A stretch of 55,088 bases of DNA, from positions 42,857-97,944 of the forward strand of contig CADBVG010000007.1 of the NCBI GenBank assembly GCA_902798105.1, written 5' to 3'. This document shows, piece by piece, positions 1 to 55,088 of this stretch. A program made the position numbers and the translations under genes. A model generated the notes under the pieces. It saw only the letters and a program-made list of their open reading frames with translations, made no database searches and was not told the DNA's origin. The stretch is from an uncultured Eubacteriales bacterium (GTDB lineage: Bacteria; Bacillota; Clostridia; Christensenellales; Aristaeellaceae). The number at the start of each line of letters is the position of its first letter. Within the stretch, counting starts at the first letter, position 1.

Positions 1-174
1 GGCGCGATGCTGGGCCTGTACAGCCTTCACCCATCCGATTGGGCCCAGGTGCTGAAGCTGGCGCCGCTGGCGCTGATCGCCGTGGGCTGCGTGATCAACA
101 TGTGCCACCACCACGCCCTGCGCCGCAGGCGCGCACAGCGGCGTACCGCTGAAAAACCGGCAGCCAGATCGTAA
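1..174 (+). CDS. C-terminal end of a membrane protein (partial)
   Basis: The window opens inside an open frame that ends at TAA 172-174, leaving 57 residues. It shows one hydrophobic stretch (LKLAPLALIAVGCVINM) followed by a short basic cytoplasmic-looking tail (HHHALRRRRAQRR). This is what the last membrane helix of a polytopic protein looks like. The upstream part is missing, so no family can be named. Codon use and GC match the neighbours. The promoter of the next gene starts within a few bases of this stop codon, so the two genes need not be co-transcribed. Confidence 0.6.
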   Translation, partial: GAMLGLYSLHPSDWAQVLKLAPLALIAVGCVINMCHHHALRRRRAQRRTAEKPAARS

Positions 175-180
175 ATTCTA

Positions 181-209
181 TTGCATATTTTTAACAGACG
201 TGCTATAAT
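181..209 (+). promoter_or_regulatory. sigma-A-type promoter of the OPRT-like gene
   Basis: TTGCAT at 181-186, a 17-base spacer and a perfect TATAAT at 204-209. The predicted start near 216 leaves a leader of about 33 bases carrying the GAAGGAGG ribosome site. Confidence 0.75.
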
Positions 210-248
210 CATAGTCAGGTAAATCCATTGACGAAGGAGGATCACCAC

Positions 249-887
249 ATGTCCATGGAACGTCTGCAACATCCGGTATCCCGTGCTGACATACTGCTGA
301 ATGTCACCAAGGGCCATTTTGCCACCGGCCACAGCCACATCAACTATTACATCGACGTCACCGCCCAGAAATTCTGCCTCTCCGAGGCGCGGAAGGTGGC
401 GATCGCGCTGGCCAGGGAATACCGGGCGAGCACGCTGATCGACACCATACTGTGCCTGGACGGCACCGAGGTCATCGCCGCCTGCATGGCCAGCGAGATG
501 ACCAAGACCGGCTATATGAACATCAACCAGAACCAGGACATGAACGTTCTGACGCCGGAGCGCAGCGTGGGCAGCCAGCTGATCTTCCGGGAAAACACCG
601 CCCCGATGATCAACGGCAAGAACGTGCTGATCCTGATGGCCTCGGTGTCCACCGGCTACACCGCGAAATCCGCCATAGAGACCATCGCCTACTACGGCGG
701 CCGGGCCGTGGGTATCGCCAGCATATTCGCCACCGTGGACACCATCGGCGCGCTGCCTGTAACCAGCCTGTTCAACCCAAAGGACCTGCCCGATTACACC
801 ACCTCCGACGCCGCTGCCTGCCCCCTGTGCAAGGCCGGAAAGCGCCTGGACGCCATCGTAAACAGTTTCGGGTATTCCAAGCTTTAA
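249..887 (+). CDS. Orotate phosphoribosyltransferase-like protein with degenerate PRPP motif
   Basis: 212 residues. ATG 249 is chosen because GAAGGAGG lies just upstream at good spacing; an in-frame start 21 bases earlier would lie over that site. The fold signature is type I phosphoribosyltransferase: GHFATGHSHINYYID near the N-terminus, a central segment VLILMASVSTGYT in the place of the PRPP loop, and a C-terminal CPLCKAG pair of cysteines. In true OPRTs the PRPP loop begins with two acidic residues; here they are Met-Ala, and the Lys-rich catalytic loop is also not evident. From memory, this form is conserved in Clostridia and usually annotated as OPRT, so the protein may bind a nucleotide ligand rather than make OMP. 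The stop codon lies inside the repeat that begins at 884. Confidence 0.75.
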   Translation: MSMERLQHPVSRADILLNVTKGHFATGHSHINYYIDVTAQKFCLSEARKVAIALAREYRASTLIDTILCLDGTEVIAACMASEMTKTGYMNINQNQDMNVLTPERSVGSQLIFRENTAPMINGKNVLILMASVSTGYTAKSAIETIAYYGGRAVGIASIFATVDTIGALPVTSLFNPKDLPDYTTSDAAACPLCKAGKRLDAIVNSFGYSKL

Positions 888-1041
888 GGAAATACCGCAC
901 AATACGGCGGCACATCTGGCGGTGCCTTTTCCGACATCTGCTGCTTGCAGATTTCTCGATTTACCGCCAGTAAACCTTCGTTGCATCTGTCGAAAAATTC
1001 ACTCGCCAGCTGACCACCTTAATTGCGCGGTATTTCCTTAA
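884..1041. repeat. TTAA-ended MITE-like repeat, copy 1
   Basis: Begins TTAAGGAAATACCGC and ends with its exact inverse GCGGTATTTCCTTAA, 158 bases. The interior has a second inverted pair around a TTTACCGCCAGTAAA core and the phrases GGCGGTGCC and TGGCGAGTGAA seen in inverse or direct form in the other copies (1283, 13957, 41804, 54994). It has no coding capacity. It supplies the stop codon of the upstream gene. Confidence 0.85.
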
Positions 1042-1142
1042 ATCCCAGAATAGGATTTTCACGTTTTCCCGGAGAAAAGAAATGGCTCCCTCTGTCGTCT
1101 TTGACGCCCCGGCTCCCGCCAATTCCCCGGTCAGCTCTGACG

Positions 1143-1171
1143 GCCCCCTCTCCCACATCAGGAGAGGGGGC
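1143..1171. other. Hairpin in a gene-free stretch (1042-1282)
   Basis: Perfect 11-base stem GCCCCCTCTCC / GGAGAGGGGGC with a 7-base loop and no T-run. It is the only clear structure in the gene-free DNA between two repeat copies. An 87-codon frame here has no ribosome site and no recognisable content. Confidence 0.5.
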
Positions 1172-1282
1172 TAAGTGTGAGCCTTTCGGCCGTGAAAACA
1201 GTCTCTTTGGGCCTCTATCCAGGACGAAGGGAGGAGGCATTCCCCCTGCTTTCCGTGAAGAACCAAAAAAGGGAGCAGATTA

Positions 1283-1432
1283 TTAAGGAAATACCGCATA
1301 ATCGAGTGGTTCAGTAGCGGAGGGAATTACAGTCGATTGCGGACTGCAAAAATCGAAGGTTACCTGGCGGGTAATCGAGATTTTTGCAGGCAGCAAGCGG
1401 CTGAAATTCACCCGCTAATGGGCCGCGAGTTA
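1283..1432. repeat. Decayed copy of the TTAA-ended repeat
   Basis: Starts with the family end TTAAGGAAATACCGC followed by ATAATCGAGTGGT, as in the other copies. It retains the internal inverted arms CTGCAAAAATC / GATTTTTGCAG around a TACCTGGCGGGTA core. The right terminal repeat is not recognisable; the similarity fades at a TTAA near 1432. Read as an older, diverged member. Confidence 0.6.
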
Positions 1433-1440
1433 AACAGCTG

Positions 1441-1516
1441 TAGGGGCGCCGATGCGGCGCCCGCCAGGGTACGAAATGTACCGTTGTGCCTGGCGGGCGG
1501 CCCATCGGCGCCCCTA
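1441..1516. repeat. GC-rich long hairpin repeat
   Basis: TAGGGGCGCCGATG at 1441-1454 faces its exact inverse CATCGGCGCCCCTA at 1503-1516. Inside are GCCCGCCAGG / CCTGGCGGGC arms and a GTAC-GAAAT-GTAC centre. It resembles the shorter GTAGCGGCGGC hairpins elsewhere in the window. It lies beyond the 3' end of the antiporter gene; the remaining bases up to 1568 show nothing else convincing. Confidence 0.7.
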
Positions 1517-1568
1517 CGATTGTATATCCGTATATCTATACTTTTTGGGACAGCCCCTTCCTTTTGGC

Positions 1569-3200
1569 TTACGCCTGCTTCTCCTCGGAGGAACTGCCCA
1601 GAATCTTGCGCAGCAGCACCAGCGCGCACAGCATCAGCGCAATGGCAAAGGGCAGCGCGATCAGGGCGTTGGGCACAAGGCCTGCAAAGATGTAGGCGAA
1701 GAAGCTGACGCCTGCCGTCGTCATGGCGTAGGGCAGCTGGGTGGATACATGGGTCACGTGGTCGCACTGGGCGCCCGCGCTGGCCATGATGGTGGTATCG
1801 GAAATCGGCGAGCAGTGGTCGCCGCAGACCGCGCCGGCCATGCAGGCGCTGACGCAGACCACACCCAGCGGGTCGGTCAGCGGGAACACGCTCAGGGTGA
1901 TGGGAATCAATATGCCGAAGGTGCCCCACGACGTGCCTGTGGAGAAGGACAGGAAGCATGCGATCAGGAACACGATGGCCGGCAGGAAGCTCTGCAGGCC
2001 CTGCTTGGAGTTGTTCACCAGGTTGGCAACAAATTCCTTGGCGCCCAGGCTGTCGGTCATGCCCTTCAGGCTCCAGGCGAAGGTCAACACCAATATCGCG
2101 GGAACCATGCTCTTAAAGCCCTCGGGGATGCTCTCGGCGATCTGCTTGAAGGTCAGGACCTTGCGCATCAGGTAATAGACCACGGTGATGACCAGCGTCA
2201 CGGCGGAGCCCAGCATCAGGCCCACAGAGGCGTCGGAGTTGGAGAAGGCGTCGATAAAGCCCTCGCCGGCAAAGAAGCCGCCAGAGTAGATCATGCCGAT
2301 GACACAGGAGATGATCAGTACCACGATGGGCAGCACCAGGTCCAGTACCCGGCCGTTGGCGTTCGCCTGCTCGTTGGCGGCCTCGGACAGGTTCTTCATG
2401 CCCGAGAAGATGTCGCCATTCTCCTTGGCATTCTTCTCGTGCCTGGCCATCGGGCCGTACTCCAGTCCGGTCAGCGCCAGGAATACCATCATCACGATGG
2501 TCAGCAGCGCGTAAAAATTAAAGGGAATGGCCTTGATGAAGAGGGACAGGCCGTTGCCCTCGGACACGTAGGATGATACCGCCGCCGCCCAGGAGCTGAC
2601 CGGGGCGATGATGCACACCGGGGCCGCCGTGGCGTCGATCAGGTAAGCCAGCTTGGCCCGGGAGATGTTGCTCTTGTCCGTGACAGGTCGCATGACAGAG
2701 CCCACCGTCAGGCAGTTGAAATAGTCGTCGATGAAGATCAGCACGCCCAGGGCGATGGTGGCCAGCTGGGCGCCGGCGCGGCTCTTGATGTGCTCGGAAG
2801 CCCAGCGCCCGAAGGCTGCGGAGCCGCCCGCCTTGTTCATCAGCATGACCATGATGCCCAGGATGACCAGGAAAACCAGTATGCCGACATTGTAGGCATC
2901 CGCCAGCGAGGCCACGATGCCGTCGTTGAAGGCGTGGGTCAGCGTTCCTTCAAAGTTGAAGTTGGAATACAGCATGCCGCCGACGATGATGCCGACAAAC
3001 AGCGAGGAGTAGACCTCCTTCGTGATCAGCGCCAGACCGATGGCGATGATCGGGGGCAGCAGGGACCAGAAGGTCTGGTAGAAGCGGGACGTCACCTCGG
3101 CGGCGGCGTCGGTTTCGCCCTCCGCCAGCGCCAGCACCCCCAGGCCCAGCGTCAGCAGCAGCCCGATCAGCGGTATTATCAGGAGCCTGTGTCTTTTCAT
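1569..3200 (-). CDS. NhaC-family Na+/H+ antiporter
   Basis: 543 residues with about a dozen hydrophobic helices. The first helix is followed by a short polar segment (AEGETDAAAEVTS), then FWSLLPPIIAIGLALITKEVYSSLFVGIIVGG, typical of the NhaC ion-transporter superfamily. Conserved-looking stretches follow: SVMRPVTDKSNISRAKLAYLID, APVSSWAAAVS and FSTGTSWGTFGILIP. The family exchanges cytoplasmic Na+ (sometimes a small organic ion) for protons or a related metabolite. The start is set by GGGGAGGAA a few bases upstream of ATG 3200. The gene appears monocistronic, with its own promoter and a striking pair of palindromes in the leader, suggesting control. The exact substrate cannot be read from the sequence. 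Confidence 0.88.
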   Translation of the reverse strand: MKRHRLLIIPLIGLLLTLGLGVLALAEGETDAAAEVTSRFYQTFWSLLPPIIAIGLALITKEVYSSLFVGIIVGGMLYSNFNFEGTLTHAFNDGIVASLADAYNVGILVFLVILGIMVMLMNKAGGSAAFGRWASEHIKSRAGAQLATIALGVLIFIDDYFNCLTVGSVMRPVTDKSNISRAKLAYLIDATAAPVCIIAPVSSWAAAVSSYVSEGNGLSLFIKAIPFNFYALLTIVMMVFLALTGLEYGPMARHEKNAKENGDIFSGMKNLSEAANEQANANGRVLDLVLPIVVLIISCVIGMIYSGGFFAGEGFIDAFSNSDASVGLMLGSAVTLVITVVYYLMRKVLTFKQIAESIPEGFKSMVPAILVLTFAWSLKGMTDSLGAKEFVANLVNNSKQGLQSFLPAIVFLIACFLSFSTGTSWGTFGILIPITLSVFPLTDPLGVVCVSACMAGAVCGDHCSPISDTTIMASAGAQCDHVTHVSTQLPYAMTTAGVSFFAYIFAGLVPNALIALPFAIALMLCALVLLRKILGSSSEEKQA

Positions 3201-3222
3201 TGGTAATTCCTCCCCAAAAATA

Positions 3223-3248
3223 GCATAGCTATGCGCTATGCGCGCATA
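3223..3248 (-). promoter_or_regulatory. Twin palindromes in the antiporter leader (possible operator)
   Basis: Two perfect 12-base palindromes, GCATAGCTATGC (3223-3234) and TATGCGCGCATA (3237-3248), sit immediately downstream of the -10 box and upstream of the ribosome site. They cover the predicted transcription start. They could bind a dimeric repressor or fold in the mRNA. Confidence 0.5.
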
Positions 3249-3253
3249 ACTAT

Positions 3254-3282
3254 AATCTACCGTATTACTTTGCTAAAGTCAA
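3254..3282 (-). promoter_or_regulatory. Putative promoter of the NhaC-type gene
   Basis: Read on the minus strand: TTGACT (3282-3277), 17 bases, TAGATT (3259-3254). Five of six and four of six matches to the sigma-A consensus. Confidence 0.5.
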
Positions 3283-3419
3283 GCCTTTCTCACACTTTTT
3301 TCTCCTATCGCGTCGTGATTTGACCTTTTCTTAACCTGAATGGCCTGCACGCCTTCGTAGAAAATGACACCTCCTCATGGTGCAAACCCCAAAACAAACC
3401 GTTTTCCTTCGATTTTGGC

Positions 3420-3448
3420 TTGCCTGAATACGAAGATTGTGTTATACT
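3420..3448 (+). promoter_or_regulatory. Promoter of glgA
   Basis: TTGCCT at 3420-3425, 17 bases, TATACT at 3443-3448. The leader to the ATG is about 30 bases. Confidence 0.65.
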
Positions 3449-3484
3449 TGTACCAGAGGAATTAACATGTAAAGGAGAATGCCT

Positions 3485-4966
3485 ATGTCTGACAACACTC
3501 AGGCGCGCAAAATCGCCTTCATTGGCTCGGAATGCTACCCCTTTGTAAAGACCGGCGGACTCGGCGACGTAATGTATGCCCTGCCCCGGGCGCTGACCCC
3601 GCTGGGCTGCGAGGTGCGGGTATTCCTGCCCAACTACGCCTGTATCCCTCCAAAGTACAAGGACCAGATGCTCTATCGCGGCAACTTCATGATGGACCTG
3701 TGCTCCGACGGCCGCCAATTCTATGTGGGCATCATGGAGCTGGTGATGGACGGCGTAATCTACGACTTCATCGACAACCGGGAATTCTTCGACTGGGGCA
3801 ACCCCTACACCGGCCTGTGGGAGGATATTCCCAAGTACTGCTACTTCTCCAAAGCGGTGCTGGCAGTGATGAACTACATGGAGTGGATCCCCGACGTGAT
3901 CCACTGCCACGACTGGCAGGCGAGCCTGGTGCCGCTATACCTGCGCACCCGCTTCGACGGCACGCCCGTGGGCAGCGCCAAGAGCATCGTGACCATCCAC
4001 AACCTGCGCTTCCAGGGCATCTGCGGCATCGAACACCTGAAGTACTGGACCGGCCTGCCGGACTACCTGTTCGACTATCCGGTGCTGAAGCAGAACGAGA
4101 ACGAAGCCAATATGTTCAAGGGCGGCCTGGCCTACGCTGACAAAATCACCACCGTCAGCGAGACCTACGCCGAGGAGATTCAGACCTCCTTCTACGGCGA
4201 GGGGCTCAACGGCCACCTGTACTATCACCGCCCGAAGCTGAAGGGCATCGTCAACGGCATTGATGTGCAGCTTTGGAACAGCGCCACCGACAAGCTGCTG
4301 GCCGCTGATTACGATTACGACAGCGTACTGGAGAAGAAGATCGAAAACAAGCGGGCGCTCCAGGAGCAGCTGGGCCTGGAGCAGGACGATGGCCAGTTCG
4401 TGATCGGCCTGATCTCCCGCCTGACCGACCAGAAGGGTCTGGACCTGGTGAACGCCGTATTCCCGGAGATGCTGGACGAGCATACCCAGGTGGTCATTCT
4501 GGGCACCGGCGACCCCCGCTACGAGGGTGCGTTCCGCTACTACGAGGGCGAGAACAAAGGCCGCGTTTGCGCCTACATCTCCTACAACGAAAGCCTTGCC
4601 CACCTGATCTACGCCGGCGCCGACGCCCTGCTGGTGCCCAGCCTGTTCGAGCCCTGTGGGCTGACCCAGCTGATTGCCATGCGCTACGGCACCGTGCCCA
4701 TCGTGCGCGAGACCGGCGGCCTGAAGGACACCGTGCAGCCCTACAACGAGGAAACCAACGAGGGCAACGGCTTCACCTTCGACTGGTACCAGGCCGACCT
4801 GCTGCTGGATGCCATCCGGCGCGCCAAGGCCCTGTACTTTGAAGACCGCAGCCGCTGGAACGACATGGTTCAGCGGGACATGGCCAAGGATGTCTCCTGG
4901 GAGAATTCCGCCCGGAAGTATCTGGCACTGTACGAGGAGCTTACCCCGGAGGAAGCGGCGGAATAA
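3485..4966 (+). CDS. glgA: Glycogen synthase (ADP-glucose type, GT5)
   Basis: 493 residues, normal for the family. It transfers glucose from ADP-glucose to the non-reducing end of an alpha-1,4-glucan. The KTGGLGD motif that binds the ADP-glucose phosphate is at residues 22-28, ECYPF precedes it, and the C-terminal lobe has LFEPCGLTQLIAMRYGTVPIV with the conserved catalytic-site glutamate, then ETGGLKDTV. ATG 3485 is preferred over ATG 3479: AGGAG at 3473-3477 is seven bases from 3485 but only one base from 3479. It stands alone between its own promoter and a strong terminator; no glgB, glgC or glgP is in the window. Confidence 0.96.
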   Translation: MSDNTQARKIAFIGSECYPFVKTGGLGDVMYALPRALTPLGCEVRVFLPNYACIPPKYKDQMLYRGNFMMDLCSDGRQFYVGIMELVMDGVIYDFIDNREFFDWGNPYTGLWEDIPKYCYFSKAVLAVMNYMEWIPDVIHCHDWQASLVPLYLRTRFDGTPVGSAKSIVTIHNLRFQGICGIEHLKYWTGLPDYLFDYPVLKQNENEANMFKGGLAYADKITTVSETYAEEIQTSFYGEGLNGHLYYHRPKLKGIVNGIDVQLWNSATDKLLAADYDYDSVLEKKIENKRALQEQLGLEQDDGQFVIGLISRLTDQKGLDLVNAVFPEMLDEHTQVVILGTGDPRYEGAFRYYEGENKGRVCAYISYNESLAHLIYAGADALLVPSLFEPCGLTQLIAMRYGTVPIVRETGGLKDTVQPYNEETNEGNGFTFDWYQADLLLDAIRRAKALYFEDRSRWNDMVQRDMAKDVSWENSARKYLALYEELTPEEAAE

Positions 4967-4980
4967 CAGGTAGTCTATAA

Positions 4981-5021
4981 ATGAAAACCCGAAGGAGCTT
5001 GGTACTCCTTCGGGTTTTCAT
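4981..5021 (+). terminator. Strong intrinsic terminator after glgA
   Basis: ATGAAAACCCGAAGGAG and CTCCTTCGGGTTTTCAT form a 17-base perfect stem with a 7-base loop; the T-run is part of the right arm. The symmetrical A/T flanks would let it work in both directions. Confidence 0.9.
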
Positions 5022-5061
5022 TACTCTGCACACTTTGTATGGGTATTTTTTGTTTTAGCCC

Positions 5062-5090
5062 TTGCATTTGTTGTCATAATGCTCTATAAT
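5062..5090 (+). promoter_or_regulatory. Promoter of the liv operon
   Basis: TTGCAT at 5062-5067, 17 bases, perfect TATAAT at 5085-5090. The leader of about 80 bases contains GAACCCG (5109) and CGGGTTC (5144), able to pair around the middle of the leader. Confidence 0.75.
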
Positions 5091-5175
5091 AGTGGCACAA
5101 TTAATATTGAACCCGACGAAACAGCGTATTTTTGCCGCATTTCCGGGTTCCCACAGTGACGGGGAGGATGATAAT

Positions 5176-6039
5176 TTGAGCATTTTCCTGCAAGCCTGCG
5201 TGAACGGCCTGTTGATCGGGGGCTTCTATTCCCTGATGGGCATGGGCCAGAACGTCATCTTCGGCGTGATGAAGATCGTCAACTTCTGTCACGGTGAGAT
5301 GCTGATGGTCGGCATGTACCTGACGCTGCTTCTGTCCACGCACCTGGGGCTCGACCCTTATGCCTGCGTTCCGCTGGTGGCAATACTGATGTTCCTGCTG
5401 GGCGCGCTGATCCAACACACGCTGATCACCCCCTCCCTGCGCACCAACAGCTTCACGAACCTGTTGTTTTTGACCGTGGGCCTGGGCATGCTGCTTTCAA
5501 ACCTGGCGCTTGTGCTGTTCGGGTCGGAGTATCGCACCATCCCCACCTCCTATTCCCAGACCTATATCTCTCTCGGGCCGGTCAATCTGTCGCTGCCGCG
5601 GCTGATCAGCTTCGGGGTTTTGATCGTCATATCCATCGCGCTGTTCGCGTTCCTGAAATACACCACCACCGGCAAGCAGATCCGCGCCGTGTCCCAAAAT
5701 CCCGTGGGCGCCGAAGTGGTGGGCATCAACGCCAAGCGCATTTACATACTCACCTACGGCCTGGGCACTGCCCTGGCAGGCGTTGCCGGCTCGCTGCTCA
5801 CCGGCTTCTATACCATCTTCCCCACCGCTGGCGCATCCTTTGGCTTCCGCGCGCTGATCGTTGTGGTTGTGGGCGGCCTGGGCTCCATTCCCGGCGCGTT
5901 CTTCGCGGGCATCTTCCTGGGCATCCTTGAAACCATGGTGGCCCTGTTTATCAGCCCCTCTTACAGCGACCTGATCGTTTTCGTCACGTTCATCGTGATA
6001 CTGGTCGTGCGACAGATGATTATCCTCAGGAGGAAGTAA
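5176..6039 (+). CDS. livH: Branched-chain amino acid ABC transporter permease LivH
   Basis: 287 residues, standard for LivH. One of the two inner-membrane subunits that form the translocation path. It shows eight or so hydrophobic helices, the N-terminal QACVNGLLIGGFYSLMGMGQNVIFGVMKIVNFCHGEM signature and the C-terminal GGLGSIPGAFFAGIFLGILE loop that contacts the ATPase. The TTG at 5176 is taken as the start: GGGGAGGA lies eight bases upstream and the hydrophobic N-terminus begins right after. The ATG at 5092 lies almost on the -10 box of the promoter and would precede transcription. First gene of livH-M-G-F, with only two bases to livM. Confidence 0.94.
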   Translation: MSIFLQACVNGLLIGGFYSLMGMGQNVIFGVMKIVNFCHGEMLMVGMYLTLLLSTHLGLDPYACVPLVAILMFLLGALIQHTLITPSLRTNSFTNLLFLTVGLGMLLSNLALVLFGSEYRTIPTSYSQTYISLGPVNLSLPRLISFGVLIVISIALFAFLKYTTTGKQIRAVSQNPVGAEVVGINAKRIYILTYGLGTALAGVAGSLLTGFYTIFPTAGASFGFRALIVVVVGGLGSIPGAFFAGIFLGILETMVALFISPSYSDLIVFVTFIVILVVRQMIILRRK

Positions 6040-6041
6040 CG

Positions 6042-7103
6042 ATGAACAAAAATGTGAAAGCGGTTCGCGCGTATCGCAGAAATCTGTCCATCGCGCTGGG
6101 GCTGATCCTGTTGGTGTTTATATTGATCCCGATCATCGTAAAATCACCGTATGTGCTGAACGTATTCGTACTGGTCTTCTACATGTCCACGCTGTCCATG
6201 GCCTGGAACCTGCTTGGCGGCATGACCGGCCAGAATTCCCTGGGCCACGCGGCCTATATGGGCCTTGGCGCCTACGCCTCTTGCCTGCTGATCACCAAGA
6301 CCGGCGCAAATCCCTGGCTCTCCGCCATCTTCGCGATGGTCGTCGTGGGCCTGGTGGCCGGCGTGATCTTCTACCCATGCTTCATACTCCGGGGCCCCTA
6401 CTTCACGCTGGTGTCCATCGCCTTCGGCGAGGCCATGCGCCAGTTCATCATCAATTCCAGCTTCTTCGGCCGGGCCAGCGGCGTGGGCCTGCCCTTCGGC
6501 AAGGATTCCTGGCTTGACTTCCGGTTCATGAGCAAGGTGCCCTACTACTACGTGGGATTGGTGATGGTGCTGGCCATCTACCTGTTGATGAAAAAGATCG
6601 AGCGTTCCCGCATGGGCTACGCGCTGCGCACCATTCGTGAGGACGAGGACGCCGCCGCGGCCATCGGCATCAACCCCACGAAGTACAAGATCATGGCCGT
6701 GGTGGTTTCCGCCATGGTGGCGGCGCTGGTGGGATTCTTCTACGCCAGCTACATCCGCTACATCGACCCGGAGCTGATGGTGCAGGCCAAGAGCACCGAG
6801 TCGGTGCTGCCGGCCGTCGTCGGCGGCGCGGCCTATGTGGAAGGCCCGCTGGTAGGCGGCCTGATCATGATCCCGCTGTCCGAATTCCTGCGCGCCAACT
6901 TCAGCGCCATATTGCCCGGCATCAATATGCTGATGTACGCGGTGGTGCTGCTGACCGTCATCCGCTTCCGCCCTACGGGCATCCTGGGCTGGTATATGCA
7001 CAGCAAGGCGAAGGAATTCGTCGATGTCAAGCTGTTGAAGAAACCGCCCGTCGAAGTTTTCGAAGCTGTTGAGATGGAAAAGAACCGCGGGAAGGAGGGC
7101 TAA
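6042..7103 (+). CDS. livM: Branched-chain amino acid ABC transporter permease LivM
   Basis: 353 residues. Second membrane subunit, recognised by MSTLSMAWNLLGGMTGQNSLGHAAYMGLGAYASCLL near the N-terminus and by GGAAYVEGPLVGGLIMIPLSEFLR near the C-terminus. The middle has RSRMGYALRTIREDEDAAAAIGINPTKYK, the cytoplasmic EAA-like loop for ATPase contact. It ends in a charged tail of about 30 residues. The AGGAGG ribosome site overlaps the end of livH, and livG starts two bases after the stop, so translation is probably coupled. Confidence 0.94.
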   Translation: MNKNVKAVRAYRRNLSIALGLILLVFILIPIIVKSPYVLNVFVLVFYMSTLSMAWNLLGGMTGQNSLGHAAYMGLGAYASCLLITKTGANPWLSAIFAMVVVGLVAGVIFYPCFILRGPYFTLVSIAFGEAMRQFIINSSFFGRASGVGLPFGKDSWLDFRFMSKVPYYYVGLVMVLAIYLLMKKIERSRMGYALRTIREDEDAAAAIGINPTKYKIMAVVVSAMVAALVGFFYASYIRYIDPELMVQAKSTESVLPAVVGGAAYVEGPLVGGLIMIPLSEFLRANFSAILPGINMLMYAVVLLTVIRFRPTGILGWYMHSKAKEFVDVKLLKKPPVEVFEAVEMEKNRGKEG

Positions 7104-7105
7104 AC

Positions 7106-7855
7106 ATGGCGAACACACCGATTATCGAAGTGCAGCACATCACCAAGCGCTTCAAGGGCCTGACCGCAGTGAAGGATGTGTCCTTCTCCATCCGCGAAGG
7201 CGGCATCACCGGCATGATCGGCCCCAACGGCGCGGGCAAATCCACGACCTTCAACATGATCTGCGGCTACTATCCCCCCACCGAGGGCAAGATCTTCTTC
7301 CGCGGTCAGGACATCACCGACAAGCGGGCCCACGAATACACGAATATGAAAATCGCCCGCACGTTCCAGATCATGAAGCCCCTGAAGAACCTGAGCGTGC
7401 TCGAAAACGTGGTGGCCAGCTGCTACTTCGGCCACGCCGCCGCGAAAAACGAGCGCCAGGCCCGGGAACGGGCCATGGACATACTGCAATTCACCGGCCT
7501 GTACGAAAAGCGACATATCCTCTCCAAGGACATGGGCACCCCCGACCAAAAGCGCCTGGAGATGGCCCGTGCCCTGGCCACGAAGCCGGAGCTGCTTTTC
7601 CTGGACGAGAACATGGCGGGCCTGAACCCCGCCGAGACCGAGGCCGCCATCGAGCTGATCCGCCAGATCAACCGCTCCGGTGTGACGATCTTCCTGATCG
7701 AGCACATCATGCAGGCGGTGGTGAGCCTCTGTGAGAGCGTCATCGTGCTGCACCACGGCGAGAAGATCGCCGAGGGCACACCCGAGCAGGTCATGAACGA
7801 CCCCTACGTCATGGAGGTCTATCTGGGTACGAAGGGAGGCACCGCCCATGCTTAA
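7106..7855 (+). CDS. livG: ABC transporter ATP-binding protein LivG
   Basis: 249 residues. Walker A GPNGAGKST, Walker B ELLFLDENMAGLNP and the H-loop histidine in LIEHIMQAV are present. The signature position reads MGTPDQKRLEMARALA: the usual LS[Y/G]GxQ start is replaced by MGTPDQ, a visible departure from the canonical LSYGQQ of LivG proteins. In Walker B the catalytic glutamate is present (DE), followed by Asn-Met where most have Pro. Ribosome site GGGAAGGAGG. Its last eight bases overlap livF. Confidence 0.92.
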   Translation: MANTPIIEVQHITKRFKGLTAVKDVSFSIREGGITGMIGPNGAGKSTTFNMICGYYPPTEGKIFFRGQDITDKRAHEYTNMKIARTFQIMKPLKNLSVLENVVASCYFGHAAAKNERQARERAMDILQFTGLYEKRHILSKDMGTPDQKRLEMARALATKPELLFLDENMAGLNPAETEAAIELIRQINRSGVTIFLIEHIMQAVVSLCESVIVLHHGEKIAEGTPEQVMNDPYVMEVYLGTKGGTAHA

Positions 7856-8555
7856 GGTTGAGGGCCTTCGCGCCGGCTACGGTTCAATCAACATCCTGTG
7901 GGACCTCTCCTTCGAGGTCAAAGAGGGCGAGGTCGTGGCCATACTGGGCTCCAACGGTGCGGGCAAGACCACCATGGTGCGCGCCGTTACCGGCATGGTG
8001 CGCCCCTCTGCCGGTTCCGTGAACTTAAACGGCGAGGAGCTGGCGAAGAAGAGTAGCCGCTATATCCTGGATAAGGGCATCGTACAGGTACCCGAAGGAC
8101 GGCAGATCTTCACCGATATGACGGTACTGGAGAACCTGGAGATGGGCGCGTTCAGCAAACCCACGAAGGCCGCGTTCGCCCGCAACCTCGAAACCGCCTA
8201 CCAGCGTTTTCCCCGGTTGAAGGAGCGCGCAAAGCAGGCGGCAGGCACGCTCTCCGGCGGCGAGCAGCAGATGCTGGCCGTGGCCCGGGCGCTGATCGGC
8301 ATGCCGAAGCTGTTGATCCTGGACGAGCCCTCGCTTGGCCTTGCTCCCAACATCGTGGACGACATACTGGATGTGGCATCCTCGATGGCCCGGAATGACG
8401 GCATCGCCGTGCTTCTGGTAGAGCAGGACATCACCAAGGCGCTGGCCTGCGCCGACAGGGGCTACGTCATCGAAAACGGCCGCATCGCCCTGGAGGGCTC
8501 CGCCAGCGAGCTCAGCGCCAACGAGCACGTCAAGAAGGCGTACCTGGGCATCTGA
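7848..8555 (+). CDS. livF: ABC transporter ATP-binding protein LivF
   Basis: 235 residues, with the LivF hallmarks: MLKVEGLRAGYGSINILWDLSFEV, Walker A GSNGAGKTT, signature LSGGEQQMLAVARAL, Walker B LLILDEPSLGLAP and H-loop LLVEQDI. It pairs with LivG to power uptake. The start overlaps livG by eight bases, which points to translational coupling. Here the ABC signature is canonical, unlike in LivG. The gene is followed by a GC-rich hairpin repeat and a 177-base gap before the binding-protein gene. Confidence 0.94.
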   Translation: MLKVEGLRAGYGSINILWDLSFEVKEGEVVAILGSNGAGKTTMVRAVTGMVRPSAGSVNLNGEELAKKSSRYILDKGIVQVPEGRQIFTDMTVLENLEMGAFSKPTKAAFARNLETAYQRFPRLKERAKQAAGTLSGGEQQMLAVARALIGMPKLLILDEPSLGLAPNIVDDILDVASSMARNDGIAVLLVEQDITKALACADRGYVIENGRIALEGSASELSANEHVKKAYLGI

Positions 8556-8575
8556 GATCATTGCCTTTGGCCATG

Positions 8576-8602
8576 TGTAGCGGCGGCAATCCGCCGCCAC
8601 AG
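8576..8602. repeat. GTAGCGGCGGC hairpin repeat between livF and the binding-protein gene
   Basis: TGTAGCGGCGG faces CCGCCGCCACA with a short loop. Same family as the hairpins at 14156, 33756, 40735, 44895 and 53561. No T-run follows. It could soften read-through or protect the upstream mRNA end. Confidence 0.6.
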
Positions 8603-8732
8603 CTTCGAAGCGGCATCATTTACTCTATAGCAGCGCAGGTGCCGCCGCTGCAAGCCTCGGTAAACCCTTTAACCCGTTGATTCGCGCCGTGGCAGTTCGG
8701 CGCAGATCATAAATAATTAAGGAGGTAATCCC

Positions 8733-9980
8733 ATGAAGAAACTGATTGCCATGTTGAGCGTCCTGGCGATGCTCGTGGCGCTGTTCACCGTTCCCACCAT
8801 GGCCGAGGAGGGCCCCATCCGCATCGGCACCATTTATGCCATGTCCGGCGGCAACGCCGCGATCGGCGAGAACATCCTGCGCGGCATCGACTTCGCCGTG
8901 GCCGAGATCAACGCCAAGGGCGGCGTGAACGGCCGTCAGCTCGAGGTCGTTCGCGGCGACCATGCCGGCGACCCCGCTACCGGCCGCTCCGAGGCCGAGC
9001 GCCTGATCAACCAGGAGCACGTCGACGTGATGATGGGCTGCCATATGTCCGTCGTCACCGAAGTCGTGGCCCAGGTGTGCACCCAGTACGGCGTGCCGAT
9101 GATCACCGCCATCTCCACCCTGGACAAGCTGAGCGATCCCGACCACGAGGCCATGGATTACTTCTTCCGCCTCTGCCCCCTGAACAGCGTGTACGTGAAG
9201 GACATGCTGGAGTACCTGAAGGATTCCTCCGAACAGACCGGCGAGGAAGTCAAGACCATCGCCATCTTCACCGACCGCGCCGCCATCGGCCAGGAGCTGA
9301 TCCGCTGCGTCGAGCTGTACAAGGATGAGTATGGCTTCGATCTGGTCGCGACCGTGGACTATTCCAGCAATGCCACCGACCTGAGCGCCCAGGTGCTGGC
9401 TCTGAAGCAGGCCAATCCCGACGCTGTGCTGTGCGACAGCTACATCGGCGATGCGACCCTGTTTGTGCAGACCCTGAAGGCCCAGGGCTTCACCCCCAAG
9501 ATGATCGTGGCGAAGGCCAACGGCTTCACCGACCCCGCCTTCCTGACCAACCTGGGCGCTGCCGCCAACGGCGTGGCCTCCGTGGTTGAGTTCAACCCCG
9601 ACCTGATCAACGGCAAGGAGATCAACGAGGAGTTCAAGGCCCAGTACGGTGTGAACATGAACGGCCATTCCGCTGAGTCCTACACCGTGGTGTGGATCTT
9701 CAAGACCGCCATCGAGGCTGCCGGCACCACCGACGGCGCGGCTGTCCGCGACGCCATTGCCGCGCTGGACATTCAGGGCGAATTCCCCGGCGGACGCAAG
9801 ATCGTGCTGCCCTATGACCGCATCAAGTTCGAGAACTACGATCTGGACGGCGCCACCCACTACAGGGACAACACCTCCGCCTCCGTCGCCATCGCCCAGG
9901 TGCAGGACGGCGAGTGGAAGACCGTATGGCCCTTCAGCTTCACCGACACCAAGATCCTCTACCCTGCTCCCCTGCAGTAA
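8733..9980 (+). CDS. livK: Branched-chain amino acid ABC transporter substrate-binding protein
   Basis: 415 residues. A signal peptide (MKKLIAMLSVLAMLVALFTVPTMAEE) is followed by a type 1 periplasmic-binding fold: GPIRIGTIYAMSGGNAAIGENILRGIDFAVAEINAKGGVNGR, typical of Leu/Ile/Val-binding proteins. It captures the ligand outside the membrane and hands it to LivH/M. Ribosome site TAAGGAGG. There is no lipobox cysteine in the signal peptide, unusual for a Gram-positive binding protein, which is normally a lipoprotein. It is placed after livF instead of first; I see no consensus promoter in the gap. The true ligand could also be a related amide or a different amino acid. Confidence 0.9.
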   Translation: MKKLIAMLSVLAMLVALFTVPTMAEEGPIRIGTIYAMSGGNAAIGENILRGIDFAVAEINAKGGVNGRQLEVVRGDHAGDPATGRSEAERLINQEHVDVMMGCHMSVVTEVVAQVCTQYGVPMITAISTLDKLSDPDHEAMDYFFRLCPLNSVYVKDMLEYLKDSSEQTGEEVKTIAIFTDRAAIGQELIRCVELYKDEYGFDLVATVDYSSNATDLSAQVLALKQANPDAVLCDSYIGDATLFVQTLKAQGFTPKMIVAKANGFTDPAFLTNLGAAANGVASVVEFNPDLINGKEINEEFKAQYGVNMNGHSAESYTVVWIFKTAIEAAGTTDGAAVRDAIAALDIQGEFPGGRKIVLPYDRIKFENYDLDGATHYRDNTSASVAIAQVQDGEWKTVWPFSFTDTKILYPAPLQ

Positions 9981-10014
9981 TCGAAGCGTTCAAACCCTTT
10001 CGTTAACTGCCAAA

Positions 10015-10045
10015 CGCGCCGCCATATCCCGGCGGCGCGGCTTTT
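10015..10045 (+). terminator. Intrinsic terminator after the liv operon
   Basis: CGCGCCGCC (10015-10023) and GGCGGCGCG (10031-10039) form a nine-base GC stem, followed by GCTTTTC. Confidence 0.75.
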
Positions 10046-10161
10046 CAAAGGCCTGTGTTGGTACTCCACTGTAGTAACGACACGTAGTTAGCCTTTAGGA
10101 AGGCAAAAGCGCCGCCGCCGCATTCCCGTATCGCGACATTCAACAATCAAAGGAGATTCCC

Positions 10162-10968
10162 ATGAACGAATTTTTGAAGAATTTCAGCCTTGAAGGCAAG
10201 ATCGCCTGGATTACCGGCGCCAGCTACGGCATCGGTTTCGCCATCGCCACCGCCTACGCCAAGAGCGGCGCGACCATCGTGTTCAACGACATCAACCAGG
10301 AACTGGTGGACAAGGGCATCAAGGCCTATGAAGAGGCCGGCATCAAGGCCCATGGCTACGTCTGCGACGTGACCAACGAGGCTGCCGTCCAAGCCCTGGT
10401 GAAGCAGATCGAGGCCGAGGTCGGCGTGGTGGACATCCTGGTCAACAACGCCGGTATCATCCGCCGCATCCCCATGTGTGACATGCCCGCCGAGGAGTTC
10501 GCCAAGGTCATCAACGTGGACCTGGTCGCGCCCTTCATTGTGGCCAAGGCCGTCATTCCCAGCATGATCAAGAAGGGCCACGGCAAGATCATCAACATTT
10601 GCTCGATGATGAGCGAGCTGGGCCGCGAGACCGTGTCCGCCTACGCGGCGGCCAAGGGCGGCCTGAAGATGCTGACCCGGAACATCTGCTCCGAGTACGG
10701 CGAGCACAACATCCAGTGCAACGGCATCGGCCCCGGCTACATCGCCACGCCCCAGACGGCACCGCTGCGCGAGCGCCAGCCCGACGGCAGCCGCCATCCC
10801 TTCGACCAGTTCATCGTGGCCAAGACCCCCGCGGCCCGCTGGGGCACCACCGAGGACCTGATGGGTCCCGCCGTGTTCCTGGCTTCCGACGCTTCCAACT
10901 TCGTCAACGGCCATGTGCTGTACGTGGATGGCGGCATCCTGGCCTACATCGGAAAGCAGCCCGGCTGA
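10162..10968 (+). CDS. SDR-family oxidoreductase, gluconate 5-dehydrogenase-like
   Basis: 268 residues. Classical short-chain dehydrogenase: cofactor motif TGASYGIG, NNAGI, catalytic serine in NICSMMSELG and the YAAAK catalytic pair, then the substrate cap (GPGYIATPQTAPLRERQPDGSRHPFDQFIVAKTPAARWG). The start (FLKNFSLEGKIAWITGAS) and the cap resemble gluconate 5-dehydrogenases and 2-deoxy-D-gluconate dehydrogenases, which interconvert a keto-gluconate and gluconate with NAD(P)H. Ribosome site AAAGGAGA. It lies between two terminators and seems to be a single-gene unit, with no sugar-acid neighbours to support the substrate. Confidence 0.85.
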   Translation: MNEFLKNFSLEGKIAWITGASYGIGFAIATAYAKSGATIVFNDINQELVDKGIKAYEEAGIKAHGYVCDVTNEAAVQALVKQIEAEVGVVDILVNNAGIIRRIPMCDMPAEEFAKVINVDLVAPFIVAKAVIPSMIKKGHGKIINICSMMSELGRETVSAYAAAKGGLKMLTRNICSEYGEHNIQCNGIGPGYIATPQTAPLRERQPDGSRHPFDQFIVAKTPAARWGTTEDLMGPAVFLASDASNFVNGHVLYVDGGILAYIGKQPG

Positions 10969-10988
10969 TTACCGCAAAAAAACAAAGG

Positions 10989-11035
10989 CCCGCAGGTTGG
11001 CTCCAAACGGAAGCCCGCCTGCGGGTTCATTTTAT
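10989..11035. terminator. Bidirectional terminator between convergent genes
   Basis: CCCGCAGG (10989-10996) pairs with CCTGCGGG (11018-11025), followed by TTCATTTT on the plus strand and flanked by an A-run on the other side, so it can end both the SDR gene and the YfhO-like gene. Confidence 0.75.
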
Positions 11036-11049
11036 CGACAATGCCTTGT

Positions 11050-13920
11050 TCAATCGTCAACCGCGGCATTCCTGCGGCGGCGGCGTGCAGTGCAGATTAC
11101 CGTGCCCAACGCCAGCGCGACCAGCGTGCACAGCGACAGGGCAATGCCGAGGCGCAGCCCCTTCGGTATATAGCTGAACACCACCGTGTGCGTACCCTTT
11201 GACAGCATAACGCCCATATACAGGCCGTTTGCCGGCACGATCTCCGCGGGCTTTCCATCGACCTGAGCAGTCCATCCGCCGGAATACGGTATCGCAAGAC
11301 ACGCCATCGCGTCGTTATCGAGATCAAAGCCAACTTCGACCCGGTTGCTGTCGAAGCGCATCGAAGTCGCGCCATGGGCCCTCAACGCATCAATCTTCGC
11401 TTCGTAGGTGTCCATGGGCTGGCAAATCAGGGATACGCTGTCAAAGCTGTACTCCCCCGCGACAGAGAACGTCAGTTTCAGGCTGTCGCTGACCGCTCCA
11501 TAGCCGAGGTTCAACAGTACATCCCGCGGCCCGTAGTAATATTGCTGGTCCTCGCCAAGCAGGTCTGTTTCATCGTTATACGCGCCGCAGGCCGCGGTAA
11601 TGGCAGCGGAGCCAATCGGACGCCACTGGCGCGCGCTGCGCCTCGATTCCATCACATCTATGCGCGGCAAGCCATTCTTCTCGCGCGAAGCCGCCTGCGA
11701 CTTATAGTAATTGACGGAGCGATAGTGGAGTCCCCTGAATTGCAAATAGATCTCGCCCTCCGCGGGCTCAATGGGTATGGAAACGCTGTAGCCGTTCTTC
11801 TTGACACGCAACAAGCCATCCGCTACCGTCAGATTCGCATCCTTTTCAGCGATCTTTGCCAGCGCGTTGTGAATGGCGGTGCTGTCCATCATCACCTGGT
11901 CGTCGAATCGAAGCTCCGCCTCCTGAAGTGGGGATTCCGATTCCAGCACGACGCCCTGGAGCATCGCCTGTTCCTTCCGGTTTGGGGGAAGCGCTGCATA
12001 CTTTTCAGATGAGATGCTTCGCTCATAGGCATAGGCCAGGGGCAGCGCATATTGGTTCTCAAACAGATGCTCGGTGGTGGTACTCCCGTCGGAGAGGGTC
12101 TTCTTCCGGTTTGCTATCTGTGTGTAGCCATAGGGCACGCGATTCAGGCCCTCCTTCAGAACGGCTACATATTTCACGCCCGCCAGCGCGTCCAGCACAG
12201 TCCGCTGGGCGAGGTCGTTCATCATGAACCTGAATTCCATATGGGAAATGCCCAAATCAGTGGACCACCGGGCCATCCGCTCGCTGTTGAGATTATAGTA
12301 GCTGGAAACGCCGTTGACCTGATCCCGTGTACCATAGTTGGTCAGGTAGATCCGGTCGGATTTCCTGTCCATGGCGACGTCCACGCGGTAGACATCCCCG
12401 TCGTCCGAAACCTTATCAAGGATATCGGCGGCGTTGTCCCTGGCCCGCTGCATCACCGTGCCCGCGTTGGCATAGGCGGCGATCCGGGCATCGTACTGGG
12501 GGGAGAAACGCTCGTAGGATTTCGCCGTCAACTCCACCAGCAGGACGGCGAAAAGCAGCAGCGTCGCCAGACGCTTCCACCGCGTGCCCCAGTCCGATAC
12601 CAGCGCCACATACAGCATAACCAGGCCCAGCAGCGCAGTCACGAGGCTGATGGAGACGTTGTCCCCTTTCCATATGCCGACGCACATGTATATGACTGTA
12701 TAGGCGACGAAGCCGCCCACGCAAAACCGGAAACACGACGGTCCGCTCCGGCGCAATCGGGGAAGCAGGCAGGCGGTGCAAATGGCCGTCCAGAATGTGA
12801 AGGCATAACTCCAGCGCAGCGTCTTCCCGGCAAAAGCGCTGAAGACCATCGTCAGCGCCGGAATCATGAACGCGAGGGTATACAATATGATCTGCCCCAG
12901 GAGCAGCCTGTCCCGCTTTCGCCGGGTATAGACCAGGGCCAGTATGCCCACCAGCGCGGCGCTCGGCAGTGCGATATAGCCGTTGTCTATGATGGCATCC
13001 GCATCCACGATGCCAAGTATATAGTCCAGATAGGCCGTCGGCTTCCAAAAGAGCAGGTTTACCCCCTTCTGCGCCGAGGTCCGACTGCTTTCAAGTATGG
13101 CGAATATGCAGGGCATCATGTTCACGGCCGCCAGGGCAATGCCCGTCAGACCCTGAACCACGTGACGCAGGAAAATACGGCCGAGGCCGCCCCGGGCATT
13201 TCGCTCCTCCACACTCAGTTCAAAGTAGTGGAAAATGGCGTAAATCACCGCCGGTATGGTGACCATGTACAGGGTATAGAAGTAACACATGGCCATGACG
13301 AACACGACCAGCACGAACAGCCACGACCATTTGCCGTCGAAAACCTGGTCAACGCCCAGCAGCATCAGGGGCATCGCCATCGTCAGTTCCAGGAACACCC
13401 AGTGCCGCGTGGCATAGAAGGGAATGAAGCCGCTGAACAGGTAGATCATGCAGCCCAGAAGGATGCAGGCGCGATTCCGGGTCCGTGTCCTGGCAAAAAC
13501 GATGAAGGACAGGCCCGAGAGGTACATACCTACGACCATCCGGAAGGTCAGGTATTGCTCCAGCGCATCGTAGGGAAACAGGCAGTACAGGAAATTGAGG
13601 GGCCTGTAGTGGATCACGGTGCTCAGCGTGCCCTGCCCCAGGCCGATCCAGGGCGACCACAGCGGTATCTCCAGGCGTCCCTCACGCAGGCTGGCCAGGA
13701 TCGTTTTAACCCAATTCCGGGTAAAAACCAGTTCCGAATAATATTGGGTCATTCCGTCCGCCTTCCAGAGGAAGCTCTTCCCGTAGACCCAGAACGGCGA
13801 AAGCACCACCGCGAAGAAGATGGCAAAGACGAATGTGAATTCACATAGCAGCCGGCCGGTCGAGGCGCGCCTGCCATTGGCCGTGCCGATGCTTTTGTTC
13901 ATTATGCTTCGAGCGGTCAT
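11050..13920 (-). CDS. YfhO-family membrane protein
   Basis: 956 residues. An N-terminal GT-C-like membrane half (about 12 helices to residue ~480) carries SFLWKADGMTQYY, WSPWIGLGQGT and the YfhO-type FPYDALEQYLTFRM segment. An extracytoplasmic domain follows, then a last helix and a basic RRRRR tail. In Bacillus, YfhO contributes to glycosylation of lipoteichoic acid, so a role in adding sugars outside the membrane to the polymer of this locus is reasonable but unproven. Start: AGGAG eight bases from ATG 13920. A repeat (13957-14102) and a gap separate it from the upstream glycan genes, so it may be expressed separately, though no clear promoter is visible. Confidence 0.85.
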   Translation of the reverse strand: MTARSIMNKSIGTANGRRASTGRLLCEFTFVFAIFFAVVLSPFWVYGKSFLWKADGMTQYYSELVFTRNWVKTILASLREGRLEIPLWSPWIGLGQGTLSTVIHYRPLNFLYCLFPYDALEQYLTFRMVVGMYLSGLSFIVFARTRTRNRACILLGCMIYLFSGFIPFYATRHWVFLELTMAMPLMLLGVDQVFDGKWSWLFVLVVFVMAMCYFYTLYMVTIPAVIYAIFHYFELSVEERNARGGLGRIFLRHVVQGLTGIALAAVNMMPCIFAILESSRTSAQKGVNLLFWKPTAYLDYILGIVDADAIIDNGYIALPSAALVGILALVYTRRKRDRLLLGQIILYTLAFMIPALTMVFSAFAGKTLRWSYAFTFWTAICTACLLPRLRRSGPSCFRFCVGGFVAYTVIYMCVGIWKGDNVSISLVTALLGLVMLYVALVSDWGTRWKRLATLLLFAVLLVELTAKSYERFSPQYDARIAAYANAGTVMQRARDNAADILDKVSDDGDVYRVDVAMDRKSDRIYLTNYGTRDQVNGVSSYYNLNSERMARWSTDLGISHMEFRFMMNDLAQRTVLDALAGVKYVAVLKEGLNRVPYGYTQIANRKKTLSDGSTTTEHLFENQYALPLAYAYERSISSEKYAALPPNRKEQAMLQGVVLESESPLQEAELRFDDQVMMDSTAIHNALAKIAEKDANLTVADGLLRVKKNGYSVSIPIEPAEGEIYLQFRGLHYRSVNYYKSQAASREKNGLPRIDVMESRRSARQWRPIGSAAITAACGAYNDETDLLGEDQQYYYGPRDVLLNLGYGAVSDSLKLTFSVAGEYSFDSVSLICQPMDTYEAKIDALRAHGATSMRFDSNRVEVGFDLDNDAMACLAIPYSGGWTAQVDGKPAEIVPANGLYMGVMLSKGTHTVVFSYIPKGLRLGIALSLCTLVALALGTVICTARRRRRNAAVDD

Positions 13921-13956
13921 TCGCTGATCTCCTTTCTGTATGTGGTTATTAAAAAC

Positions 13957-14102
13957 TTAAGGAAATACCGCATAATAAGGGTGGTTGGCTGGCGAGTGAA
14001 TTTTCCGTCAGGCGCGCCTGCAAATTTCGCAGGCTTGCTGGCGGCAAGTCAGCGGAAATGGCACCGCCAGACATGCCGCCCGTTTGTGCGGTATTTCCTT
14101 AA
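13957..14102. repeat. TTAA-ended MITE-like repeat, copy 3
   Basis: 146 bases, TTAAGGAAATACCGC to GCGGTATTTCCTTAA. The first 96 bases counted from 13956 are identical to the copy that runs off the window at 54994, including all internal bases, so these two copies diverged very recently. Internal inverted arms GCCTGCAAATTT / AATTTCGCAGGC are visible. Confidence 0.88.
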
Positions 14103-14155
14103 ACAACTGTTCAGCCGTCGCGGCCCAGGGCCTGCGCCTTGTGATGAGAGATACC

Positions 14156-14183
14156 TGTAGCGGCGGCCACTGGGCCGCCACAG
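14156..14183. repeat. GTAGCGGCGGC hairpin repeat
   Basis: CTGTAGCGGCGGCC and GGGCCGCCACAG flank a short loop. It lies in the 142 bases between the MITE-like copy and the 3' end of the polymerase gene; nothing else is evident there. Confidence 0.6.
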
Positions 14184-14244
14184 TAGCTACAAATACAGCC
14201 GGAGCTGAATAGTTTTTCGCGCATACAAGCTTTAATCAGTGCGT

Positions 14245-15510
14245 TCATATCGACCGAGACGCCGTGTCTGCCTTCTGATTTCCGTGACGTATCAATATGG
14301 ACAGCGATTTCATGTCATTCAGATCCGTAAGGGGGTTCAATTCCGGAAGCCTTGACAGCAGCACCCATACGCAGAACATCATAAAGATCGTATACCGGTG
14401 CACGGGCGTCGCGATCCAAAGTATGCTGTAGACCCCAAGCTGCGTTGCTGCGATTTGCCTGAGCTTGTTGTCGCTAATATCGCATACGCTCAGCACATAT
14501 CCCGCAATCAGTACGATAAATATGAACAACAGCACGATACCGCCATAATAGAGCATATCCAGATAGTAATTATGGCACGAATTGACCGCCTGGATCTTTG
14601 CATACTTTTCCTCGGCCGTCTCTACGCCATAGCCAATCAATGGCCGCGACATGATCCAGCGAACGCTCGCCTCCCAGATGAACGTTCGCTTCGACAGCGT
14701 CATGTTCTTCTTCAGTACAGTGGTGATAAACCAGGCAAATTTCTCCTGCAAGTGGAATACCGCGAGTACCAGTGTCGCCCCGGCGGAAGCCATCAGGAAA
14801 TAGGCGCACCGGAAGAACCTGGCAAACGGCATTTCAAAGACGAAGTAAAACAGCGCGAATATCGCGACGCAGATAATCGCGTTGGCCGACCAGGTGAAAA
14901 GGACCATATAGAAGGAGCATATGATCAGAATCAGCACATGCAGATCCAGCTTGCCCTTTCGGATATAGGATTCCACCATCGACAGGCTGATCACCGGAAT
15001 GATGTATTCAATCGCATTGTTTTCATGTCCCAGGAAGAAGCCACGGCTGAAGTCTGTGGTGTTGACATCGTTTACCACGGTGTACAGGCCTGCGGGCCGC
15101 AGCAGCACGGTCACCAGATTGATCCAAAACAACGCTTCGAAGGCAATCCTGAGCGTCGAGACCGTCTTGATCAGGCTCCGTCCGGAATAGAAATCGACAA
15201 TGCGTATAAAGCACAGCGAGAACGCCAGGTTTTTTATCTCAGGAATTGCAAGGGAATAGTGCCCGGACAATACCGTGCTCAGCGAAAGCACGAGGTAAAA
15301 CATGAAGATTCCAACATACCAGAAGACCCTTTTGACATCGAATTGCTTCATATTGAAGCACAGTATCCAAAGACATGCCGCATAGCGGTATGCCTTGTAG
15401 ATAAGGGCAATCTTTGGAAAGGTCATCAAATAGGGCGGTTGCAGGAACGCCATAATGAAGGCCAGCATTTCCGGGAAAAACCCGGATTCCAAAAAGTTCA
15501 ACAATTCCAT
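14245..15510 (-). CDS. O-antigen polymerase/ligase-like membrane protein (Wzy type)
   Basis: 421 residues, about 11 hydrophobic helices with one larger loop. The Wzy_C-type signature is readable: a helix-rich N-half, then WEASVRWIMSRPLIGYGVETAEEKYAKIQAVNSCHNYYLDMLYYGG, where the R-P-L-x-G-x-G and H-N-x-x-L-x-x-x-Y-x-G spacing marks polymerases and ligases of lipid-linked glycans. It would join repeat units on the outer face of the membrane. Ribosome site AGAGG eight bases before the ATG. GC content is visibly lower than in the flanking genes. Last gene of the compact glycan run. Confidence 0.82.
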   Translation of the reverse strand: MELLNFLESGFFPEMLAFIMAFLQPPYLMTFPKIALIYKAYRYAACLWILCFNMKQFDVKRVFWYVGIFMFYLVLSLSTVLSGHYSLAIPEIKNLAFSLCFIRIVDFYSGRSLIKTVSTLRIAFEALFWINLVTVLLRPAGLYTVVNDVNTTDFSRGFFLGHENNAIEYIIPVISLSMVESYIRKGKLDLHVLILIICSFYMVLFTWSANAIICVAIFALFYFVFEMPFARFFRCAYFLMASAGATLVLAVFHLQEKFAWFITTVLKKNMTLSKRTFIWEASVRWIMSRPLIGYGVETAEEKYAKIQAVNSCHNYYLDMLYYGGIVLLFIFIVLIAGYVLSVCDISDNKLRQIAATQLGVYSILWIATPVHRYTIFMMFCVWVLLSRLPELNPLTDLNDMKSLSILIRHGNQKADTASRSI

Positions 15511-15532
15511 GGACAGATCCTCTGGTGGTTTC

Positions 15533-16990
15533 TTAATTCTTCCGCTTCCTCAGCGACATAATCTGGCGCAGCGCCCCCATGATCCGCTTCCGTGCGATGA
15601 TGGCGGCAATCAGCATCGCTGCGATCACGCCGTACCGGACCAGCGGATAGTTGTAGGTGGCCATGAGGGAAAAACCAATCGCAAGAAACGCAGTGTAAAA
15701 CACGATCAGCCCCTTAGCGGGATAGATATCGACGTTCCCAAGCTTTTCCCGGCATATCTTCTTCATGAAGCTGTAATGGGCAACCACATATACCATAAAG
15801 CAGAATAACGTGGTATATGCTGCGGCGCAGTACCCATAGCGCTTGATAAAGACATAGTTCAGAGCGACGTTGAGTATCGCCCCCGTCATGCTCGCCACCA
15901 TGATGTATTTTGTCTTTTCAAAATAGAATTCAAACTTGGCAAACAGATCATAGGAAAAGACGAACAACACGCTCATGGCCACCGGCGGGATCACCCATAT
16001 CGCCTCGTGGTAGGATGGCGGCGCGAATGCCATGACGACCTCCGGCGCCACGGTGATGAGCGCAAGGTTGACCACGGCAATCAGCCCCATGGCCAGGTAG
16101 GCAACCCTTGAAATGTCCTCCACCCGGTTATCCTTGATCTTCTGGTAGATCCAGGGGCTCAGGGTGTGGGACAGGGCCGTATTGAACAGCAGCATGATCT
16201 GGGAAATGGAATAGGCCAGGCTGTAGATGCCGGCCTCGCTCGACCCCACCATGTTTTTGATCATGATGCGGTCCGCGCTGTTGAGCACCGTCTGCGACAG
16301 GTAGTGCGGCACCAGCGGCAGGTTGAACATCAGGGCGTGCTTCCAGTATTTTCGGGAATAGAACTGCTTTCCCCGCTTCATCTGGATGATGAAGAAGCCC
16401 ACATAGCCCACCAGCTCCACCAATGCCAGACCCAGTATGCGGGCCGTCACCTTGTCGGTGGCGTGCCTGATGCAAATGATGCCGACCACCGGCTTGGCGA
16501 TGGATACCGCCAGGGTCGCGATGACCAGCCGCTGGTAACGGTATTCCACCCGCTGCTCGCCCGCCCAGAGGTTGAAGGCGGCGGTGGCCCAGATCATCAC
16601 CAGCATCGCCAGCATCTGTACCGTCGTCAGCGTAAACAGCCGGTTCCAGTATTCACGGAACATCAGGTAGACCACGGTCCAGCCGACGCAGAGCACCAGT
16701 GTCAGCCCCTGCAGCGACGAGGAATAGCGCCTGCGGTCATCTGAATACTTCACCAGGCCCTGGATGTACACGCCGCTGTACAGGTGCAGGGATACGAATA
16801 TCGTTATGATCCTCAGCCACGAGTCGAACACGCTGTACTGGCCGTATTCCGCCGTGGACAGCAGGCGGGTGAAAACCGGCGTGGTGATGACCGATATGCC
16901 CTTTTGCAGGAAGGAACAGATCAGGAACCAGAAGGAAGCCCTGACCTGAACCGGAAAGCGTTTGTATTTGTTCCAGGCTTTACTCAACAT
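15533..16990 (-). CDS. Polysaccharide flippase (Wzx/MOP superfamily)
   Basis: 485 residues with about 14 helices. Starts with VRASFWFLICSFLQKGISVITTPVFTRLLSTAEYGQYSVFDSW, the classic N-terminus of MurJ/Wzx-like flippases (K-G-I-S, T-P-x-F-T-R-L-L-S-x-x-E-Y-G). Later segments NSADRIMIKNMVGSSEAGIYSLAYSISQIM are also typical. It should move the undecaprenyl-linked repeat unit across the membrane. The start lacks a good Shine-Dalgarno at normal spacing; it sits 24 bases after the stop of the asparagine-synthetase-like gene, so coupling is likely. GC drops towards the 3' end. Confidence 0.88.
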   Translation of the reverse strand: MLSKAWNKYKRFPVQVRASFWFLICSFLQKGISVITTPVFTRLLSTAEYGQYSVFDSWLRIITIFVSLHLYSGVYIQGLVKYSDDRRRYSSSLQGLTLVLCVGWTVVYLMFREYWNRLFTLTTVQMLAMLVMIWATAAFNLWAGEQRVEYRYQRLVIATLAVSIAKPVVGIICIRHATDKVTARILGLALVELVGYVGFFIIQMKRGKQFYSRKYWKHALMFNLPLVPHYLSQTVLNSADRIMIKNMVGSSEAGIYSLAYSISQIMLLFNTALSHTLSPWIYQKIKDNRVEDISRVAYLAMGLIAVVNLALITVAPEVVMAFAPPSYHEAIWVIPPVAMSVLFVFSYDLFAKFEFYFEKTKYIMVASMTGAILNVALNYVFIKRYGYCAAAYTTLFCFMVYVVAHYSFMKKICREKLGNVDIYPAKGLIVFYTAFLAIGFSLMATYNYPLVRYGVIAAMLIAAIIARKRIMGALRQIMSLRKRKN

Positions 16991-17014
16991 TTTAACGACT
17001 CATGTCTCCCGGGT

Positions 17015-18052
17015 TTATTCGATGATATCAAGGAACTTTTCCAAAGCCCAGACCAGCCACTTCTGGTCGCCAGTCATCCCCTCTACGCAATGGGGCCAGA
17101 ATTCATCTCGTACCGGGCCCTTCCAGTCCTTCATCCATTCGTTCATTGGTCGTGGCATGGGCACTTTTTTGGCCACGGGGAAGTTGGGATACAGTCGCTG
17201 GAAGACTTCGCGCACCATATATTTGTTCTCCCCAGCGCGGATGCGCGCGTAATCCAGCGGGACGTTCATGAAGGTCTTTGAATAGGGCACCGACAGTCTG
17301 ATGCCCGCCGTCTCGGTGCCGTTTTGATAGCTGCCCATGGCCTCCACGTAGAAGGGGTGCCTGTCGAATTCATGGGTATCGATATAGCCGTCCCGGGAAT
17401 AGGCCTCGAGAGGCTCGGTGATGATTTCGCAGGATTTCAGCGCCTTGAAGGGCAACACATAGGAATAGCGCTCGATGAACTGCGGGATGGTCCAGTCCCT
17501 GGAAAGCAGACCGTCCAGGCCGCCATAGTTGAGGTCGGAGCTTTCGCCGAAGATGATGGTGTCAAAGCCATCCTCCAGGGCACGCATGGACGCCTTGCAA
17601 ATCTGAACCTCGATGGAGTGGATGGGCGCGCCCTTGTGCTTCATCAGCTTTGGCGCCAGCGCCTCGAAATCCTCCCAGTAGATCTCAACCACCCGGTGAT
17701 CCAGGCCGCAGGCCTCGGCATACCGCGCGGCTCCGGGGGTTTCGTCGGTGACCTCTATCCCCGGCACCACGCATTTGAAGGTATAGGCGACGGAGCCTTT
17801 GGGCATAAACCGCGCCAGTATTGCCGAATCGATACCGCCGCTCAGGGCCAGGGCCGCCTTGCCGCTTTTGCAGGCGCGGGCCACCTCCCGCCTCAGGGCC
17901 TCTTCCAGCTGCTCGCTGTTGTCGACGGGCGCCCGGTCCGCGTTCTCTTCAAAGAACCGGGGCACAATACCCGAGGCAAAGGTGTAGTTGTGATCGCAAA
18001 TCGTCCTGTACATCAGGAAGGAGCTCATGCAATAGCGCTTATCCACAATCAT
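17015..18052 (-). CDS. Asparagine-synthetase-type amidotransferase lacking the glutaminase domain
   Basis: 345 residues. The ATP-pyrophosphatase loop LALSGGIDSAILARFMP (SGGIDS at 71-76) and downstream IIFGESSDLNYGGLDGLLSR match the synthetase half of AsnB: the acceptor carboxylate is adenylated and attacked by ammonia. AsnB proteins have a glutaminase domain starting Met-Cys; here the N-terminal ~65 residues are too short for it, so ammonia or another amine must come from elsewhere. Similar stand-alone domains occur in surface-polysaccharide loci and can amidate sugar acids or amino acids on glycans. Ribosome site AAGGAGG at eight bases. The TagD-like gene lies 40 bases upstream. Confidence 0.8.
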   Translation of the reverse strand: MIVDKRYCMSSFLMYRTICDHNYTFASGIVPRFFEENADRAPVDNSEQLEEALRREVARACKSGKAALALSGGIDSAILARFMPKGSVAYTFKCVVPGIEVTDETPGAARYAEACGLDHRVVEIYWEDFEALAPKLMKHKGAPIHSIEVQICKASMRALEDGFDTIIFGESSDLNYGGLDGLLSRDWTIPQFIERYSYVLPFKALKSCEIITEPLEAYSRDGYIDTHEFDRHPFYVEAMGSYQNGTETAGIRLSVPYSKTFMNVPLDYARIRAGENKYMVREVFQRLYPNFPVAKKVPMPRPMNEWMKDWKGPVRDEFWPHCVEGMTGDQKWLVWALEKFLDIIE

Positions 18053-18092
18053 CGGTACATCCTCCTTAACGCTGCCGGGGCACGACAGCCTG

Positions 18093-18527
18093 TCATTTCA
18101 CGTCGGTCAGCGAATCCTTGCGCACAGCCTTCAGCGCCTCGGTAATCCTGGTGGAGGAAACGCCCCGCGTATATGGGAAGTATATGATCTTTATACCCTC
18201 TTTGGCAAACGCCTTCTCGTATTCCATCCACTTCTCGGTGCCATACCAGTCGTCGCCGACGAACAGGTAGGACGCGCCTAGCGCCTTGCAGGCCCTCAGC
18301 TTGTCCATGTCGTACTGGGGCACGGCGGCGTCCACATACCGGCACGCCCGCACGATCTCGATGCGGTCCTCAAAGGGAATCATGGCGTTCTTCCCCTTGT
18401 ACTGCACCAGCTCATCCACGGTGACGCCCACAATCAGCTTGTCGCACATGCCCTTCGCGTTCTTGAGCAGGTTCAGGTGGCCGATGTGAAACAAATCATA
18501 TACACCTGTCGTGTAGCCAATTACCAT
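18093..18527 (-). CDS. tagD: Cytidylyltransferase, TagD-like (glycerol-3-phosphate type)
   Basis: 144 residues, one domain. The nucleotidyltransferase HxGH motif is at residues 14-17 (YDLFHIGHLNLLKNAK), and RGVSSTRI near the C-terminus matches the RTxGISTT motif of glycerol-3-phosphate cytidylyltransferases. TagD makes CDP-glycerol from CTP and sn-glycerol-3-phosphate. The gene is 13 bases downstream of a CDP-glycerol-transferase-like gene, so the donor and the enzyme using it are adjacent. Ribosome site AGAGGAGA. Close relatives use ribitol, ethanolamine or other phospho-alcohols, so the alcohol is not certain. Confidence 0.88.
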   Translation of the reverse strand: MVIGYTTGVYDLFHIGHLNLLKNAKGMCDKLIVGVTVDELVQYKGKNAMIPFEDRIEIVRACRYVDAAVPQYDMDKLRACKALGASYLFVGDDWYGTEKWMEYEKAFAKEGIKIIYFPYTRGVSSTRITEALKAVRKDSLTDVK

Positions 18528-18540
18528 CTGTCTTCTCCTC

Positions 18541-19710
18541 TCACCGGCCGGATTGGGGCGGGTATTTCTCGATGAAATCCATCAATCGCTTGCAGTTGTT
18601 GTCGTCCTGATACTTGAACACCTTGTCCGTCAGCGCCTTCCGCTCGGCCTGGTGGTCGTCCTTTCCCTGTTTGAGGTCCTCCAGGAAGCCCAGCAGATCG
18701 TCAAAGTGCTCCAGCTTGCGGCCAGGCATCTCCGCTACGGGATCGTCGATGACGAATCCCCGGCTGTACGCGTCCATATCGCTGATCATGAAGCCGATGG
18801 GGCGGTTCAGCAGCAGGAAATCATAGTAGATCGACGAGTAGTCCGTCAGCAGCGCGTCGCAGTTTTCGAGCAGCTGGTAGAGCTGGATATCCCGGTCGCA
18901 CAGCTCCAGTGGCGCCAGGAACCGGATATTAGTCAAGCTCTCCATCCTGACGCAGGAAAGGTCCTGCATGGGATGGGGCTTGATGATCATCAATACGTTG
19001 TTGGCCACCAGCCAGTCGTCCAGCCGCCTTTGCTCCGCCTCACTGCGGATGAGGTTCATGCCATAGGTATTGACAAAGGACGAATCGATAAAGTTCCGGT
19101 TTTGCCTGAAGGTCTCCATGACGATGACGACCTTGGCATACTTATGGCCGGGGTAGAGCTCGCTGACGCAATCCCGGTGCCTATAGAGCAGGTCAAGGCG
19201 CGGCATGCCGATGACCAGGAAGTGGCTCTCCGGCTTGCCTGTGGTCTTCATCATCTTCCTCAGGCCGTCCTCCCCACACCTGAGCCGGTAGGTGGGCGCG
19301 CTGCGCCACGCGGTCTTCTGCAATTCGCCACCCGCCGCCTTCAGCTGGGAAGCCGAGTGGGTGGTATTGATAAAAACCTGGTCCTTTCGCCACCGGCCAA
19401 TGGGCGTCCTGTGGGTATGGACGACAAATTTGGCCCGCGCCAGGTAGTAATCCCTGCGAAACAGCACCCATTTGGATTCACCGCAGACAAACCGCACATT
19501 TTCTTCCGGCTTGTACTTTTCAGGCTTCTCCACCAGCCAGATGATCCTGTACTTCCTGTTATAGCCCCTGTCGATCAGGTATTGGTAAAACGCCCAGGCG
19601 TTATCGCTGTAATCGGGCAGGCTGTGAAGCACGATCATGTTCCTGGATATGGGCAACAGGCTCATGCATTTGATCAGGCTGTAGTCGATCAGTCTCGAAA
19701 GCTTTGCCAT
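18541..19710 (-). CDS. CDP-glycerol glycerophosphotransferase-like protein (TagB/TagF family)
   Basis: 389 residues. The C-terminal half has the family hallmark DALLTDYSSIYYDFLLLNRPIGFMISDMDAYSRGFVID; the centre carries HTHRTPIGRWRKDQVFINTTHS, where the histidine after INT-T is the usual catalytic position. It would transfer glycerol phosphate (or an analogue) from the CDP-linked donor to the glycan. ATG 19710 is preferred: AAGGAG lies nine bases upstream, whereas the in-frame start 36 bases earlier has none. N-terminal residues SLIKCMSLLPISRNMIVLHSLPDYSDNAWAFY suggest membrane-surface attachment. Confidence 0.87.
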   Translation of the reverse strand: MAKLSRLIDYSLIKCMSLLPISRNMIVLHSLPDYSDNAWAFYQYLIDRGYNRKYRIIWLVEKPEKYKPEENVRFVCGESKWVLFRRDYYLARAKFVVHTHRTPIGRWRKDQVFINTTHSASQLKAAGGELQKTAWRSAPTYRLRCGEDGLRKMMKTTGKPESHFLVIGMPRLDLLYRHRDCVSELYPGHKYAKVVIVMETFRQNRNFIDSSFVNTYGMNLIRSEAEQRRLDDWLVANNVLMIIKPHPMQDLSCVRMESLTNIRFLAPLELCDRDIQLYQLLENCDALLTDYSSIYYDFLLLNRPIGFMISDMDAYSRGFVIDDPVAEMPGRKLEHFDDLLGFLEDLKQGKDDHQAERKALTDKVFKYQDDNNCKRLMDFIEKYPPQSGR

Positions 19711-19754
19711 CGTCAGTATCTCCTTCAAGCGTATCGTATACCGCAAAAATCCAA

Positions 19755-20876
19755 TTACCCGGCGTACATGGCCTCCAGCTTTTTGAAGATGGCTTCATCG
19801 CTGAATTCCCGCCTCGCGAAGCCGGCGATTTTCTCGTGGGAATAGCCCGCATACCCGTCGTAAAGCCTTCGCATCGCCGCCCCGAGAGCTTCTGTGGAAT
19901 CTGCCGGAACGACGATTCCGTTGTCAGCATTCACATATGGCGCGATGCCCGAAGCCGCCGACACGATCGTCGGCTTTCCGCAGGCCCAGGCCTCCGCCAC
20001 CGGCGCGGCAAAGGTCTCATAGCGGCTGAAGGAAACAAGCGCCTGCGCGCGCGCCTGTTCCTGCGCCACCCGTTCCAGCTTCAGGCTCCCCATCAACGCG
20101 ATGCGACCGTCCCCGCCAACAGTCCGTTCAAGCGCCTTGCGTTTGGGTCCGCTGCCGATGATCTCCAAGCGGACATTCCCCTCCGGAAAAGCGGTCCGGA
20201 ATACCCGGATCACCCTGTCGAACTGTTTGAGCGGTACGAGCCTTCCAACGCAGAGGAACGTAAATCCTTCATCCTCCGCCTTCCTGTGGGCTTCAAAGAA
20301 AACCGGGGAGACGATGTTGGGCACGATGACCAGCGGTACCTTGGCGTCCGTCAGGCGCTTCACCGCATCCATGAGGGATTCACCGACGCAGGCGATGCAG
20401 TTGGCATGTTTGGCGTAATAGTTCAGCCTGGCCAGCTCATGTGCCTTCAGGTTGCCGTTCAACACCCGGGACCAATGCTCGGTGGCATATAGCTTCACGC
20501 CGCGCTGCCTGTACTTTTCGATCTCGTTCGTGCTGCCGATCATGGCGGGATAGTGGATGTGTATCGCGTCGGGAAGCCCCGTATCCCGTTCCGCGACGTC
20601 GAATATCCTGCGCCAGCATTCATCCTCGTAGCGCTCCAGGTGGATATTCAGCTTTCCCGGAAAGTACAGGCGGGAACACGCGACGACATGCACGCCATCC
20701 CGGTCAAATCGCCGCAGTCCCCTGGGGTCCTTACGGCTCAGGAAGCTCATTGTCAGCGCGATATAGCAGACCTCATAGCCATTCCTGGCCAGCAGCTTCG
20801 CCTGCTCGTATTCAAACACGCCCCACATCCTGTTCTCGGGCGTGGGAAAGCCCCGTCCGATCACCCAGATCTTCAT
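19755..20876 (-). CDS. Glycosyltransferase, GT4 family
   Basis: 373 residues, GT-B fold. N-terminal acceptor half starts MKIWVIGRGFPTPENRMWGVFEYEQAKLLARNGYEV; the C-terminal donor half has LCVGRLVPLKQFDRVI, a basic IGSGPKRKALE phosphate-binding turn and SRYETFAAPVAEAWACGKPTIVSAASG with the E-x7-E pair. It uses an activated sugar to extend the lipid-linked unit; neither donor nor acceptor can be deduced. Its start overlaps the stop of the upstream epimerase gene by four bases (ATGA), so translation is coupled. Confidence 0.9.
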   Translation of the reverse strand: MKIWVIGRGFPTPENRMWGVFEYEQAKLLARNGYEVCYIALTMSFLSRKDPRGLRRFDRDGVHVVACSRLYFPGKLNIHLERYEDECWRRIFDVAERDTGLPDAIHIHYPAMIGSTNEIEKYRQRGVKLYATEHWSRVLNGNLKAHELARLNYYAKHANCIACVGESLMDAVKRLTDAKVPLVIVPNIVSPVFFEAHRKAEDEGFTFLCVGRLVPLKQFDRVIRVFRTAFPEGNVRLEIIGSGPKRKALERTVGGDGRIALMGSLKLERVAQEQARAQALVSFSRYETFAAPVAEAWACGKPTIVSAASGIAPYVNADNGIVVPADSTEALGAAMRRLYDGYAGYSHEKIAGFARREFSDEAIFKKLEAMYAG

Positions 20877-21760
20877 AGCTGCCGCTCCTGTTTCCCAATC
20901 ACATCGTCGACAATGTCAGCAATGGTTTTATCCAGTGATATTTCAGCCCGCCAATCAAAATCGGCCATGAATCGAGACGGGTCGATGGCAGAATTCCTGA
21001 GATCCTGCCCCTCCGTGACGATGTATCGGCCCTCGATGCCGGCGCGTCGGGCGACGATGTCCACGATTTGTCCGGCGACCTCCTCCAGCGTAACGCTGTC
21101 CTGTCGTCCCAGGTTGTAGACCTCCCGCCAGCGCTGCGGATCCGAGTCGGCCAGCGTCAGTATGCCGCTCGCGGCGTCCCGGACATCCATAAAACCGTAG
21201 CGCTGCATACCGCCCATCACCTTCAGGTCTTCCCCGCCGACCAGCTGCCGCACCATGCGGTTGACGATGCGCTGGTCGTAGCCCACGCCCAGCAGGCTCG
21301 CCATCCTGATATTCGTGTGGGGATGCCCCCGAAAAAGGCGGTTGCAGAACAGCTCTGTGCTGTACTTTCCCACCGCATAAGCCGTTTCCAGGCTGAGGGC
21401 GTCGGATTCTTTGGCGGGCGAAGGGCGCTTAGACGGATACACGCTCTGGGAGGAGATGTTGACAAACGCGCCAATGCCACTATCGAACGCCTTCGATATC
21501 ATCTGGAAGGCGGTCTCCAGGCCCTGCGCCATCCGCGGCCCGTTGGCGTTCGTAGGGAACAGGCAATTGACAAACACGTCTCCCCCCGCGTCAAAGGGCA
21601 AGCCATCCCGCAGAAATACTTCCGTGGGTACCGCGGTCACGCCCTCCGGAGACGTCGGCCTGCCGGTTATCGCGACGATTTCCACACCGTGAGCCCGGGC
21701 ATGGGTGACAATGTGCGACCCAAGGAAGCCGCCCGCGCCGCTGACGATCAGCCTGTTCAT
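20873..21760 (-). CDS. NAD-dependent epimerase/dehydratase (extended SDR)
   Basis: 295 residues. NAD-binding GAGGFLGSHIV at residues 8-18, an SSQSVYPS segment that carries the catalytic serine and YAVGKYSTE with the YxxxK catalytic pair. The rest follows nucleotide-sugar epimerases, reductases and dehydratases. The protein is shorter than GalE-type enzymes and resembles the RmlD/4-ketoreductase size class. It likely finishes a nucleotide sugar for this locus. The start has GGAGG ten bases upstream. Confidence 0.85.
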   Translation of the reverse strand: MNRLIVSGAGGFLGSHIVTHARAHGVEIVAITGRPTSPEGVTAVPTEVFLRDGLPFDAGGDVFVNCLFPTNANGPRMAQGLETAFQMISKAFDSGIGAFVNISSQSVYPSKRPSPAKESDALSLETAYAVGKYSTELFCNRLFRGHPHTNIRMASLLGVGYDQRIVNRMVRQLVGGEDLKVMGGMQRYGFMDVRDAASGILTLADSDPQRWREVYNLGRQDSVTLEEVAGQIVDIVARRAGIEGRYIVTEGQDLRNSAIDPSRFMADFDWRAEISLDKTIADIVDDVIGKQERQL

Positions 21761-21778
21761 CCTTCTTAATCCTCCATA

Positions 21779-23074
21779 CTACAGTTCATAGTCCAGCCGG
21801 CGCAATACCTCCGCCGTGTCGTGGGGCTTCAGCAATACGCTCTCCCCCGCCCCATCCAGCATTTGGAAGAGGGCGTTGGCCCGGTCGATGCGCTCGATCA
21901 GCTGGTCCTTGGTGTCGGCCATGATGTGGATGCGCGTCGTATCCTGTACCAGGGTCCCGGCGGAATCCGCAGGGATCGTATGACCGACGCCATCCCGCCG
22001 GGCAATATGAATCAACCAGGGATAGGAATTCAGCGCCTTCTCGCCACAGACCTCGGCGATGGTCTTTCCGGGGATGCCAAGCACGTTCAGCGTGGCGTAC
22101 CAGCGTTTGAACTTCGGGTTGAATTGGGTATGCCCGCCCATGGAGCCGGTCAGCGCAAAGGCCATAAGGTGTTCAAAGGTGTTGTAGTCGTTCTCCACCT
22201 CGAGGATCTGGTAGGTCTTGCAGCCGTTCAGGCGCATGCCAGCCTCGTAGCAATAGAGCTGGTCGCCGTGCACCACCGCCTGGATGAACATCGAGCCGTT
22301 TGTAACGCCGATGCCATGGAGCATGTTGATGATGGTATCGTTGTATTTCTCCAGGATCAGGTCGGTATAGCGGCTGGGGTAGATGTACAGGTCCGGGGCC
22401 TTCGTGGCGCTCTTCTGCTCAGTATTGAAGTAGCGATCGTGTATGGCCGCGAGCTGTATATCACCGTCCTGGGCGATGTAAGTGAGGTTGATCTCGTCGT
22501 AGGGCAGGTACTGCTCCACGATCACATCCCCGGATTTAGAAGCCTTCCGTGCCTTTTCATAGCCACGCTCCAGGGCCTCGGGGTCGAAGCACGGAGTGAC
22601 GCCCACGGAGCTGGCGCAGTCCACCGGCTTGATGATCACGGGATAGTCGATAGCCTGGGCGTGAATGTCCCTGGCGCTTTCGATCACATACTCCTTCGGC
22701 ACCGGCACGCCGTAGCGCTGGCAGGTGTGCTTGAAATACTTCTTATTGGTGCTCATCTTGAGCTGCTCCACCGTGAAGGGCGCGGGCAGGCCCACCCGGT
22801 CCGCCAGCTTCCGGACGATGGGGCCAAGGCGCTCGTTGAACGCGGTGATGACCCCGTCGAAATGCTCATCGGCGATGAGCTTCGCCATGGCGTCCTCGTC
22901 GTAGGCGTTCACATCAAAGGCGTAATCCGCCAGGCCCTTGGCCAGCGTGCCGTGGTTGTAATCCGCCACGCCCACGGTGACGTGGTTGCGATGAGCCAGC
23001 TCGAACAGGTCGACGGTGTTGTTCAGCCCGCCCACCAGCAACAGCTTTTTTCCCTTCAGGTTGTGCATGATCAT
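21779..23074 (-). CDS. ATP-grasp ligase (carbamoyl-phosphate-synthase-like), first of two
   Basis: 431 residues. N-terminal Rossmann-like preATP-grasp segment (KGKKLLLVGGLNNTVDLFELAHRNHVTVGVADYNHG), then YPVIIKPVDCASSVGVTPC, the ATP-grasp lysine and glycine-rich loop, and VIVEQYLPYDEINLTYIA. ATP-grasp ligases activate a carboxylate as acyl phosphate and join it to an amine or thiol. The length is like BtrJ/PylC-type carboxylate-amine ligases rather than CarB. The start ATG 23074 has GAGGT upstream at seven bases. In a glycan locus, this suggests attachment of an amino acid to a sugar acid or amino sugar; the substrate is not determined. Confidence 0.8.
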   Translation of the reverse strand: MIMHNLKGKKLLLVGGLNNTVDLFELAHRNHVTVGVADYNHGTLAKGLADYAFDVNAYDEDAMAKLIADEHFDGVITAFNERLGPIVRKLADRVGLPAPFTVEQLKMSTNKKYFKHTCQRYGVPVPKEYVIESARDIHAQAIDYPVIIKPVDCASSVGVTPCFDPEALERGYEKARKASKSGDVIVEQYLPYDEINLTYIAQDGDIQLAAIHDRYFNTEQKSATKAPDLYIYPSRYTDLILEKYNDTIINMLHGIGVTNGSMFIQAVVHGDQLYCYEAGMRLNGCKTYQILEVENDYNTFEHLMAFALTGSMGGHTQFNPKFKRWYATLNVLGIPGKTIAEVCGEKALNSYPWLIHIARRDGVGHTIPADSAGTLVQDTTRIHIMADTKDQLIERIDRANALFQMLDGAGESVLLKPHDTAEVLRRLDYEL

Positions 23075-23094
23075 AGCGTTGACCTCGTGTATTG

Positions 23095-24051
23095 TTAATC
23101 CATGCGATAAGGCTCGTAGCGCTCGGCGAAGCGCGCCCCGACGGCGACCTCGCCGAATTCGCAGGGCTCGCCGTCCGCGATGCGCATGGCGTTCAGCACC
23201 GTATCCACCCCCGCCATGCAGGTATACAGGGTGCCCGCGGAGAAGCGGGGGTTGATCTCAATGATCCTGTAGCCGCTCCCGGTATCAAAGTATTCCATGT
23301 TGCAGACCCCGTTCAAATCCAGTTTCTCCATCAGGGCACCGCAGACGCGCTCCAGTTCGGGATCGTGAAAGATCTCAACAGCGATGCCACAGCCGTTGGC
23401 GTTGCGCAGAAGCTCCCGCCGCTGGATCTGCCGCGCCTGGCCGGTCTTGCGATTCCGGACGCAGTCCACAGTGATGTTCTGGCCCTCCACATAATCCTGC
23501 ACGAGCACACGCCTGCCGATATCACCGCCATCGACGGCTGTCAGCAACGCGTCGTAGCTGTCGATCCGCCGGCATCCGTTGCTGCCCACACCCTCCACAG
23601 GCTTGATGAACAGGGGGTACACAGCATTCCGGGCCTCATCAAGGGAATCGTAGGATCGTATGGCGATTTCGGGCATATACCTCGCCACCCAGCGTCCAAA
23701 TGCGTCCTTGAAGTGGCATGCTTCGGCGAATTCCCGGTTGACCACGCACAGCCTGGTGCCGACGGCTTCAAACCGCTCCCGGTTCCGTGCGAGGTTGACC
23801 ACCTCTTTGTCGATCACCGCGTAGTAATAATCCACGCTGTGAGCCCTGCAAAAGTCCAGCGCGAAGGGAATGTAGTCGTCATTGACGGCGAGGGGAAAGC
23901 GGTAGAATTCATCCACATCCAGGGACGTGGCAATCTCATGGCGCGCGTTGATATCCGCGCCGATGAGGCGATAGCCTCCACGGGCCTTCAGCCGCCTGAC
24001 CACCGCCGTGGCGGTCACCGTTCCAATCGCCGTAACCAGAACCGTCTTCAT
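23095..24051 (-). CDS. ATP-grasp ligase, second of two
   Basis: 318 residues. MKTVLVTAIGTVTATAVVRRLKA at the start is a preATP-grasp fold; YPLFIKPVEGVGSNGCRRI and VLVQDYVEGQNITVDCVRN form the ATP-grasp core, and RIIEINPRFSAGTLYTCMAGVD provides the metal-binding E-x-N-P-R-x-S-G. This C-terminal signature is shared with CarB-like and PylC-like ligases. The ATG at 24051 overlaps the stop of the upstream sugar transferase by four bases, which fixes the start. It is not a close copy of the neighbouring ATP-grasp gene, so the two probably act on different bonds. Confidence 0.82.
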   Translation of the reverse strand: MKTVLVTAIGTVTATAVVRRLKARGGYRLIGADINARHEIATSLDVDEFYRFPLAVNDDYIPFALDFCRAHSVDYYYAVIDKEVVNLARNRERFEAVGTRLCVVNREFAEACHFKDAFGRWVARYMPEIAIRSYDSLDEARNAVYPLFIKPVEGVGSNGCRRIDSYDALLTAVDGGDIGRRVLVQDYVEGQNITVDCVRNRKTGQARQIQRRELLRNANGCGIAVEIFHDPELERVCGALMEKLDLNGVCNMEYFDTGSGYRIIEINPRFSAGTLYTCMAGVDTVLNAMRIADGEPCEFGEVAVGARFAERYEPYRMD

Positions 24052-24851
24052 GCCGTCGTCTTCTCCTTCGCCATCATGCTCCTGTAGACGTTCATGCTGA
24101 TGGCCACGCCGTCTGCGTTGTAGCCCACGAAGTAGCTGATGCCGTTCCCCGAGGCCTGGTCGCCCCGCCTGGTGAAGGTGAATGCCATCTTCACCAGCAG
24201 CAGTACCAGCTTGATATCCAGCCAAAGGCTGACATTCTCCACGTACCAGACGTCATTTTCAAAGGTGCGCTGGTATTTACAGATCGCCTCCCCGGGAACA
24301 TGGATGACCCGGGGACACTCCAAACCCGGCCGGACGGCAGTGCGCATCCTGTGCCGATCGCTCATGCGCTCGTAGAGGAATACCGGCTGTGGGCGCGGCC
24401 CGATGATGGACATATCCCCCTTCAGCACCGACCAGAAATTCAAAAGCTCGTCCAGCGACAGCTTGCGCATGAACTTCCCGAACTTCGTCACCCTCTGGGA
24501 CGGGGGCAGCAGCTTGCCGTCCGCGTCGGTCTTGTTGTTCATGTTGCGAAATTTGACCAGAGTAAAGTGTTTGCCATCCTTTCCCACCCGGGTCTGCTGG
24601 TAGAAGATCGGGCGACCGACATCGAAGAAAGTGCATATTCCGAAGACGCAGTTCAACGGCAGCAGCACGATAAACACCGGCAGTGAAATCAGTATGTCCA
24701 GCGCCCGCTTGCCCACGCGCGTATAGAAGCTGTTCCTTGGGTGAACCGGCGCCGATATCGCGTTGGTATGCGCCAGGTTGGCCTCCCGGAGCATCTGCGC
24801 CACGCGCTCCTCCTCATTGGATATGAGGCTGGCGTTTCCCTTGGTTTCCAT
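24048..24851 (-). CDS. Monotopic phosphosugar transferase (undecaprenyl-phosphate acceptor)
   Basis: 267 residues: a ~45-residue soluble lead, one hydrophobic re-entrant helix (ALDILISLPVFIVLLPLNCVFGICTFF), then the bacterial sugar transferase core PIFYQQTRVGKDGKHFTLVKFRNM, LSLDELLNFWSVLKGDMSIIGPRPQ. Asp134-Glu135 matches the catalytic Asp-Glu dyad of PglC. It puts the first sugar phosphate on undecaprenyl phosphate, starting the glycan. Only the catalytic module is here: the four-helix plus Rossmann-like N-terminal half of the larger WbaP/WcaJ type is absent, and just such a half is fused to the sugar ketoisomerase two genes upstream. Confidence 0.9.
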   Translation of the reverse strand: METKGNASLISNEEERVAQMLREANLAHTNAISAPVHPRNSFYTRVGKRALDILISLPVFIVLLPLNCVFGICTFFDVGRPIFYQQTRVGKDGKHFTLVKFRNMNNKTDADGKLLPPSQRVTKFGKFMRKLSLDELLNFWSVLKGDMSIIGPRPQPVFLYERMSDRHRMRTAVRPGLECPRVIHVPGEAICKYQRTFENDVWYVENVSLWLDIKLVLLLVKMAFTFTRRGDQASGNGISYFVGYNADGVAISMNVYRSMMAKEKTTA

Positions 24852-24857
24852 CTGCTG

Positions 24858-25958
24858 TCATCCCTCAAAAGCATTGATCGCGTCAATGACGCATTCGATT
24901 TCCCCGTCGGTCATGCCGTAGTACATCGGCAGGCTGAGCTCCGTCGCGCTGATCGTCTCTGCGATGGGATAATCGCCCTGCTTGAAGCCCAGATCCCGGT
25001 AGCATTCCTGAAGGTGCATCGGTATCGGATAGTGCTTGTTGGTGCCGATGCCCCGAGCCTTCAGGTGTTGCTCCAGCGCGTCCCGGGCGTCGCATCGCAC
25101 GGCGAAGATGTGCCAGACCGGCACGCAATCCTCGCGCACGCAGGGCAGCTCTACCCGGGGATTATGCATTTCGCGGATGTATCGCTCCGCGATGCGCCTG
25201 CGGTCTGCGTTCATCCTGTCCAGGTGGGGCAGCTTCGCCGAGAGAAAGGCCGCCTGGAGCTCGTCGAGCCGGCTGTTGTTGCCCTTGTAGATGTGGTGGT
25301 ACCTGTAGTCCGAGCCGTAGTTGCCCAGGGCACGCACCTTTTCCGCAAGCGCGCCGTCATTGGTCACCACCGCGCCGGCGTCGCCCAGCGCGCCCAGGTT
25401 TTTGCCGGGATAGAAGCTGAACCCCGCCGCGTTGCCGAAGGTGCCCACTCTGCGGCCCTTGTAGGTCGCGCCATGGGCCTGGGCGCAGTCCTCCACCACC
25501 TTCAGGCCGTGACTGCGGGCGATGGCCATGATCGCGTCCATGTCGCAGGCCTGGCCGTACAGGTGCACCGGCACGATAGCTTTCGTATGCCCTGTGATCG
25601 CCTCTTCAATCCGCGCCGGATCGATGTTGTAGGTGTGAATGTCCGGTTCGACGAACACCACCTTCGCGCCCACATAGGTGACGGCCAGCGCCGTGGCGAT
25701 AAAGGTATTCGAGGGCACGATCACCTCGTCTCCCGCGCCGATGCCCAGCGCCTTCAGGGCCAGCATCAGCGCGTCAAGTCCGTTGCCCACGCCGATGCAG
25801 TGCCGTGCGCCGCAATAACCGGCAAACGCCCGCTCAAATGCCTCGTCCTCGGCGCCGCTGACGTACCACGAGCGCGTGAAAACCCTGTCGAAAGCTCCAC
25901 GCAGGTCCTGCTCCAGCTCACGCTCCATGGGCAGGAAGGATGCGAACGGTATCTTCAT
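24858..25958 (-). CDS. PLP-dependent sugar aminotransferase (DegT/DnrJ/EryC1/StrS), FdtB/QdtB-like
   Basis: 366 residues. Motifs: [58 protein letters not shown], and the PLP lysine K186 in [19 protein letters not shown]. The family aminates 3- or 4-keto nucleotide sugars using glutamate. Because the gene upstream makes an FdtA/QdtA-type 3-keto sugar, a dTDP-3-amino-3,6-dideoxyhexose (Fuc3N or Qui3N) is the likely product. ATG 25958 is chosen: GAGGAG lies seven bases upstream; the GTG 15 bases earlier overlaps the stop of the previous gene and has no site. Confidence 0.9.
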
Positions 25959-25969
25959 GTCGATGCTCC

Positions 25970-27127
25970 TCACGTCATGCCATCGCCCCGGGGAAGGGTT
26001 TCCCGGTTCCTGTAGGCGATGAACTCATCGTAATTGCGAATGTATTCCTTTTCATCGTAGTATTCCGAGGCCAGCACGCACAGCACCGAGCCGCTCTCCC
26101 GCCAGACCATCTCGCGCCACAGGCCCGGCATCAGCAGCAGCCCCTTGCGCGGTCCGTCCAGCGTCACCGTCTTCTTCTCGTTGGAACCATCATCCAGTAT
26201 GATGTCAATCTTACCGTGGGGGCAAAACAACAGCTGGCAATTCTGCTTGTGGGCATGAAAGCCCCGGTGCTGGTCCGCCTCAGTCTGGGTGATCCAGTAG
26301 ACGCGGCGAATCGGGAAGGGAATGTCCCGCTTGCCTTCGAGGAACGACAGCGCGCCGTACTTCGGGTCCTCATTGGCAACGGTCTTCAATTCGAGGATGC
26401 GGTATTCAAAGTCCACAAAGTCAATGGCGACGCCCATCTCCTCGCAGGCGTGCTTCAGCTTTTCGGGAATCATCTGGTGGTCGAGGCCGTAGATGTAGAC
26501 CCTGTCCAGGGGCGTCCAGCAGATGCAGGCGGTGGCCTCGTCCTCGGTTTGCACCTCGTCGATGTCATCCCGGCTCTGGCCCTTGCCGGCCTTGAGCAGG
26601 AAGATTGCCCTGACATCGACGCCGGACTTTGTCAGCGTGTCGATGCCCTCATCCAGGAATTTATCGGTGGTCATCAGCAGGGCCGTGGGCGTCCTGCCGC
26701 GCTTGAGCAATCGTCTGAGCAGCTCCTTCCAGGCGATGTGGGTACCCACCAGCAGTATCAGGTCGATGATATAGGCCAGGTACACCGTGAAGCGGGAATA
26801 ATCCGCGCCCAGCTTGGTGGTAAACAGCACCAGGGCCAGCAGCACAAAGCTGAGGGCCACATGCTTTATCGACTCGACGAGTTCCTTTAATGCCCGCCGC
26901 ATCAGCACGCGGTTCAGCGTATTGAAGGCGATGGTGATGAACACATCAATCACAAGCATGAACACCACGATGGACCAGTGGTCCGCGTAGCTGTAGCGAT
27001 GCCGCCTGGTGTTGTGGGTATTCATGTAGACCCATGCCGCGAGCATGTTCGCCCCGGCAAGACACAGCAGGTTCAGCAGCACAAAGCTGATGTATTTCAG
27101 CTTCCCGTATCGCAATTGGTTTTTCAC
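25970..27127 (-). CDS. Membrane-anchored sugar 3,4-ketoisomerase (FdtA-like cupin fused to a phosphosugar-transferase N-terminal half)
   Basis: 385 residues in three parts. Residues ~11-132 form four hydrophobic helices. Residues ~145-245 look like the Rossmann-like segment found in long WcaJ/WbaP-type transferases ([31 protein letters not shown]). Residues ~252-375 are an FdtA/WxcM-like cupin: [22 protein letters not shown], the HAH pair at 291-293 ([14 protein letters not shown]), [31 protein letters not shown]. The cupin converts dTDP-4-keto-6-deoxyglucose to the 3-keto isomer for the adjacent aminotransferase. Free ketoisomerases are small soluble enzymes; here the enzyme is tied to the membrane. 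The start is GTG 27127 with only a weak AGAGG about 11 bases away. Synthesis is probably coupled to tmk. Confidence 0.88.
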
Positions 27128-27133
27128 ACTGAC

Positions 27134-27811
27134 TCAAACCTCTTTTGAAGATGATAGCACTGCCTCGGCGATCCCGTAGACATCCGCCTGTATGGATTCC
27201 ACGATGCGCATGAGCCCGTCCTCGCAGCAATCTACAATCCGCCACCCAAGCTTCTGGGCGCAGTATTCCGCAGCCCTCTGGCAGCGGCGCAGATATGCCA
27301 GATCCTTCTCGTGAATATCCTTCTTTTCCGCGTGACCCTGGTACCGGGCCATCATCAATTCCTGGGAGACCGCTGGATCCACGCGCAGGTAGACCACCAG
27401 GTCGGGCGTCGGAATGCCCATCTTGCCGTATTCCAGGTCAAACAGCCAGTCGAGGAAGGCATCCCAGTGCGCCTCCTCCAGCTTGCCGCACTGATGCACG
27501 GCATTGCTGGTGGTGTAGCGGTCGGCAATGACCACACCCTCGGCATAGTCCCGATGCCAATCCTTCTTGAAGGACGCATAGCGGTCAACGGCATAGAATG
27601 TCGAAGCGGCATAGGCGTTCACATCTCCCGGTCGGTCGCCGAATTCACCCCCGAGGTACATTTTCACCAGCGCACTGCTGGGGCTGTCGTAATCCGGAAA
27701 GCTGACCTCCCGGACCCGGGTCCCCCGCTGCGTCAGCGTGGAAGCCAACAGCTTCGCCTGGGTGGCCTTTCCGGAGCCGTCGAGTCCCTCAATGACAATC
27801 AGTTTCTTCAT
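27134..27811 (-). CDS. tmk: Thymidylate kinase (Clostridia type)
   Basis: 225 residues. MKKLIVIEGLDGSGKATQAKLLAS carries the P-loop; a DRY motif occurs in GVVIADRYTTSNAVHQCG, and FPDYDSPSSALVKMYLGGEFG and the AYAASTFYAVDRYAS stretch are typical of the longer clostridial thymidylate kinase group. It phosphorylates dTMP to dTDP. The P-loop reads GSGKAT with Ala instead of Ser/Thr after the lysine. ATG 27811 is used: GGAG is eight bases upstream. In many Firmicutes tmk heads the darA-holB operon; here that operon (38594-36164) lacks it and tmk sits in the glycan locus, where dTDP is also needed for dTDP sugars. Confidence 0.9.
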   Translation of the reverse strand: MKKLIVIEGLDGSGKATQAKLLASTLTQRGTRVREVSFPDYDSPSSALVKMYLGGEFGDRPGDVNAYAASTFYAVDRYASFKKDWHRDYAEGVVIADRYTTSNAVHQCGKLEEAHWDAFLDWLFDLEYGKMGIPTPDLVVYLRVDPAVSQELMMARYQGHAEKKDIHEKDLAYLRRCQRAAEYCAQKLGWRIVDCCEDGLMRIVESIQADVYGIAEAVLSSSKEV

Positions 27812-27846
27812 TTCGCACGCTCCAACCATCGTTAATTCAATGAATC

Positions 27847-30800
27847 CTATTTGCCAGCCTTACCCGTCGCCGGGTTCGTCATCTGACCCTGGGCATCGTA
27901 ATAGGTCTCGCGGATCAGCTGGCGCTTGCCGTCGTATTCCCGCTGAACCTCGGCGTAGCCGTTGACCGTGTTTACAGGATTGCCTTCGGAATCGAAGTAG
28001 CGCACCGCGGTGATGTTCCCGTCCCGGTCGTATTCCCGTTCAAGCCAGGCATAGCCGTTCACGCATTCGATGAGTTCGCCGTCGACGCCGTAATAGCTCT
28101 CCTTGACCACCTTTTTGCGGCTGTTGTACTCCCTTCGGTACTCGGCGTAGCCCTTGTCAATCAGCATCACATTGCCCCTGGCATCCAGGTAGCGGCGCAT
28201 ATATGGGTTCCCAACCCCGTCATAGCCGATCTCCACGCCAAACTGGCCGGTGGGCAGCGCAACAGGCTTACCGCCGACGCCGTAGTAGCGCTCTGACGTT
28301 ATCTGCTTCACGCGGTTGTATTCCCGATGGACCTCCGCGTAGCCGGCGGATATCATCACCGGATTATCTTCAAGATCGAGGAAGCGCTGCACGACGGCGT
28401 TGCCTGCCTCGTCGTACTCACGCTCATTGGCGGCGAACCCCCTGGAACACAGCGTCGGCGCGCCTTCGGCGTCATAGTAGGACTCCTTTATGATCTGGTG
28501 CAGCCCGTCGTACTTGCGCCGGACCTCCGCGTATCCCTTATTGGCCAGTACGACCGGATGGCCACTCTCGTCCAGGTACCTGCGCATGGACACATTGCCC
28601 GCGCGGTCGTAGGCCATTTCGACGCCGTAGCAGCCCTCTGAGAGCCGGATCGGCCGGCCGTCGGCACCGTAGTACAGCTCACGCACGACCTGCTTTTTAT
28701 CATTGTAGGCCCTGCGCACCTGCGCGTAGCCGGAGGATATGACGCAGGGCAGTCCGTCCGTATTGAAGTAGCGCAGAAGTGCGATGTTGCCCGCGGCATC
28801 GTATTCCATTTCAACAAAGGCATACCCGGAAGCGACGGTGATGGGTTTATCGTCGGGACCGTAGTATTCCACTCGCACAACCTGGCGCCTCACGTTATAC
28901 ACCTGGCGCTTGCGGGCATAGCCGCCACTGACGATAACCGGCTGGCCATCGCAATCGTAGTAGGACAGGCAGGTGACATTTCCCTGACCGTCGTACTCGT
29001 AATCGCAGGCAAACCAGCCCTCCTTGCGCAGAACTGGCTGGCCATCCCGGCCATAGTATTCGTCACGGACCTTCTTCAGTTTTGAATTGTAGAAGGAGTG
29101 GACATCGTACACGGGTGTGCGAACAAAGCGTATCTCGCTGACATCCACCCGGCAGCCGGGGGCGGCGACGGCCTCGAAGGCCACGCTTCGGCTGCTGGCA
29201 ATTTTGAACGGTATCGAAACGCTCAGCTGCCCTTGCTCGTCAAACTGGTCGCCCGAGACTTCTTTTTCAAGGATGACGTTATCGCCCTTGTTGATGGTCA
29301 GCCGCAGCGTGCATACGGTCTCCTTCCCGCGCGACGCGCCCTCGGGCAAGCCCAACGTCCAGGTCATCGTGTACCTGCCGCCATACAGGTCCCTCCAGGG
29401 GCCGTTTTGCATGGCTCCGGCGCTGCCGTCCAGCCGAACACCTCGCTGGGGATCGTATTCCAGCGCGTTGAGCGCGGAAGCCTCCTCGAGATCAACGCGC
29501 TGAACGCCGCTGTAGTAACCCGTGGCCTGGTATCCTGCAGCGGTCAGCGCTTCAACGACGGCACGGTCGCCGGTATAGAGCGCATGGGTCTGTGAGACAG
29601 GCACGTACAGGAACCCGTTGTGGATAAAGGTGCCCCGTTCGGTATCGGAGGGCAACAGCACGGTGTTGCCCGGCAGTCGGGCCATGTCGTCCTCGAAGAA
29701 GGGCGCATAGCTGAGGCCGTCGATCTTTCGGGCGTAAAGCTCCGGCAGCACGCCGGAAAAGACCTTGCCGGTGGCGGATTTCACGGCAATCTCCATCGCC
29801 TGCCGGTCCGCCTCCACCATGGCCTCGTTCTCCCCTGCGGCGCGGTTGATGATACCATTGGCAAACATGCCCAACCCGCCGGCAACGATCGCGCAACCCA
29901 ACAGAACCGCCACGGGAGCGCGGGCTCCCCGGGGCTTCCCAGCCAGCAGCGCTTTTATGGCGTGACTTACCGACCATAACACCGCACACCCGCCGAACAT
30001 CACGCCAAGGAGCACGTAGATCAGCCGAAGGGCATGCGTGCCATGGCCATATCCCATGATTTCAAGCGCGGTTTTCAGCCACGCCATCAGCCTTGGACCA
30101 AACAGGCAAGCGCCGAGAATCAGCAGCAATACCGTGCCAACCCAGGCGACGACAGTTGCCTTGCCATCGCCTTTCGCCCGGGATTCGGACAGTTGATTCT
30201 GTACCGGCTCCCTCTGCGACAGATAGGCCGCCAGCGGCATCGCCAGCAGGATGTTGAAATGGACGTCGATAAAGTGGTGCTCCGAGAACGAATGTACAGC
30301 GATGATGCCCAATACCAGCACCAGACGCCTGTCCCCGCAGCGTATGGCCTTTCGAGCTGTCCAACCCCAGGACAGGCACAGCGCGATGAACAGCACCCAG
30401 CCATAGCGCAGGATGATCAGCGGGTACGAGCTGTCTACAAAGGTGTAGTTGGGCTGCGGAAATACGGAAAAGCCGTCGCCGTGCAGCACAAAGGGCGTGC
30501 CGAAGGGCTTCACCCCGTAGGTCTGCCAGGCGGTCACCTGGTATTTAAGGCGGTTGGATAGCAGGCTATTCAGCTTGAATCCCAGGTTCATCCCCCGTGC
30601 ATACATCGCCATCATCCCAAGCATGCACAGCGCCAGCAGTGGGAAGGACAGCGTCGAGAACAGGTTTACACCCCGCTTCATCCATCTCATATTGGGATGC
30701 CGCCGGTCGATCCCCCGCTCATAAATGTGGTACAGTATCGCGCAGAACAGCAGGGCCAAGCAAATCGTGCTTGTGCTGCTGTGGGCAATAAACCACGCCA

Positions 30801-31374
30801 CCGCGCCAAATACCGCGCAGATCAGCAGCATCGCCCAGTCCGGCAGCCTGTCCGCCGCCACCCACAGCGCCAACAGCAGGTAAAAGCCCAGCGACGCAAA
30901 ATCCGTAGGATAGCTGATGCCCCAGGCGCTCCTTAGTCCGTTTTTGATGCGAACATAATTCGTGATGACGCCGAGGTAACCCGCCAGCACAGTCACGCAA
31001 TACAGCGTACCCGCCGTCAACAGGAACATGCGCAATATCTTCCTGTGCCCGATGTCGATGAATCCCACAGTCAGGATACTCAAGAACGGCAGGAAGGAGT
31101 AACCGTCCGTGCGGTATATCATGCCGTAAATCAACGCAAAAGCCAGCGCAACCAGCGTCTCCCTGCGCCACAGTTTGCCCGTCAGAAGCCGCAATAAAGC
31201 GATCAAAGTCAACCCATGCATCAGACCCGGCTCGAACCAGCTTGGCCAAATCAGGTGAAACGTGGTTGACTTCGATATCCTGTACAGTATATAAAGCCCC
31301 GCCAGCGCCAAAAACAGCACTTCCAACAGCCGGGCCATGCGCCTGTATGCTTTGCTCTCTCTGTTGATCGTCAT
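27847..31374 (-). CDS. Wzy-like membrane polymerase fused to an extracytoplasmic YD-like repeat domain
   Basis: 1175 residues. Residues ~10-390 are a polytopic O-antigen-polymerase-like region (AWGISYPTDFASLGFYLLLAL, NRLKYQVTAWQTYGVKPFGTPF, SSYPLIILRYGWVLF, SFSEHHFIDVHFN). Three further helices follow to ~525, then an extracytoplasmic region with a beta-rich stretch (CTLRLTINKGDNVILEKEVSG, ~690-760). From residue 773 to the end are twelve 32-residue repeats and a partial thirteenth, each starting YYG/D-x-x-G-x-P and holding GYA near position 14. They alternate strictly between type A (EYD-x-x-GN) and type B (REYN-x-x-KQ). It probably polymerises or ligates the glycan while the tail binds it or the wall. 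The ATG follows an in-frame TAA directly, and no clear ribosome site is seen, so the start is uncertain. First gene after the locus promoter. Confidence 0.85.
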   Translation of the reverse strand: MTINRESKAYRRMARLLEVLFLALAGLYILYRISKSTTFHLIWPSWFEPGLMHGLTLIALLRLLTGKLWRRETLVALAFALIYGMIYRTDGYSFLPFLSILTVGFIDIGHRKILRMFLLTAGTLYCVTVLAGYLGVITNYVRIKNGLRSAWGISYPTDFASLGFYLLLALWVAADRLPDWAMLLICAVFGAVAWFIAHSSTSTICLALLFCAILYHIYERGIDRRHPNMRWMKRGVNLFSTLSFPLLALCMLGMMAMYARGMNLGFKLNSLLSNRLKYQVTAWQTYGVKPFGTPFVLHGDGFSVFPQPNYTFVDSSYPLIILRYGWVLFIALCLSWGWTARKAIRCGDRRLVLVLGIIAVHSFSEHHFIDVHFNILLAMPLAAYLSQREPVQNQLSESRAKGDGKATVVAWVGTVLLLILGACLFGPRLMAWLKTALEIMGYGHGTHALRLIYVLLGVMFGGCAVLWSVSHAIKALLAGKPRGARAPVAVLLGCAIVAGGLGMFANGIINRAAGENEAMVEADRQAMEIAVKSATGKVFSGVLPELYARKIDGLSYAPFFEDDMARLPGNTVLLPSDTERGTFIHNGFLYVPVSQTHALYTGDRAVVEALTAAGYQATGYYSGVQRVDLEEASALNALEYDPQRGVRLDGSAGAMQNGPWRDLYGGRYTMTWTLGLPEGASRGKETVCTLRLTINKGDNVILEKEVSGDQFDEQGQLSVSIPFKIASSRSVAFEAVAAPGCRVDVSEIRFVRTPVYDVHSFYNSKLKKVRDEYYGRDGQPVLRKEGWFACDYEYDGQGNVTCLSYYDCDGQPVIVSGGYARKRQVYNVRRQVVRVEYYGPDDKPITVASGYAFVEMEYDAAGNIALLRYFNTDGLPCVISSGYAQVRRAYNDKKQVVRELYYGADGRPIRLSEGCYGVEMAYDRAGNVSMRRYLDESGHPVVLANKGYAEVRRKYDGLHQIIKESYYDAEGAPTLCSRGFAANEREYDEAGNAVVQRFLDLEDNPVMISAGYAEVHREYNRVKQITSERYYGVGGKPVALPTGQFGVEIGYDGVGNPYMRRYLDARGNVMLIDKGYAEYRREYNSRKKVVKESYYGVDGELIECVNGYAWLEREYDRDGNITAVRYFDSEGNPVNTVNGYAEVQREYDGKRQLIRETYYDAQGQMTNPATGKAGK

Positions 31375-31555
31375 TTACGGTATGGTTTCGCTCAGCGCTT
31401 TTTTCAGTATTTCAGCGAGACGGCCGATGGCGTTCAAAAGGCCTTCTCTTGACCCCGCCAGCGGTCAAACCCCTCTTTCCAACGCCCGCGACGCGCGGCA
31501 GTATACGGCGCGCGTGCTGCGAGGCATACTTCTACACCTATTTTAGCTTGGTTAT

Positions 31556-31584
31556 ATCATAGCACGAATAGCTTTCCCTGTCCA
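31556..31584 (-). promoter_or_regulatory. Promoter of the glycan locus
   Basis: On the minus strand TGGACA (31584-31579), 17 bases, TATGAT (31561-31556): five of six matches in both boxes. The leader to ATG 31374 is about 175 bases and contains a TTGACC / GGTCAA pair near 31463. It is the only good promoter seen upstream of the 14 closely spaced genes down to 14245. Confidence 0.7.
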
Positions 31585-31640
31585 CAGCGAAAGTTGAAAT
31601 TCACGCATATTTTCCATGAATACCAGCGCAAGGCACGTAT

Positions 31641-31691
31641 AATAAAACAAGCGCAAGGGGAAAAGCCTCGATGCTTATCCCCCGGCGCTTG
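31641..31691 (-). terminator. Intrinsic terminator after the GH3 gene
   Basis: CAAGCGC and GCGCTTG arms (31691-31648) with an inner GGGGA / TCCCC pair, followed on the minus strand by TTTTATT. It isolates the GH3 gene from the glycan-locus promoter. Confidence 0.75.
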
Positions 31692-31707
31692 CGTATTTTC
31701 TGTCCTT

Positions 31708-33645
31708 TCAGTTGGCCGCGTCGTTCGCTCCCGCTCCCCTGGCATAGAGCACTTCATCGGTCAGGTGATAGGCCTCATCCAGCTTCGGCAGGTTTACAGG
31801 CAGCTGTCCGGTCGGCTCCACAGCCCCGAAAGCGGCACATATGCCGGCGGGCAGGTCGGGCACCCAGGCGCTTCCCTCGCCGGATTCCGCCGTCGGGGCG
31901 GTCTTCATCGCGCTTGATCCGTAGGTCAGCAGTATGGCGTCGGCCCCGGGATAGCAGGCGGCGTCATAGGGCAGCTGGCAGCTAATGACGACGGCGGTTT
32001 TGCCGGCGGCGTGCAGATCGTCGATCACCTGGTTGACGATGCCCACCGGGAAGCCGTCCTCCGTGGCCGGGTCGAGGCAATCCGACGACCAGGCACGGCT
32101 GATCATCAGCACGTGGTCCGCGGTCTTTGCCGCCGCGAGGCATGCCTCAGCGGTATCCTTTTCGATGGTCATGCCTTCAATCGTCGCGCCTTCGGGCAGC
32201 GCGCCCATCTCCGTCAGCAGCTTCATCGACAGCTCCGCCGCGCCTGCGCGGCTGGACGCCGTGAACAGCAGCAGCGTCTTCTCCCCCGGCTTCACGGCCA
32301 GCGGGAAGGCATCGTTTTCGTTCTTCAGCAGGGTCAGGGCCTCGCAGGCGATGTCCCAGGCGACCTGGCGGTGTTCGGCACTGCCGCAGCCTTCCGCCGC
32401 CACGGCGACAGCTTCGTCGGTGACGGCAAAATCCGTGTGATCCAGCACGCCATACCTCTGCTTGAGGGCCAGTATGCGGCGGACAGAATCGTCGATCAGA
32501 TCCCGGTCGATGACGCCCGCCTCCGCCATCTCGACGGCACGGGTCAGCATGGTGTCGATCTGGTTCATCATGTCCATATCCCGTACGGCGGGCAGGATCA
32601 GCATGTTCACGCCGGCGTTGATGGTCATGGCCAGCACGTCCTCGGTGGCGTAATTATCGCTGATGGCCTTCATCTCCAGCGCGTCGGAAACGATCACGCC
32701 GTCGAAGCCCAGCTCGCCCCGAAGTATGTCGGTAAGGATCACGCGGCTCATCGTGGCGGGGATGTAAATCTTCTCGCCGCTGGTCAGGGATTTATAGGTC
32801 TGCTTCTCCAGCTGGGGATACTGGATGTGGGCGGTCATCACCATGTCCGCGCCGGCGTCGATGGCCGCCTTGAAGGGCACCAGCTCGTTGGCCATCAGTT
32901 CGTCGTGGCTGCGGTCCACCAGCGGCAGGCCGGTGTGGCTGTCTACATCGGTGTTGCCGTGGCCCGGGAAGTGCTTCAGGCTGACGATGGTCCGGGTGTC
33001 CTGGAGGCCCTCCATGAAGGCACAGCCGTACTCGGACACGACGGCCGCGTCGTCGCCGAAGGAACGCACGCCGATGACCGGGTTGGCCGGGTTGTCGTTG
33101 ATGTCCACCACCGGCGCGAAGTCGGTGTTGAGGCCCAGCAGGGCCAGCTCCTCGCCGAATACCCGGGCCATGGCGCGGGCGTTCTCCGGGTCGCCGGTGG
33201 CCGTGATGGGCATGTTGCCGGTGCCGCTGGTGCCGAAGCCCAGGCGGCTGACGGTGCCGCCCTCCTGGTCCACGGCCATCAGCATCGGTAGTCCTCCGCC
33301 TTCCTGGTTGGCCGCCTGCATATCGGCCACCAGTCGCAGCACCTGCTCTGCGTCGCCGCAGTTTTCGCCGTACAGCAGTATGCCGCCGAACCTGTGATCG
33401 GCGATGTACTGCCGGGTATATTCGTTCAGAACCCGGATATTCTCGGCGGGAGTATCGGACGAGGGGTCCTCCTTCCACGTCCTGGGGCAAAAGAACATCA
33501 TCTGCGCCAGCTTATCCCGCAGGGACATGCCCGCGAGAATGCCCCCGATGGCATCATCCGGCTGGGCATCCGCGAGGGCAAAGTTGCCGCAGAGCATCGT
33601 CACGGCCAAAAGGGCGCATATCCATTCAAATGTTCTCTTCTTCAT
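31708..33645 (-). CDS. nagZ: Secreted glycoside hydrolase family 3, beta-N-acetylhexosaminidase-like
   Basis: 645 residues. Signal peptide MKKRTFEWICALLAVTMLCGNFALADA, then the GH3 barrel: IADHRFGGILLYGENC, AVDQEGGTVSRLG, SLKHFPGHGNTDVDSHTGLPLVDRS and FDGVIVSDALEMKAI. The KHFPGHGxTxxDSH segment with its Asp-His acid/base dyad and the nucleophile Asp in SDALEM identify the N-acetylglucosaminidase (NagZ) branch, which removes GlcNAc from peptidoglycan fragments. A second alpha/beta domain fills residues ~400-645, as in Bacillus two-domain NagZ. Ribosome site AAGGAG. Single-gene unit with its own promoter and terminator. Confidence 0.92.
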   Translation of the reverse strand: MKKRTFEWICALLAVTMLCGNFALADAQPDDAIGGILAGMSLRDKLAQMMFFCPRTWKEDPSSDTPAENIRVLNEYTRQYIADHRFGGILLYGENCGDAEQVLRLVADMQAANQEGGGLPMLMAVDQEGGTVSRLGFGTSGTGNMPITATGDPENARAMARVFGEELALLGLNTDFAPVVDINDNPANPVIGVRSFGDDAAVVSEYGCAFMEGLQDTRTIVSLKHFPGHGNTDVDSHTGLPLVDRSHDELMANELVPFKAAIDAGADMVMTAHIQYPQLEKQTYKSLTSGEKIYIPATMSRVILTDILRGELGFDGVIVSDALEMKAISDNYATEDVLAMTINAGVNMLILPAVRDMDMMNQIDTMLTRAVEMAEAGVIDRDLIDDSVRRILALKQRYGVLDHTDFAVTDEAVAVAAEGCGSAEHRQVAWDIACEALTLLKNENDAFPLAVKPGEKTLLLFTASSRAGAAELSMKLLTEMGALPEGATIEGMTIEKDTAEACLAAAKTADHVLMISRAWSSDCLDPATEDGFPVGIVNQVIDDLHAAGKTAVVISCQLPYDAACYPGADAILLTYGSSAMKTAPTAESGEGSAWVPDLPAGICAAFGAVEPTGQLPVNLPKLDEAYHLTDEVLYARGAGANDAAN

Positions 33646-33755
33646 AAAGCGGACTCCTTTTCCTTGACAGTCTGTAACTGTTCAGCCCATGCGGAGGAAA
33701 ATGCAGCGGCGGCGCCATCGTGTGTGCGGGAAGTGCGCGATTCCACTTTGCCGCC

Positions 33756-33783
33756 ATAGCGGCGGCCCTGGGGCCGCCGCTAT
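33756..33783. repeat. GC-rich hairpin repeat in the GH3 leader
   Basis: ATAGCGGCGGCC and GGCCGCCGCTAT form a 12-base perfect stem with a four-base loop. It lies between promoter and start codon, so it is transcribed in the 5' leader of the GH3 mRNA. Confidence 0.65.
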
Positions 33784-33824
33784 AGTCAATTCGTTTGATT
33801 GGACTGAACCGATACGATAGTCTT

Positions 33825-33853
33825 ATTATACAGCACATGTCCCTGTGATACAA
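33825..33853 (-). promoter_or_regulatory. Promoter of the GH3 gene
   Basis: Minus strand TTGTAT (33853-33848), 17 bases, perfect TATAAT (33830-33825). The leader is about 175 bases. Confidence 0.65.
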
Positions 33854-33890
33854 GGGCTGGCAAATATGACCTTTTTGGTTCGCGCACGGA

Positions 33891-33934
33891 TCAAAAGCAG
33901 CGCGATCGCCGGCATTACAGGCGGCCGCACTGCT
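33891..33934 (-). terminator. Probable terminator after the diguanylate cyclase gene
   Basis: Imperfect stem starting AGCAGTGCGG and closing CGCGCTGCT, followed on the minus strand by TTTTG. The stem has wobble and mismatch positions, so strength is uncertain. Confidence 0.45.
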
Positions 33935-33939
33935 GACTG

Positions 33940-35625
33940 TCAGGATTCCTTGTACTGCCGCTTTGCCGCGTACATCAGCGCGTCGGCCCGCTTGAGCACC
34001 TGATCGGCGCTCCGGTCCTTCCCGGGTTCAAACACGGCCATGCCCATGGAGACGTTGACCGCCTCCCAGGGATGGGTTGCCGCAGCGTTCTGCTCGTCCG
34101 TCCGACGCTGGAAGTCCCGCTCAAGGGCATCCCGGTTTTCGTAGTCCTCGCGTTGCAGCACCACGGCAAATTCATCCCCGCCCAGCCGGAATACGGGGCT
34201 ATGATCGTAGACCTGGCAGATCAGCCGGCATGCCTTTTGCAGGTAGATATCCCCGGCGCTGTGGCCATACTGGTCGTTGACCTGCTTCAACCGGTTGCAG
34301 TCGAATATGATGATAGCGAATTCCGGGGTGTCCTGCTGTCCGCCCAGGCGCACCGCGGCGTCAAGGCGGCCGAGGTAGGCGTTAAACGCGCCCTTGTTTC
34401 TCACCCCGGTCATATCATCGGTGTAGGCTTTCGTGTTCAGGTCGCTTATGTACAGCTTCAGGTGGTCCCGCATCTGCCGGAAGGCCCGGGTCAGTATGCC
34501 TACCTCATCCTTGCCCTCGTAATTCAGCTCCACCTCATAGTCACCGGCGGCCAGCCGCTGGGACGCTGATGTCAGCCGCAACAGGGGCTTTGTCAGCGCG
34601 TTCATGATCAGCAGTGTAATCGTTGTGAAGGTGGCCAGTATCACCACAGCCACCAGCAATATCAGCAGCGTCAGTTGCCGCTGGGACGCGGTAATCTCGG
34701 AAACCGGCACCGTGACGGCCACCTTGTGGTCGTCGGTTAGGGTACAGAAGGCCAGCTGCCATTCTTCGCCGTTGCGGGTATAGCGCACCAGTTCATCGCC
34801 GGTGCTCCTGCGCTTCAGGGTTTTCGCGTCCAAATCCCTGGTGAACTGTACCGGTTCACCGCCAACCTCCATGTCGGGATGGTAAATGACGTTGCCATCC
34901 CTGTCCATCAGGAAGGCAAAGCCCGTATCGTACACGGACACATCTTTCATCAGCTGGATCATGGTGTCAAACAGTATATCCATGCCCATCACGCCTAGCA
35001 AAAAGCCATTGTGGTAGATCGGCGCGACATACGATACTGTCCACACGTCCCCGAGGAAATGGGCCCTGTATGGGCCAACCCATACGGGCCGCCCAGCCTT
35101 CAGCGGTGAATAATACCAGGTCGTGTGTTCGGTGTCGTTGGGATCCAGCTCCGTAGAGATCAGGGGGGCCTGCTTAGTGAATGTGCCGCTGTCCATCTTT
35201 GACCAGAAGAAGCCGTGCTCCGACGAGCCATAGCCCGAATTAATGCAGTAGTAGTATGTCGCAATGCCGTTGGTGTTGTTTGCGATGCTGCCAAAGGCGT
35301 GCTCCACCTCCTGGCAATGCTTTGCCAGGGCGCTGTCCAGCCTCTCAACCTCCTCAGGCGTGCCGGAGGTGCCCAGGTAGACCACATCGGCGTCGTCGAG
35401 GGAATCATCTGCCATATGTATGGCCATGCTCACCGACTGCTGTATGCTGTCGAGGTAAGCATCCAGCTTCTGCTGTATGTTTTCGCTGATCAACTCCAGC
35501 TTCTCGGCGGAGCTTCGGTCGCTCTCCACGCCCATCGTCAGTACGCCAATGCCGCCCAGCGCCAGTATGCTGGTCATGATCGCGGCGATGGTTACCGCCA
35601 TGATCTTTGTGCGTATCGAATGCAT
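33940..35625 (-). CDS. Membrane diguanylate cyclase with extracellular sensor (Cache-HAMP-GGDEF)
   Basis: 561 residues. One N-terminal helix, an extracytoplasmic double-Cache-like sensor (~30-295; GVMGMDILFDTMIQLM and MDRDGNVIYHPDMEVGG are typical), a second helix (LTLLILLVAVVILATFTTITLLI), a HAMP linker and a GGDEF domain starting AYTDDMTGVRNKGAFNAYL. The catalytic GGDEF is intact at 482-486, so it should make cyclic di-GMP from GTP. The RxxD inhibitory site expected a few residues before GGDEF is absent (QVYD at altered spacing), so product inhibition may be lost. ATG 35625 is used: GGAGG eight bases upstream; the longer frame lacks one. Its 5' neighbours are repeats only. Confidence 0.92.
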   Translation of the reverse strand: MHSIRTKIMAVTIAAIMTSILALGGIGVLTMGVESDRSSAEKLELISENIQQKLDAYLDSIQQSVSMAIHMADDSLDDADVVYLGTSGTPEEVERLDSALAKHCQEVEHAFGSIANNTNGIATYYYCINSGYGSSEHGFFWSKMDSGTFTKQAPLISTELDPNDTEHTTWYYSPLKAGRPVWVGPYRAHFLGDVWTVSYVAPIYHNGFLLGVMGMDILFDTMIQLMKDVSVYDTGFAFLMDRDGNVIYHPDMEVGGEPVQFTRDLDAKTLKRRSTGDELVRYTRNGEEWQLAFCTLTDDHKVAVTVPVSEITASQRQLTLLILLVAVVILATFTTITLLIMNALTKPLLRLTSASQRLAAGDYEVELNYEGKDEVGILTRAFRQMRDHLKLYISDLNTKAYTDDMTGVRNKGAFNAYLGRLDAAVRLGGQQDTPEFAIIIFDCNRLKQVNDQYGHSAGDIYLQKACRLICQVYDHSPVFRLGGDEFAVVLQREDYENRDALERDFQRRTDEQNAAATHPWEAVNVSMGMAVFEPGKDRSADQVLKRADALMYAAKRQYKES

Positions 35626-35700
35626 TGCCCTTCCCTCCGTCGACAGCGGCCCTGTCATGGTAGCAGCCATACAGCGCTGTATCATGCAAAATCATATGTT

Positions 35701-35729
35701 ATTATATAACATGTGTGAAAAAAATTCAA
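35701..35729 (-). promoter_or_regulatory. Promoter of the diguanylate cyclase gene
   Basis: Minus strand TTGAAT (35729-35724), 17 bases including a T-tract, perfect TATAAT (35706-35701). The -10 box lies inside the short palindrome ATGTTATTATATAACAT. Confidence 0.7.
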
Positions 35730-36160
35730 CTGAGCAACCATTAGAATGCAGGGCAAACGCGTGAATTACAATAGTGTTGCAACGATATGAATAAACACTA
35801 GTGTAGGCGTGGCATTGCGCCGCCCCTGCATGGGGTATTAGCAATACTATTGTCTCGGAGCTGTAACTCATGCGTGGGCCCTGCATTAGAATGCTATTGG
35901 TGTGATACTGTTCTTCAAATAAGAAAAGATCATGTGCTTCGCAAGCCTGCGGCACGACTTCGCTTCGCCCAGGATGACAAGCGTATCGGTGTCATCCTGA
36001 GCAAAGCGAAGGATATTCTACATTAAACTGAGAATACTGTGAAATCCTATAAATGATGCTTAAAAAGCTGTAGGGGCGGCGCCTGCGCTACATCCTGACG
36101 GTTTATCATTCATTCACTGTGCACCCCATATCGTGAGATGTGTACTCAGAATGGCCCATG
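35730..36160. repeat. Gene-free region with dispersed repeats
   Basis: No supportable gene. Around 35935-36016 are two opposed copies of a CTTCGC...CAGGATGACA / TGTCATCCTGAGC...GCGAAGG sequence forming an inverted pair; the same motif occurs at 41975 and 44771. At 36067-36096 a CTGTAGGGGCGGCGCCTGCGCTACA phrase belongs to the GC-rich family. The rest is AT-richer than the window average and featureless. Confidence 0.55.
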
Positions 36161-36163
36161 CTG

Positions 36164-37288
36164 TCATGCTTCACTGTCCTTCGGCGCTTCCACCGGGGCG
36201 CTTTGTGCCTCCTGGCGCTCCTCAGCGCCCTTGCCGCCGCGGCCGCGCTTGCGACGGTGCTCCCTGGGTGGCATTGGTGTCGCGCCACCATCCTCCTTCA
36301 TCTTCTCAAGGAACTGGTCGGTGCTCAGGTTCTTGGGTGCCTTCTGGTGGGGGTAGCGCTTGCGCTTGCCCTCCTCGGGGGCGTCTTCGGCATTGTCCGC
36401 AGCCTCGGGCTGGGGCTGGGGCCTGCCACGGCGGGGCTTTTCAGGGCGCTGCTCGCGTATGGCCGCGGCGTCGTCGGGGCCGGGGCGGCGCACGTCGTCG
36501 ATGGGGTATTCCCTCACGTCAAAGCTGTCCTCGTCCACGCGAATGCGAACCTTGACGGTCTCCTTGATGCAGTTGATTTCGGTGATAACGCCCACGCCGT
36601 CGGGGGTGACGATGTCCTTGCCCACCCTGGGCACGCGCTTGAGCACCTGCTCATAGTTCTCCTGCTCGTATTTCAGGCAGCACATCAGCCGCCCGCACTG
36701 GCCGGAGATCTTCGTGGGATTCAGGGACAGGTTCTGCTCCTTGGCCATCTTGATGGACACGGGCTGGAAATCCCCCAGGAACGCGCCACAGCAGATAGGC
36801 CTGCCGCAGGAGCCGAGGCCGCCCAGCATCTTCGCCTCGTCGCGCACACCGATTTGGCGCAACTCGATGCGGACCTTGAACACCGAAGCCAGGTCCTTCA
36901 CCAGGTCCCGGAAGTCCACGCGCCCGTTGGCGGTAAAGTAGAATATGATCTTGTTGTTGTCGAAGGTGTACTCCACGCTGACCAGCTTCATGTCCAGCTT
37001 GTGCCTGGCGATGCGCTCCTGGCAGATTTTGAACGCCTCTGCCTCGCGCTTTTCATTGGCTTCGGCGCGCTGAACGTCCTCCTCGCTGGCGATGCGGATA
37101 ACCTTTTTCAGCGGCGTGACGATCTGGGCGTCGTTCACCGAGCGCGATCCGGTTACCACCTCGCCGAATTCCACGCCCCGCGCGGTCTCCACGATCACAT
37201 AGTCCCCCGGTCTGGGCCAGATGCCATCCGGGTCGAAGTAATACACCTTGCCCGCCTTCTTGAAGCGGACGCCGATTACCGTTGCCAT
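36164..37288 (-). CDS. ricT: RicT/YaaT-like PSP1-domain protein
   Basis: 374 residues. The PSP1 core starts MATVIGVRFKKAGKVYYFDPDG and includes VIVETARGVEFGEVV, KLVSVEYTFDNNKIIFYFTANGRVDFRDLVKDLA and the cysteine cluster GSCGRPICCGAF and GQCGRLMCCLKYE. In Bacillus, RicT with RicA and RicF binds iron-sulfur clusters, influences RNase Y and mRNA maturation, and affects sporulation and biofilm decisions. The last ~110 residues are a basic, proline-rich, low-complexity tail not needed in the Bacillus protein. The start overlaps the end of holB by 13 bases; ribosome site GGGAGGA. Last gene of darA-holB-ricT. Confidence 0.93.
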   Translation of the reverse strand: MATVIGVRFKKAGKVYYFDPDGIWPRPGDYVIVETARGVEFGEVVTGSRSVNDAQIVTPLKKVIRIASEEDVQRAEANEKREAEAFKICQERIARHKLDMKLVSVEYTFDNNKIIFYFTANGRVDFRDLVKDLASVFKVRIELRQIGVRDEAKMLGGLGSCGRPICCGAFLGDFQPVSIKMAKEQNLSLNPTKISGQCGRLMCCLKYEQENYEQVLKRVPRVGKDIVTPDGVGVITEINCIKETVKVRIRVDEDSFDVREYPIDDVRRPGPDDAAAIREQRPEKPRRGRPQPQPEAADNAEDAPEEGKRKRYPHQKAPKNLSTDQFLEKMKEDGGATPMPPREHRRKRGRGGKGAEERQEAQSAPVEAPKDSEA

Positions 37289-38256
37289 GAAAGCTTTGTC
37301 CTCCCGTTTTTTCCACTGTCCGTCAATTGAAAGTACATATTTTCAAGCGCGTTGGGCCAGGATACGTTGCTGTCCAGCTGTTGCCTGGCCAGCACCACGC
37401 CCCGAAGCAGGGCGCTCCCGTCGATTTTGCATCGGTCCAGGCGCTGGGCGTCCGACGCTTCGTAGGGCGCCGCGCCGCTCTGAACAGCCATCAAATCCCT
37501 GGCCCACAGCTCCATGATATCCAATATCCCGCCTTCGCCGCCCTTGTCCTCTTCCAGCGGCGTCGCGGCGGCGGCTACGCTTGAAGGGCCGTTCAGCGCC
37601 TCCAGCGAGGCGAGCACCCGCTCACGCAGGGCCATCCATTCCCCGTCGCCGTCGATCTCCAGCGCCCGGCCCACAGAACCCTGGGCGAGGCCCGCCAGCA
37701 GCGCCGCCCGTTGGGGCTCTACGCCACGACCTTCCAGCACCTTCGCGCACAGTTCAACGCCGATATCTCCAAGGCGCACCGTCTGGCAGCGGGACAATAT
37801 GGTGTCCAGCAGCGCCCCCGGCACATCGGTGATCAGGAAGAACATCACCTCGCCGGGTGGGTTCTCCAGCGTCTTTAGCAGGGCGTTCTGGGCGCTGGCG
37901 GTCATTTTGTCCGCCTGCTCGATCATGGCGATGTGCTTGTCGCCCTCATAGGGCCGCAACGACAGCGCGTCGATCAGGGCGCGAATCTCCTCCACGCCGA
38001 TGGACTTCTTCTCGGGCCTTACCACCTTCACGTCCGGGTGGGAGCCGGCCAGGAACTGCTTGCAGGCGGGGCATACCCCGCAGGGCTTGTGTGGCGAGGC
38101 ACACACCATCGCCTGGGCGAACAGCCGGGCCATCGTGCGCTTGCCGGAGCCGTGGGGACCGACGAACAACAGGGCATGAACAATGCGCCCGGCTTGAACC
38201 GAACGCATCAGCTGTTCCATTTTGTCGCCGTAACCCGCAAACTCGGAGATTTTCAA
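37276..38256 (-). CDS. holB: DNA polymerase III subunit delta-prime
   Basis: 326 residues. Clamp-loader AAA+ protein: Walker A GPHGSGKRT (lysine 39), the four-cysteine zinc module VCASPHKPCGVCPACKQF and sensor-like KTLENPPGEVMFFLITD. The C-terminal third is helical, as expected for the collar. It helps open and load the sliding clamp onto DNA. The start is taken as TTG 38256, giving LKISEFAGYG; AGGT lies about six bases upstream and the darA stop just before. The frame upstream reads through darA in another frame and has no family content. Confidence 0.9.
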   Translation of the reverse strand: MKISEFAGYGDKMEQLMRSVQAGRIVHALLFVGPHGSGKRTMARLFAQAMVCASPHKPCGVCPACKQFLAGSHPDVKVVRPEKKSIGVEEIRALIDALSLRPYEGDKHIAMIEQADKMTASAQNALLKTLENPPGEVMFFLITDVPGALLDTILSRCQTVRLGDIGVELCAKVLEGRGVEPQRAALLAGLAQGSVGRALEIDGDGEWMALRERVLASLEALNGPSSVAAAATPLEEDKGGEGGILDIMELWARDLMAVQSGAAPYEASDAQRLDRCKIDGSALLRGVVLARQQLDSNVSWPNALENMYFQLTDSGKNGRTKLSWQR

Positions 38257-38264
38257 GGTTGACC

Positions 38265-38594
38265 TCAGATCTTGGTAAACTGTTCCACGTCCAGCACGAA
38301 TATCGTCGCGCCGCCGACGGTAACCTCCACCGGGAAGGGCACGTACATGCCCGTGGTGCCGGAGATCGGCGCAGGCGTCGAAGCGATCTGCTTGCGGCTC
38401 TTGCATACCTTTTCGATCACTTCCATGGCCTTTTCCAGCTTATCGTCCTCGACGCCCACCAGCAGCGTGGTGTTGCCGGCGCGCAGGAAGCCGCCCGTGG
38501 TGGCCAGTTTGGTTACGCGGTAGCCTTCCGTCATCAGCTCGTTGATGAGTCTGGAAGCGTCCTCGTCCTGTATGATTGCGATGATCAGCTTCAC
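38265..38594 (-). CDS. darA: Cyclic-di-AMP receptor, PII-like
   Basis: 109 residues. MKLIIAIIQDEDASRLINELMTEGYRVTKLATTGGFLRAGNTTLLVGVEDDKLEKAMEVIE is near-identical in plan to YaaQ/DarA, with the T-loop TGGFLRAGNTT that binds cyclic di-AMP. In Firmicutes it is a trimeric signalling protein, with targets still poorly known. GTG start at 38594 with GAGGGGGG upstream. It is the first gene of darA-holB-ricT; the usual upstream tmk is missing and the small yaaR-like gene is also not here. Confidence 0.95.
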   Translation of the reverse strand: MKLIIAIIQDEDASRLINELMTEGYRVTKLATTGGFLRAGNTTLLVGVEDDKLEKAMEVIEKVCKSRKQIASTPAPISGTTGMYVPFPVEVTVGGATIFVLDVEQFTKI

Positions 38595-38626
38595 AGGAAG
38601 CCCCCCTCTCTCAATATCCCGCTCCT

Positions 38627-38655
38627 ATTATACACGTTTTCACCGGATTATGCAA
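38627..38655 (-). promoter_or_regulatory. Promoter of darA-holB-ricT
   Basis: Minus strand TTGCAT (38655-38650), 17 bases, perfect TATAAT (38632-38627), about 30 bases before the GTG start. Confidence 0.75.
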
Positions 38656-38669
38656 CCTGTTTCAGCGCG

Positions 38670-40541
38670 TCACGAGTCAAACGGGATGTACTTGCCCTCC
38701 TCGTACATGCGCTTGAGGGTGTAATAGTGGGGGTGCTTGCGCCAGCCCCGGGCGGTAGAACTCTGGCCGATGGTCGATATCTCCGTGTTGGGCAGGGCCT
38801 TTTGCAGGTCCTTCACATCCTGGGGGGACAGGCGGCAGCCCCCGATCCACAGCCGCTCCAGCCAGGTCATCTTCCGAAGCACCTTGTGATTCTCGTACAG
38901 CGGATTGTGGAAGATATTGAAGTCCCGCAGCTTCTTCAGCTCGGTGATCGGCGTCACGTCGGTGATGTCGTTCAGGAACAGCTCCAAGTACTCCAGGTCC
39001 GGGAAGCAGGTGATCTGGGAGATGTCGGTGAGCCGGTTGTCCGCCAGGATCAGCACCTTCAGCTTGGTCAGGCCAGTAAAGTTGTCGATGCTGGTGATGC
39101 GGTTGTGGCCCAGGTCGAGCATCATCAGGTCCGTACAGTAGCGTATGGCTTCGAAGGTCTCGTCATCGTAGTGGTACTGGTTGCCGTCACCCAGCGCGGT
39201 GGTAAAGGCCGTGGCGTCGGTGCGCAGCCGGTAGTGGCCGAACTCGATCCACCAAATGAACTTGATGTCCGGATGGGCATCGAACAGCTGGCCCATCTCC
39301 TCCTCGGTCAGGCCGCAATCGCACATGGATACCCGTTTCAGCCGCGGCAGCCGGGCCAGGTACTTTTCGACCTCCTCCACGCCGGTGAAGGGGATGTTGT
39401 CCCAGTTCAGGTCGGTAGCCAGGCTGGAGCAGCCCCTGTCGTAGACCATCAGGCTGTAGCGCAGCTTTCCGCTGCTGGCAATTTCACCCAGGGAATCCAG
39501 CTGCTCGTCCGTCAGCTTGATGCTGGTGGCGTCGATGCTCTCCAGCTTCGGCATGTAGGGGATGTAGGCCGCGTAGGCCAGCATGTCCTCGTAGGTGCCG
39601 GTGATCGTCACTGCGGTGTCCTCGGTGGTCATCTCCCCCTCCGGCACGTCGCAGGAGAACATGAAGTACACGTCGGGATGGGCGTCGCAGAGCATCGATA
39701 CCGTCTGGGAGGTCGTCTTCTGGCCACGGATGTCCACCGTCTTCACCGCGGGCAGCAGGCCCAGGGCATCGTCGATCACGCCGGCGTCCGGAACCTCGCC
39801 CCGAATGTCCAGCGCCTCGGTATCGGTGGTATAGCGCTTGCCGTACAGAGGCACCTGGTAGTCAAAGTAGGTGTTGGGATAGGTGGCGATCAACTCCCGC
39901 AGCTGTGTGGTGGTCAGATCAAACGGGGAAAGATCGTAGTAATCCGCCATGCTGTCGAAGTGCTTGTTTCCCACCGGCACGCTCCAGTGGATGTCGCAGT
40001 TGGGGTTGGCCTCGACCAGTTTGTCGTGCTCCGCCTGGTCAAAGGCGTAGTTATCCCGGATGTCCAGCCGCTCCAGGCTCGGCAGCGACCGTATGGGCGT
40101 GAAATCGGTCACGGTGGAGCCGCGCATGTCCAGCGTCCTCAGGCTCACCATCTGCTCGAAGTGCTTGGGGTATTCGTCCTTCACCTGGATGCGGGCGGTC
40201 ACGGCATATTTCGGCACAAACCGACCGTCTACGCGAACGTAGTTGTAATCCAAAAAGCCATAGGCCAGCAGGCCAATGCACAAAACGCCCAGGAATCCCT
40301 GTAATACCTTGGACACGGGCAAATCCACCCAAAGCAACAGTGCCTCGATCAGCAAAAGCATCGCCGCGACGCCCCACATCAGCGACGCCGTGTTCAGTCC
40401 AATGGTAAAGATATATACGAAGAGCGCCACGGCCATCGCCACCAGGAGCCCGCCTCCAATGCGGCGATAGAGCAGCGATTTGCGCTTCCTGCTGTTTTTC
40501 CTGGCAGTCTTGCCTTCCAATCGAGCCTCTGCCTGTTTCAT
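38670..40541 (-). CDS. Membrane protein with leucine-rich repeats
   Basis: 623 residues. Basic N-terminus (KTARKNSRKRKSLLYRR), three hydrophobic helices to ~100, then an extracytoplasmic region of irregular leucine-rich repeats. The last block is a regular LRR: LMMLDLGHNRITSIDNFTGLTKLKVLILADNRLTDISQITCFPDLEYLELFLNDITDVTPITEL. Some repeats contain a variant with ANPNCDIHWSVPVG or AHPDVYFMFSCDVPEG between the leucine strands, a pattern seen in long clostridial LRR surface proteins. It may bind ligands at the cell surface; no enzymatic motif is seen. ATG 40541 is preceded by GGGAGAG; the longer frame extends into a divergent promoter region and is not real. Confidence 0.85.
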   Translation of the reverse strand: MKQAEARLEGKTARKNSRKRKSLLYRRIGGGLLVAMAVALFVYIFTIGLNTASLMWGVAAMLLLIEALLLWVDLPVSKVLQGFLGVLCIGLLAYGFLDYNYVRVDGRFVPKYAVTARIQVKDEYPKHFEQMVSLRTLDMRGSTVTDFTPIRSLPSLERLDIRDNYAFDQAEHDKLVEANPNCDIHWSVPVGNKHFDSMADYYDLSPFDLTTTQLRELIATYPNTYFDYQVPLYGKRYTTDTEALDIRGEVPDAGVIDDALGLLPAVKTVDIRGQKTTSQTVSMLCDAHPDVYFMFSCDVPEGEMTTEDTAVTITGTYEDMLAYAAYIPYMPKLESIDATSIKLTDEQLDSLGEIASSGKLRYSLMVYDRGCSSLATDLNWDNIPFTGVEEVEKYLARLPRLKRVSMCDCGLTEEEMGQLFDAHPDIKFIWWIEFGHYRLRTDATAFTTALGDGNQYHYDDETFEAIRYCTDLMMLDLGHNRITSIDNFTGLTKLKVLILADNRLTDISQITCFPDLEYLELFLNDITDVTPITELKKLRDFNIFHNPLYENHKVLRKMTWLERLWIGGCRLSPQDVKDLQKALPNTEISTIGQSSTARGWRKHPHYYTLKRMYEEGKYIPFDS

Positions 40542-40598
40542 TTGCTTCTCTCCCGGTTGAAATTGAATTGCCTCCAAGTATAAAGGCCATACAGTATT

Positions 40599-40627
40599 AT
40601 TATATCGTTTACGGACTTCAATTTCAA
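40599..40627 (-). promoter_or_regulatory. Promoter of the LRR gene
   Basis: Minus strand TTGAAA (40627-40622), 17 bases, perfect TATAAT (40604-40599). Five of six and six of six matches; one of the best promoters in the window. Confidence 0.8.
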
Positions 40628-40689
40628 GCGGTTTCTTACAATCTTTGCAAAAATGTGAAGAAAAAAAGATACAAAGGTAGAAAGAACAC

Positions 40690-40718
40690 TTTTCATTTAT
40701 CCGAATATGGGGTATAAT
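40690..40718 (+). promoter_or_regulatory. Promoter of the stalked surface protein gene
   Basis: TTTTCA (40690-40695), 17 bases, perfect TATAAT (40713-40718). Diverges from the LRR promoter with 62 bases between the two -35 boxes. Confidence 0.6.
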
Positions 40719-40734
40719 GGGGTGGTAAATACAT

Positions 40735-40852
40735 CTGTAGCGTCGGCCCCCCGGGCCGCCACTGTGGCTGTGCAGGCGTCGCAGCATGGCATCGTCTGCA
40801 TTGCGGCGGAAGCCCGTCAGGCACCATGGCGGCGCGGGCGCCACCGCTACAT
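40735..40852. repeat. GC-rich repeat in the leader of the stalked protein gene
   Basis: Opens CTGTAGCGTCGGCCC and closes GCGCCACCGCTAC, with a GGGCCGCCAC / GGCGGCGCGGG interior. It resembles two inverted GTAGCGGCGGC units with spacer. It occupies most of the 150-base leader. Confidence 0.55.
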
Positions 40853-40872
40853 TTCCATTAACGGAGGCAGTT

Positions 40873-41742
40873 ATGTCAGAAAGACCCACATCCTCCCGGG
40901 CCACGCGACGGGCGGAAATGCTGAGACGGCGCAGGCGCCGGCAGATCATCACCATCGCCATCTGCGCCGTGGGAGCCATCGCCCTGGCTGCGCTGGCGCT
41001 GTTCCTGCTCAACAAAAAACCGGCCACCGACCGACAATCGCCCGCAGACGTCGCGTCGGTCACAGTCGCCCCGCAGCCGACCGAAGCTCCAGCCGCTGCG
41101 ACGCCGGAGCCCAGCCTGGAGCCCACCACGGCCCCCACCCCCGAGCCGACCCCGACCCCCGAGCCGGTGCCGACGCCCACCGTTGTGCCCGGCAGCCGGC
41201 CGGACGTAATCTCCTTCTACCATCCCAAGGATAAGAACTATTCCCCCCGGGTGCGCTTTGGCGACAGCTATACCGGCCCGTGGAAGAAGGGCAAGGACAT
41301 CGGCAGCTTTGAGGTCATCCCCTCCGACGCCGAGGTACTGGACGGCGAATTCTTCGGGGACATTTTTGGCGCGGCCTGGACCGCCTTCCCCGACGCGGAC
41401 AGCTGCAAGATCGGCTACACCCTGCGTTACACGTTGGACGACGGCAATGAGATCAAGTATACGATGCTCTCCCCCAAGCACATTGAGCACACCGAATACA
41501 TCGAGTGCTGGCTGTACGACGACTATCACCGGGAGCCCCACAAGTTCTACTCCCACCTGAAGCCCGGTTCGATGAAGAAGGAGAACCTGATCACCTCCAT
41601 CAAACTGACCGCGGGCAAACAGATCAGCCACGTCACCGACATCTGGCTCACCGCGTTCATCTGCGCCTCGCTGGACGACTTCGACGCCGAGCGTAACTAC
41701 ATTGGCGACACATCCTGCACGATACACATTTTGAAGAAATAG
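40873..41742 (+). CDS. Membrane-anchored surface protein with Pro/Thr stalk, unknown function
   Basis: 289 residues. Basic cytoplasmic lead (RATRRAEMLRRRRRRQ), one helix (IITIAICAVGAIALAALALFLL), a Pro/Thr/Glu stalk (~55-110; TPEPTPTPEPVPTPT) and a C-terminal domain of ~180 residues beginning PDVISFYHPKDKNYSPRVRFGDSYTGPWKKGKDIGSFEVIPSD. The domain has alternating aromatic and charged residues and probably a beta fold; I do not recognise it. ATG 40873 follows GGAGG at five bases; the longer frame starts inside a repeat. The architecture (basic lead, helix, stalk, domain) recurs in the sortase and glycosidase proteins downstream. Confidence 0.75.
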   Translation: MSERPTSSRATRRAEMLRRRRRRQIITIAICAVGAIALAALALFLLNKKPATDRQSPADVASVTVAPQPTEAPAAATPEPSLEPTTAPTPEPTPTPEPVPTPTVVPGSRPDVISFYHPKDKNYSPRVRFGDSYTGPWKKGKDIGSFEVIPSDAEVLDGEFFGDIFGAAWTAFPDADSCKIGYTLRYTLDDGNEIKYTMLSPKHIEHTEYIECWLYDDYHREPHKFYSHLKPGSMKKENLITSIKLTAGKQISHVTDIWLTAFICASLDDFDAERNYIGDTSCTIHILKK

Positions 41743-41803
41743 AAAGGTACTTTGACTCCGGCTACGCCAAAGGCACGATTTCTCTGTTCAGGAAAACAGG
41801 CAT

Positions 41804-41974
41804 TTAAGGAAATACCGCGCAATTAAGGTGGTCAGCTGGCGAGTGATTTTTTCGTCAGGCGCTCTTGCAGATTTTGAAGGTTTACTGGCGGTAAATCAAA
41901 AAAAAATCTGCAAGAGATGACTGGCGGAAAAGGCACCGCCAGATGTGCCGCCGTATTGTGCGGTAGTTCCTTAA
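41804..41974. repeat. TTAA-ended MITE-like repeat, copy 4
   Basis: 171 bases, TTAAGGAAATACCGC to GCGGTAGTTCCTTAA, with one mismatch in the right end. Long internal arms CTTGCAGATTTT / AAAATCTGCAAG around TTTACTGGCGGTAAA. Confidence 0.85.
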
Positions 41975-42029
41975 CTTTGTCATCCTGAGCGGAGGCGAAG
42001 CCGGAGTCGAAGGGCCAGGTCGAGCGATG

Positions 42030-42065
42030 TCAAGGGCCATGTCGATTCTTCGACATGGCCCTTGA
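42030..42065. other. 16-base perfect hairpin
   Basis: TCAAGGGCCATGTCGA (42030-42045) and TCGACATGGCCCTTGA (42050-42065) with a four-base loop. It is preceded at 41975 by a GTCATCCTGAGC-type repeat. No T-run follows, so a standard terminator is doubtful, though it lies downstream of the stalked protein gene. Confidence 0.7.
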
Positions 42066-42146
42066 CGTGCGTTATACTAAGCTCAACTAAAAATGTATAC
42101 AGATGCGGAGAAGGCACCCACAGATGCATGTATTATTAGTTGAGTT

Positions 42147-42419
42147 TAGAGTGTGTTTCTAAAATGCCTGAAGCGCAATTGGCTGGAAACTCCGTTGCAG
42201 TTACGGCGTCTTTGCCTGCATTTCCGCGTTGATTTCCCTTGACTTAGCCCCACTAAGCCTGCGGAAAATCGCCTTGAAATGCAGGCAAAGGTGCCGCGCC
42301 TCAAATCTTTGATTTGAGCCGTGGCAGTCTGGCCAATGGCCAGACCTGAAAACCCTTTGGGTTTTCAGCCTCTCCACTCGAAATAAATTGCATCTCCCTG
42401 CATTTAGAAACACACTCTA
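42147..42419. mobile_element. Non-coding element with ~20-base terminal inverted repeats and a chain of hairpins
   Basis: The left end TAGAGTGTGTTTCTAAA... (42147-42167) is the inverse of the right end (42400-42419) except for one inserted A. Inside are four consecutive stem-loops: a 15-base perfect pair CTTTGCCTGCATTTC (42210-42224) / GAAATGCAGGCAAAG (42276-42290), then TCAAATC-TTT-GATTTGA (42301-42317), GTCTGGCC-AAT-GGCCAGAC (42328-42346) and CTGAAAACCC-TTT-GGGTTTTCAG (42347-42369). Open frames here are short and lack ribosome sites. Together with 42066-42146 (another inverted pair, AAGCTCAACTAA / TTAGTTGAGTTT) this fills the gap before the next gene. Confidence 0.65.
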
Positions 42420-42422
42420 GTA

Positions 42423-43574
42423 TTAATACACCTTGATGTTCCACAGCTTCCCGTTGTCGCCCTCCTTGATCACGCAGAAGGTATACGCGGTGGGATAGAC
42501 CGCTTCTCCCTTCTGGGTCTTGAGGACCGTATCGAAGCTGACGCGGCATGTGAAGCAGTCGTCGGCCAACACGTAGAACTCGGAGACCACCTCGTCTCTG
42601 AATGAGATGCCATTGTGAGGCGTGGCGAAGGTGTTCGAGAGGTTGTCGAAGATGTCTTCGGCGGGGCTGCCCTTGGCACAGATGCGCTCGATGGCCTTCT
42701 TCTTCGCGTCCTTGTTCATGAACTTGGCCACCTGCTTCGCCAGGGCGATGGCCGCGTTGCCGTACTGCTGTGCATAGGCCTCGTCAGACTTCATCGGACA
42801 GGACCAAGTCAGCGCCTTGCCCTCTACGGCCTCCACGTTCATCGGCGCGCCGGTATCGTCCTCTGCCTGGATCTGCGGGGTTTCGGTCGCGGCGTCGTAC
42901 AGGTATTCCACCAGGGTGGGATTGGTCACGCCCGGGGGGAGGAAATCCGCTTCATACAGCGACTTTTCGGACGTCGTGGCGTTTTCCGCGCTCAGGTTTT
43001 CGCCATCTACGGTCACGGTGTAGCCCGCGGGAGCCGTAATGCGGCAGGTATAGACCACCTCCGGCACCTCGGGCTCGGGCGTAGCTTCGGGCTCCGGCTC
43101 AGGCGTGGCCTGCTGCAGCGCCACCAGCGTGGTGACGGAGTCCAGCTTCCACAATCGGTTTCCCCCGGCAGAGGTCTGGCCGCTGGGCACCAGCGTGAAG
43201 GTAGCGAAGCGCTCGCCGTCCAGCCTGACGTTGTACTTGCGCTCGTCCTTGTTGGCGGAAAAGGCGGTGTCCCATTCCACCCGCTTGCCCGACATCAGCT
43301 GCTTCAGGTTGTCCACATAGAGCGCCTTGTCGCCGCCCTCGAACTGTCCGGCGGATGTATCGTAATTGTAGATGGCCTCGTAGTCGGCGTTTTCAAACAG
43401 CCTGGCCACGTCCTGGGCCACGTACTTGGGCTGGGCGGATTCGTAGTCCGCCAGCACCCCGCGCAGCCAGAAGGTGCCAATGACGATGGCCACCAGCGCC
43501 AGGCCGACCAGCACAAAATACACGCGGTAGAATTTGCTGCGCCAGATGCTCTTCTTTTTCTTCTTCCTGCTCAT
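42423..43574 (-). CDS. Membrane-anchored partner protein, copy 2 of duplicated cassette
   Basis: 383 residues. Basic lead MSRKKKKKSIWRSKFYR, one helix (VYFVLVGLALVAIVIGTFWL), then an extracytoplasmic part starting DYESAQPKYVAQDVARLFENADYEAIY. A Pro/Glu insert (~170-185) separates two domains. The C-terminus has DDCFTCRVSFDTVL and YPTAYTFCVIKEGDNGKLWNIKVY, with three cysteines shared with its paralog at 44967-46094; the fold may be NTF2-like, but I do not recognise a named family. It follows the phosphodiester-glycosidase gene by 11 bases, exactly as the paralog follows its partner, so the pair probably works together. ATG 43574 has GGAGG at five bases. It ends two bases before the inverted-repeat element. 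Confidence 0.8.
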   Translation of the reverse strand: MSRKKKKKSIWRSKFYRVYFVLVGLALVAIVIGTFWLRGVLADYESAQPKYVAQDVARLFENADYEAIYNYDTSAGQFEGGDKALYVDNLKQLMSGKRVEWDTAFSANKDERKYNVRLDGERFATFTLVPSGQTSAGGNRLWKLDSVTTLVALQQATPEPEPEATPEPEVPEVVYTCRITAPAGYTVTVDGENLSAENATTSEKSLYEADFLPPGVTNPTLVEYLYDAATETPQIQAEDDTGAPMNVEAVEGKALTWSCPMKSDEAYAQQYGNAAIALAKQVAKFMNKDAKKKAIERICAKGSPAEDIFDNLSNTFATPHNGISFRDEVVSEFYVLADDCFTCRVSFDTVLKTQKGEAVYPTAYTFCVIKEGDNGKLWNIKVY

Positions 43575-43585
43575 GTGTCCCTCCG

Positions 43586-44731
43586 TCAACGCACGATGAA
43601 GGCCGTCGGCATCTTGCGCGATCCGGTCAGCACGACGCCACTGTTGAGGTATTCACCCTTGTAGTACATCAGCGAGGACGATCCGCCGTCCATGTTGATG
43701 GCATTGACCGCGCCGTATTCCAGCATAATGGAAATCAGGTCGGAATAGGTCGCGCCCAGGCTGGAGGCCTGACGGCCGTCGATGACCAGCATCAGCACCG
43801 CGCCGTCCTTGCGCTGGCCGATGGCCGTGCGGGGGTTCAGGCCGGAGCTCTCGCCCTTGATGGCGGCGGGCTCGCCGTTCACGATCAGCGCGGGGCCGAA
43901 GGTGATAGCGTCGCGAATGCCCTTGGCCTTGGCGTCGTCGTCGGACATGTTCTTGGCCAGGACCATGATGTTGTTTGTATCGAAGCCCACGGTGATGTTG
44001 TAGTTCCTGTCCCTGCCGGTGTGCTTCAGCTTGCCCTCGGAGACCACCAGGCCCACTGGTGTGCCGCCGTTACCCACGCCGCCGCTGTCCTCGAAGCCGC
44101 CGCCGTTGATGGCCGCGATGGCGTCGTAGCGCTTGGCGATGTCCTTGAGCTGCAGGCCCTTGGAGCCGTCGAACTTGTCCCGGCAGGTGCCCACGGTGAC
44201 CCGGGATGGGTCGTGCACCACCATCATATAACCCTGGTAGGTGCCGCCCACCACGCTGAACACGTCGATGCCGTCCTCGGAAGACAGCAGGTTTTCCGGC
44301 GGCGGCGTGGGGCTGGGGGTCACCTCAACCTGGGCCTCCTGCGCACGCGCCTGCGCCGCGGCGATCTCCTCAGGCGAGGGCGTTGGCGTGGGCTTTTCGA
44401 TGACGATCAACGAGGTATCGGTCTCGCTGTCCCCGGCGGAGACGGAGTTGCGCTCCAGAATCGCGTCCACCTCTTCATTGCTGTAATAGATGTGGGGCAC
44501 GAATTTAAGGGCGCTGGTCTCCTGCATGGAGACAGTCAGCAGGTCGCCGATGGTCTGGGAGGGGCCCCTGAACGCGGCGTAGCCCGCGCACAGCGCGCCG
44601 ACCAGCACCAGGCCGATGACAGTCAGCACCGACAGCGTCACCCGCCAGGCGACGCGCCTGACCCTGCGCCTGCGGCGACGCTGGGCCCGGGTCAGTTTTT
44701 TGCGGGATACAGGCTTTTTCTCGTTTTCCAT
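43586..44731 (-). CDS. Phosphodiester-glycosidase (NAGPA-type) domain protein, copy 2
   Basis: 381 residues. Basic lead (SRKKLTRAQRRRRRRVRRVAWR), one helix, a ~90-residue linker with PTPTPSPEE, then the phosphodiester glycosidase domain: GYMMVVHDPSRVTVGTC, AIAAINGGGFED, GNGGTPVGLVV, DAITFGPALIVNGEPA, NPRTAIGQRKDGAVLMLVIDGRQ, GAVNAINMDGGSSSLMYYKGEYLN. The mammalian homologue uncovers mannose-6-phosphate from a GlcNAc-phosphodiester; bacterial members act on surface phosphodiester glycans. The catalytic-looking INGGGF and MDGGSSS segments are intact. ATG 44731, GGAGG at six bases. Confidence 0.9.
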   Translation of the reverse strand: MENEKKPVSRKKLTRAQRRRRRRVRRVAWRVTLSVLTVIGLVLVGALCAGYAAFRGPSQTIGDLLTVSMQETSALKFVPHIYYSNEEVDAILERNSVSAGDSETDTSLIVIEKPTPTPSPEEIAAAQARAQEAQVEVTPSPTPPPENLLSSEDGIDVFSVVGGTYQGYMMVVHDPSRVTVGTCRDKFDGSKGLQLKDIAKRYDAIAAINGGGFEDSGGVGNGGTPVGLVVSEGKLKHTGRDRNYNITVGFDTNNIMVLAKNMSDDDAKAKGIRDAITFGPALIVNGEPAAIKGESSGLNPRTAIGQRKDGAVLMLVIDGRQASSLGATYSDLISIMLEYGAVNAINMDGGSSSLMYYKGEYLNSGVVLTGSRKMPTAFIVR

Positions 44732-44770
44732 CGTAATCCTCCGGGGATGGGTTTGAGTGTAGAGAGGGGA

Positions 44771-44963
44771 AGATCCTTTGACTCCGGCTTCGCCTCCGCT
44801 CAGGATGACATCGCAACGCGATCGCCTGTCATTCTGAGCGCAGCGAAGACGGTACATGTGGCGGCGGCAGTCTGCCGCTATGCGCCGTCGCCCTGTAGCG
44901 GCGGCCCCTGGGCCGCCATAACAGTGCGCCACGGTGGCAGCGCGGGCGCCGCAGCTACACAGG
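44771..44963. repeat. Cluster of dispersed repeats between the two cassette copies
   Basis: Contains an inverted pair ATCCTTTGACTCCGGCTTCGCC...TCAGGATGACA / GCCTGTCATTCTGAGCGCAGCGAAG, then two GC-rich hairpins including CTGTAGCGGCGGCCC / GGGCCGCCATAACAG. It makes up the whole 235-base gap, suggesting repeats accumulated at the duplication junction. Confidence 0.6.
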
Positions 44964-44966
44964 GCA

Positions 44967-46094
44967 TCAATTGAAATTGATATTGTACAGCTTGCCAACG
45001 CCCTTGCGCTTGACCACGCAGAAGGTGTAGGACGTGGGATAGACATAGTCGTTGCCGCGGCGCGTGCGCAGCGTGAAGGTGAATTCCACGTGGCAGGTAA
45101 AGCAATCGTCGCTGAGCACGTGGAAGTCGGTGACCTTCGCGTCAGAGACGGTAGCAGTCTTGTGGGGCGGCGCCCAGTCGTTGCTGAACTTCTTCAGGAT
45201 GCTCTCCGCGGGGGATTCGCTGGCCACATCCTTCATGATGCCGTTGCGGGACAGGTCCTTCACTGTATACTTCGCCACCCGTTCGGCCAGGGCGATGATC
45301 GCGCTGGAGAACTGGTTTTTGAAATCCTCATCCTCCTTCAGGTTGCACACCCAGCGGCTGTCGCCGTCAGGCTCCACGGCAACCTCCTTGCCGGAAGCGT
45401 CCTTCGCGGTCAACACCGGCGCGCCCTCATCGGAGAAGAAGGCGTATTCGGTCATCGTAGGGGCAGTGACGCCCTCGGGCAGGAAGTCCGACTGGAAGAT
45501 GGCCTCCCCGGTAGTGATGGCATCCTCTGCGGTCAAATCCCGGCCATTCACCGTCACGGTGTAGCCCTCCGGGGCCTTCACCCTGTAGGGGGCCACGCTC
45601 AAATTGCCGGCGGCCTCGGTGCCCTCCACGGCCACGTGGGTTGTGATCGATCCAAGCTTCCACAGCCGGTTGCCGTGGGCAGTGGTCTGGCCGCTGGGCA
45701 CCAGGGTGAAGGTAGCCAGCTTGTCGTCCTCCAATGTAACGGTGTACTTTACCTCGTCAGGGTTGCTGGAGAAGGCAGGGCTCCAAGCGATGTCGCCGTC
45801 GTCGGTCAGCTCGGTGAGCCGCTCTACGTACAGCGCCCTGTCGCCGTCCGAGATGTCCTTTGCGGAGGTGTCCAGGTCATAAATGCGGTCCCAATCGCCC
45901 TCCTCGAACAGGGCGGCGACCTCCTCCGCGGCGTGAACGGGTTGGGCCACCTCGTAGTCAGCCACCGCGCCGTTCAGCCAGACAAGGCCGATGACGATGG
46001 CCACCAGGGCAACGGCGACGACGATAAAATAGATCCGGTAGAACCGGCTGGACAGCAGGCCCTTTTTCTTTTTGTTTTTCTTTTTCTTGTCCAT
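44967..46094 (-). CDS. Membrane-anchored partner protein, copy 1 of duplicated cassette
   Basis: 375 residues. Same plan as 42423-43574: basic lead MDKKKKNKKKKGLLSSRFYR, helix (IYFIVVAVALVAIVIGLVWL), DYEVAQPVHAAEEVAALFEEGDWDRIYDLDTSA, a FTLVPSGQTTAHGNRLWKLGSITT segment almost identical in both, and the C-terminal DDCFTCHVEFTF with YPTSYTFCVVKRKGVGKLYNINFN. It lacks the Pro/Glu insert of copy 2. Overall identity looks like about half, so the duplication is not recent. ATG 46094, GGAGG at five bases, 11 bases after the glycosidase gene. Confidence 0.8.
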   Translation of the reverse strand: MDKKKKNKKKKGLLSSRFYRIYFIVVAVALVAIVIGLVWLNGAVADYEVAQPVHAAEEVAALFEEGDWDRIYDLDTSAKDISDGDRALYVERLTELTDDGDIAWSPAFSSNPDEVKYTVTLEDDKLATFTLVPSGQTTAHGNRLWKLGSITTHVAVEGTEAAGNLSVAPYRVKAPEGYTVTVNGRDLTAEDAITTGEAIFQSDFLPEGVTAPTMTEYAFFSDEGAPVLTAKDASGKEVAVEPDGDSRWVCNLKEDEDFKNQFSSAIIALAERVAKYTVKDLSRNGIMKDVASESPAESILKKFSNDWAPPHKTATVSDAKVTDFHVLSDDCFTCHVEFTFTLRTRRGNDYVYPTSYTFCVVKRKGVGKLYNINFN

Positions 46095-46105
46095 CGTTGC
46101 CTCCG

Positions 46106-47248
46106 TCACCGCACGATAAACGCCGTGGGCAGCTCGCGGGAGCCGGTCAGTATGACGCCTTTGTTGATGTATTCGCCGTTGTACCACAGCATTGACGACG
46201 ACCCGCCGTCCAGGTTGGCGGCGTTGAAGGCCTCATACTCCATCAGCACGTTGATCATGTCGGCATAGGTGGCGCCGAGGCTGGAGGCCTGACGACCGTC
46301 GATGACCAGCATCAGCACCGCGCCGTCCCGCCGCTGGCCGATGGCCGTGCGGGGATTCAGTCCCGAACTGGAGCCGGAAAATTTCGCCGGTTCGCCGTTG
46401 ACCACCAGCGCCGGGCCGAAGGCCAGCGCGTCCCGCAGGCCCTTGTTCACAGCCTCCTCCGAGGTCATCTTGCCCACGACCAGCTTGTTGTCCTGGTCAA
46501 AGCCCATGACGATGTTGTGGTCGGAATTGATGCTTGCTTTGTTCAGCACCTCGCCGTTTGAAATCACCAGCCCGATGGGCCTGCCGCCGTTGCCCAGGCC
46601 GCCCTCGTCCGAGAAGCCGCCGCCGTTGATGGCCGCGATGGCGTTGTAGCGGGCTGCGATGTCGTGGAGCACCAGCCCGGGTTTGGAATTGAAGTTTTCA
46701 CGGCAGACGCCCACCGCCACCCGGGACGGGTCCTGCACTACCATGATCCAGCCGTTGTAGGTGGGGCCGTGTACCTCAAAGATCTGTATGCCATTTTCCT
46801 CGACGATCAGGTTTTCAGGCTTCGGCGTGGCCACGGCAGAGACCTCCTCGCTTCCCGGCTCGGGGGTGGGACCGGCGATGACGATCATCGACGTGTCGGT
46901 CTCGTCCTCCAGCTCGCCCACCTCGTTGCGGGCCTTGATGGCGTCCACCTCAGCCTCGGTGTAGTAGATGCGGGGCACGAATTTCAGGGCGCTGGTCTCC
47001 AACATCGACACGGTCAGCAAGTCGCCCAGGCTCCGTGAGGGGCCCTTGAAGGCGATAAACCCGGCCCCCAACGCGGCCACCAGCACCAACACCAGCGCGG
47101 TCAGCACACAAAGGCCCGCCCGCAGGGCGATCATCTTCGGGGTGAGCACGGCTTTCCTGCGATTGCGGGAACCGCGCGGGGACGACGTATGCCGCCCCGC
47201 GGAGGCGCTCCGCTCCCTGTGGGGGCTCTGCGACGAATTGTCCTGCAT
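46106..47248 (-). CDS. Phosphodiester-glycosidase (NAGPA-type) domain protein, copy 1
   Basis: 380 residues. Basic Ser/Arg-rich lead (~45), one helix, a shared segment GPSRSLGDLLTVSMLETSALKFVPRIYYTEAEVDAI, short linker with PTPEPGS, then the glycosidase domain: GWIMVVQDPSRVAVGVC, AIAAINGGGFSDEGGLGNGGRPIGLVIS, DALAFGPALVVNGEPA, NPRTAIGQRRDGAVLMLVIDGRQ, AFNAANLDGGSSSMLWYNGEYIN. It is the ortholog-like partner of copy 2, with a shorter linker. ATG 47248 is used, with GAAGG about ten bases upstream; a GTG 51 bases earlier is the alternative. First gene of the four-gene run; no strong promoter is visible. Confidence 0.9.
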   Translation of the reverse strand: MQDNSSQSPHRERSASAGRHTSSPRGSRNRRKAVLTPKMIALRAGLCVLTALVLVLVAALGAGFIAFKGPSRSLGDLLTVSMLETSALKFVPRIYYTEAEVDAIKARNEVGELEDETDTSMIVIAGPTPEPGSEEVSAVATPKPENLIVEENGIQIFEVHGPTYNGWIMVVQDPSRVAVGVCRENFNSKPGLVLHDIAARYNAIAAINGGGFSDEGGLGNGGRPIGLVISNGEVLNKASINSDHNIVMGFDQDNKLVVGKMTSEEAVNKGLRDALAFGPALVVNGEPAKFSGSSSGLNPRTAIGQRRDGAVLMLVIDGRQASSLGATYADMINVLMEYEAFNAANLDGGSSSMLWYNGEYINKGVILTGSRELPTAFIVR

Positions 47249-47419
47249 CTTATCACTGCCTTCCAGACGGCCAAATGACCGGTTTACATACAAATACACG
47301 TTATTCTATCATTTTTAATCGCGTATTTGGTTGCAGGACTGTTAATGTTCGGGCTTGAATCTATATTAGATCCTTCGCAAAGCGAAGGACCCGGCGTTGG
47401 AAGATATGGTTTGAAAGGC

Positions 47420-47460
47420 AAATTCTGATTTATCGAGCCCTGCTCAATAAATCAGAATTT
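47420..47460. repeat. AAATTCTGAT hairpin repeat, copy 1
   Basis: AAATTCTGATTTAT and ATAAATCAGAATTT arms with a short loop, 14-15 base stem. It sits 12 bases past the spoIVA stop codon, in the place of a terminator, though without a long T-run. Confidence 0.75.
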
Positions 47461-47471
47461 CTCACCCATAT

Positions 47472-48950
47472 TTACAGCATAATGCAGATCATGCCCCCGC
47501 TGCCCTCGTTGATGACTTTCTCCAGTGCCTGGCGCAGCTTCTGCCTCGCGTCCTCGGGCAGGCGGTTCAGCTTGCCGCTGACCCCCTCACGCACAAGGTC
47601 ACTGAGGGTCTTTCCGAAGATTTCCGTTTCCCAGATGGCGTCGCCGCCGGCCTCCATCTTCTCCTTCAGGGACCTCGCCAACTCCTCGGACTGGCTCTGG
47701 GAGCCGGCGAAGGGGTTGACCTCGGTCCGTATATCCGCGCGGATCAGGTGCAGCGACGGCGCGGCGGCCCGCAGGCGCACCCCATACTGGCTCCCCTGCT
47801 TCGCCAGCTCCGGCGGCTGCAGGGCCAGCTCGTCCAGCGCGGGCGTCACGACACCATAGCCGCTGCTCCGCGCCTGCTCCAGCGCCCCCGCCACCCGGTC
47901 GTAGGACCGTTTCGCCGCCACCAGCTGCTTCATCAGCGTGAACAGGTGGGCCTCCCCCTCGATGTTCTCGCCGCAGGCCTCCCCCAGCACCCGGTAGAAC
48001 AGGCCGTCCTTCAGGTTCAGCCGGTATTCCAGCGCGCCGGTATTCAGGTCGATGCCCGAGGGCAGGGCGTCCTCGGCGTATTCGTTTTCATCCAGCGCCG
48101 CCTTCAACAAGCTGTGATCCCGCACCCGGCGCATGCGCCCGGCAGCCTCCCGCACGGTATCCAGCACCGACTGGCCCAGCCAGTGATCGTCCGCAAGCGC
48201 CGTCAGCCATGCGGGGGCCTGGATGCGTACCTCACGGATTGGGAATTCAAACAGCAGGCTCTCCAGCAGGCCATTCAGGTCCTCAAGGCGCATATCCTGC
48301 ACATTGACGGCGTGGACCGGGACGCCGTGCTGTCTTGCCAGGCCGTCAGCCAACCGCAGGGTGTCCGGCGCATTGGGCGCCTTGGCATTGAGAATGATGA
48401 TAAAGGGCTTGCCCAGCGCCTTCAGCTCGCCGATGACCCGGGCCTCCGCGGCCTCGTAGGCCGAGCGTGGCATGTCCACCACGCTGCCGTCGGTGGTCAC
48501 CACCATGCCGATGGTGGCATGCTCCCGGATCACCCGCCGGGTGCCAAGCTCCGCGGCTTCCTCAAAGGGAATGTCGTGGTCAAACCAGGGCGTGCGCACC
48601 ATGCGGGCGTCGCCGTCCTCGCTGAGGCCCAGCACCCCTGGGATCAGGTAACCCACGCAGTCCACCAGCCGCACCCGGGCCGTGGCCCCCTCCCTCAGCT
48701 GTACCTCCACGGCCTCGTCTGGCACGAAGCGCGGCTGGGTGGTCATGATGGTCCGGCCCGCGCCACTCTGGGGCAGCGCATCCACGGTGCGGTCCCGGGC
48801 GCTGTCCTGGGCGATGTTGGGCAGCACAAGCAGCTCCATAAAGCGCTTGATAAAGGTCGATTTCCCGGTGCGGACCGGCCCGACGACGCCGAGGTAGATG
48901 TCCCCGCCGCAGCGGCCCGCGATATCCCGGTACAGTGTATTTTGATCCAT
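47472..48950 (-). CDS. spoIVA: Stage IV sporulation protein A
   Basis: 492 residues, the usual length. N-terminus YRDIAGRCGGDIYLGVVGPVRTGKSTFIKRFMELLVLPNI contains the Walker A with K30, matching the Bacillus protein. Next come DRTVDALPQSGAGRTIMTTQPRFVPDEAV, LVDCVGYLIPGVLGLSEDGDARMVRTPW and ITTDGS-like VVTTDGSVVDMPR. The C-terminal tail ending in GGMICIML is the forespore-membrane/SpoVM contact end. SpoIVA hydrolyses ATP to build the basement layer of the spore coat in the mother cell. Ribosome site AGGAGG. I could not make out a convincing sigma-E promoter. It indicates that the host belongs to a spore-forming lineage. Confidence 0.97.
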   Translation of the reverse strand: MDQNTLYRDIAGRCGGDIYLGVVGPVRTGKSTFIKRFMELLVLPNIAQDSARDRTVDALPQSGAGRTIMTTQPRFVPDEAVEVQLREGATARVRLVDCVGYLIPGVLGLSEDGDARMVRTPWFDHDIPFEEAAELGTRRVIREHATIGMVVTTDGSVVDMPRSAYEAAEARVIGELKALGKPFIIILNAKAPNAPDTLRLADGLARQHGVPVHAVNVQDMRLEDLNGLLESLLFEFPIREVRIQAPAWLTALADDHWLGQSVLDTVREAAGRMRRVRDHSLLKAALDENEYAEDALPSGIDLNTGALEYRLNLKDGLFYRVLGEACGENIEGEAHLFTLMKQLVAAKRSYDRVAGALEQARSSGYGVVTPALDELALQPPELAKQGSQYGVRLRAAAPSLHLIRADIRTEVNPFAGSQSQSEELARSLKEKMEAGGDAIWETEIFGKTLSDLVREGVSGKLNRLPEDARQKLRQALEKVINEGSGGMICIML

Positions 48951-49103
48951 GGGCCCCGCCTCCTGAATGCGTTTTCACCTCCAGCCTATGAGGGGGCGGA
49001 AGGGATTATGCGGCTCAGGGCAGGCGTGACAGCCATATATTATAAAGGGTATATATAGCTGCCCCAAGATCGGCTTGGGCAATAAAGACAGGTCAACCGG
49101 CCC

Positions 49104-49132
49104 TTGCATTTCCCCGTCTCAGGCATTATAAT
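49104..49132 (+). promoter_or_regulatory. Promoter of the sortase gene
   Basis: TTGCAT (49104-49109), 17 bases, perfect TATAAT (49127-49132), 35 bases before ATG. Confidence 0.75.
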
Positions 49133-49166
49133 TGAAGGCAAACACGAACACTCACGGAGGCGGAAT

Positions 49167-50303
49167 ATGAAGCAGGGGCATCGGGACGACCAGAGGCGCA
49201 GGCGCAGGAAGCCGCGGAACATCGTACTTACGGCGTTCTGCGTCGGTCTGGCAGCGATCCTGCTGGGCATGGGCGTGTACGTGGCCCAGTGGTACCTGAA
49301 CCTCGGGCGCATCCGGGCCGAGGGTGAGCGCTATGCCCGGATGTACGGGGGCCGGGAGGCCACGCCAGCGCCGCAGCCCGTCTTCCCCACGGAAACACCC
49401 CTGCCCACCCGACAGCCGACTGTCAAGCCCACGCCTGTACCCACGCCGATGCCCACACCGTCTCCCACCCCCGTGCCCGCCGTGGGCCCGGACGCAAACA
49501 TGCCCGTGGTGGTGGACGAGCCTATCCCCGCCAACGCGACCGTGAATGCCACGGCGTCGCCGGAAGCGACATACGTCCCTGTTAACACCCCGGACGCCGA
49601 TATGCCGGTGCCCGTGGACGAACCCATCCCCACCCCCGACGCCGACACGCTGGTATTCGCGCTGCCCACCGCCCCGCCGGTGCAGGACAGCTTCAAAACG
49701 CTCCTGGCGGCGAACCCGGACACGGTGGGCTTCCTGGAAATTGACGGTATGCTCTCCCTGCCGGTGGTGCAGAGACCCAACGACAACGATTACTACCTCG
49801 ACCACAGCTTCGAAGGCGCGAAGGCGCTGGAGGGCACCCTGTTCCTGGACGGCATGAACCGGCTGGTTCCGGAAGACGATTGCCTGATCGTCTACGGCCA
49901 CAACATGAAGAACCGCACCATGTTCGGCCGGCTCAGCGCCTACGGGGACGTCGCCCACCTTCGACAGTACCCGGTGGTACACTTCGACACGCTGTATGAG
50001 AACCGCAGCTACGTGGCCTTCGCCGCCTTTTCAGCCAGCATGAAGCCGGGGGATTCCCATTACTTCGACGTGCGCAACTTCATATTCGATGAGGATGGCT
50101 TTAACAATTTTGTATTGAAGCTGCAAGGCCGGTCGGTGTTCACCTCTCCGATCGATGTGCGCTGCGGCGACCATCTGCTGCTGCTGGTGACCTGCGACTA
50201 CAGCAACCGGGAGGGCCGCTTCATACTGGCCCTGCGCCAGCTGAGAGCGGATGAAAACGAAGGCGACATGTTCGCCCGGGTGCTCGGGGCGAAGATGAAG
50301 TAA
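49167..50303 (+). CDS. srtB: Class B sortase with a proline-rich stalk
   Basis: 378 residues. Basic lead (QRRRRRKPR), one helix (~19-41), then a Pro/Thr stalk (~65-165) and the sortase barrel (~170-378). Catalytic residues: His245 in IVYGHNMKN, Cys343 in LLVTCDYSN and Arg351 in EGRFILALRQ, the arrangement of class B. Sortases link surface proteins to peptidoglycan or to each other. The stalk holds an internal duplication (DANMPVVVDEPIP and DADMPVPVDEPIP, 34 residues apart). Most SrtB enzymes have only a short linker, so this one reaches further from the membrane. No LPxTG/NPxTN substrate is visible nearby. ATG 49167 has GGAGG at six bases. Confidence 0.93.
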   Translation: MKQGHRDDQRRRRRKPRNIVLTAFCVGLAAILLGMGVYVAQWYLNLGRIRAEGERYARMYGGREATPAPQPVFPTETPLPTRQPTVKPTPVPTPMPTPSPTPVPAVGPDANMPVVVDEPIPANATVNATASPEATYVPVNTPDADMPVPVDEPIPTPDADTLVFALPTAPPVQDSFKTLLAANPDTVGFLEIDGMLSLPVVQRPNDNDYYLDHSFEGAKALEGTLFLDGMNRLVPEDDCLIVYGHNMKNRTMFGRLSAYGDVAHLRQYPVVHFDTLYENRSYVAFAAFSASMKPGDSHYFDVRNFIFDEDGFNNFVLKLQGRSVFTSPIDVRCGDHLLLLVTCDYSNREGRFILALRQLRADENEGDMFARVLGAKMK

Positions 50304-50436
50304 TACTCCTCTCAGTTTAGCCCAGCGATTCCGTGAGCATCTTTTCCGCCCTGGCTGCGTCAAGCCCCCTTGACTTGCCTCCAAGGGGCTACCGCCCCTG
50401 CTTCACGGCTTTCGCTGTTCTAACCTGAGAGTAGTA
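50304..50436. repeat. Fold-back repeat with 17-base terminal inverted repeats
   Basis: TACTCCTCTCAGTTTAG (50304-50320) is the inverse of CTAACCTGAGAGTAGTA (50420-50436) with two mismatches. Further in, AGCGATTCCGTGAGC faces GCTTCACGGCTTTCGCT, and CAAGCCCC faces CCAAGGGGCT. The element begins at the base after the sortase stop codon. It is non-coding, MITE-like and present once in the window. Confidence 0.6.
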
Positions 50437-50445
50437 TAAAACCTG

Positions 50446-50497
50446 ACAGACACCCCCGGAGTATATGCTGTGCATTGCCCCAGGGGTGTCTGTTTTG
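50446..50497 (+). terminator. Intrinsic terminator after the sortase gene
   Basis: ACAGACACCCC (50446-50456) and GGGGTGTCTGT (50483-50493), 11-base stem, followed by TTTTGC. Confidence 0.8.
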
Positions 50498-50508
50498 CGA
50501 AGGAAGGC

Positions 50509-50549
50509 AAATTCTGATATATCGAACACTGCTCGATATATCAGAATTT
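50509..50549. repeat. AAATTCTGAT hairpin repeat, copy 2
   Basis: AAATTCTGATATATCGA and TCGATATATCAGAATTT, 17-base perfect stem, short loop. Its right arm contains the miaA stop codon (TGA, 50541-50543), so the last residues of MiaA (D-K-F) are encoded by the repeat edge. Confidence 0.8.
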
Positions 50550-51419
50550 GTCTATCTCCCCGCAGGCCTGCGCCACGGGGTCCTTTGTCATGTCCAGCCA
50601 GGTGATTGCCTTATCCCTCCTGAACCAGGTCATCTGCCGCTTGGCGAACTGCTTGATGGCGGTGGACAGAAGTTCCACCATGTCTCCCTGACTGGTAATC
50701 TCGCCGGTCAGGTACTGTGTGATGAAGCGGTATTCCAGCCCCAGCTTCATCATGAATTCCACGCTGACGCCGCTGTCCAGCAGGCTCCTGACCTCGTCGA
50801 TCATGCCTGCGTCCAGCCGCCGTTGCAGGCGCTCGTCGATGCGCTTTTTCAGCGTCTCCCTATCCCATGTCACGCCCAGCTTCAGGCAATCGTAGCGGGG
50901 CTTATTGTGGGGCACGTGGTCGTCCCCGGCGTGCAGCTTCTCCAGCAGCCGCATCACCCGGTTGCGATTCTTTGGCTCCACGTCGGTGTCAGGCACGGCC
51001 TTCACCAGCATCTTGTAAAGCTCGGGCGTCTCAAAGGTCTCGAGGTATGCCCGGTATTCCAGGTCCGGCGGGCGATCGCTCATCACGTAGCCCTCGGTGA
51101 CACAGGCCACGTAGAGCCCCGTCCCCCCCACCAGGAAGGGGAGCCTGCCCCGGGCGATGATGCCGTCGATGGCGTCGTAGGCCATGCGCTGGAAGTCGTG
51201 CATCGAGAAGAAGTCCCCGGGGTCGCACACGTCGATCAGGTGATGGGGCACGCCCTTCATCTCCTCCGGCGCGATCTTGCCGCTGCCCAGGTCCAGGCCC
51301 CGGAACACCTGGCGGGAATCGGCGGAAACGATCTCCCCGCCATAGCACCGCGCCAGCTCGACGCCCAGTCTGCTCTTGCCGGAGGCGTTGGTGCCGCAGA
51401 CGACGATGAGTTTGTCCAT
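50541..51419 (-). CDS. miaA: tRNA dimethylallyltransferase
   Basis: 292 residues. P-loop GTNASGKS at 9-16, SADSRQVFRGLDLGSGK, the HHLID pair and LVGGTGLYV, and WFRRDK near the end. MiaA adds a dimethylallyl group to adenosine-37 of tRNAs reading UNN codons. In place of the usual Y-x-G-M-D-I-G-T-A-K it has VFRGLDLGSGK, and the protein is slightly shorter than many family members, but all key motifs are present. Ribosome site GAGG four to five bases before ATG. Eight bases separate it from glnN. Confidence 0.93.
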   Translation of the reverse strand: MDKLIVVCGTNASGKSRLGVELARCYGGEIVSADSRQVFRGLDLGSGKIAPEEMKGVPHHLIDVCDPGDFFSMHDFQRMAYDAIDGIIARGRLPFLVGGTGLYVACVTEGYVMSDRPPDLEYRAYLETFETPELYKMLVKAVPDTDVEPKNRNRVMRLLEKLHAGDDHVPHNKPRYDCLKLGVTWDRETLKKRIDERLQRRLDAGMIDEVRSLLDSGVSVEFMMKLGLEYRFITQYLTGEITSQGDMVELLSTAIKQFAKRQMTWFRRDKAITWLDMTKDPVAQACGEIDKF

Positions 51420-51426
51420 TTTATCC

Positions 51427-53514
51427 TCACTTCACGCTGAACAGTATATCCGTATAGCTGGGATAGGGCCACTGGTCGTTGGGCGTCATGGCCTCGCAGG
51501 CATCGCAGGCCTCGCGCAGGGCCCGCATCGCGCCGACCACGTCGTCCTTATACCGCATGGCGCGCTCCAGGGTGTCCTCGGCAGCGTCGGCGTGGTGCAT
51601 GGCCTCGCCAAGGGTGCTGTAGATGGCGTAGATTTCGTCGGTGTGGCGCGATATCTCCCGGCAGCGGGCCTTTTCGTAGCCACAGGCCACTCCGGCCACC
51701 TCGGCCTTGACCTTCGCGTTTTCGCACAGCTTCGCCGAGAAGGCGGATACCGCGGGCAATATGTTGCGGCTGACCATATCCATCATGGTCTCGGCCTCGA
51801 TGTGTATCACGTTCACATAGTTTTGCAGCAGTATCTCATAGCGGGAGCGCAGCTCGGCGGCGCTGAAAACGCCGTGTCGCTCGAACAGGGCCACGTTCTT
51901 GTCGTCCAGCAGGTGGGCAAGGGCCTCGGGGGTGGTGCGCAGGTTCATCAGGCCCCTGCGCTGGGCCTCCTCGGGCCAGTGGTTGTCGTAGCCGTTGCCG
52001 TTGAACAGTATGCGCTTGTGGGCCCTGACGGTATCCCGGATCAGGTCATGCAGGGCCTGGGTGAAGTCCCCTGCCCCCTCCAGCACGTCGGCGAACTGCC
52101 GCAGGCTCTCGGCAACGGCGGTGTTGATGACGATGTTGGGCTTGGCGATGGACTGGCTGGCCCCGGGGCTGCGGAACTCAAACTTGTTGCCGGTGAAGGC
52201 AAAGGGCGACGTGCGGTTGCGGTCGGTGGAATCCTTTGGAATGCGGGGCAGCACATCCACGCCGATCTTCAGCTGCTCCTTGTCGTGGCCGCCGTAGGGG
52301 GCGTCGTGCTCGATAGCCTCCAGCACCTCGGTCAGCTCGTCGCCCACGAACATGGAAATCACCGCGGGCGGGGCTTCGTTCGCCCCCAGGCGGTGGTCGT
52401 TCCCCGCCGTGGCCACCGAGATGCGCAACAGGTCCTGGTAATCGTCCACGGCCTGGATCACCGCGCACAGGAACAGCAGGAATTGTGCGTTTTCAAAGGG
52501 GGTCGCGCCGGGGTCCAGCAGGTTCACGCCTTCGCTGGTGGAAATGGACCAGTTGTTGTGCTTGCCGGAGCCGTTGACGCAGTTGAATGGCTTTTCGTGC
52601 AGCAGGCAGACCATGCCATGTCGGTGGGCCACCTTGCGCATCAGCTCCATGGTCAGCTGGTTATGATCCACGGATATGTTGGTAGTGGTAAATATGGGGG
52701 CCAGCTCATGTTGGGCAGGGGCTACCTCGTTGTGCTCGGTCTTGGCCAGGATTCCCAGCTGCCACAGCTCGTCGTTCAGCTCCTGCATGAACGCCTGTAC
52801 CCGGGGCTTGATGACGCCGAAGTAGTGGTCGTCCAGCTCCTGGCCCTTGGGGGGCTTCGCGCCCAGCAGCGTGCGGCCGGTGAGCATCAGGTCCTCCCGG
52901 GCGTTGACCATCTCCTGGTCCACCAGGAAGTACTCCTGCTCCGCGCCGACGGTGGTGATGGGTGTCACGTTTTCGTGGCCGAACAGCTTCAGTACCCGGC
53001 TGATCTGGCGGTTGATGGCCTCCATGCTGCGCAGAAGGGGTGTCTTCATGTCCAGCGCCTCGCCGCCGAAGCTGCAAAAAGCGGTGGGAATGTACAGCAC
53101 GGCATCCTTTATGAAGGCGAAGGAGGTCGGGTCCCAGGCGGTATAGCCCCGAGCTTCGAAGGTGGAGCGCAGGCCGCCGGAGGGGAACGACGAGGCGTCG
53201 GATTCGCCCCGCACCAGTTCCTTGCCGGAGAACTCCATGATCGCGCCCCCGTTGCCATCGGAGGCGATGAAGCCGTCGTGCTTTTCGGCGGTAATGCCCG
53301 TCATCGGCTGGAACCAGTGGGTAAAGTGGGTCGCGCCCTGCTCGATGGCCCAGTCCTTCATGGCGTTGGCGACGATGTTCGCCACGGCGATGTCCAGGCG
53401 CTTGCCATCGGCGATGCAGCGCAGCATCTCCCTGTAGGTGTCCTTGGGCAGCCGCTGGCGCATGGTCGTAAGATTGAACACCTTCGCGGCAAAGCGGTTT
53501 GAGACATCGTTCAT
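51427..53514 (-). CDS. glnN: Glutamine synthetase type III
   Basis: 695 residues, the long type III form. VSNRFAAKVFNLTTMRQRLPKDTYREML at the N-terminus, ATHFTHWFQPMTGITAEKHDGFI, GAEQEYFLVD (metal glutamates), NCVNGSGKHNNWSI and KNVALFERHGVF are family hallmarks. It makes glutamine from glutamate, ammonia and ATP. ATG 53514 has AAGGAG at eight bases; the upstream in-frame start has none. It shares a short spacing with miaA, so the two may be co-transcribed. The leader contains a GC-rich hairpin repeat (53561-53590) between promoter and start. No other nitrogen genes lie nearby. Confidence 0.96.
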   Translation of the reverse strand: MNDVSNRFAAKVFNLTTMRQRLPKDTYREMLRCIADGKRLDIAVANIVANAMKDWAIEQGATHFTHWFQPMTGITAEKHDGFIASDGNGGAIMEFSGKELVRGESDASSFPSGGLRSTFEARGYTAWDPTSFAFIKDAVLYIPTAFCSFGGEALDMKTPLLRSMEAINRQISRVLKLFGHENVTPITTVGAEQEYFLVDQEMVNAREDLMLTGRTLLGAKPPKGQELDDHYFGVIKPRVQAFMQELNDELWQLGILAKTEHNEVAPAQHELAPIFTTTNISVDHNQLTMELMRKVAHRHGMVCLLHEKPFNCVNGSGKHNNWSISTSEGVNLLDPGATPFENAQFLLFLCAVIQAVDDYQDLLRISVATAGNDHRLGANEAPPAVISMFVGDELTEVLEAIEHDAPYGGHDKEQLKIGVDVLPRIPKDSTDRNRTSPFAFTGNKFEFRSPGASQSIAKPNIVINTAVAESLRQFADVLEGAGDFTQALHDLIRDTVRAHKRILFNGNGYDNHWPEEAQRRGLMNLRTTPEALAHLLDDKNVALFERHGVFSAAELRSRYEILLQNYVNVIHIEAETMMDMVSRNILPAVSAFSAKLCENAKVKAEVAGVACGYEKARCREISRHTDEIYAIYSTLGEAMHHADAAEDTLERAMRYKDDVVGAMRALREACDACEAMTPNDQWPYPSYTDILFSVK

Positions 53515-53596
53515 GGGCGTCACTCCTTCATCCTCTGTTGATCGTACTTTTACAAAATACAGTGTGGCGGCGCGGGCGCTGCCGCTACATATGCGG

Positions 53597-53625
53597 ATTA
53601 TATGCCATCATCCCCGCCTTTGCAA
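53597..53625 (-). promoter_or_regulatory. Promoter of glnN-miaA
   Basis: Minus strand TTGCAA (53625-53620), 17 bases, perfect TATAAT (53602-53597). The leader of about 75 bases includes the AGTGTGGCGGCGC / GCGCTGCCGCTACA hairpin. Confidence 0.7.
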
Positions 53626-53642
53626 GCAGCGACGGGGTAGTA

Positions 53643-53692
53643 AACGTAAATTTTTACGTTGTACAACAAAGGACCGGACGTATGTCCGGTCC
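53643..53692 (-). terminator. Terminator after the small secreted protein gene, with adjacent palindrome
   Basis: GGACCGGAC (53671-53679) and GTCCGGTCC (53684-53692) pair around a GTAT loop; the minus strand continues with TTTGTTG. Next to it is an AT palindrome AACGTAAATTTTTACGTT (53643-53660). Confidence 0.6.
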
Positions 53693-53715
53693 CCTGGGTT
53701 GCGCCGGCAGATTAT

Positions 53716-54240
53716 TTATGCCGAAGGCTGGATGGAGGCGATGACAACCGCCCACTCTGTGTTCTGGTCTTCCGGGGAGAACGGATACATGGTGAACTCC
53801 AGCAGGTTGCCCGTGTCGGATACGAAGGCCACGTTCATGGTCTCGTTCGAGGGCAGATAATACTCCACCGCGTCGAGCCCGTTGATGGTGTCCAGCGTAA
53901 TGTATTCAGCGCCGGTGTCGGGCAGCTTTTCAGCATATTCTTCCACGCTCATGCCGCCGATGTCGGTGTAAACGGCGTTGATCGCCTTGGTTTGGTCCGC
54001 ATTCAGGAAGGAAGCGGTCAGACCCTTTTCCAGCATGTCCTCAGGCAACTCCTCTGCGGACTGGAGGTCGCTGGGTACCCACAGCATCACGTTGACAGCC
54101 CTGAGGGTGTAGAACTCGCCCTCCAGGCCGAGTTCCTCCAGGTGGGGCTCGATGTCCGTCCAGTTGACCACGTCCGCATGGGCCAACACACATGTGCTCA
54201 TAAGGCACAGCGCCATCAGCAGTACGACAAGCTTCTTCAT
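53716..54240 (-). CDS. Small secreted protein of unknown function
   Basis: 174 residues. Signal peptide MKKLVVLLMALCLMSTCVLAHA with a probable cleavage after AHA; the only nearby cysteine does not fit a lipobox. The mature ~150 residues are acidic (DVVNWTDIEPHLEELGLEGEFYTL...) and predicted mixed alpha/beta. I recognise no family. Such small secreted proteins with a calm beta-sandwich-like pattern (VMLWVPSDLQ, LDAVEYYLPSNETMNVAFVSDTGNLLEFTMYPFS) are common in this lineage. GGAGG precedes the ATG. Own promoter and terminator. Confidence 0.75.
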   Translation of the reverse strand: MKKLVVLLMALCLMSTCVLAHADVVNWTDIEPHLEELGLEGEFYTLRAVNVMLWVPSDLQSAEELPEDMLEKGLTASFLNADQTKAINAVYTDIGGMSVEEYAEKLPDTGAEYITLDTINGLDAVEYYLPSNETMNVAFVSDTGNLLEFTMYPFSPEDQNTEWAVVIASIQPSA

Positions 54241-54284
54241 GTAACCAATCCTCCACTTTCAAATATACCCATAGGGCTAACGGA

Positions 54285-54313
54285 ATTATAACACTAATTT
54301 ATTAGCTTGTAAA
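54285..54313 (-). promoter_or_regulatory. Promoter of the small secreted protein gene
   Basis: Minus strand TTTACA (54313-54308), 17 bases, perfect TATAAT (54290-54285). Begins within four bases of the stop codon of the gene upstream. Confidence 0.75.
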
Positions 54314-54316
54314 GTT

Positions 54317-54910
54317 TTATTTTAGGGCCCTCGCGGCGTCGCAGATCAGCTTCACACAGGCGTCGTAGCCCAGCAAGCCGCTGTCCAGCATCAGGTTGTA
54401 ATTGTGGTAATCCCCCCAGTGACGCCCCGCGAATTGTTGGTAGTAGCTACGGCGGGCAGCGTCGGTCTTCTTCATGGCCTTCTGTATGTCCGAGGGATTC
54501 TTGCTGCCGATCAGCTCGCCGACGCGGGCGGCACGGTGCAAATCGTCGGCGTAGATAAACACATTCAGGCAGTCCACGCCGGCCTCATCCAGTATGGCGT
54601 CAGCACAGCGCCCGAGGATGATGCAGGGGCCCTTGGCGGCCAGCATCAGTATGACCTTGCGCTCGATCTCGTGGATGGCCTCGCGCCGGTCCACATAGGC
54701 CGCGGGGGTAATCGCCCGCAGGAAGGCGTTCATCCTGGAGATCTCCTCCTCCTCGTGTTCGATGACGCTGGTGTCCAGCCCGCTGTCCTTCACGGTGTCG
54801 CGGATAATGTCTCGGTCATAGAGCTCGATGCCCAGCTGTTCCGCCACGCGCCTGGCGATGGAATGTCCGCCCGCGCCGTATTCCCTGCTGATGGTGATGA
54901 TGCCGCTCAT
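54317..54910 (-). CDS. Cytidylate-kinase-like protein
   Basis: 197 residues. MSGIITISREYGAGGHSIARRVAEQLGIELYDRDIIRDTVKDSGL carries the REYGAGG nucleotide-binding loop; GPCIILGRCADAILDEA and LNVFIYADDLHRAARV follow the cytidylate-kinase-like family (Cytidylate_kin2), widespread in Clostridia. The substrate of this group is not established; it differs from essential Cmk by its shorter NMP-binding part. ATG 54910 has GGAGG at six bases; the extended frame runs into the hairpin and MITE-like repeats. It stands between repeats and the secreted protein gene. Confidence 0.85.
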   Translation of the reverse strand: MSGIITISREYGAGGHSIARRVAEQLGIELYDRDIIRDTVKDSGLDTSVIEHEEEEISRMNAFLRAITPAAYVDRREAIHEIERKVILMLAAKGPCIILGRCADAILDEAGVDCLNVFIYADDLHRAARVGELIGSKNPSDIQKAMKKTDAARRSYYQQFAGRHWGDYHNYNLMLDSGLLGYDACVKLICDAARALK

Positions 54911-54950
54911 ATTATTCCTCCTGATGTCGTCGCGCCCATGGGGCGGGGAC

Positions 54951-54985
54951 AATTCTGATTTGTCGCAACGCGACGAATCAGAATT
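54951..54985. repeat. AAATTCTGAT hairpin repeat, copy 3
   Basis: AATTCTGATTTGTCG and CGACGAATCAGAATT, with one mismatch, around an ACGC-like loop. Unlike the other two copies it lies upstream of a gene (5' side of the cytidylate-kinase-like gene). Confidence 0.7.
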
Positions 54986-54993
54986 TGCCAAAC

Positions 54994-55088
54994 TTAAGGA
55001 AATACCGCATAATAAGGGTGGTTGGCTGGCGAGTGAATTTTCCGTCAGGCGCGCCTGCAAATTTCGCAGGCTTGCTGGCGGCAAGTCA
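54994..55088. repeat. TTAA-ended MITE-like repeat, copy 5 (cut by the window end)
   Basis: Starts TTAAGGAAATACCGC and is identical, base for base, to the copy at 13957 for its whole visible length. It starts eight bases after the AAATTCTGAT hairpin. Confidence 0.85.

What the first reader, a model, noticed from the sequence alone, without database searches (positions are those of the whole stretch)
27847..31374. Polymerase-like membrane protein with a strict A/B alternating 32-residue repeat tail
Residues 773-1175 hold twelve 32-residue repeats (one with a single extra residue) plus a partial one. Odd repeats carry EYD-x-x-GN, even ones REYN-x-x-KQ or close variants, so the true unit is a 64-residue pair. 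Repeats of this YD/RHS-like kind are usually found in secreted proteins; here they hang on a Wzy-like polytopic membrane protein that heads a glycan locus. The tail may hold the growing polymer, set its length, or anchor to the wall.
Basis: partly seen in the sequence, partly recalled or inferred. Interest (0 to 1): 0.75.

Follow-up and report, generated by a model that had tools for sequence, protein, structure and literature searches.

The report
Polysaccharide polymerase with external repeat arm
A gut bacterium's membrane enzyme that probably strings sugar units into a surface polymer carries, outside the cell membrane, a long built-in arm of YD-type repeats; the same fusion recurs in other gut bacteria and may hold or measure the growing chain.

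Summary
On the MINUS strand, 27847-31374 encodes 1175 residues ending in twelve repeats (eleven of 32 residues, one of 33) that alternate A/B, plus a stub. It is not an assembly join: a same-genus protein is 86% identical over residues 1-1172, and 11 of 31 loci from a GTDB-wide scan carry core plus tail, with 4-13 scored repeats. Tail dN/dS is 0.13-0.16. The model has one beta-hairpin per repeat; Foldseek's twelve best PDB matches are Rhs/Tc/teneurin YD repeats, but global fits are poor and no Rhs core was found. A jelly-roll resembling CBM6 (but also other sandwiches) precedes the tail. The membrane half is a remote Wzy/WaaL relative (profile E 1.5e-4; controls 0.19-0.36) with two arginines and, where O-antigen ligases have His, an invariant Asp, as in published polymerase families. 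Foldseek found no solved relative of this half. Best reading: Asp-type polymerase with an extracytoplasmic glycan-engaging arm. Activity, binding and length control are untested. A Wzz-like gene exists elsewhere in the genome, weakening a 'ruler instead of Wzz' idea.

The parts
27847..31374 (-). Whole gene, 1175 aa: membrane core + external alpha/beta domain + CBM-like sandwich + YD-type repeat arm
   Evidence: full-length AF2 model mean pLDDT 87.8, pTM 0.71
29830..31374 (-). Membrane core, residues 1-515, remote Wzy/WaaL-superfamily
   Evidence: hhalign E 1.5e-4 over residues 121-371; AF2 of residues 1-520 pLDDT 90.6; positive-inside 26 K+R of 94 inner vs 9 of 117 outer loop residues (loops placed by me from the model, external part after 516 left out)
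30931..30933 (-). Arg148, aligned with first conserved Arg of PF04932 proteins
   Evidence: R 24 of 25, K 1 of 25
30550..30552 (-). Arg275, aligned with second conserved Arg
   Evidence: 25 of 25
30433..30435 (-). Asp314, at the position of the ligase His
   Evidence: D 25 of 25; PF04932 set H 28 of 31, D 3 of 31
30274..30294 (-). H361-x3-E365-H-H367 motif; in the profile alignment H361 and E365 fall on a His and a Glu of PF04932 protein L093
   Evidence: H361, E365, H367 each 25 of 25; alignment
29455..29826 (-). External alpha/beta domain, residues 517-640
   Evidence: AF2 secondary structure
29119..29442 (-). Beta-sandwich, residues 645-752, to which I assign the CBM6-like fold matches
   Evidence: AF2 strands; Foldseek 5fui E 6.5e-5, TMt 0.67 (aligned range not reported, non-CBM sandwiches match too)
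27904..29058 (-). Twelve alternating A/B repeats, residues 773-1157
27850..27903 (-). 18-residue repeat stub, residues 1158-1175
   Evidence: pLDDT blocks fall to 68 and 41
14245..15510 (-). Separate Pfam Wzy_C protein with Arg275/His313 (ligase-type signature)
   Evidence: PF04932 1.3e-11; R275 and H313 invariant in 6 of 6
15533..16990 (-). Wzx-type flippase
   Evidence: PF01943 8.8e-20
24048..24851 (-). Initiating sugar-phosphate transferase (Bac_transf)
   Evidence: PF02397 2e-48
24858..27127 (-). DegT aminotransferase and FdtA-type sugar isomerase genes
   Evidence: PF01041 4.9e-124, PF05523 2.3e-40
18093..19746 (-). CTP-transferase-like and CDP-glycerol glycerophosphotransferase-like genes
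   Evidence: PF01467 1.6e-20, PF04464 4.9e-46

Best explanation
An undecaprenyl-pyrophosphate-using polysaccharide polymerase of the Wzy/WaaL superfamily (Asp type) that carries its own extracytoplasmic arm. The core's external face (R148, R275, D314, H361/E365/H367) joins lipid-linked repeat units; after the last transmembrane helix an alpha/beta domain and a CBM6-like sandwich sit above the active site, followed by a 12-hairpin YD-type ribbon reaching into the wall zone. The arm most likely engages the growing glycan, keeping it at the enzyme (processivity, hence length) and/or guiding it to the next enzyme or the wall. Shown by computation: repeats, fold of tail, remote family relation, conservation, topology consistent with an outside tail. 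Inferred: Und-PP chemistry, polymerase rather than ligase, glycan binding, effect on length.
For: Profile alignment to 31 PF04932 proteins E 1.5e-4, prob 52%, against controls Wzx 0.19, GT-C 0.36, YfhO 0.19. Sub-threshold PF04932 matches in family member L009 (3.2e-4 for one genome) and in L037 (2.1e-5), whose last helices, external part and tail match P0001. R/R/D landmarks 24, 25, 25 of 25; PMC10920833 section 11 (read whole) reports His in O-ligases and Asp or Glu at that place in SEDS and the clan's polymerase families except GT127. Bac_transf homologue next to, or one gene from, the family gene in 10 of 31 scanned loci (L053, L058, L059, L063-L067, L073, L075); a Wzz-like gene beside it in 3 of 31 (L053, L055, L067). 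CBM6, CBM15 and lectin folds among the matches at E<=0.001. Sub-threshold ILEI match at the tail end of L007/L055, one protein (2.9e-4), and L058 (0.019); ILEI-type domains can bind GlcNAc (PMC9802357, abstract and passages). Tail dN/dS 0.158 and 0.134; unit i best matches unit i in 12 of 12 units of L051.
Against: P0001 has no Pfam Wzy hit, and PF04932 reached E 0.1 in 0 of 25 trimmed family cores (PF11846 Wzy_C_2 in 1 of 25 at 0.012). 0 PDB matches at E<=0.001 for the membrane half. The hhalign probability is only 52%, and the control profiles held fewer rows (6, 5 and 2) than the PF04932 set (31). PDB sequence searches of P0001 and A1 gave nothing meaningful. Tail-less members work without the arm: 13 of 24 full-length loci and the genome's own paralogue L002. 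A His-type Wzy_C protein in the same locus could be the polymerase. The sandwich matches are not specific: sandwiches of a Bt delta-endotoxin, CDTb, hinokiresinol synthase and PorU are also at E<=0.001. Unit-by-unit orthology fades with distance: in L052 10 of 13 units plus one tie, in L053 5 of 11 plus one tie. No glycan-binding residue was identified. L060 and L077 lie near prepilin-like genes, pointing to other roles in some relatives.
Confidence: 0.43

Rival explanations
1. The core is a ligase or O-oligosaccharyltransferase (WaaL/PglL-like) that moves finished glycan onto wall or protein acceptors, and the arm binds the acceptor; the separate Wzy_C protein is the polymerase.
For: A separate PF04932 gene lies on the same contig within about 16 kb of the tail gene in 6 (G000, G017, G008, G025, G018, G447) of 13 tail-bearing genomes searched (places compared). 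Two relatives, L060 and L077, are near N_methyl prepilin genes. PMC10920833 notes that ligase-family members occur in Gram-positives (passage). P0001 sits with conserved head genes in L051 and L052.
Against: D314 is 25 of 25 where ligases have His, while the Wzy_C proteins of these loci have His in 6 of 6. LytR-CpsA-Psr proteins, the usual wall ligases of monoderms (recalled), occur in 13 of 13 genomes. A Wzz-like gene is adjacent in 3 of 31 loci, a polymerase context.
Confidence: 0.23
2. The arm does not touch glycan: it is a spacer or scaffold that anchors the enzyme to the wall or to partner proteins.
For: The same repeats are the bulk of secreted-looking proteins up to 2780 aa and are joined to TIR, VanZ and other membrane halves, so they are a general extracytoplasmic module. 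YD repeats are known scaffolds (PMC6425310, passages). The sandwich's CBM likeness is not specific.
Against: CBM6-type folds are among the best matches for the sandwich. Pfam shows no known wall-binding domain in P0001. In the closest relative each unit is individually conserved (12 of 12), more than a plain spacer needs.
Confidence: 0.24
3. The tail is a surface display module for cell-cell or phage interactions, unconnected with synthesis.
For: Repeat number varies among relatives, and repeats occur in 20 of 28 genus genomes, own included, in several architectures.
Against: Purifying selection (dN/dS 0.13-0.16), no sign of diversifying change. The viral-contig scan gave no relative, but its patterns came from the core only.
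Confidence: 0.09
4. Artefact: two genes fused by a sequencing or assembly error.
For: None found.
Against: Same joint in L051-L060 and L076 (11 of 31 loci) and a similar fusion in L083 of another family; no stop inside.
Confidence: 0.01

Closest known systems
Wzy/WaaL superfamily, CAZy clan GT-C1 (PF04932; GT119, GT121, GT125-129)
   Same: Remote profile similarity, order R-R-(Asp) in the external loops, glycan-locus setting
   Different: Below Pfam cut-off; extra C-terminal helices and a 660-residue extracytoplasmic part; no solved-fold match found; no CAZy assignment tested
YD/Rhs repeats (Tc toxin BC shells, Rhs effectors, teneurins)
   Same: One beta-hairpin per repeat; Foldseek E 2e-13 to 9.2e-10; profile match to Rhs protein 7q97 at 2.1e-5
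   Different: Strict 32-aa unit in A/B pairs, at most 14 scored units on the polymerase-like cores counted, no Rhs core found, hung on a membrane enzyme; TM-scores 0.08-0.33
CBM6-type beta-sandwich
   Same: Fold match 5fui E 6.5e-5, TMt 0.67
   Different: No Pfam CBM hit; non-CBM sandwiches match at similar E; binding residues unknown
Wzz/PCP chain-length regulators
   Same: Would serve the same task if the arm sets length
   Different: Separate proteins; a Wzz-like gene lies beside 3 of 31 family genes, and on another contig in the own genome
POMGnT1 (glycosyltransferase with ILEI-type stem)
   Same: An enzyme carrying a sugar-binding stem domain; sub-threshold ILEI match in L007/L055 and L058
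   Different: Unrelated enzyme; P0001 itself has no ILEI match

Membership tests
Wzy/WaaL superfamily (GT-C1 / PF04932) | Sequence relation by profile | tested here: met
   hhalign E 1.5e-4 (52%) vs controls 0.19-0.36; weak; controls had fewer rows
Wzy/WaaL superfamily (GT-C1 / PF04932) | Pfam PF04932 over curated cut-off | tested here: not met
   P0001 no hit; A4 0 of 25 at E<=0.1; relative L037 24.8 bits vs 31.7
Wzy/WaaL superfamily (GT-C1 / PF04932) | Two outer-face Arg plus Asp/Glu/His | tested here: met
   R148 24/25, R275 25/25, D314 25/25
Wzy/WaaL superfamily (GT-C1 / PF04932) | Fold of solved WaaL/SEDS | tested here: inconclusive
   Foldseek gave no match at E<=0.001 and no WaaL or SEDS among the 50 listed; second aligner unavailable
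O-antigen ligase (GT121) | Catalytic His at the third landmark | tested here: not met
   Asp in 25 of 25
Wzy polymerase | Polymerises Und-PP repeat units | not testable with these tools
   needs biochemistry
YD/Rhs repeat | One beta-hairpin per repeat with the YD signature | tested here: met
YD/Rhs repeat | Pfam RHS_repeat over cut-off | tested here: not met
   P0001 13.3 vs 22 bits; NCBIfam TIGR01643 15.9 vs 15.8 bits, E 0.014; secreted relative L031 88.2 bits
YD shell (Tc/teneurin) | Closed shell with Rhs-associated core domain | tested here: not met
   no core domain by Pfam, tail ends in a stub, low TM; the model's overall shape could not be viewed
CBM6-like module | Beta-sandwich fold of CBM6 type | tested here: inconclusive
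   5fui 6.5e-5, 1uxz 1.5e-4, 1gny 5.3e-4, but also non-CBM sandwiches, and aligned ranges are not printed
CBM6-like module | Sugar binding | not testable with these tools
   needs glycan array or ITC

The most novel reading that the evidence does not exclude
A self-contained, single-chain polysaccharide polymerase with a built-in molecular ruler: the number of YD hairpins on the enzyme sets the length of the polymer, in place of or beside a separate Wzz co-polymerase, and the same extracytoplasmic cassette has been put on more than one Wzy-type core (P0001 type and the L037/L019 type).
Probability: 0.1. Interest if true: 0.8.

Novelty: new variant of a known kind. Interest (0 to 1): 0.55.

Why it matters
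How Wzy-type polymerases stop at a given length is, to my knowledge, not settled. Here is a natural series of homologous polymerase-like proteins with 0, 4, 5, 8, 9, 10, 11, 12, 13 and 14 scored repeats, so a length-versus-repeats test becomes possible. It also shows YD repeats, known mostly from toxins and teneurins, as part of a likely biosynthetic enzyme. No held paper contains both 'YD repeat' and 'Wzy' (0 papers); the one with 'RHS repeat' and 'Wzy' mentions them apart (passages). Subscription papers and annotation databases were not searched.

Tried and rejected
Led nowhere: Pfam and NCBIfam scans of P0001 and PHROGs (0 families); PDB sequence search of P0001, of A1, and of two Wzy_C queries; viral-contig scan, 0 relatives from 7 pattern matches, patterns from the core only; Foldseek on the membrane half; a first hhalign against 6 divergent Wzy_C rows gave E 0.002, 13.7%, and did not cover the catalytic loop, so I used a 31-protein set.

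Rejected: gene-fusion artefact (orthologues); closed YD shell (no core domain found); P0001 as the only Wzy-like enzyme of the locus; P0001 as His-type ligase.

The PF02706 model misses the Wzz-like gene beside L053; searching with that protein finds a homologue in the own genome on another contig (G000:C2, E 3.1e-89) and in 5 of 8 genomes searched. I therefore lowered the ruler reading from 0.13 to 0.10 and the best explanation from 0.45 to 0.43. L083 has 14 scored repeats, not the 17 I had counted by eye.

Dropped rows: of the 31 loci, seven were left out of the tree and the tail tally as fragments, short or weak (L067, L073, L075, L078-L081); L067, L073 and L075 are contig-end pieces whose tail state is unknown. 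In the same-contig Wzy_C count the other 7 of 13 are: G009 (tail gene near a contig end), G002 (no hit), G281 (hits on other contigs), G448-G451 (could not be mapped, or elsewhere). The tail label needs 3 changes on the tree, with long branches and open forks. The scorer misses diverged units, so counts are lower bounds.
Full report
OBSERVATION. The window's ORF 27847-31374 lies on the minus strand and gives 1175 aa from ATG. The tail splits into twelve units from residue 773 to 1157, eleven of 32 residues and one of 33, plus an 18-residue stub. Identity is highest at lag 64 (0.348), then lag 32 (0.254); 2000 shuffles never exceeded 0.142 at any lag from 20 to 129. Odd units resemble odd and even resemble even (0.42 each) more than each other (0.27); the odd/even split is best of 462 balanced splits. 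At DNA level units are 33-62% alike, which suggests an old array rather than a recent expansion.

NOT AN ARTEFACT. Among 60 relatives searched, 27 had a match to P0001; a same-genus protein is 86% identical over 1-1172 and others 67, 57 and 56%. A GTDB-wide scan, with patterns from the membrane core, returned 31 loci. By local BLAST and reading of tails, 11 of 31 carry core plus repeats, 13 of 31 are full length without repeats, 7 of 31 are fragments or too short or weak to tell. Record titles of the 11 name Clostridiales or Clostridia, Oribacterium, Butyrivibrio, Erysipelotrichaceae and one Atopobiaceae MAG (Actinomycetota; a binning error cannot be excluded). A further member with 14 scored repeats (L083) lies in another family of the class. 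Scored repeats per tail range from 4 to 13 in L051-L060, L076 and P0001, mostly at exact 32-residue spacing; 120 shuffled proteins scored 0 units. On a 26-row tree the tail label needs 3 changes, against 9.0 in shuffles, so it was lost or gained a few times; deep forks are unresolved.

SELECTION. P0001 against L051: dN/dS 0.109 membrane, 0.179 external domains, 0.158 tail. Against L052: 0.213, 0.134, 0.134 (dS 1.2-1.8, near saturation). In L051 each of 12 units best matches the unit of the same number; in L052 10 of 13 do plus one tie; in L053 5 of 11 plus one tie; in L054 and L055 few. So the arm is functional and, over short distances, each hairpin has its own constraint.

STRUCTURE. AlphaFold2 on P0001 with 24 relatives gave mean pLDDT 87.8, pTM 0.71; most tail blocks exceed 90. 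Each unit is strand-turn-strand plus a short bridge. Foldseek's first 12 PDB matches are Rhs effectors, Tc toxin BC components and teneurin (E 2.0e-13 to 9.2e-10), with TM-scores 0.08-0.33: same local fold, different global shape. Ranks 13-18 are mostly carbohydrate-active or CBM proteins (5g56, 5fui CBM6, 1uxz and 1uy0 CBM6, 1gny CBM15; a neurotoxin complex at rank 15). The rest of the 28 matches at E<=0.001 include lectins but also sandwiches without sugar binding that I know of (hinokiresinol synthase, Bt delta-endotoxin, CDTb, PorU), so the CBM likeness is not specific. I assign these matches to 645-752 by strand content, since aligned ranges are not printed. The repeat profile also matches the Rhs protein 7q97 by sequence (2.1e-5).

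MEMBRANE HALF. Residues 1-520 model at pLDDT 90.6. Foldseek found no solved relative (0 at E<=0.001): a negative I cannot explain away. By profile, the family aligns over residues 121-371 with 31 PF04932 proteins (30 from genomes of the same class, plus the window's own) at E 1.5e-4, probability 52%; three other polytopic families, with fewer rows (Wzx 6, GT-C 5, YfhO 2), gave 0.19, 0.36 and 0.19. The alignment puts R148, R275 and D314 on the conserved Arg (31/31), Arg (31/31) and His (28 His, 3 Asp of 31). PMC10920833 section 11 (read whole) gives Arg-191, Arg-265 and His-313 for O-ligase 7TPG and reports Asp in SEDS and Asp or Glu in the clan's polymerase families except GT127. The mapping from 7TPG to the PF04932 rows is by motif and order, since a PDB sequence search did not find it. 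The window's other superfamily protein, 14245-15510, has His, as have 5 of 5 other Wzy_C proteins taken from these loci. So the locus seems to hold an Asp-type (polymerase-like) and a His-type (ligase-like) enzyme; PMC12502699 (passages) notes that Wzy_C domains also occur in polymerases, so His alone does not prove a ligase.

LOCUS. Minus-strand genes from 31374 down to 14245 include a thymidylate-kinase-like protein, an FdtA fusion, DegT, Bac_transf, two ATP-grasps, epimerase, GT4, CDP-glycerol transferase-like, CTP-transferase-like, asparagine-synthase-like, Wzx and Wzy_C; a YfhO gene follows. The set suggests, by recall of pathways, a repeat unit with a 3-amino-3,6-dideoxyhexose and glycerol phosphate. 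In relatives a Bac_transf homologue is adjacent or one gene away in 10 of 31 loci and a Wzz-like gene in 3 of 31 (no Pfam hit for the two tested; sub-threshold Wzz match 0.0016 at the L055 copy). That Wzz-like protein has a homologue in 5 of 8 genus genomes searched, in G000 and G017 on other contigs than the tail gene; PF02706 itself found none in G000. A separate PF04932 gene lies within about 16 kb on the same contig in 6 of 13 tail-bearing genomes searched; in 5 genus genomes with only tail-less members (G016, G019, G021, G023, G027) none lies on the family gene's contig, G019's hit being the family member itself. LytR-CpsA-Psr proteins occur in 13 of 13 genomes.

MODULE ELSEWHERE. The 64-residue profile matches 20 of 28 genus genomes, 5 of 391 class genomes and 2 of 299 phylum genomes, the own one included each time; the samples overlap. 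In the own genome all six matches are in P0001. Elsewhere the repeats form secreted-looking proteins (L031, 2780 aa, RHS_repeat 3.5e-25), TIR fusions (L048, L084), a VanZ fusion (L044) and fusions with other membrane halves (L045, L049, L082). L037 and L019 carry P0001-like last helices, external domains and repeats on a different Wzy-type core (L037: 30% identity over P0001 359-909; PF04932 2.1e-5), which suggests that the extracytoplasmic cassette is exchangeable.

JUDGEMENT. The architecture is well supported; membership in the Wzy/WaaL superfamily and polymerase over ligase moderately; glycan engagement by the arm is an inference from the CBM-like sandwich and sub-threshold ILEI-like ends; length control is speculative but testable.

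Noticed in passing
25970-27127 (-): FdtA-type sugar isomerase domain (residues 242-373) at the end of a predicted membrane protein with a sub-threshold CoA_binding_3 match, an unusual fusion with homologues in L051 and L052.
   Followed up: no
L048:716-3640, L084:1918-5688: TIR domain, then a hydrophobic segment (by eye), then the same YD-type repeats, in two different families of the class: looks like a receptor with an intracellular TIR.
   Followed up: partly
L018:1492-4281, L038:1959-4802: VanZ-like N-terminal half (by eye) in front of a tail-less P0001-family core.
   Followed up: no
L002:36-1428: The own genome's tail-less paralogue is preceded by two HAD-like ORFs (by eye), one with a ParB-like start, not by recognisable glycan genes; a similar upstream gene occurs in L071.
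   Followed up: no
L060, L074, L077: Family members beside GT-C-like membrane proteins (by eye) and an FAD amine-oxidase-like protein (Pfam tested for L060 only); L060 and L077 also near prepilin genes: possible pilus glycosylation cassette.
   Followed up: partly
42423-47299 (-): Two neighbouring gene pairs look like a tandem duplication of a two-gene unit (42423/44967 and 43586/46106 translations alike by eye).
   Followed up: no
L019:1513-4365: In G013 the similarity to P0001 spans one in-frame TGA in the search output; I used the frame only up to the stop.
   Followed up: no
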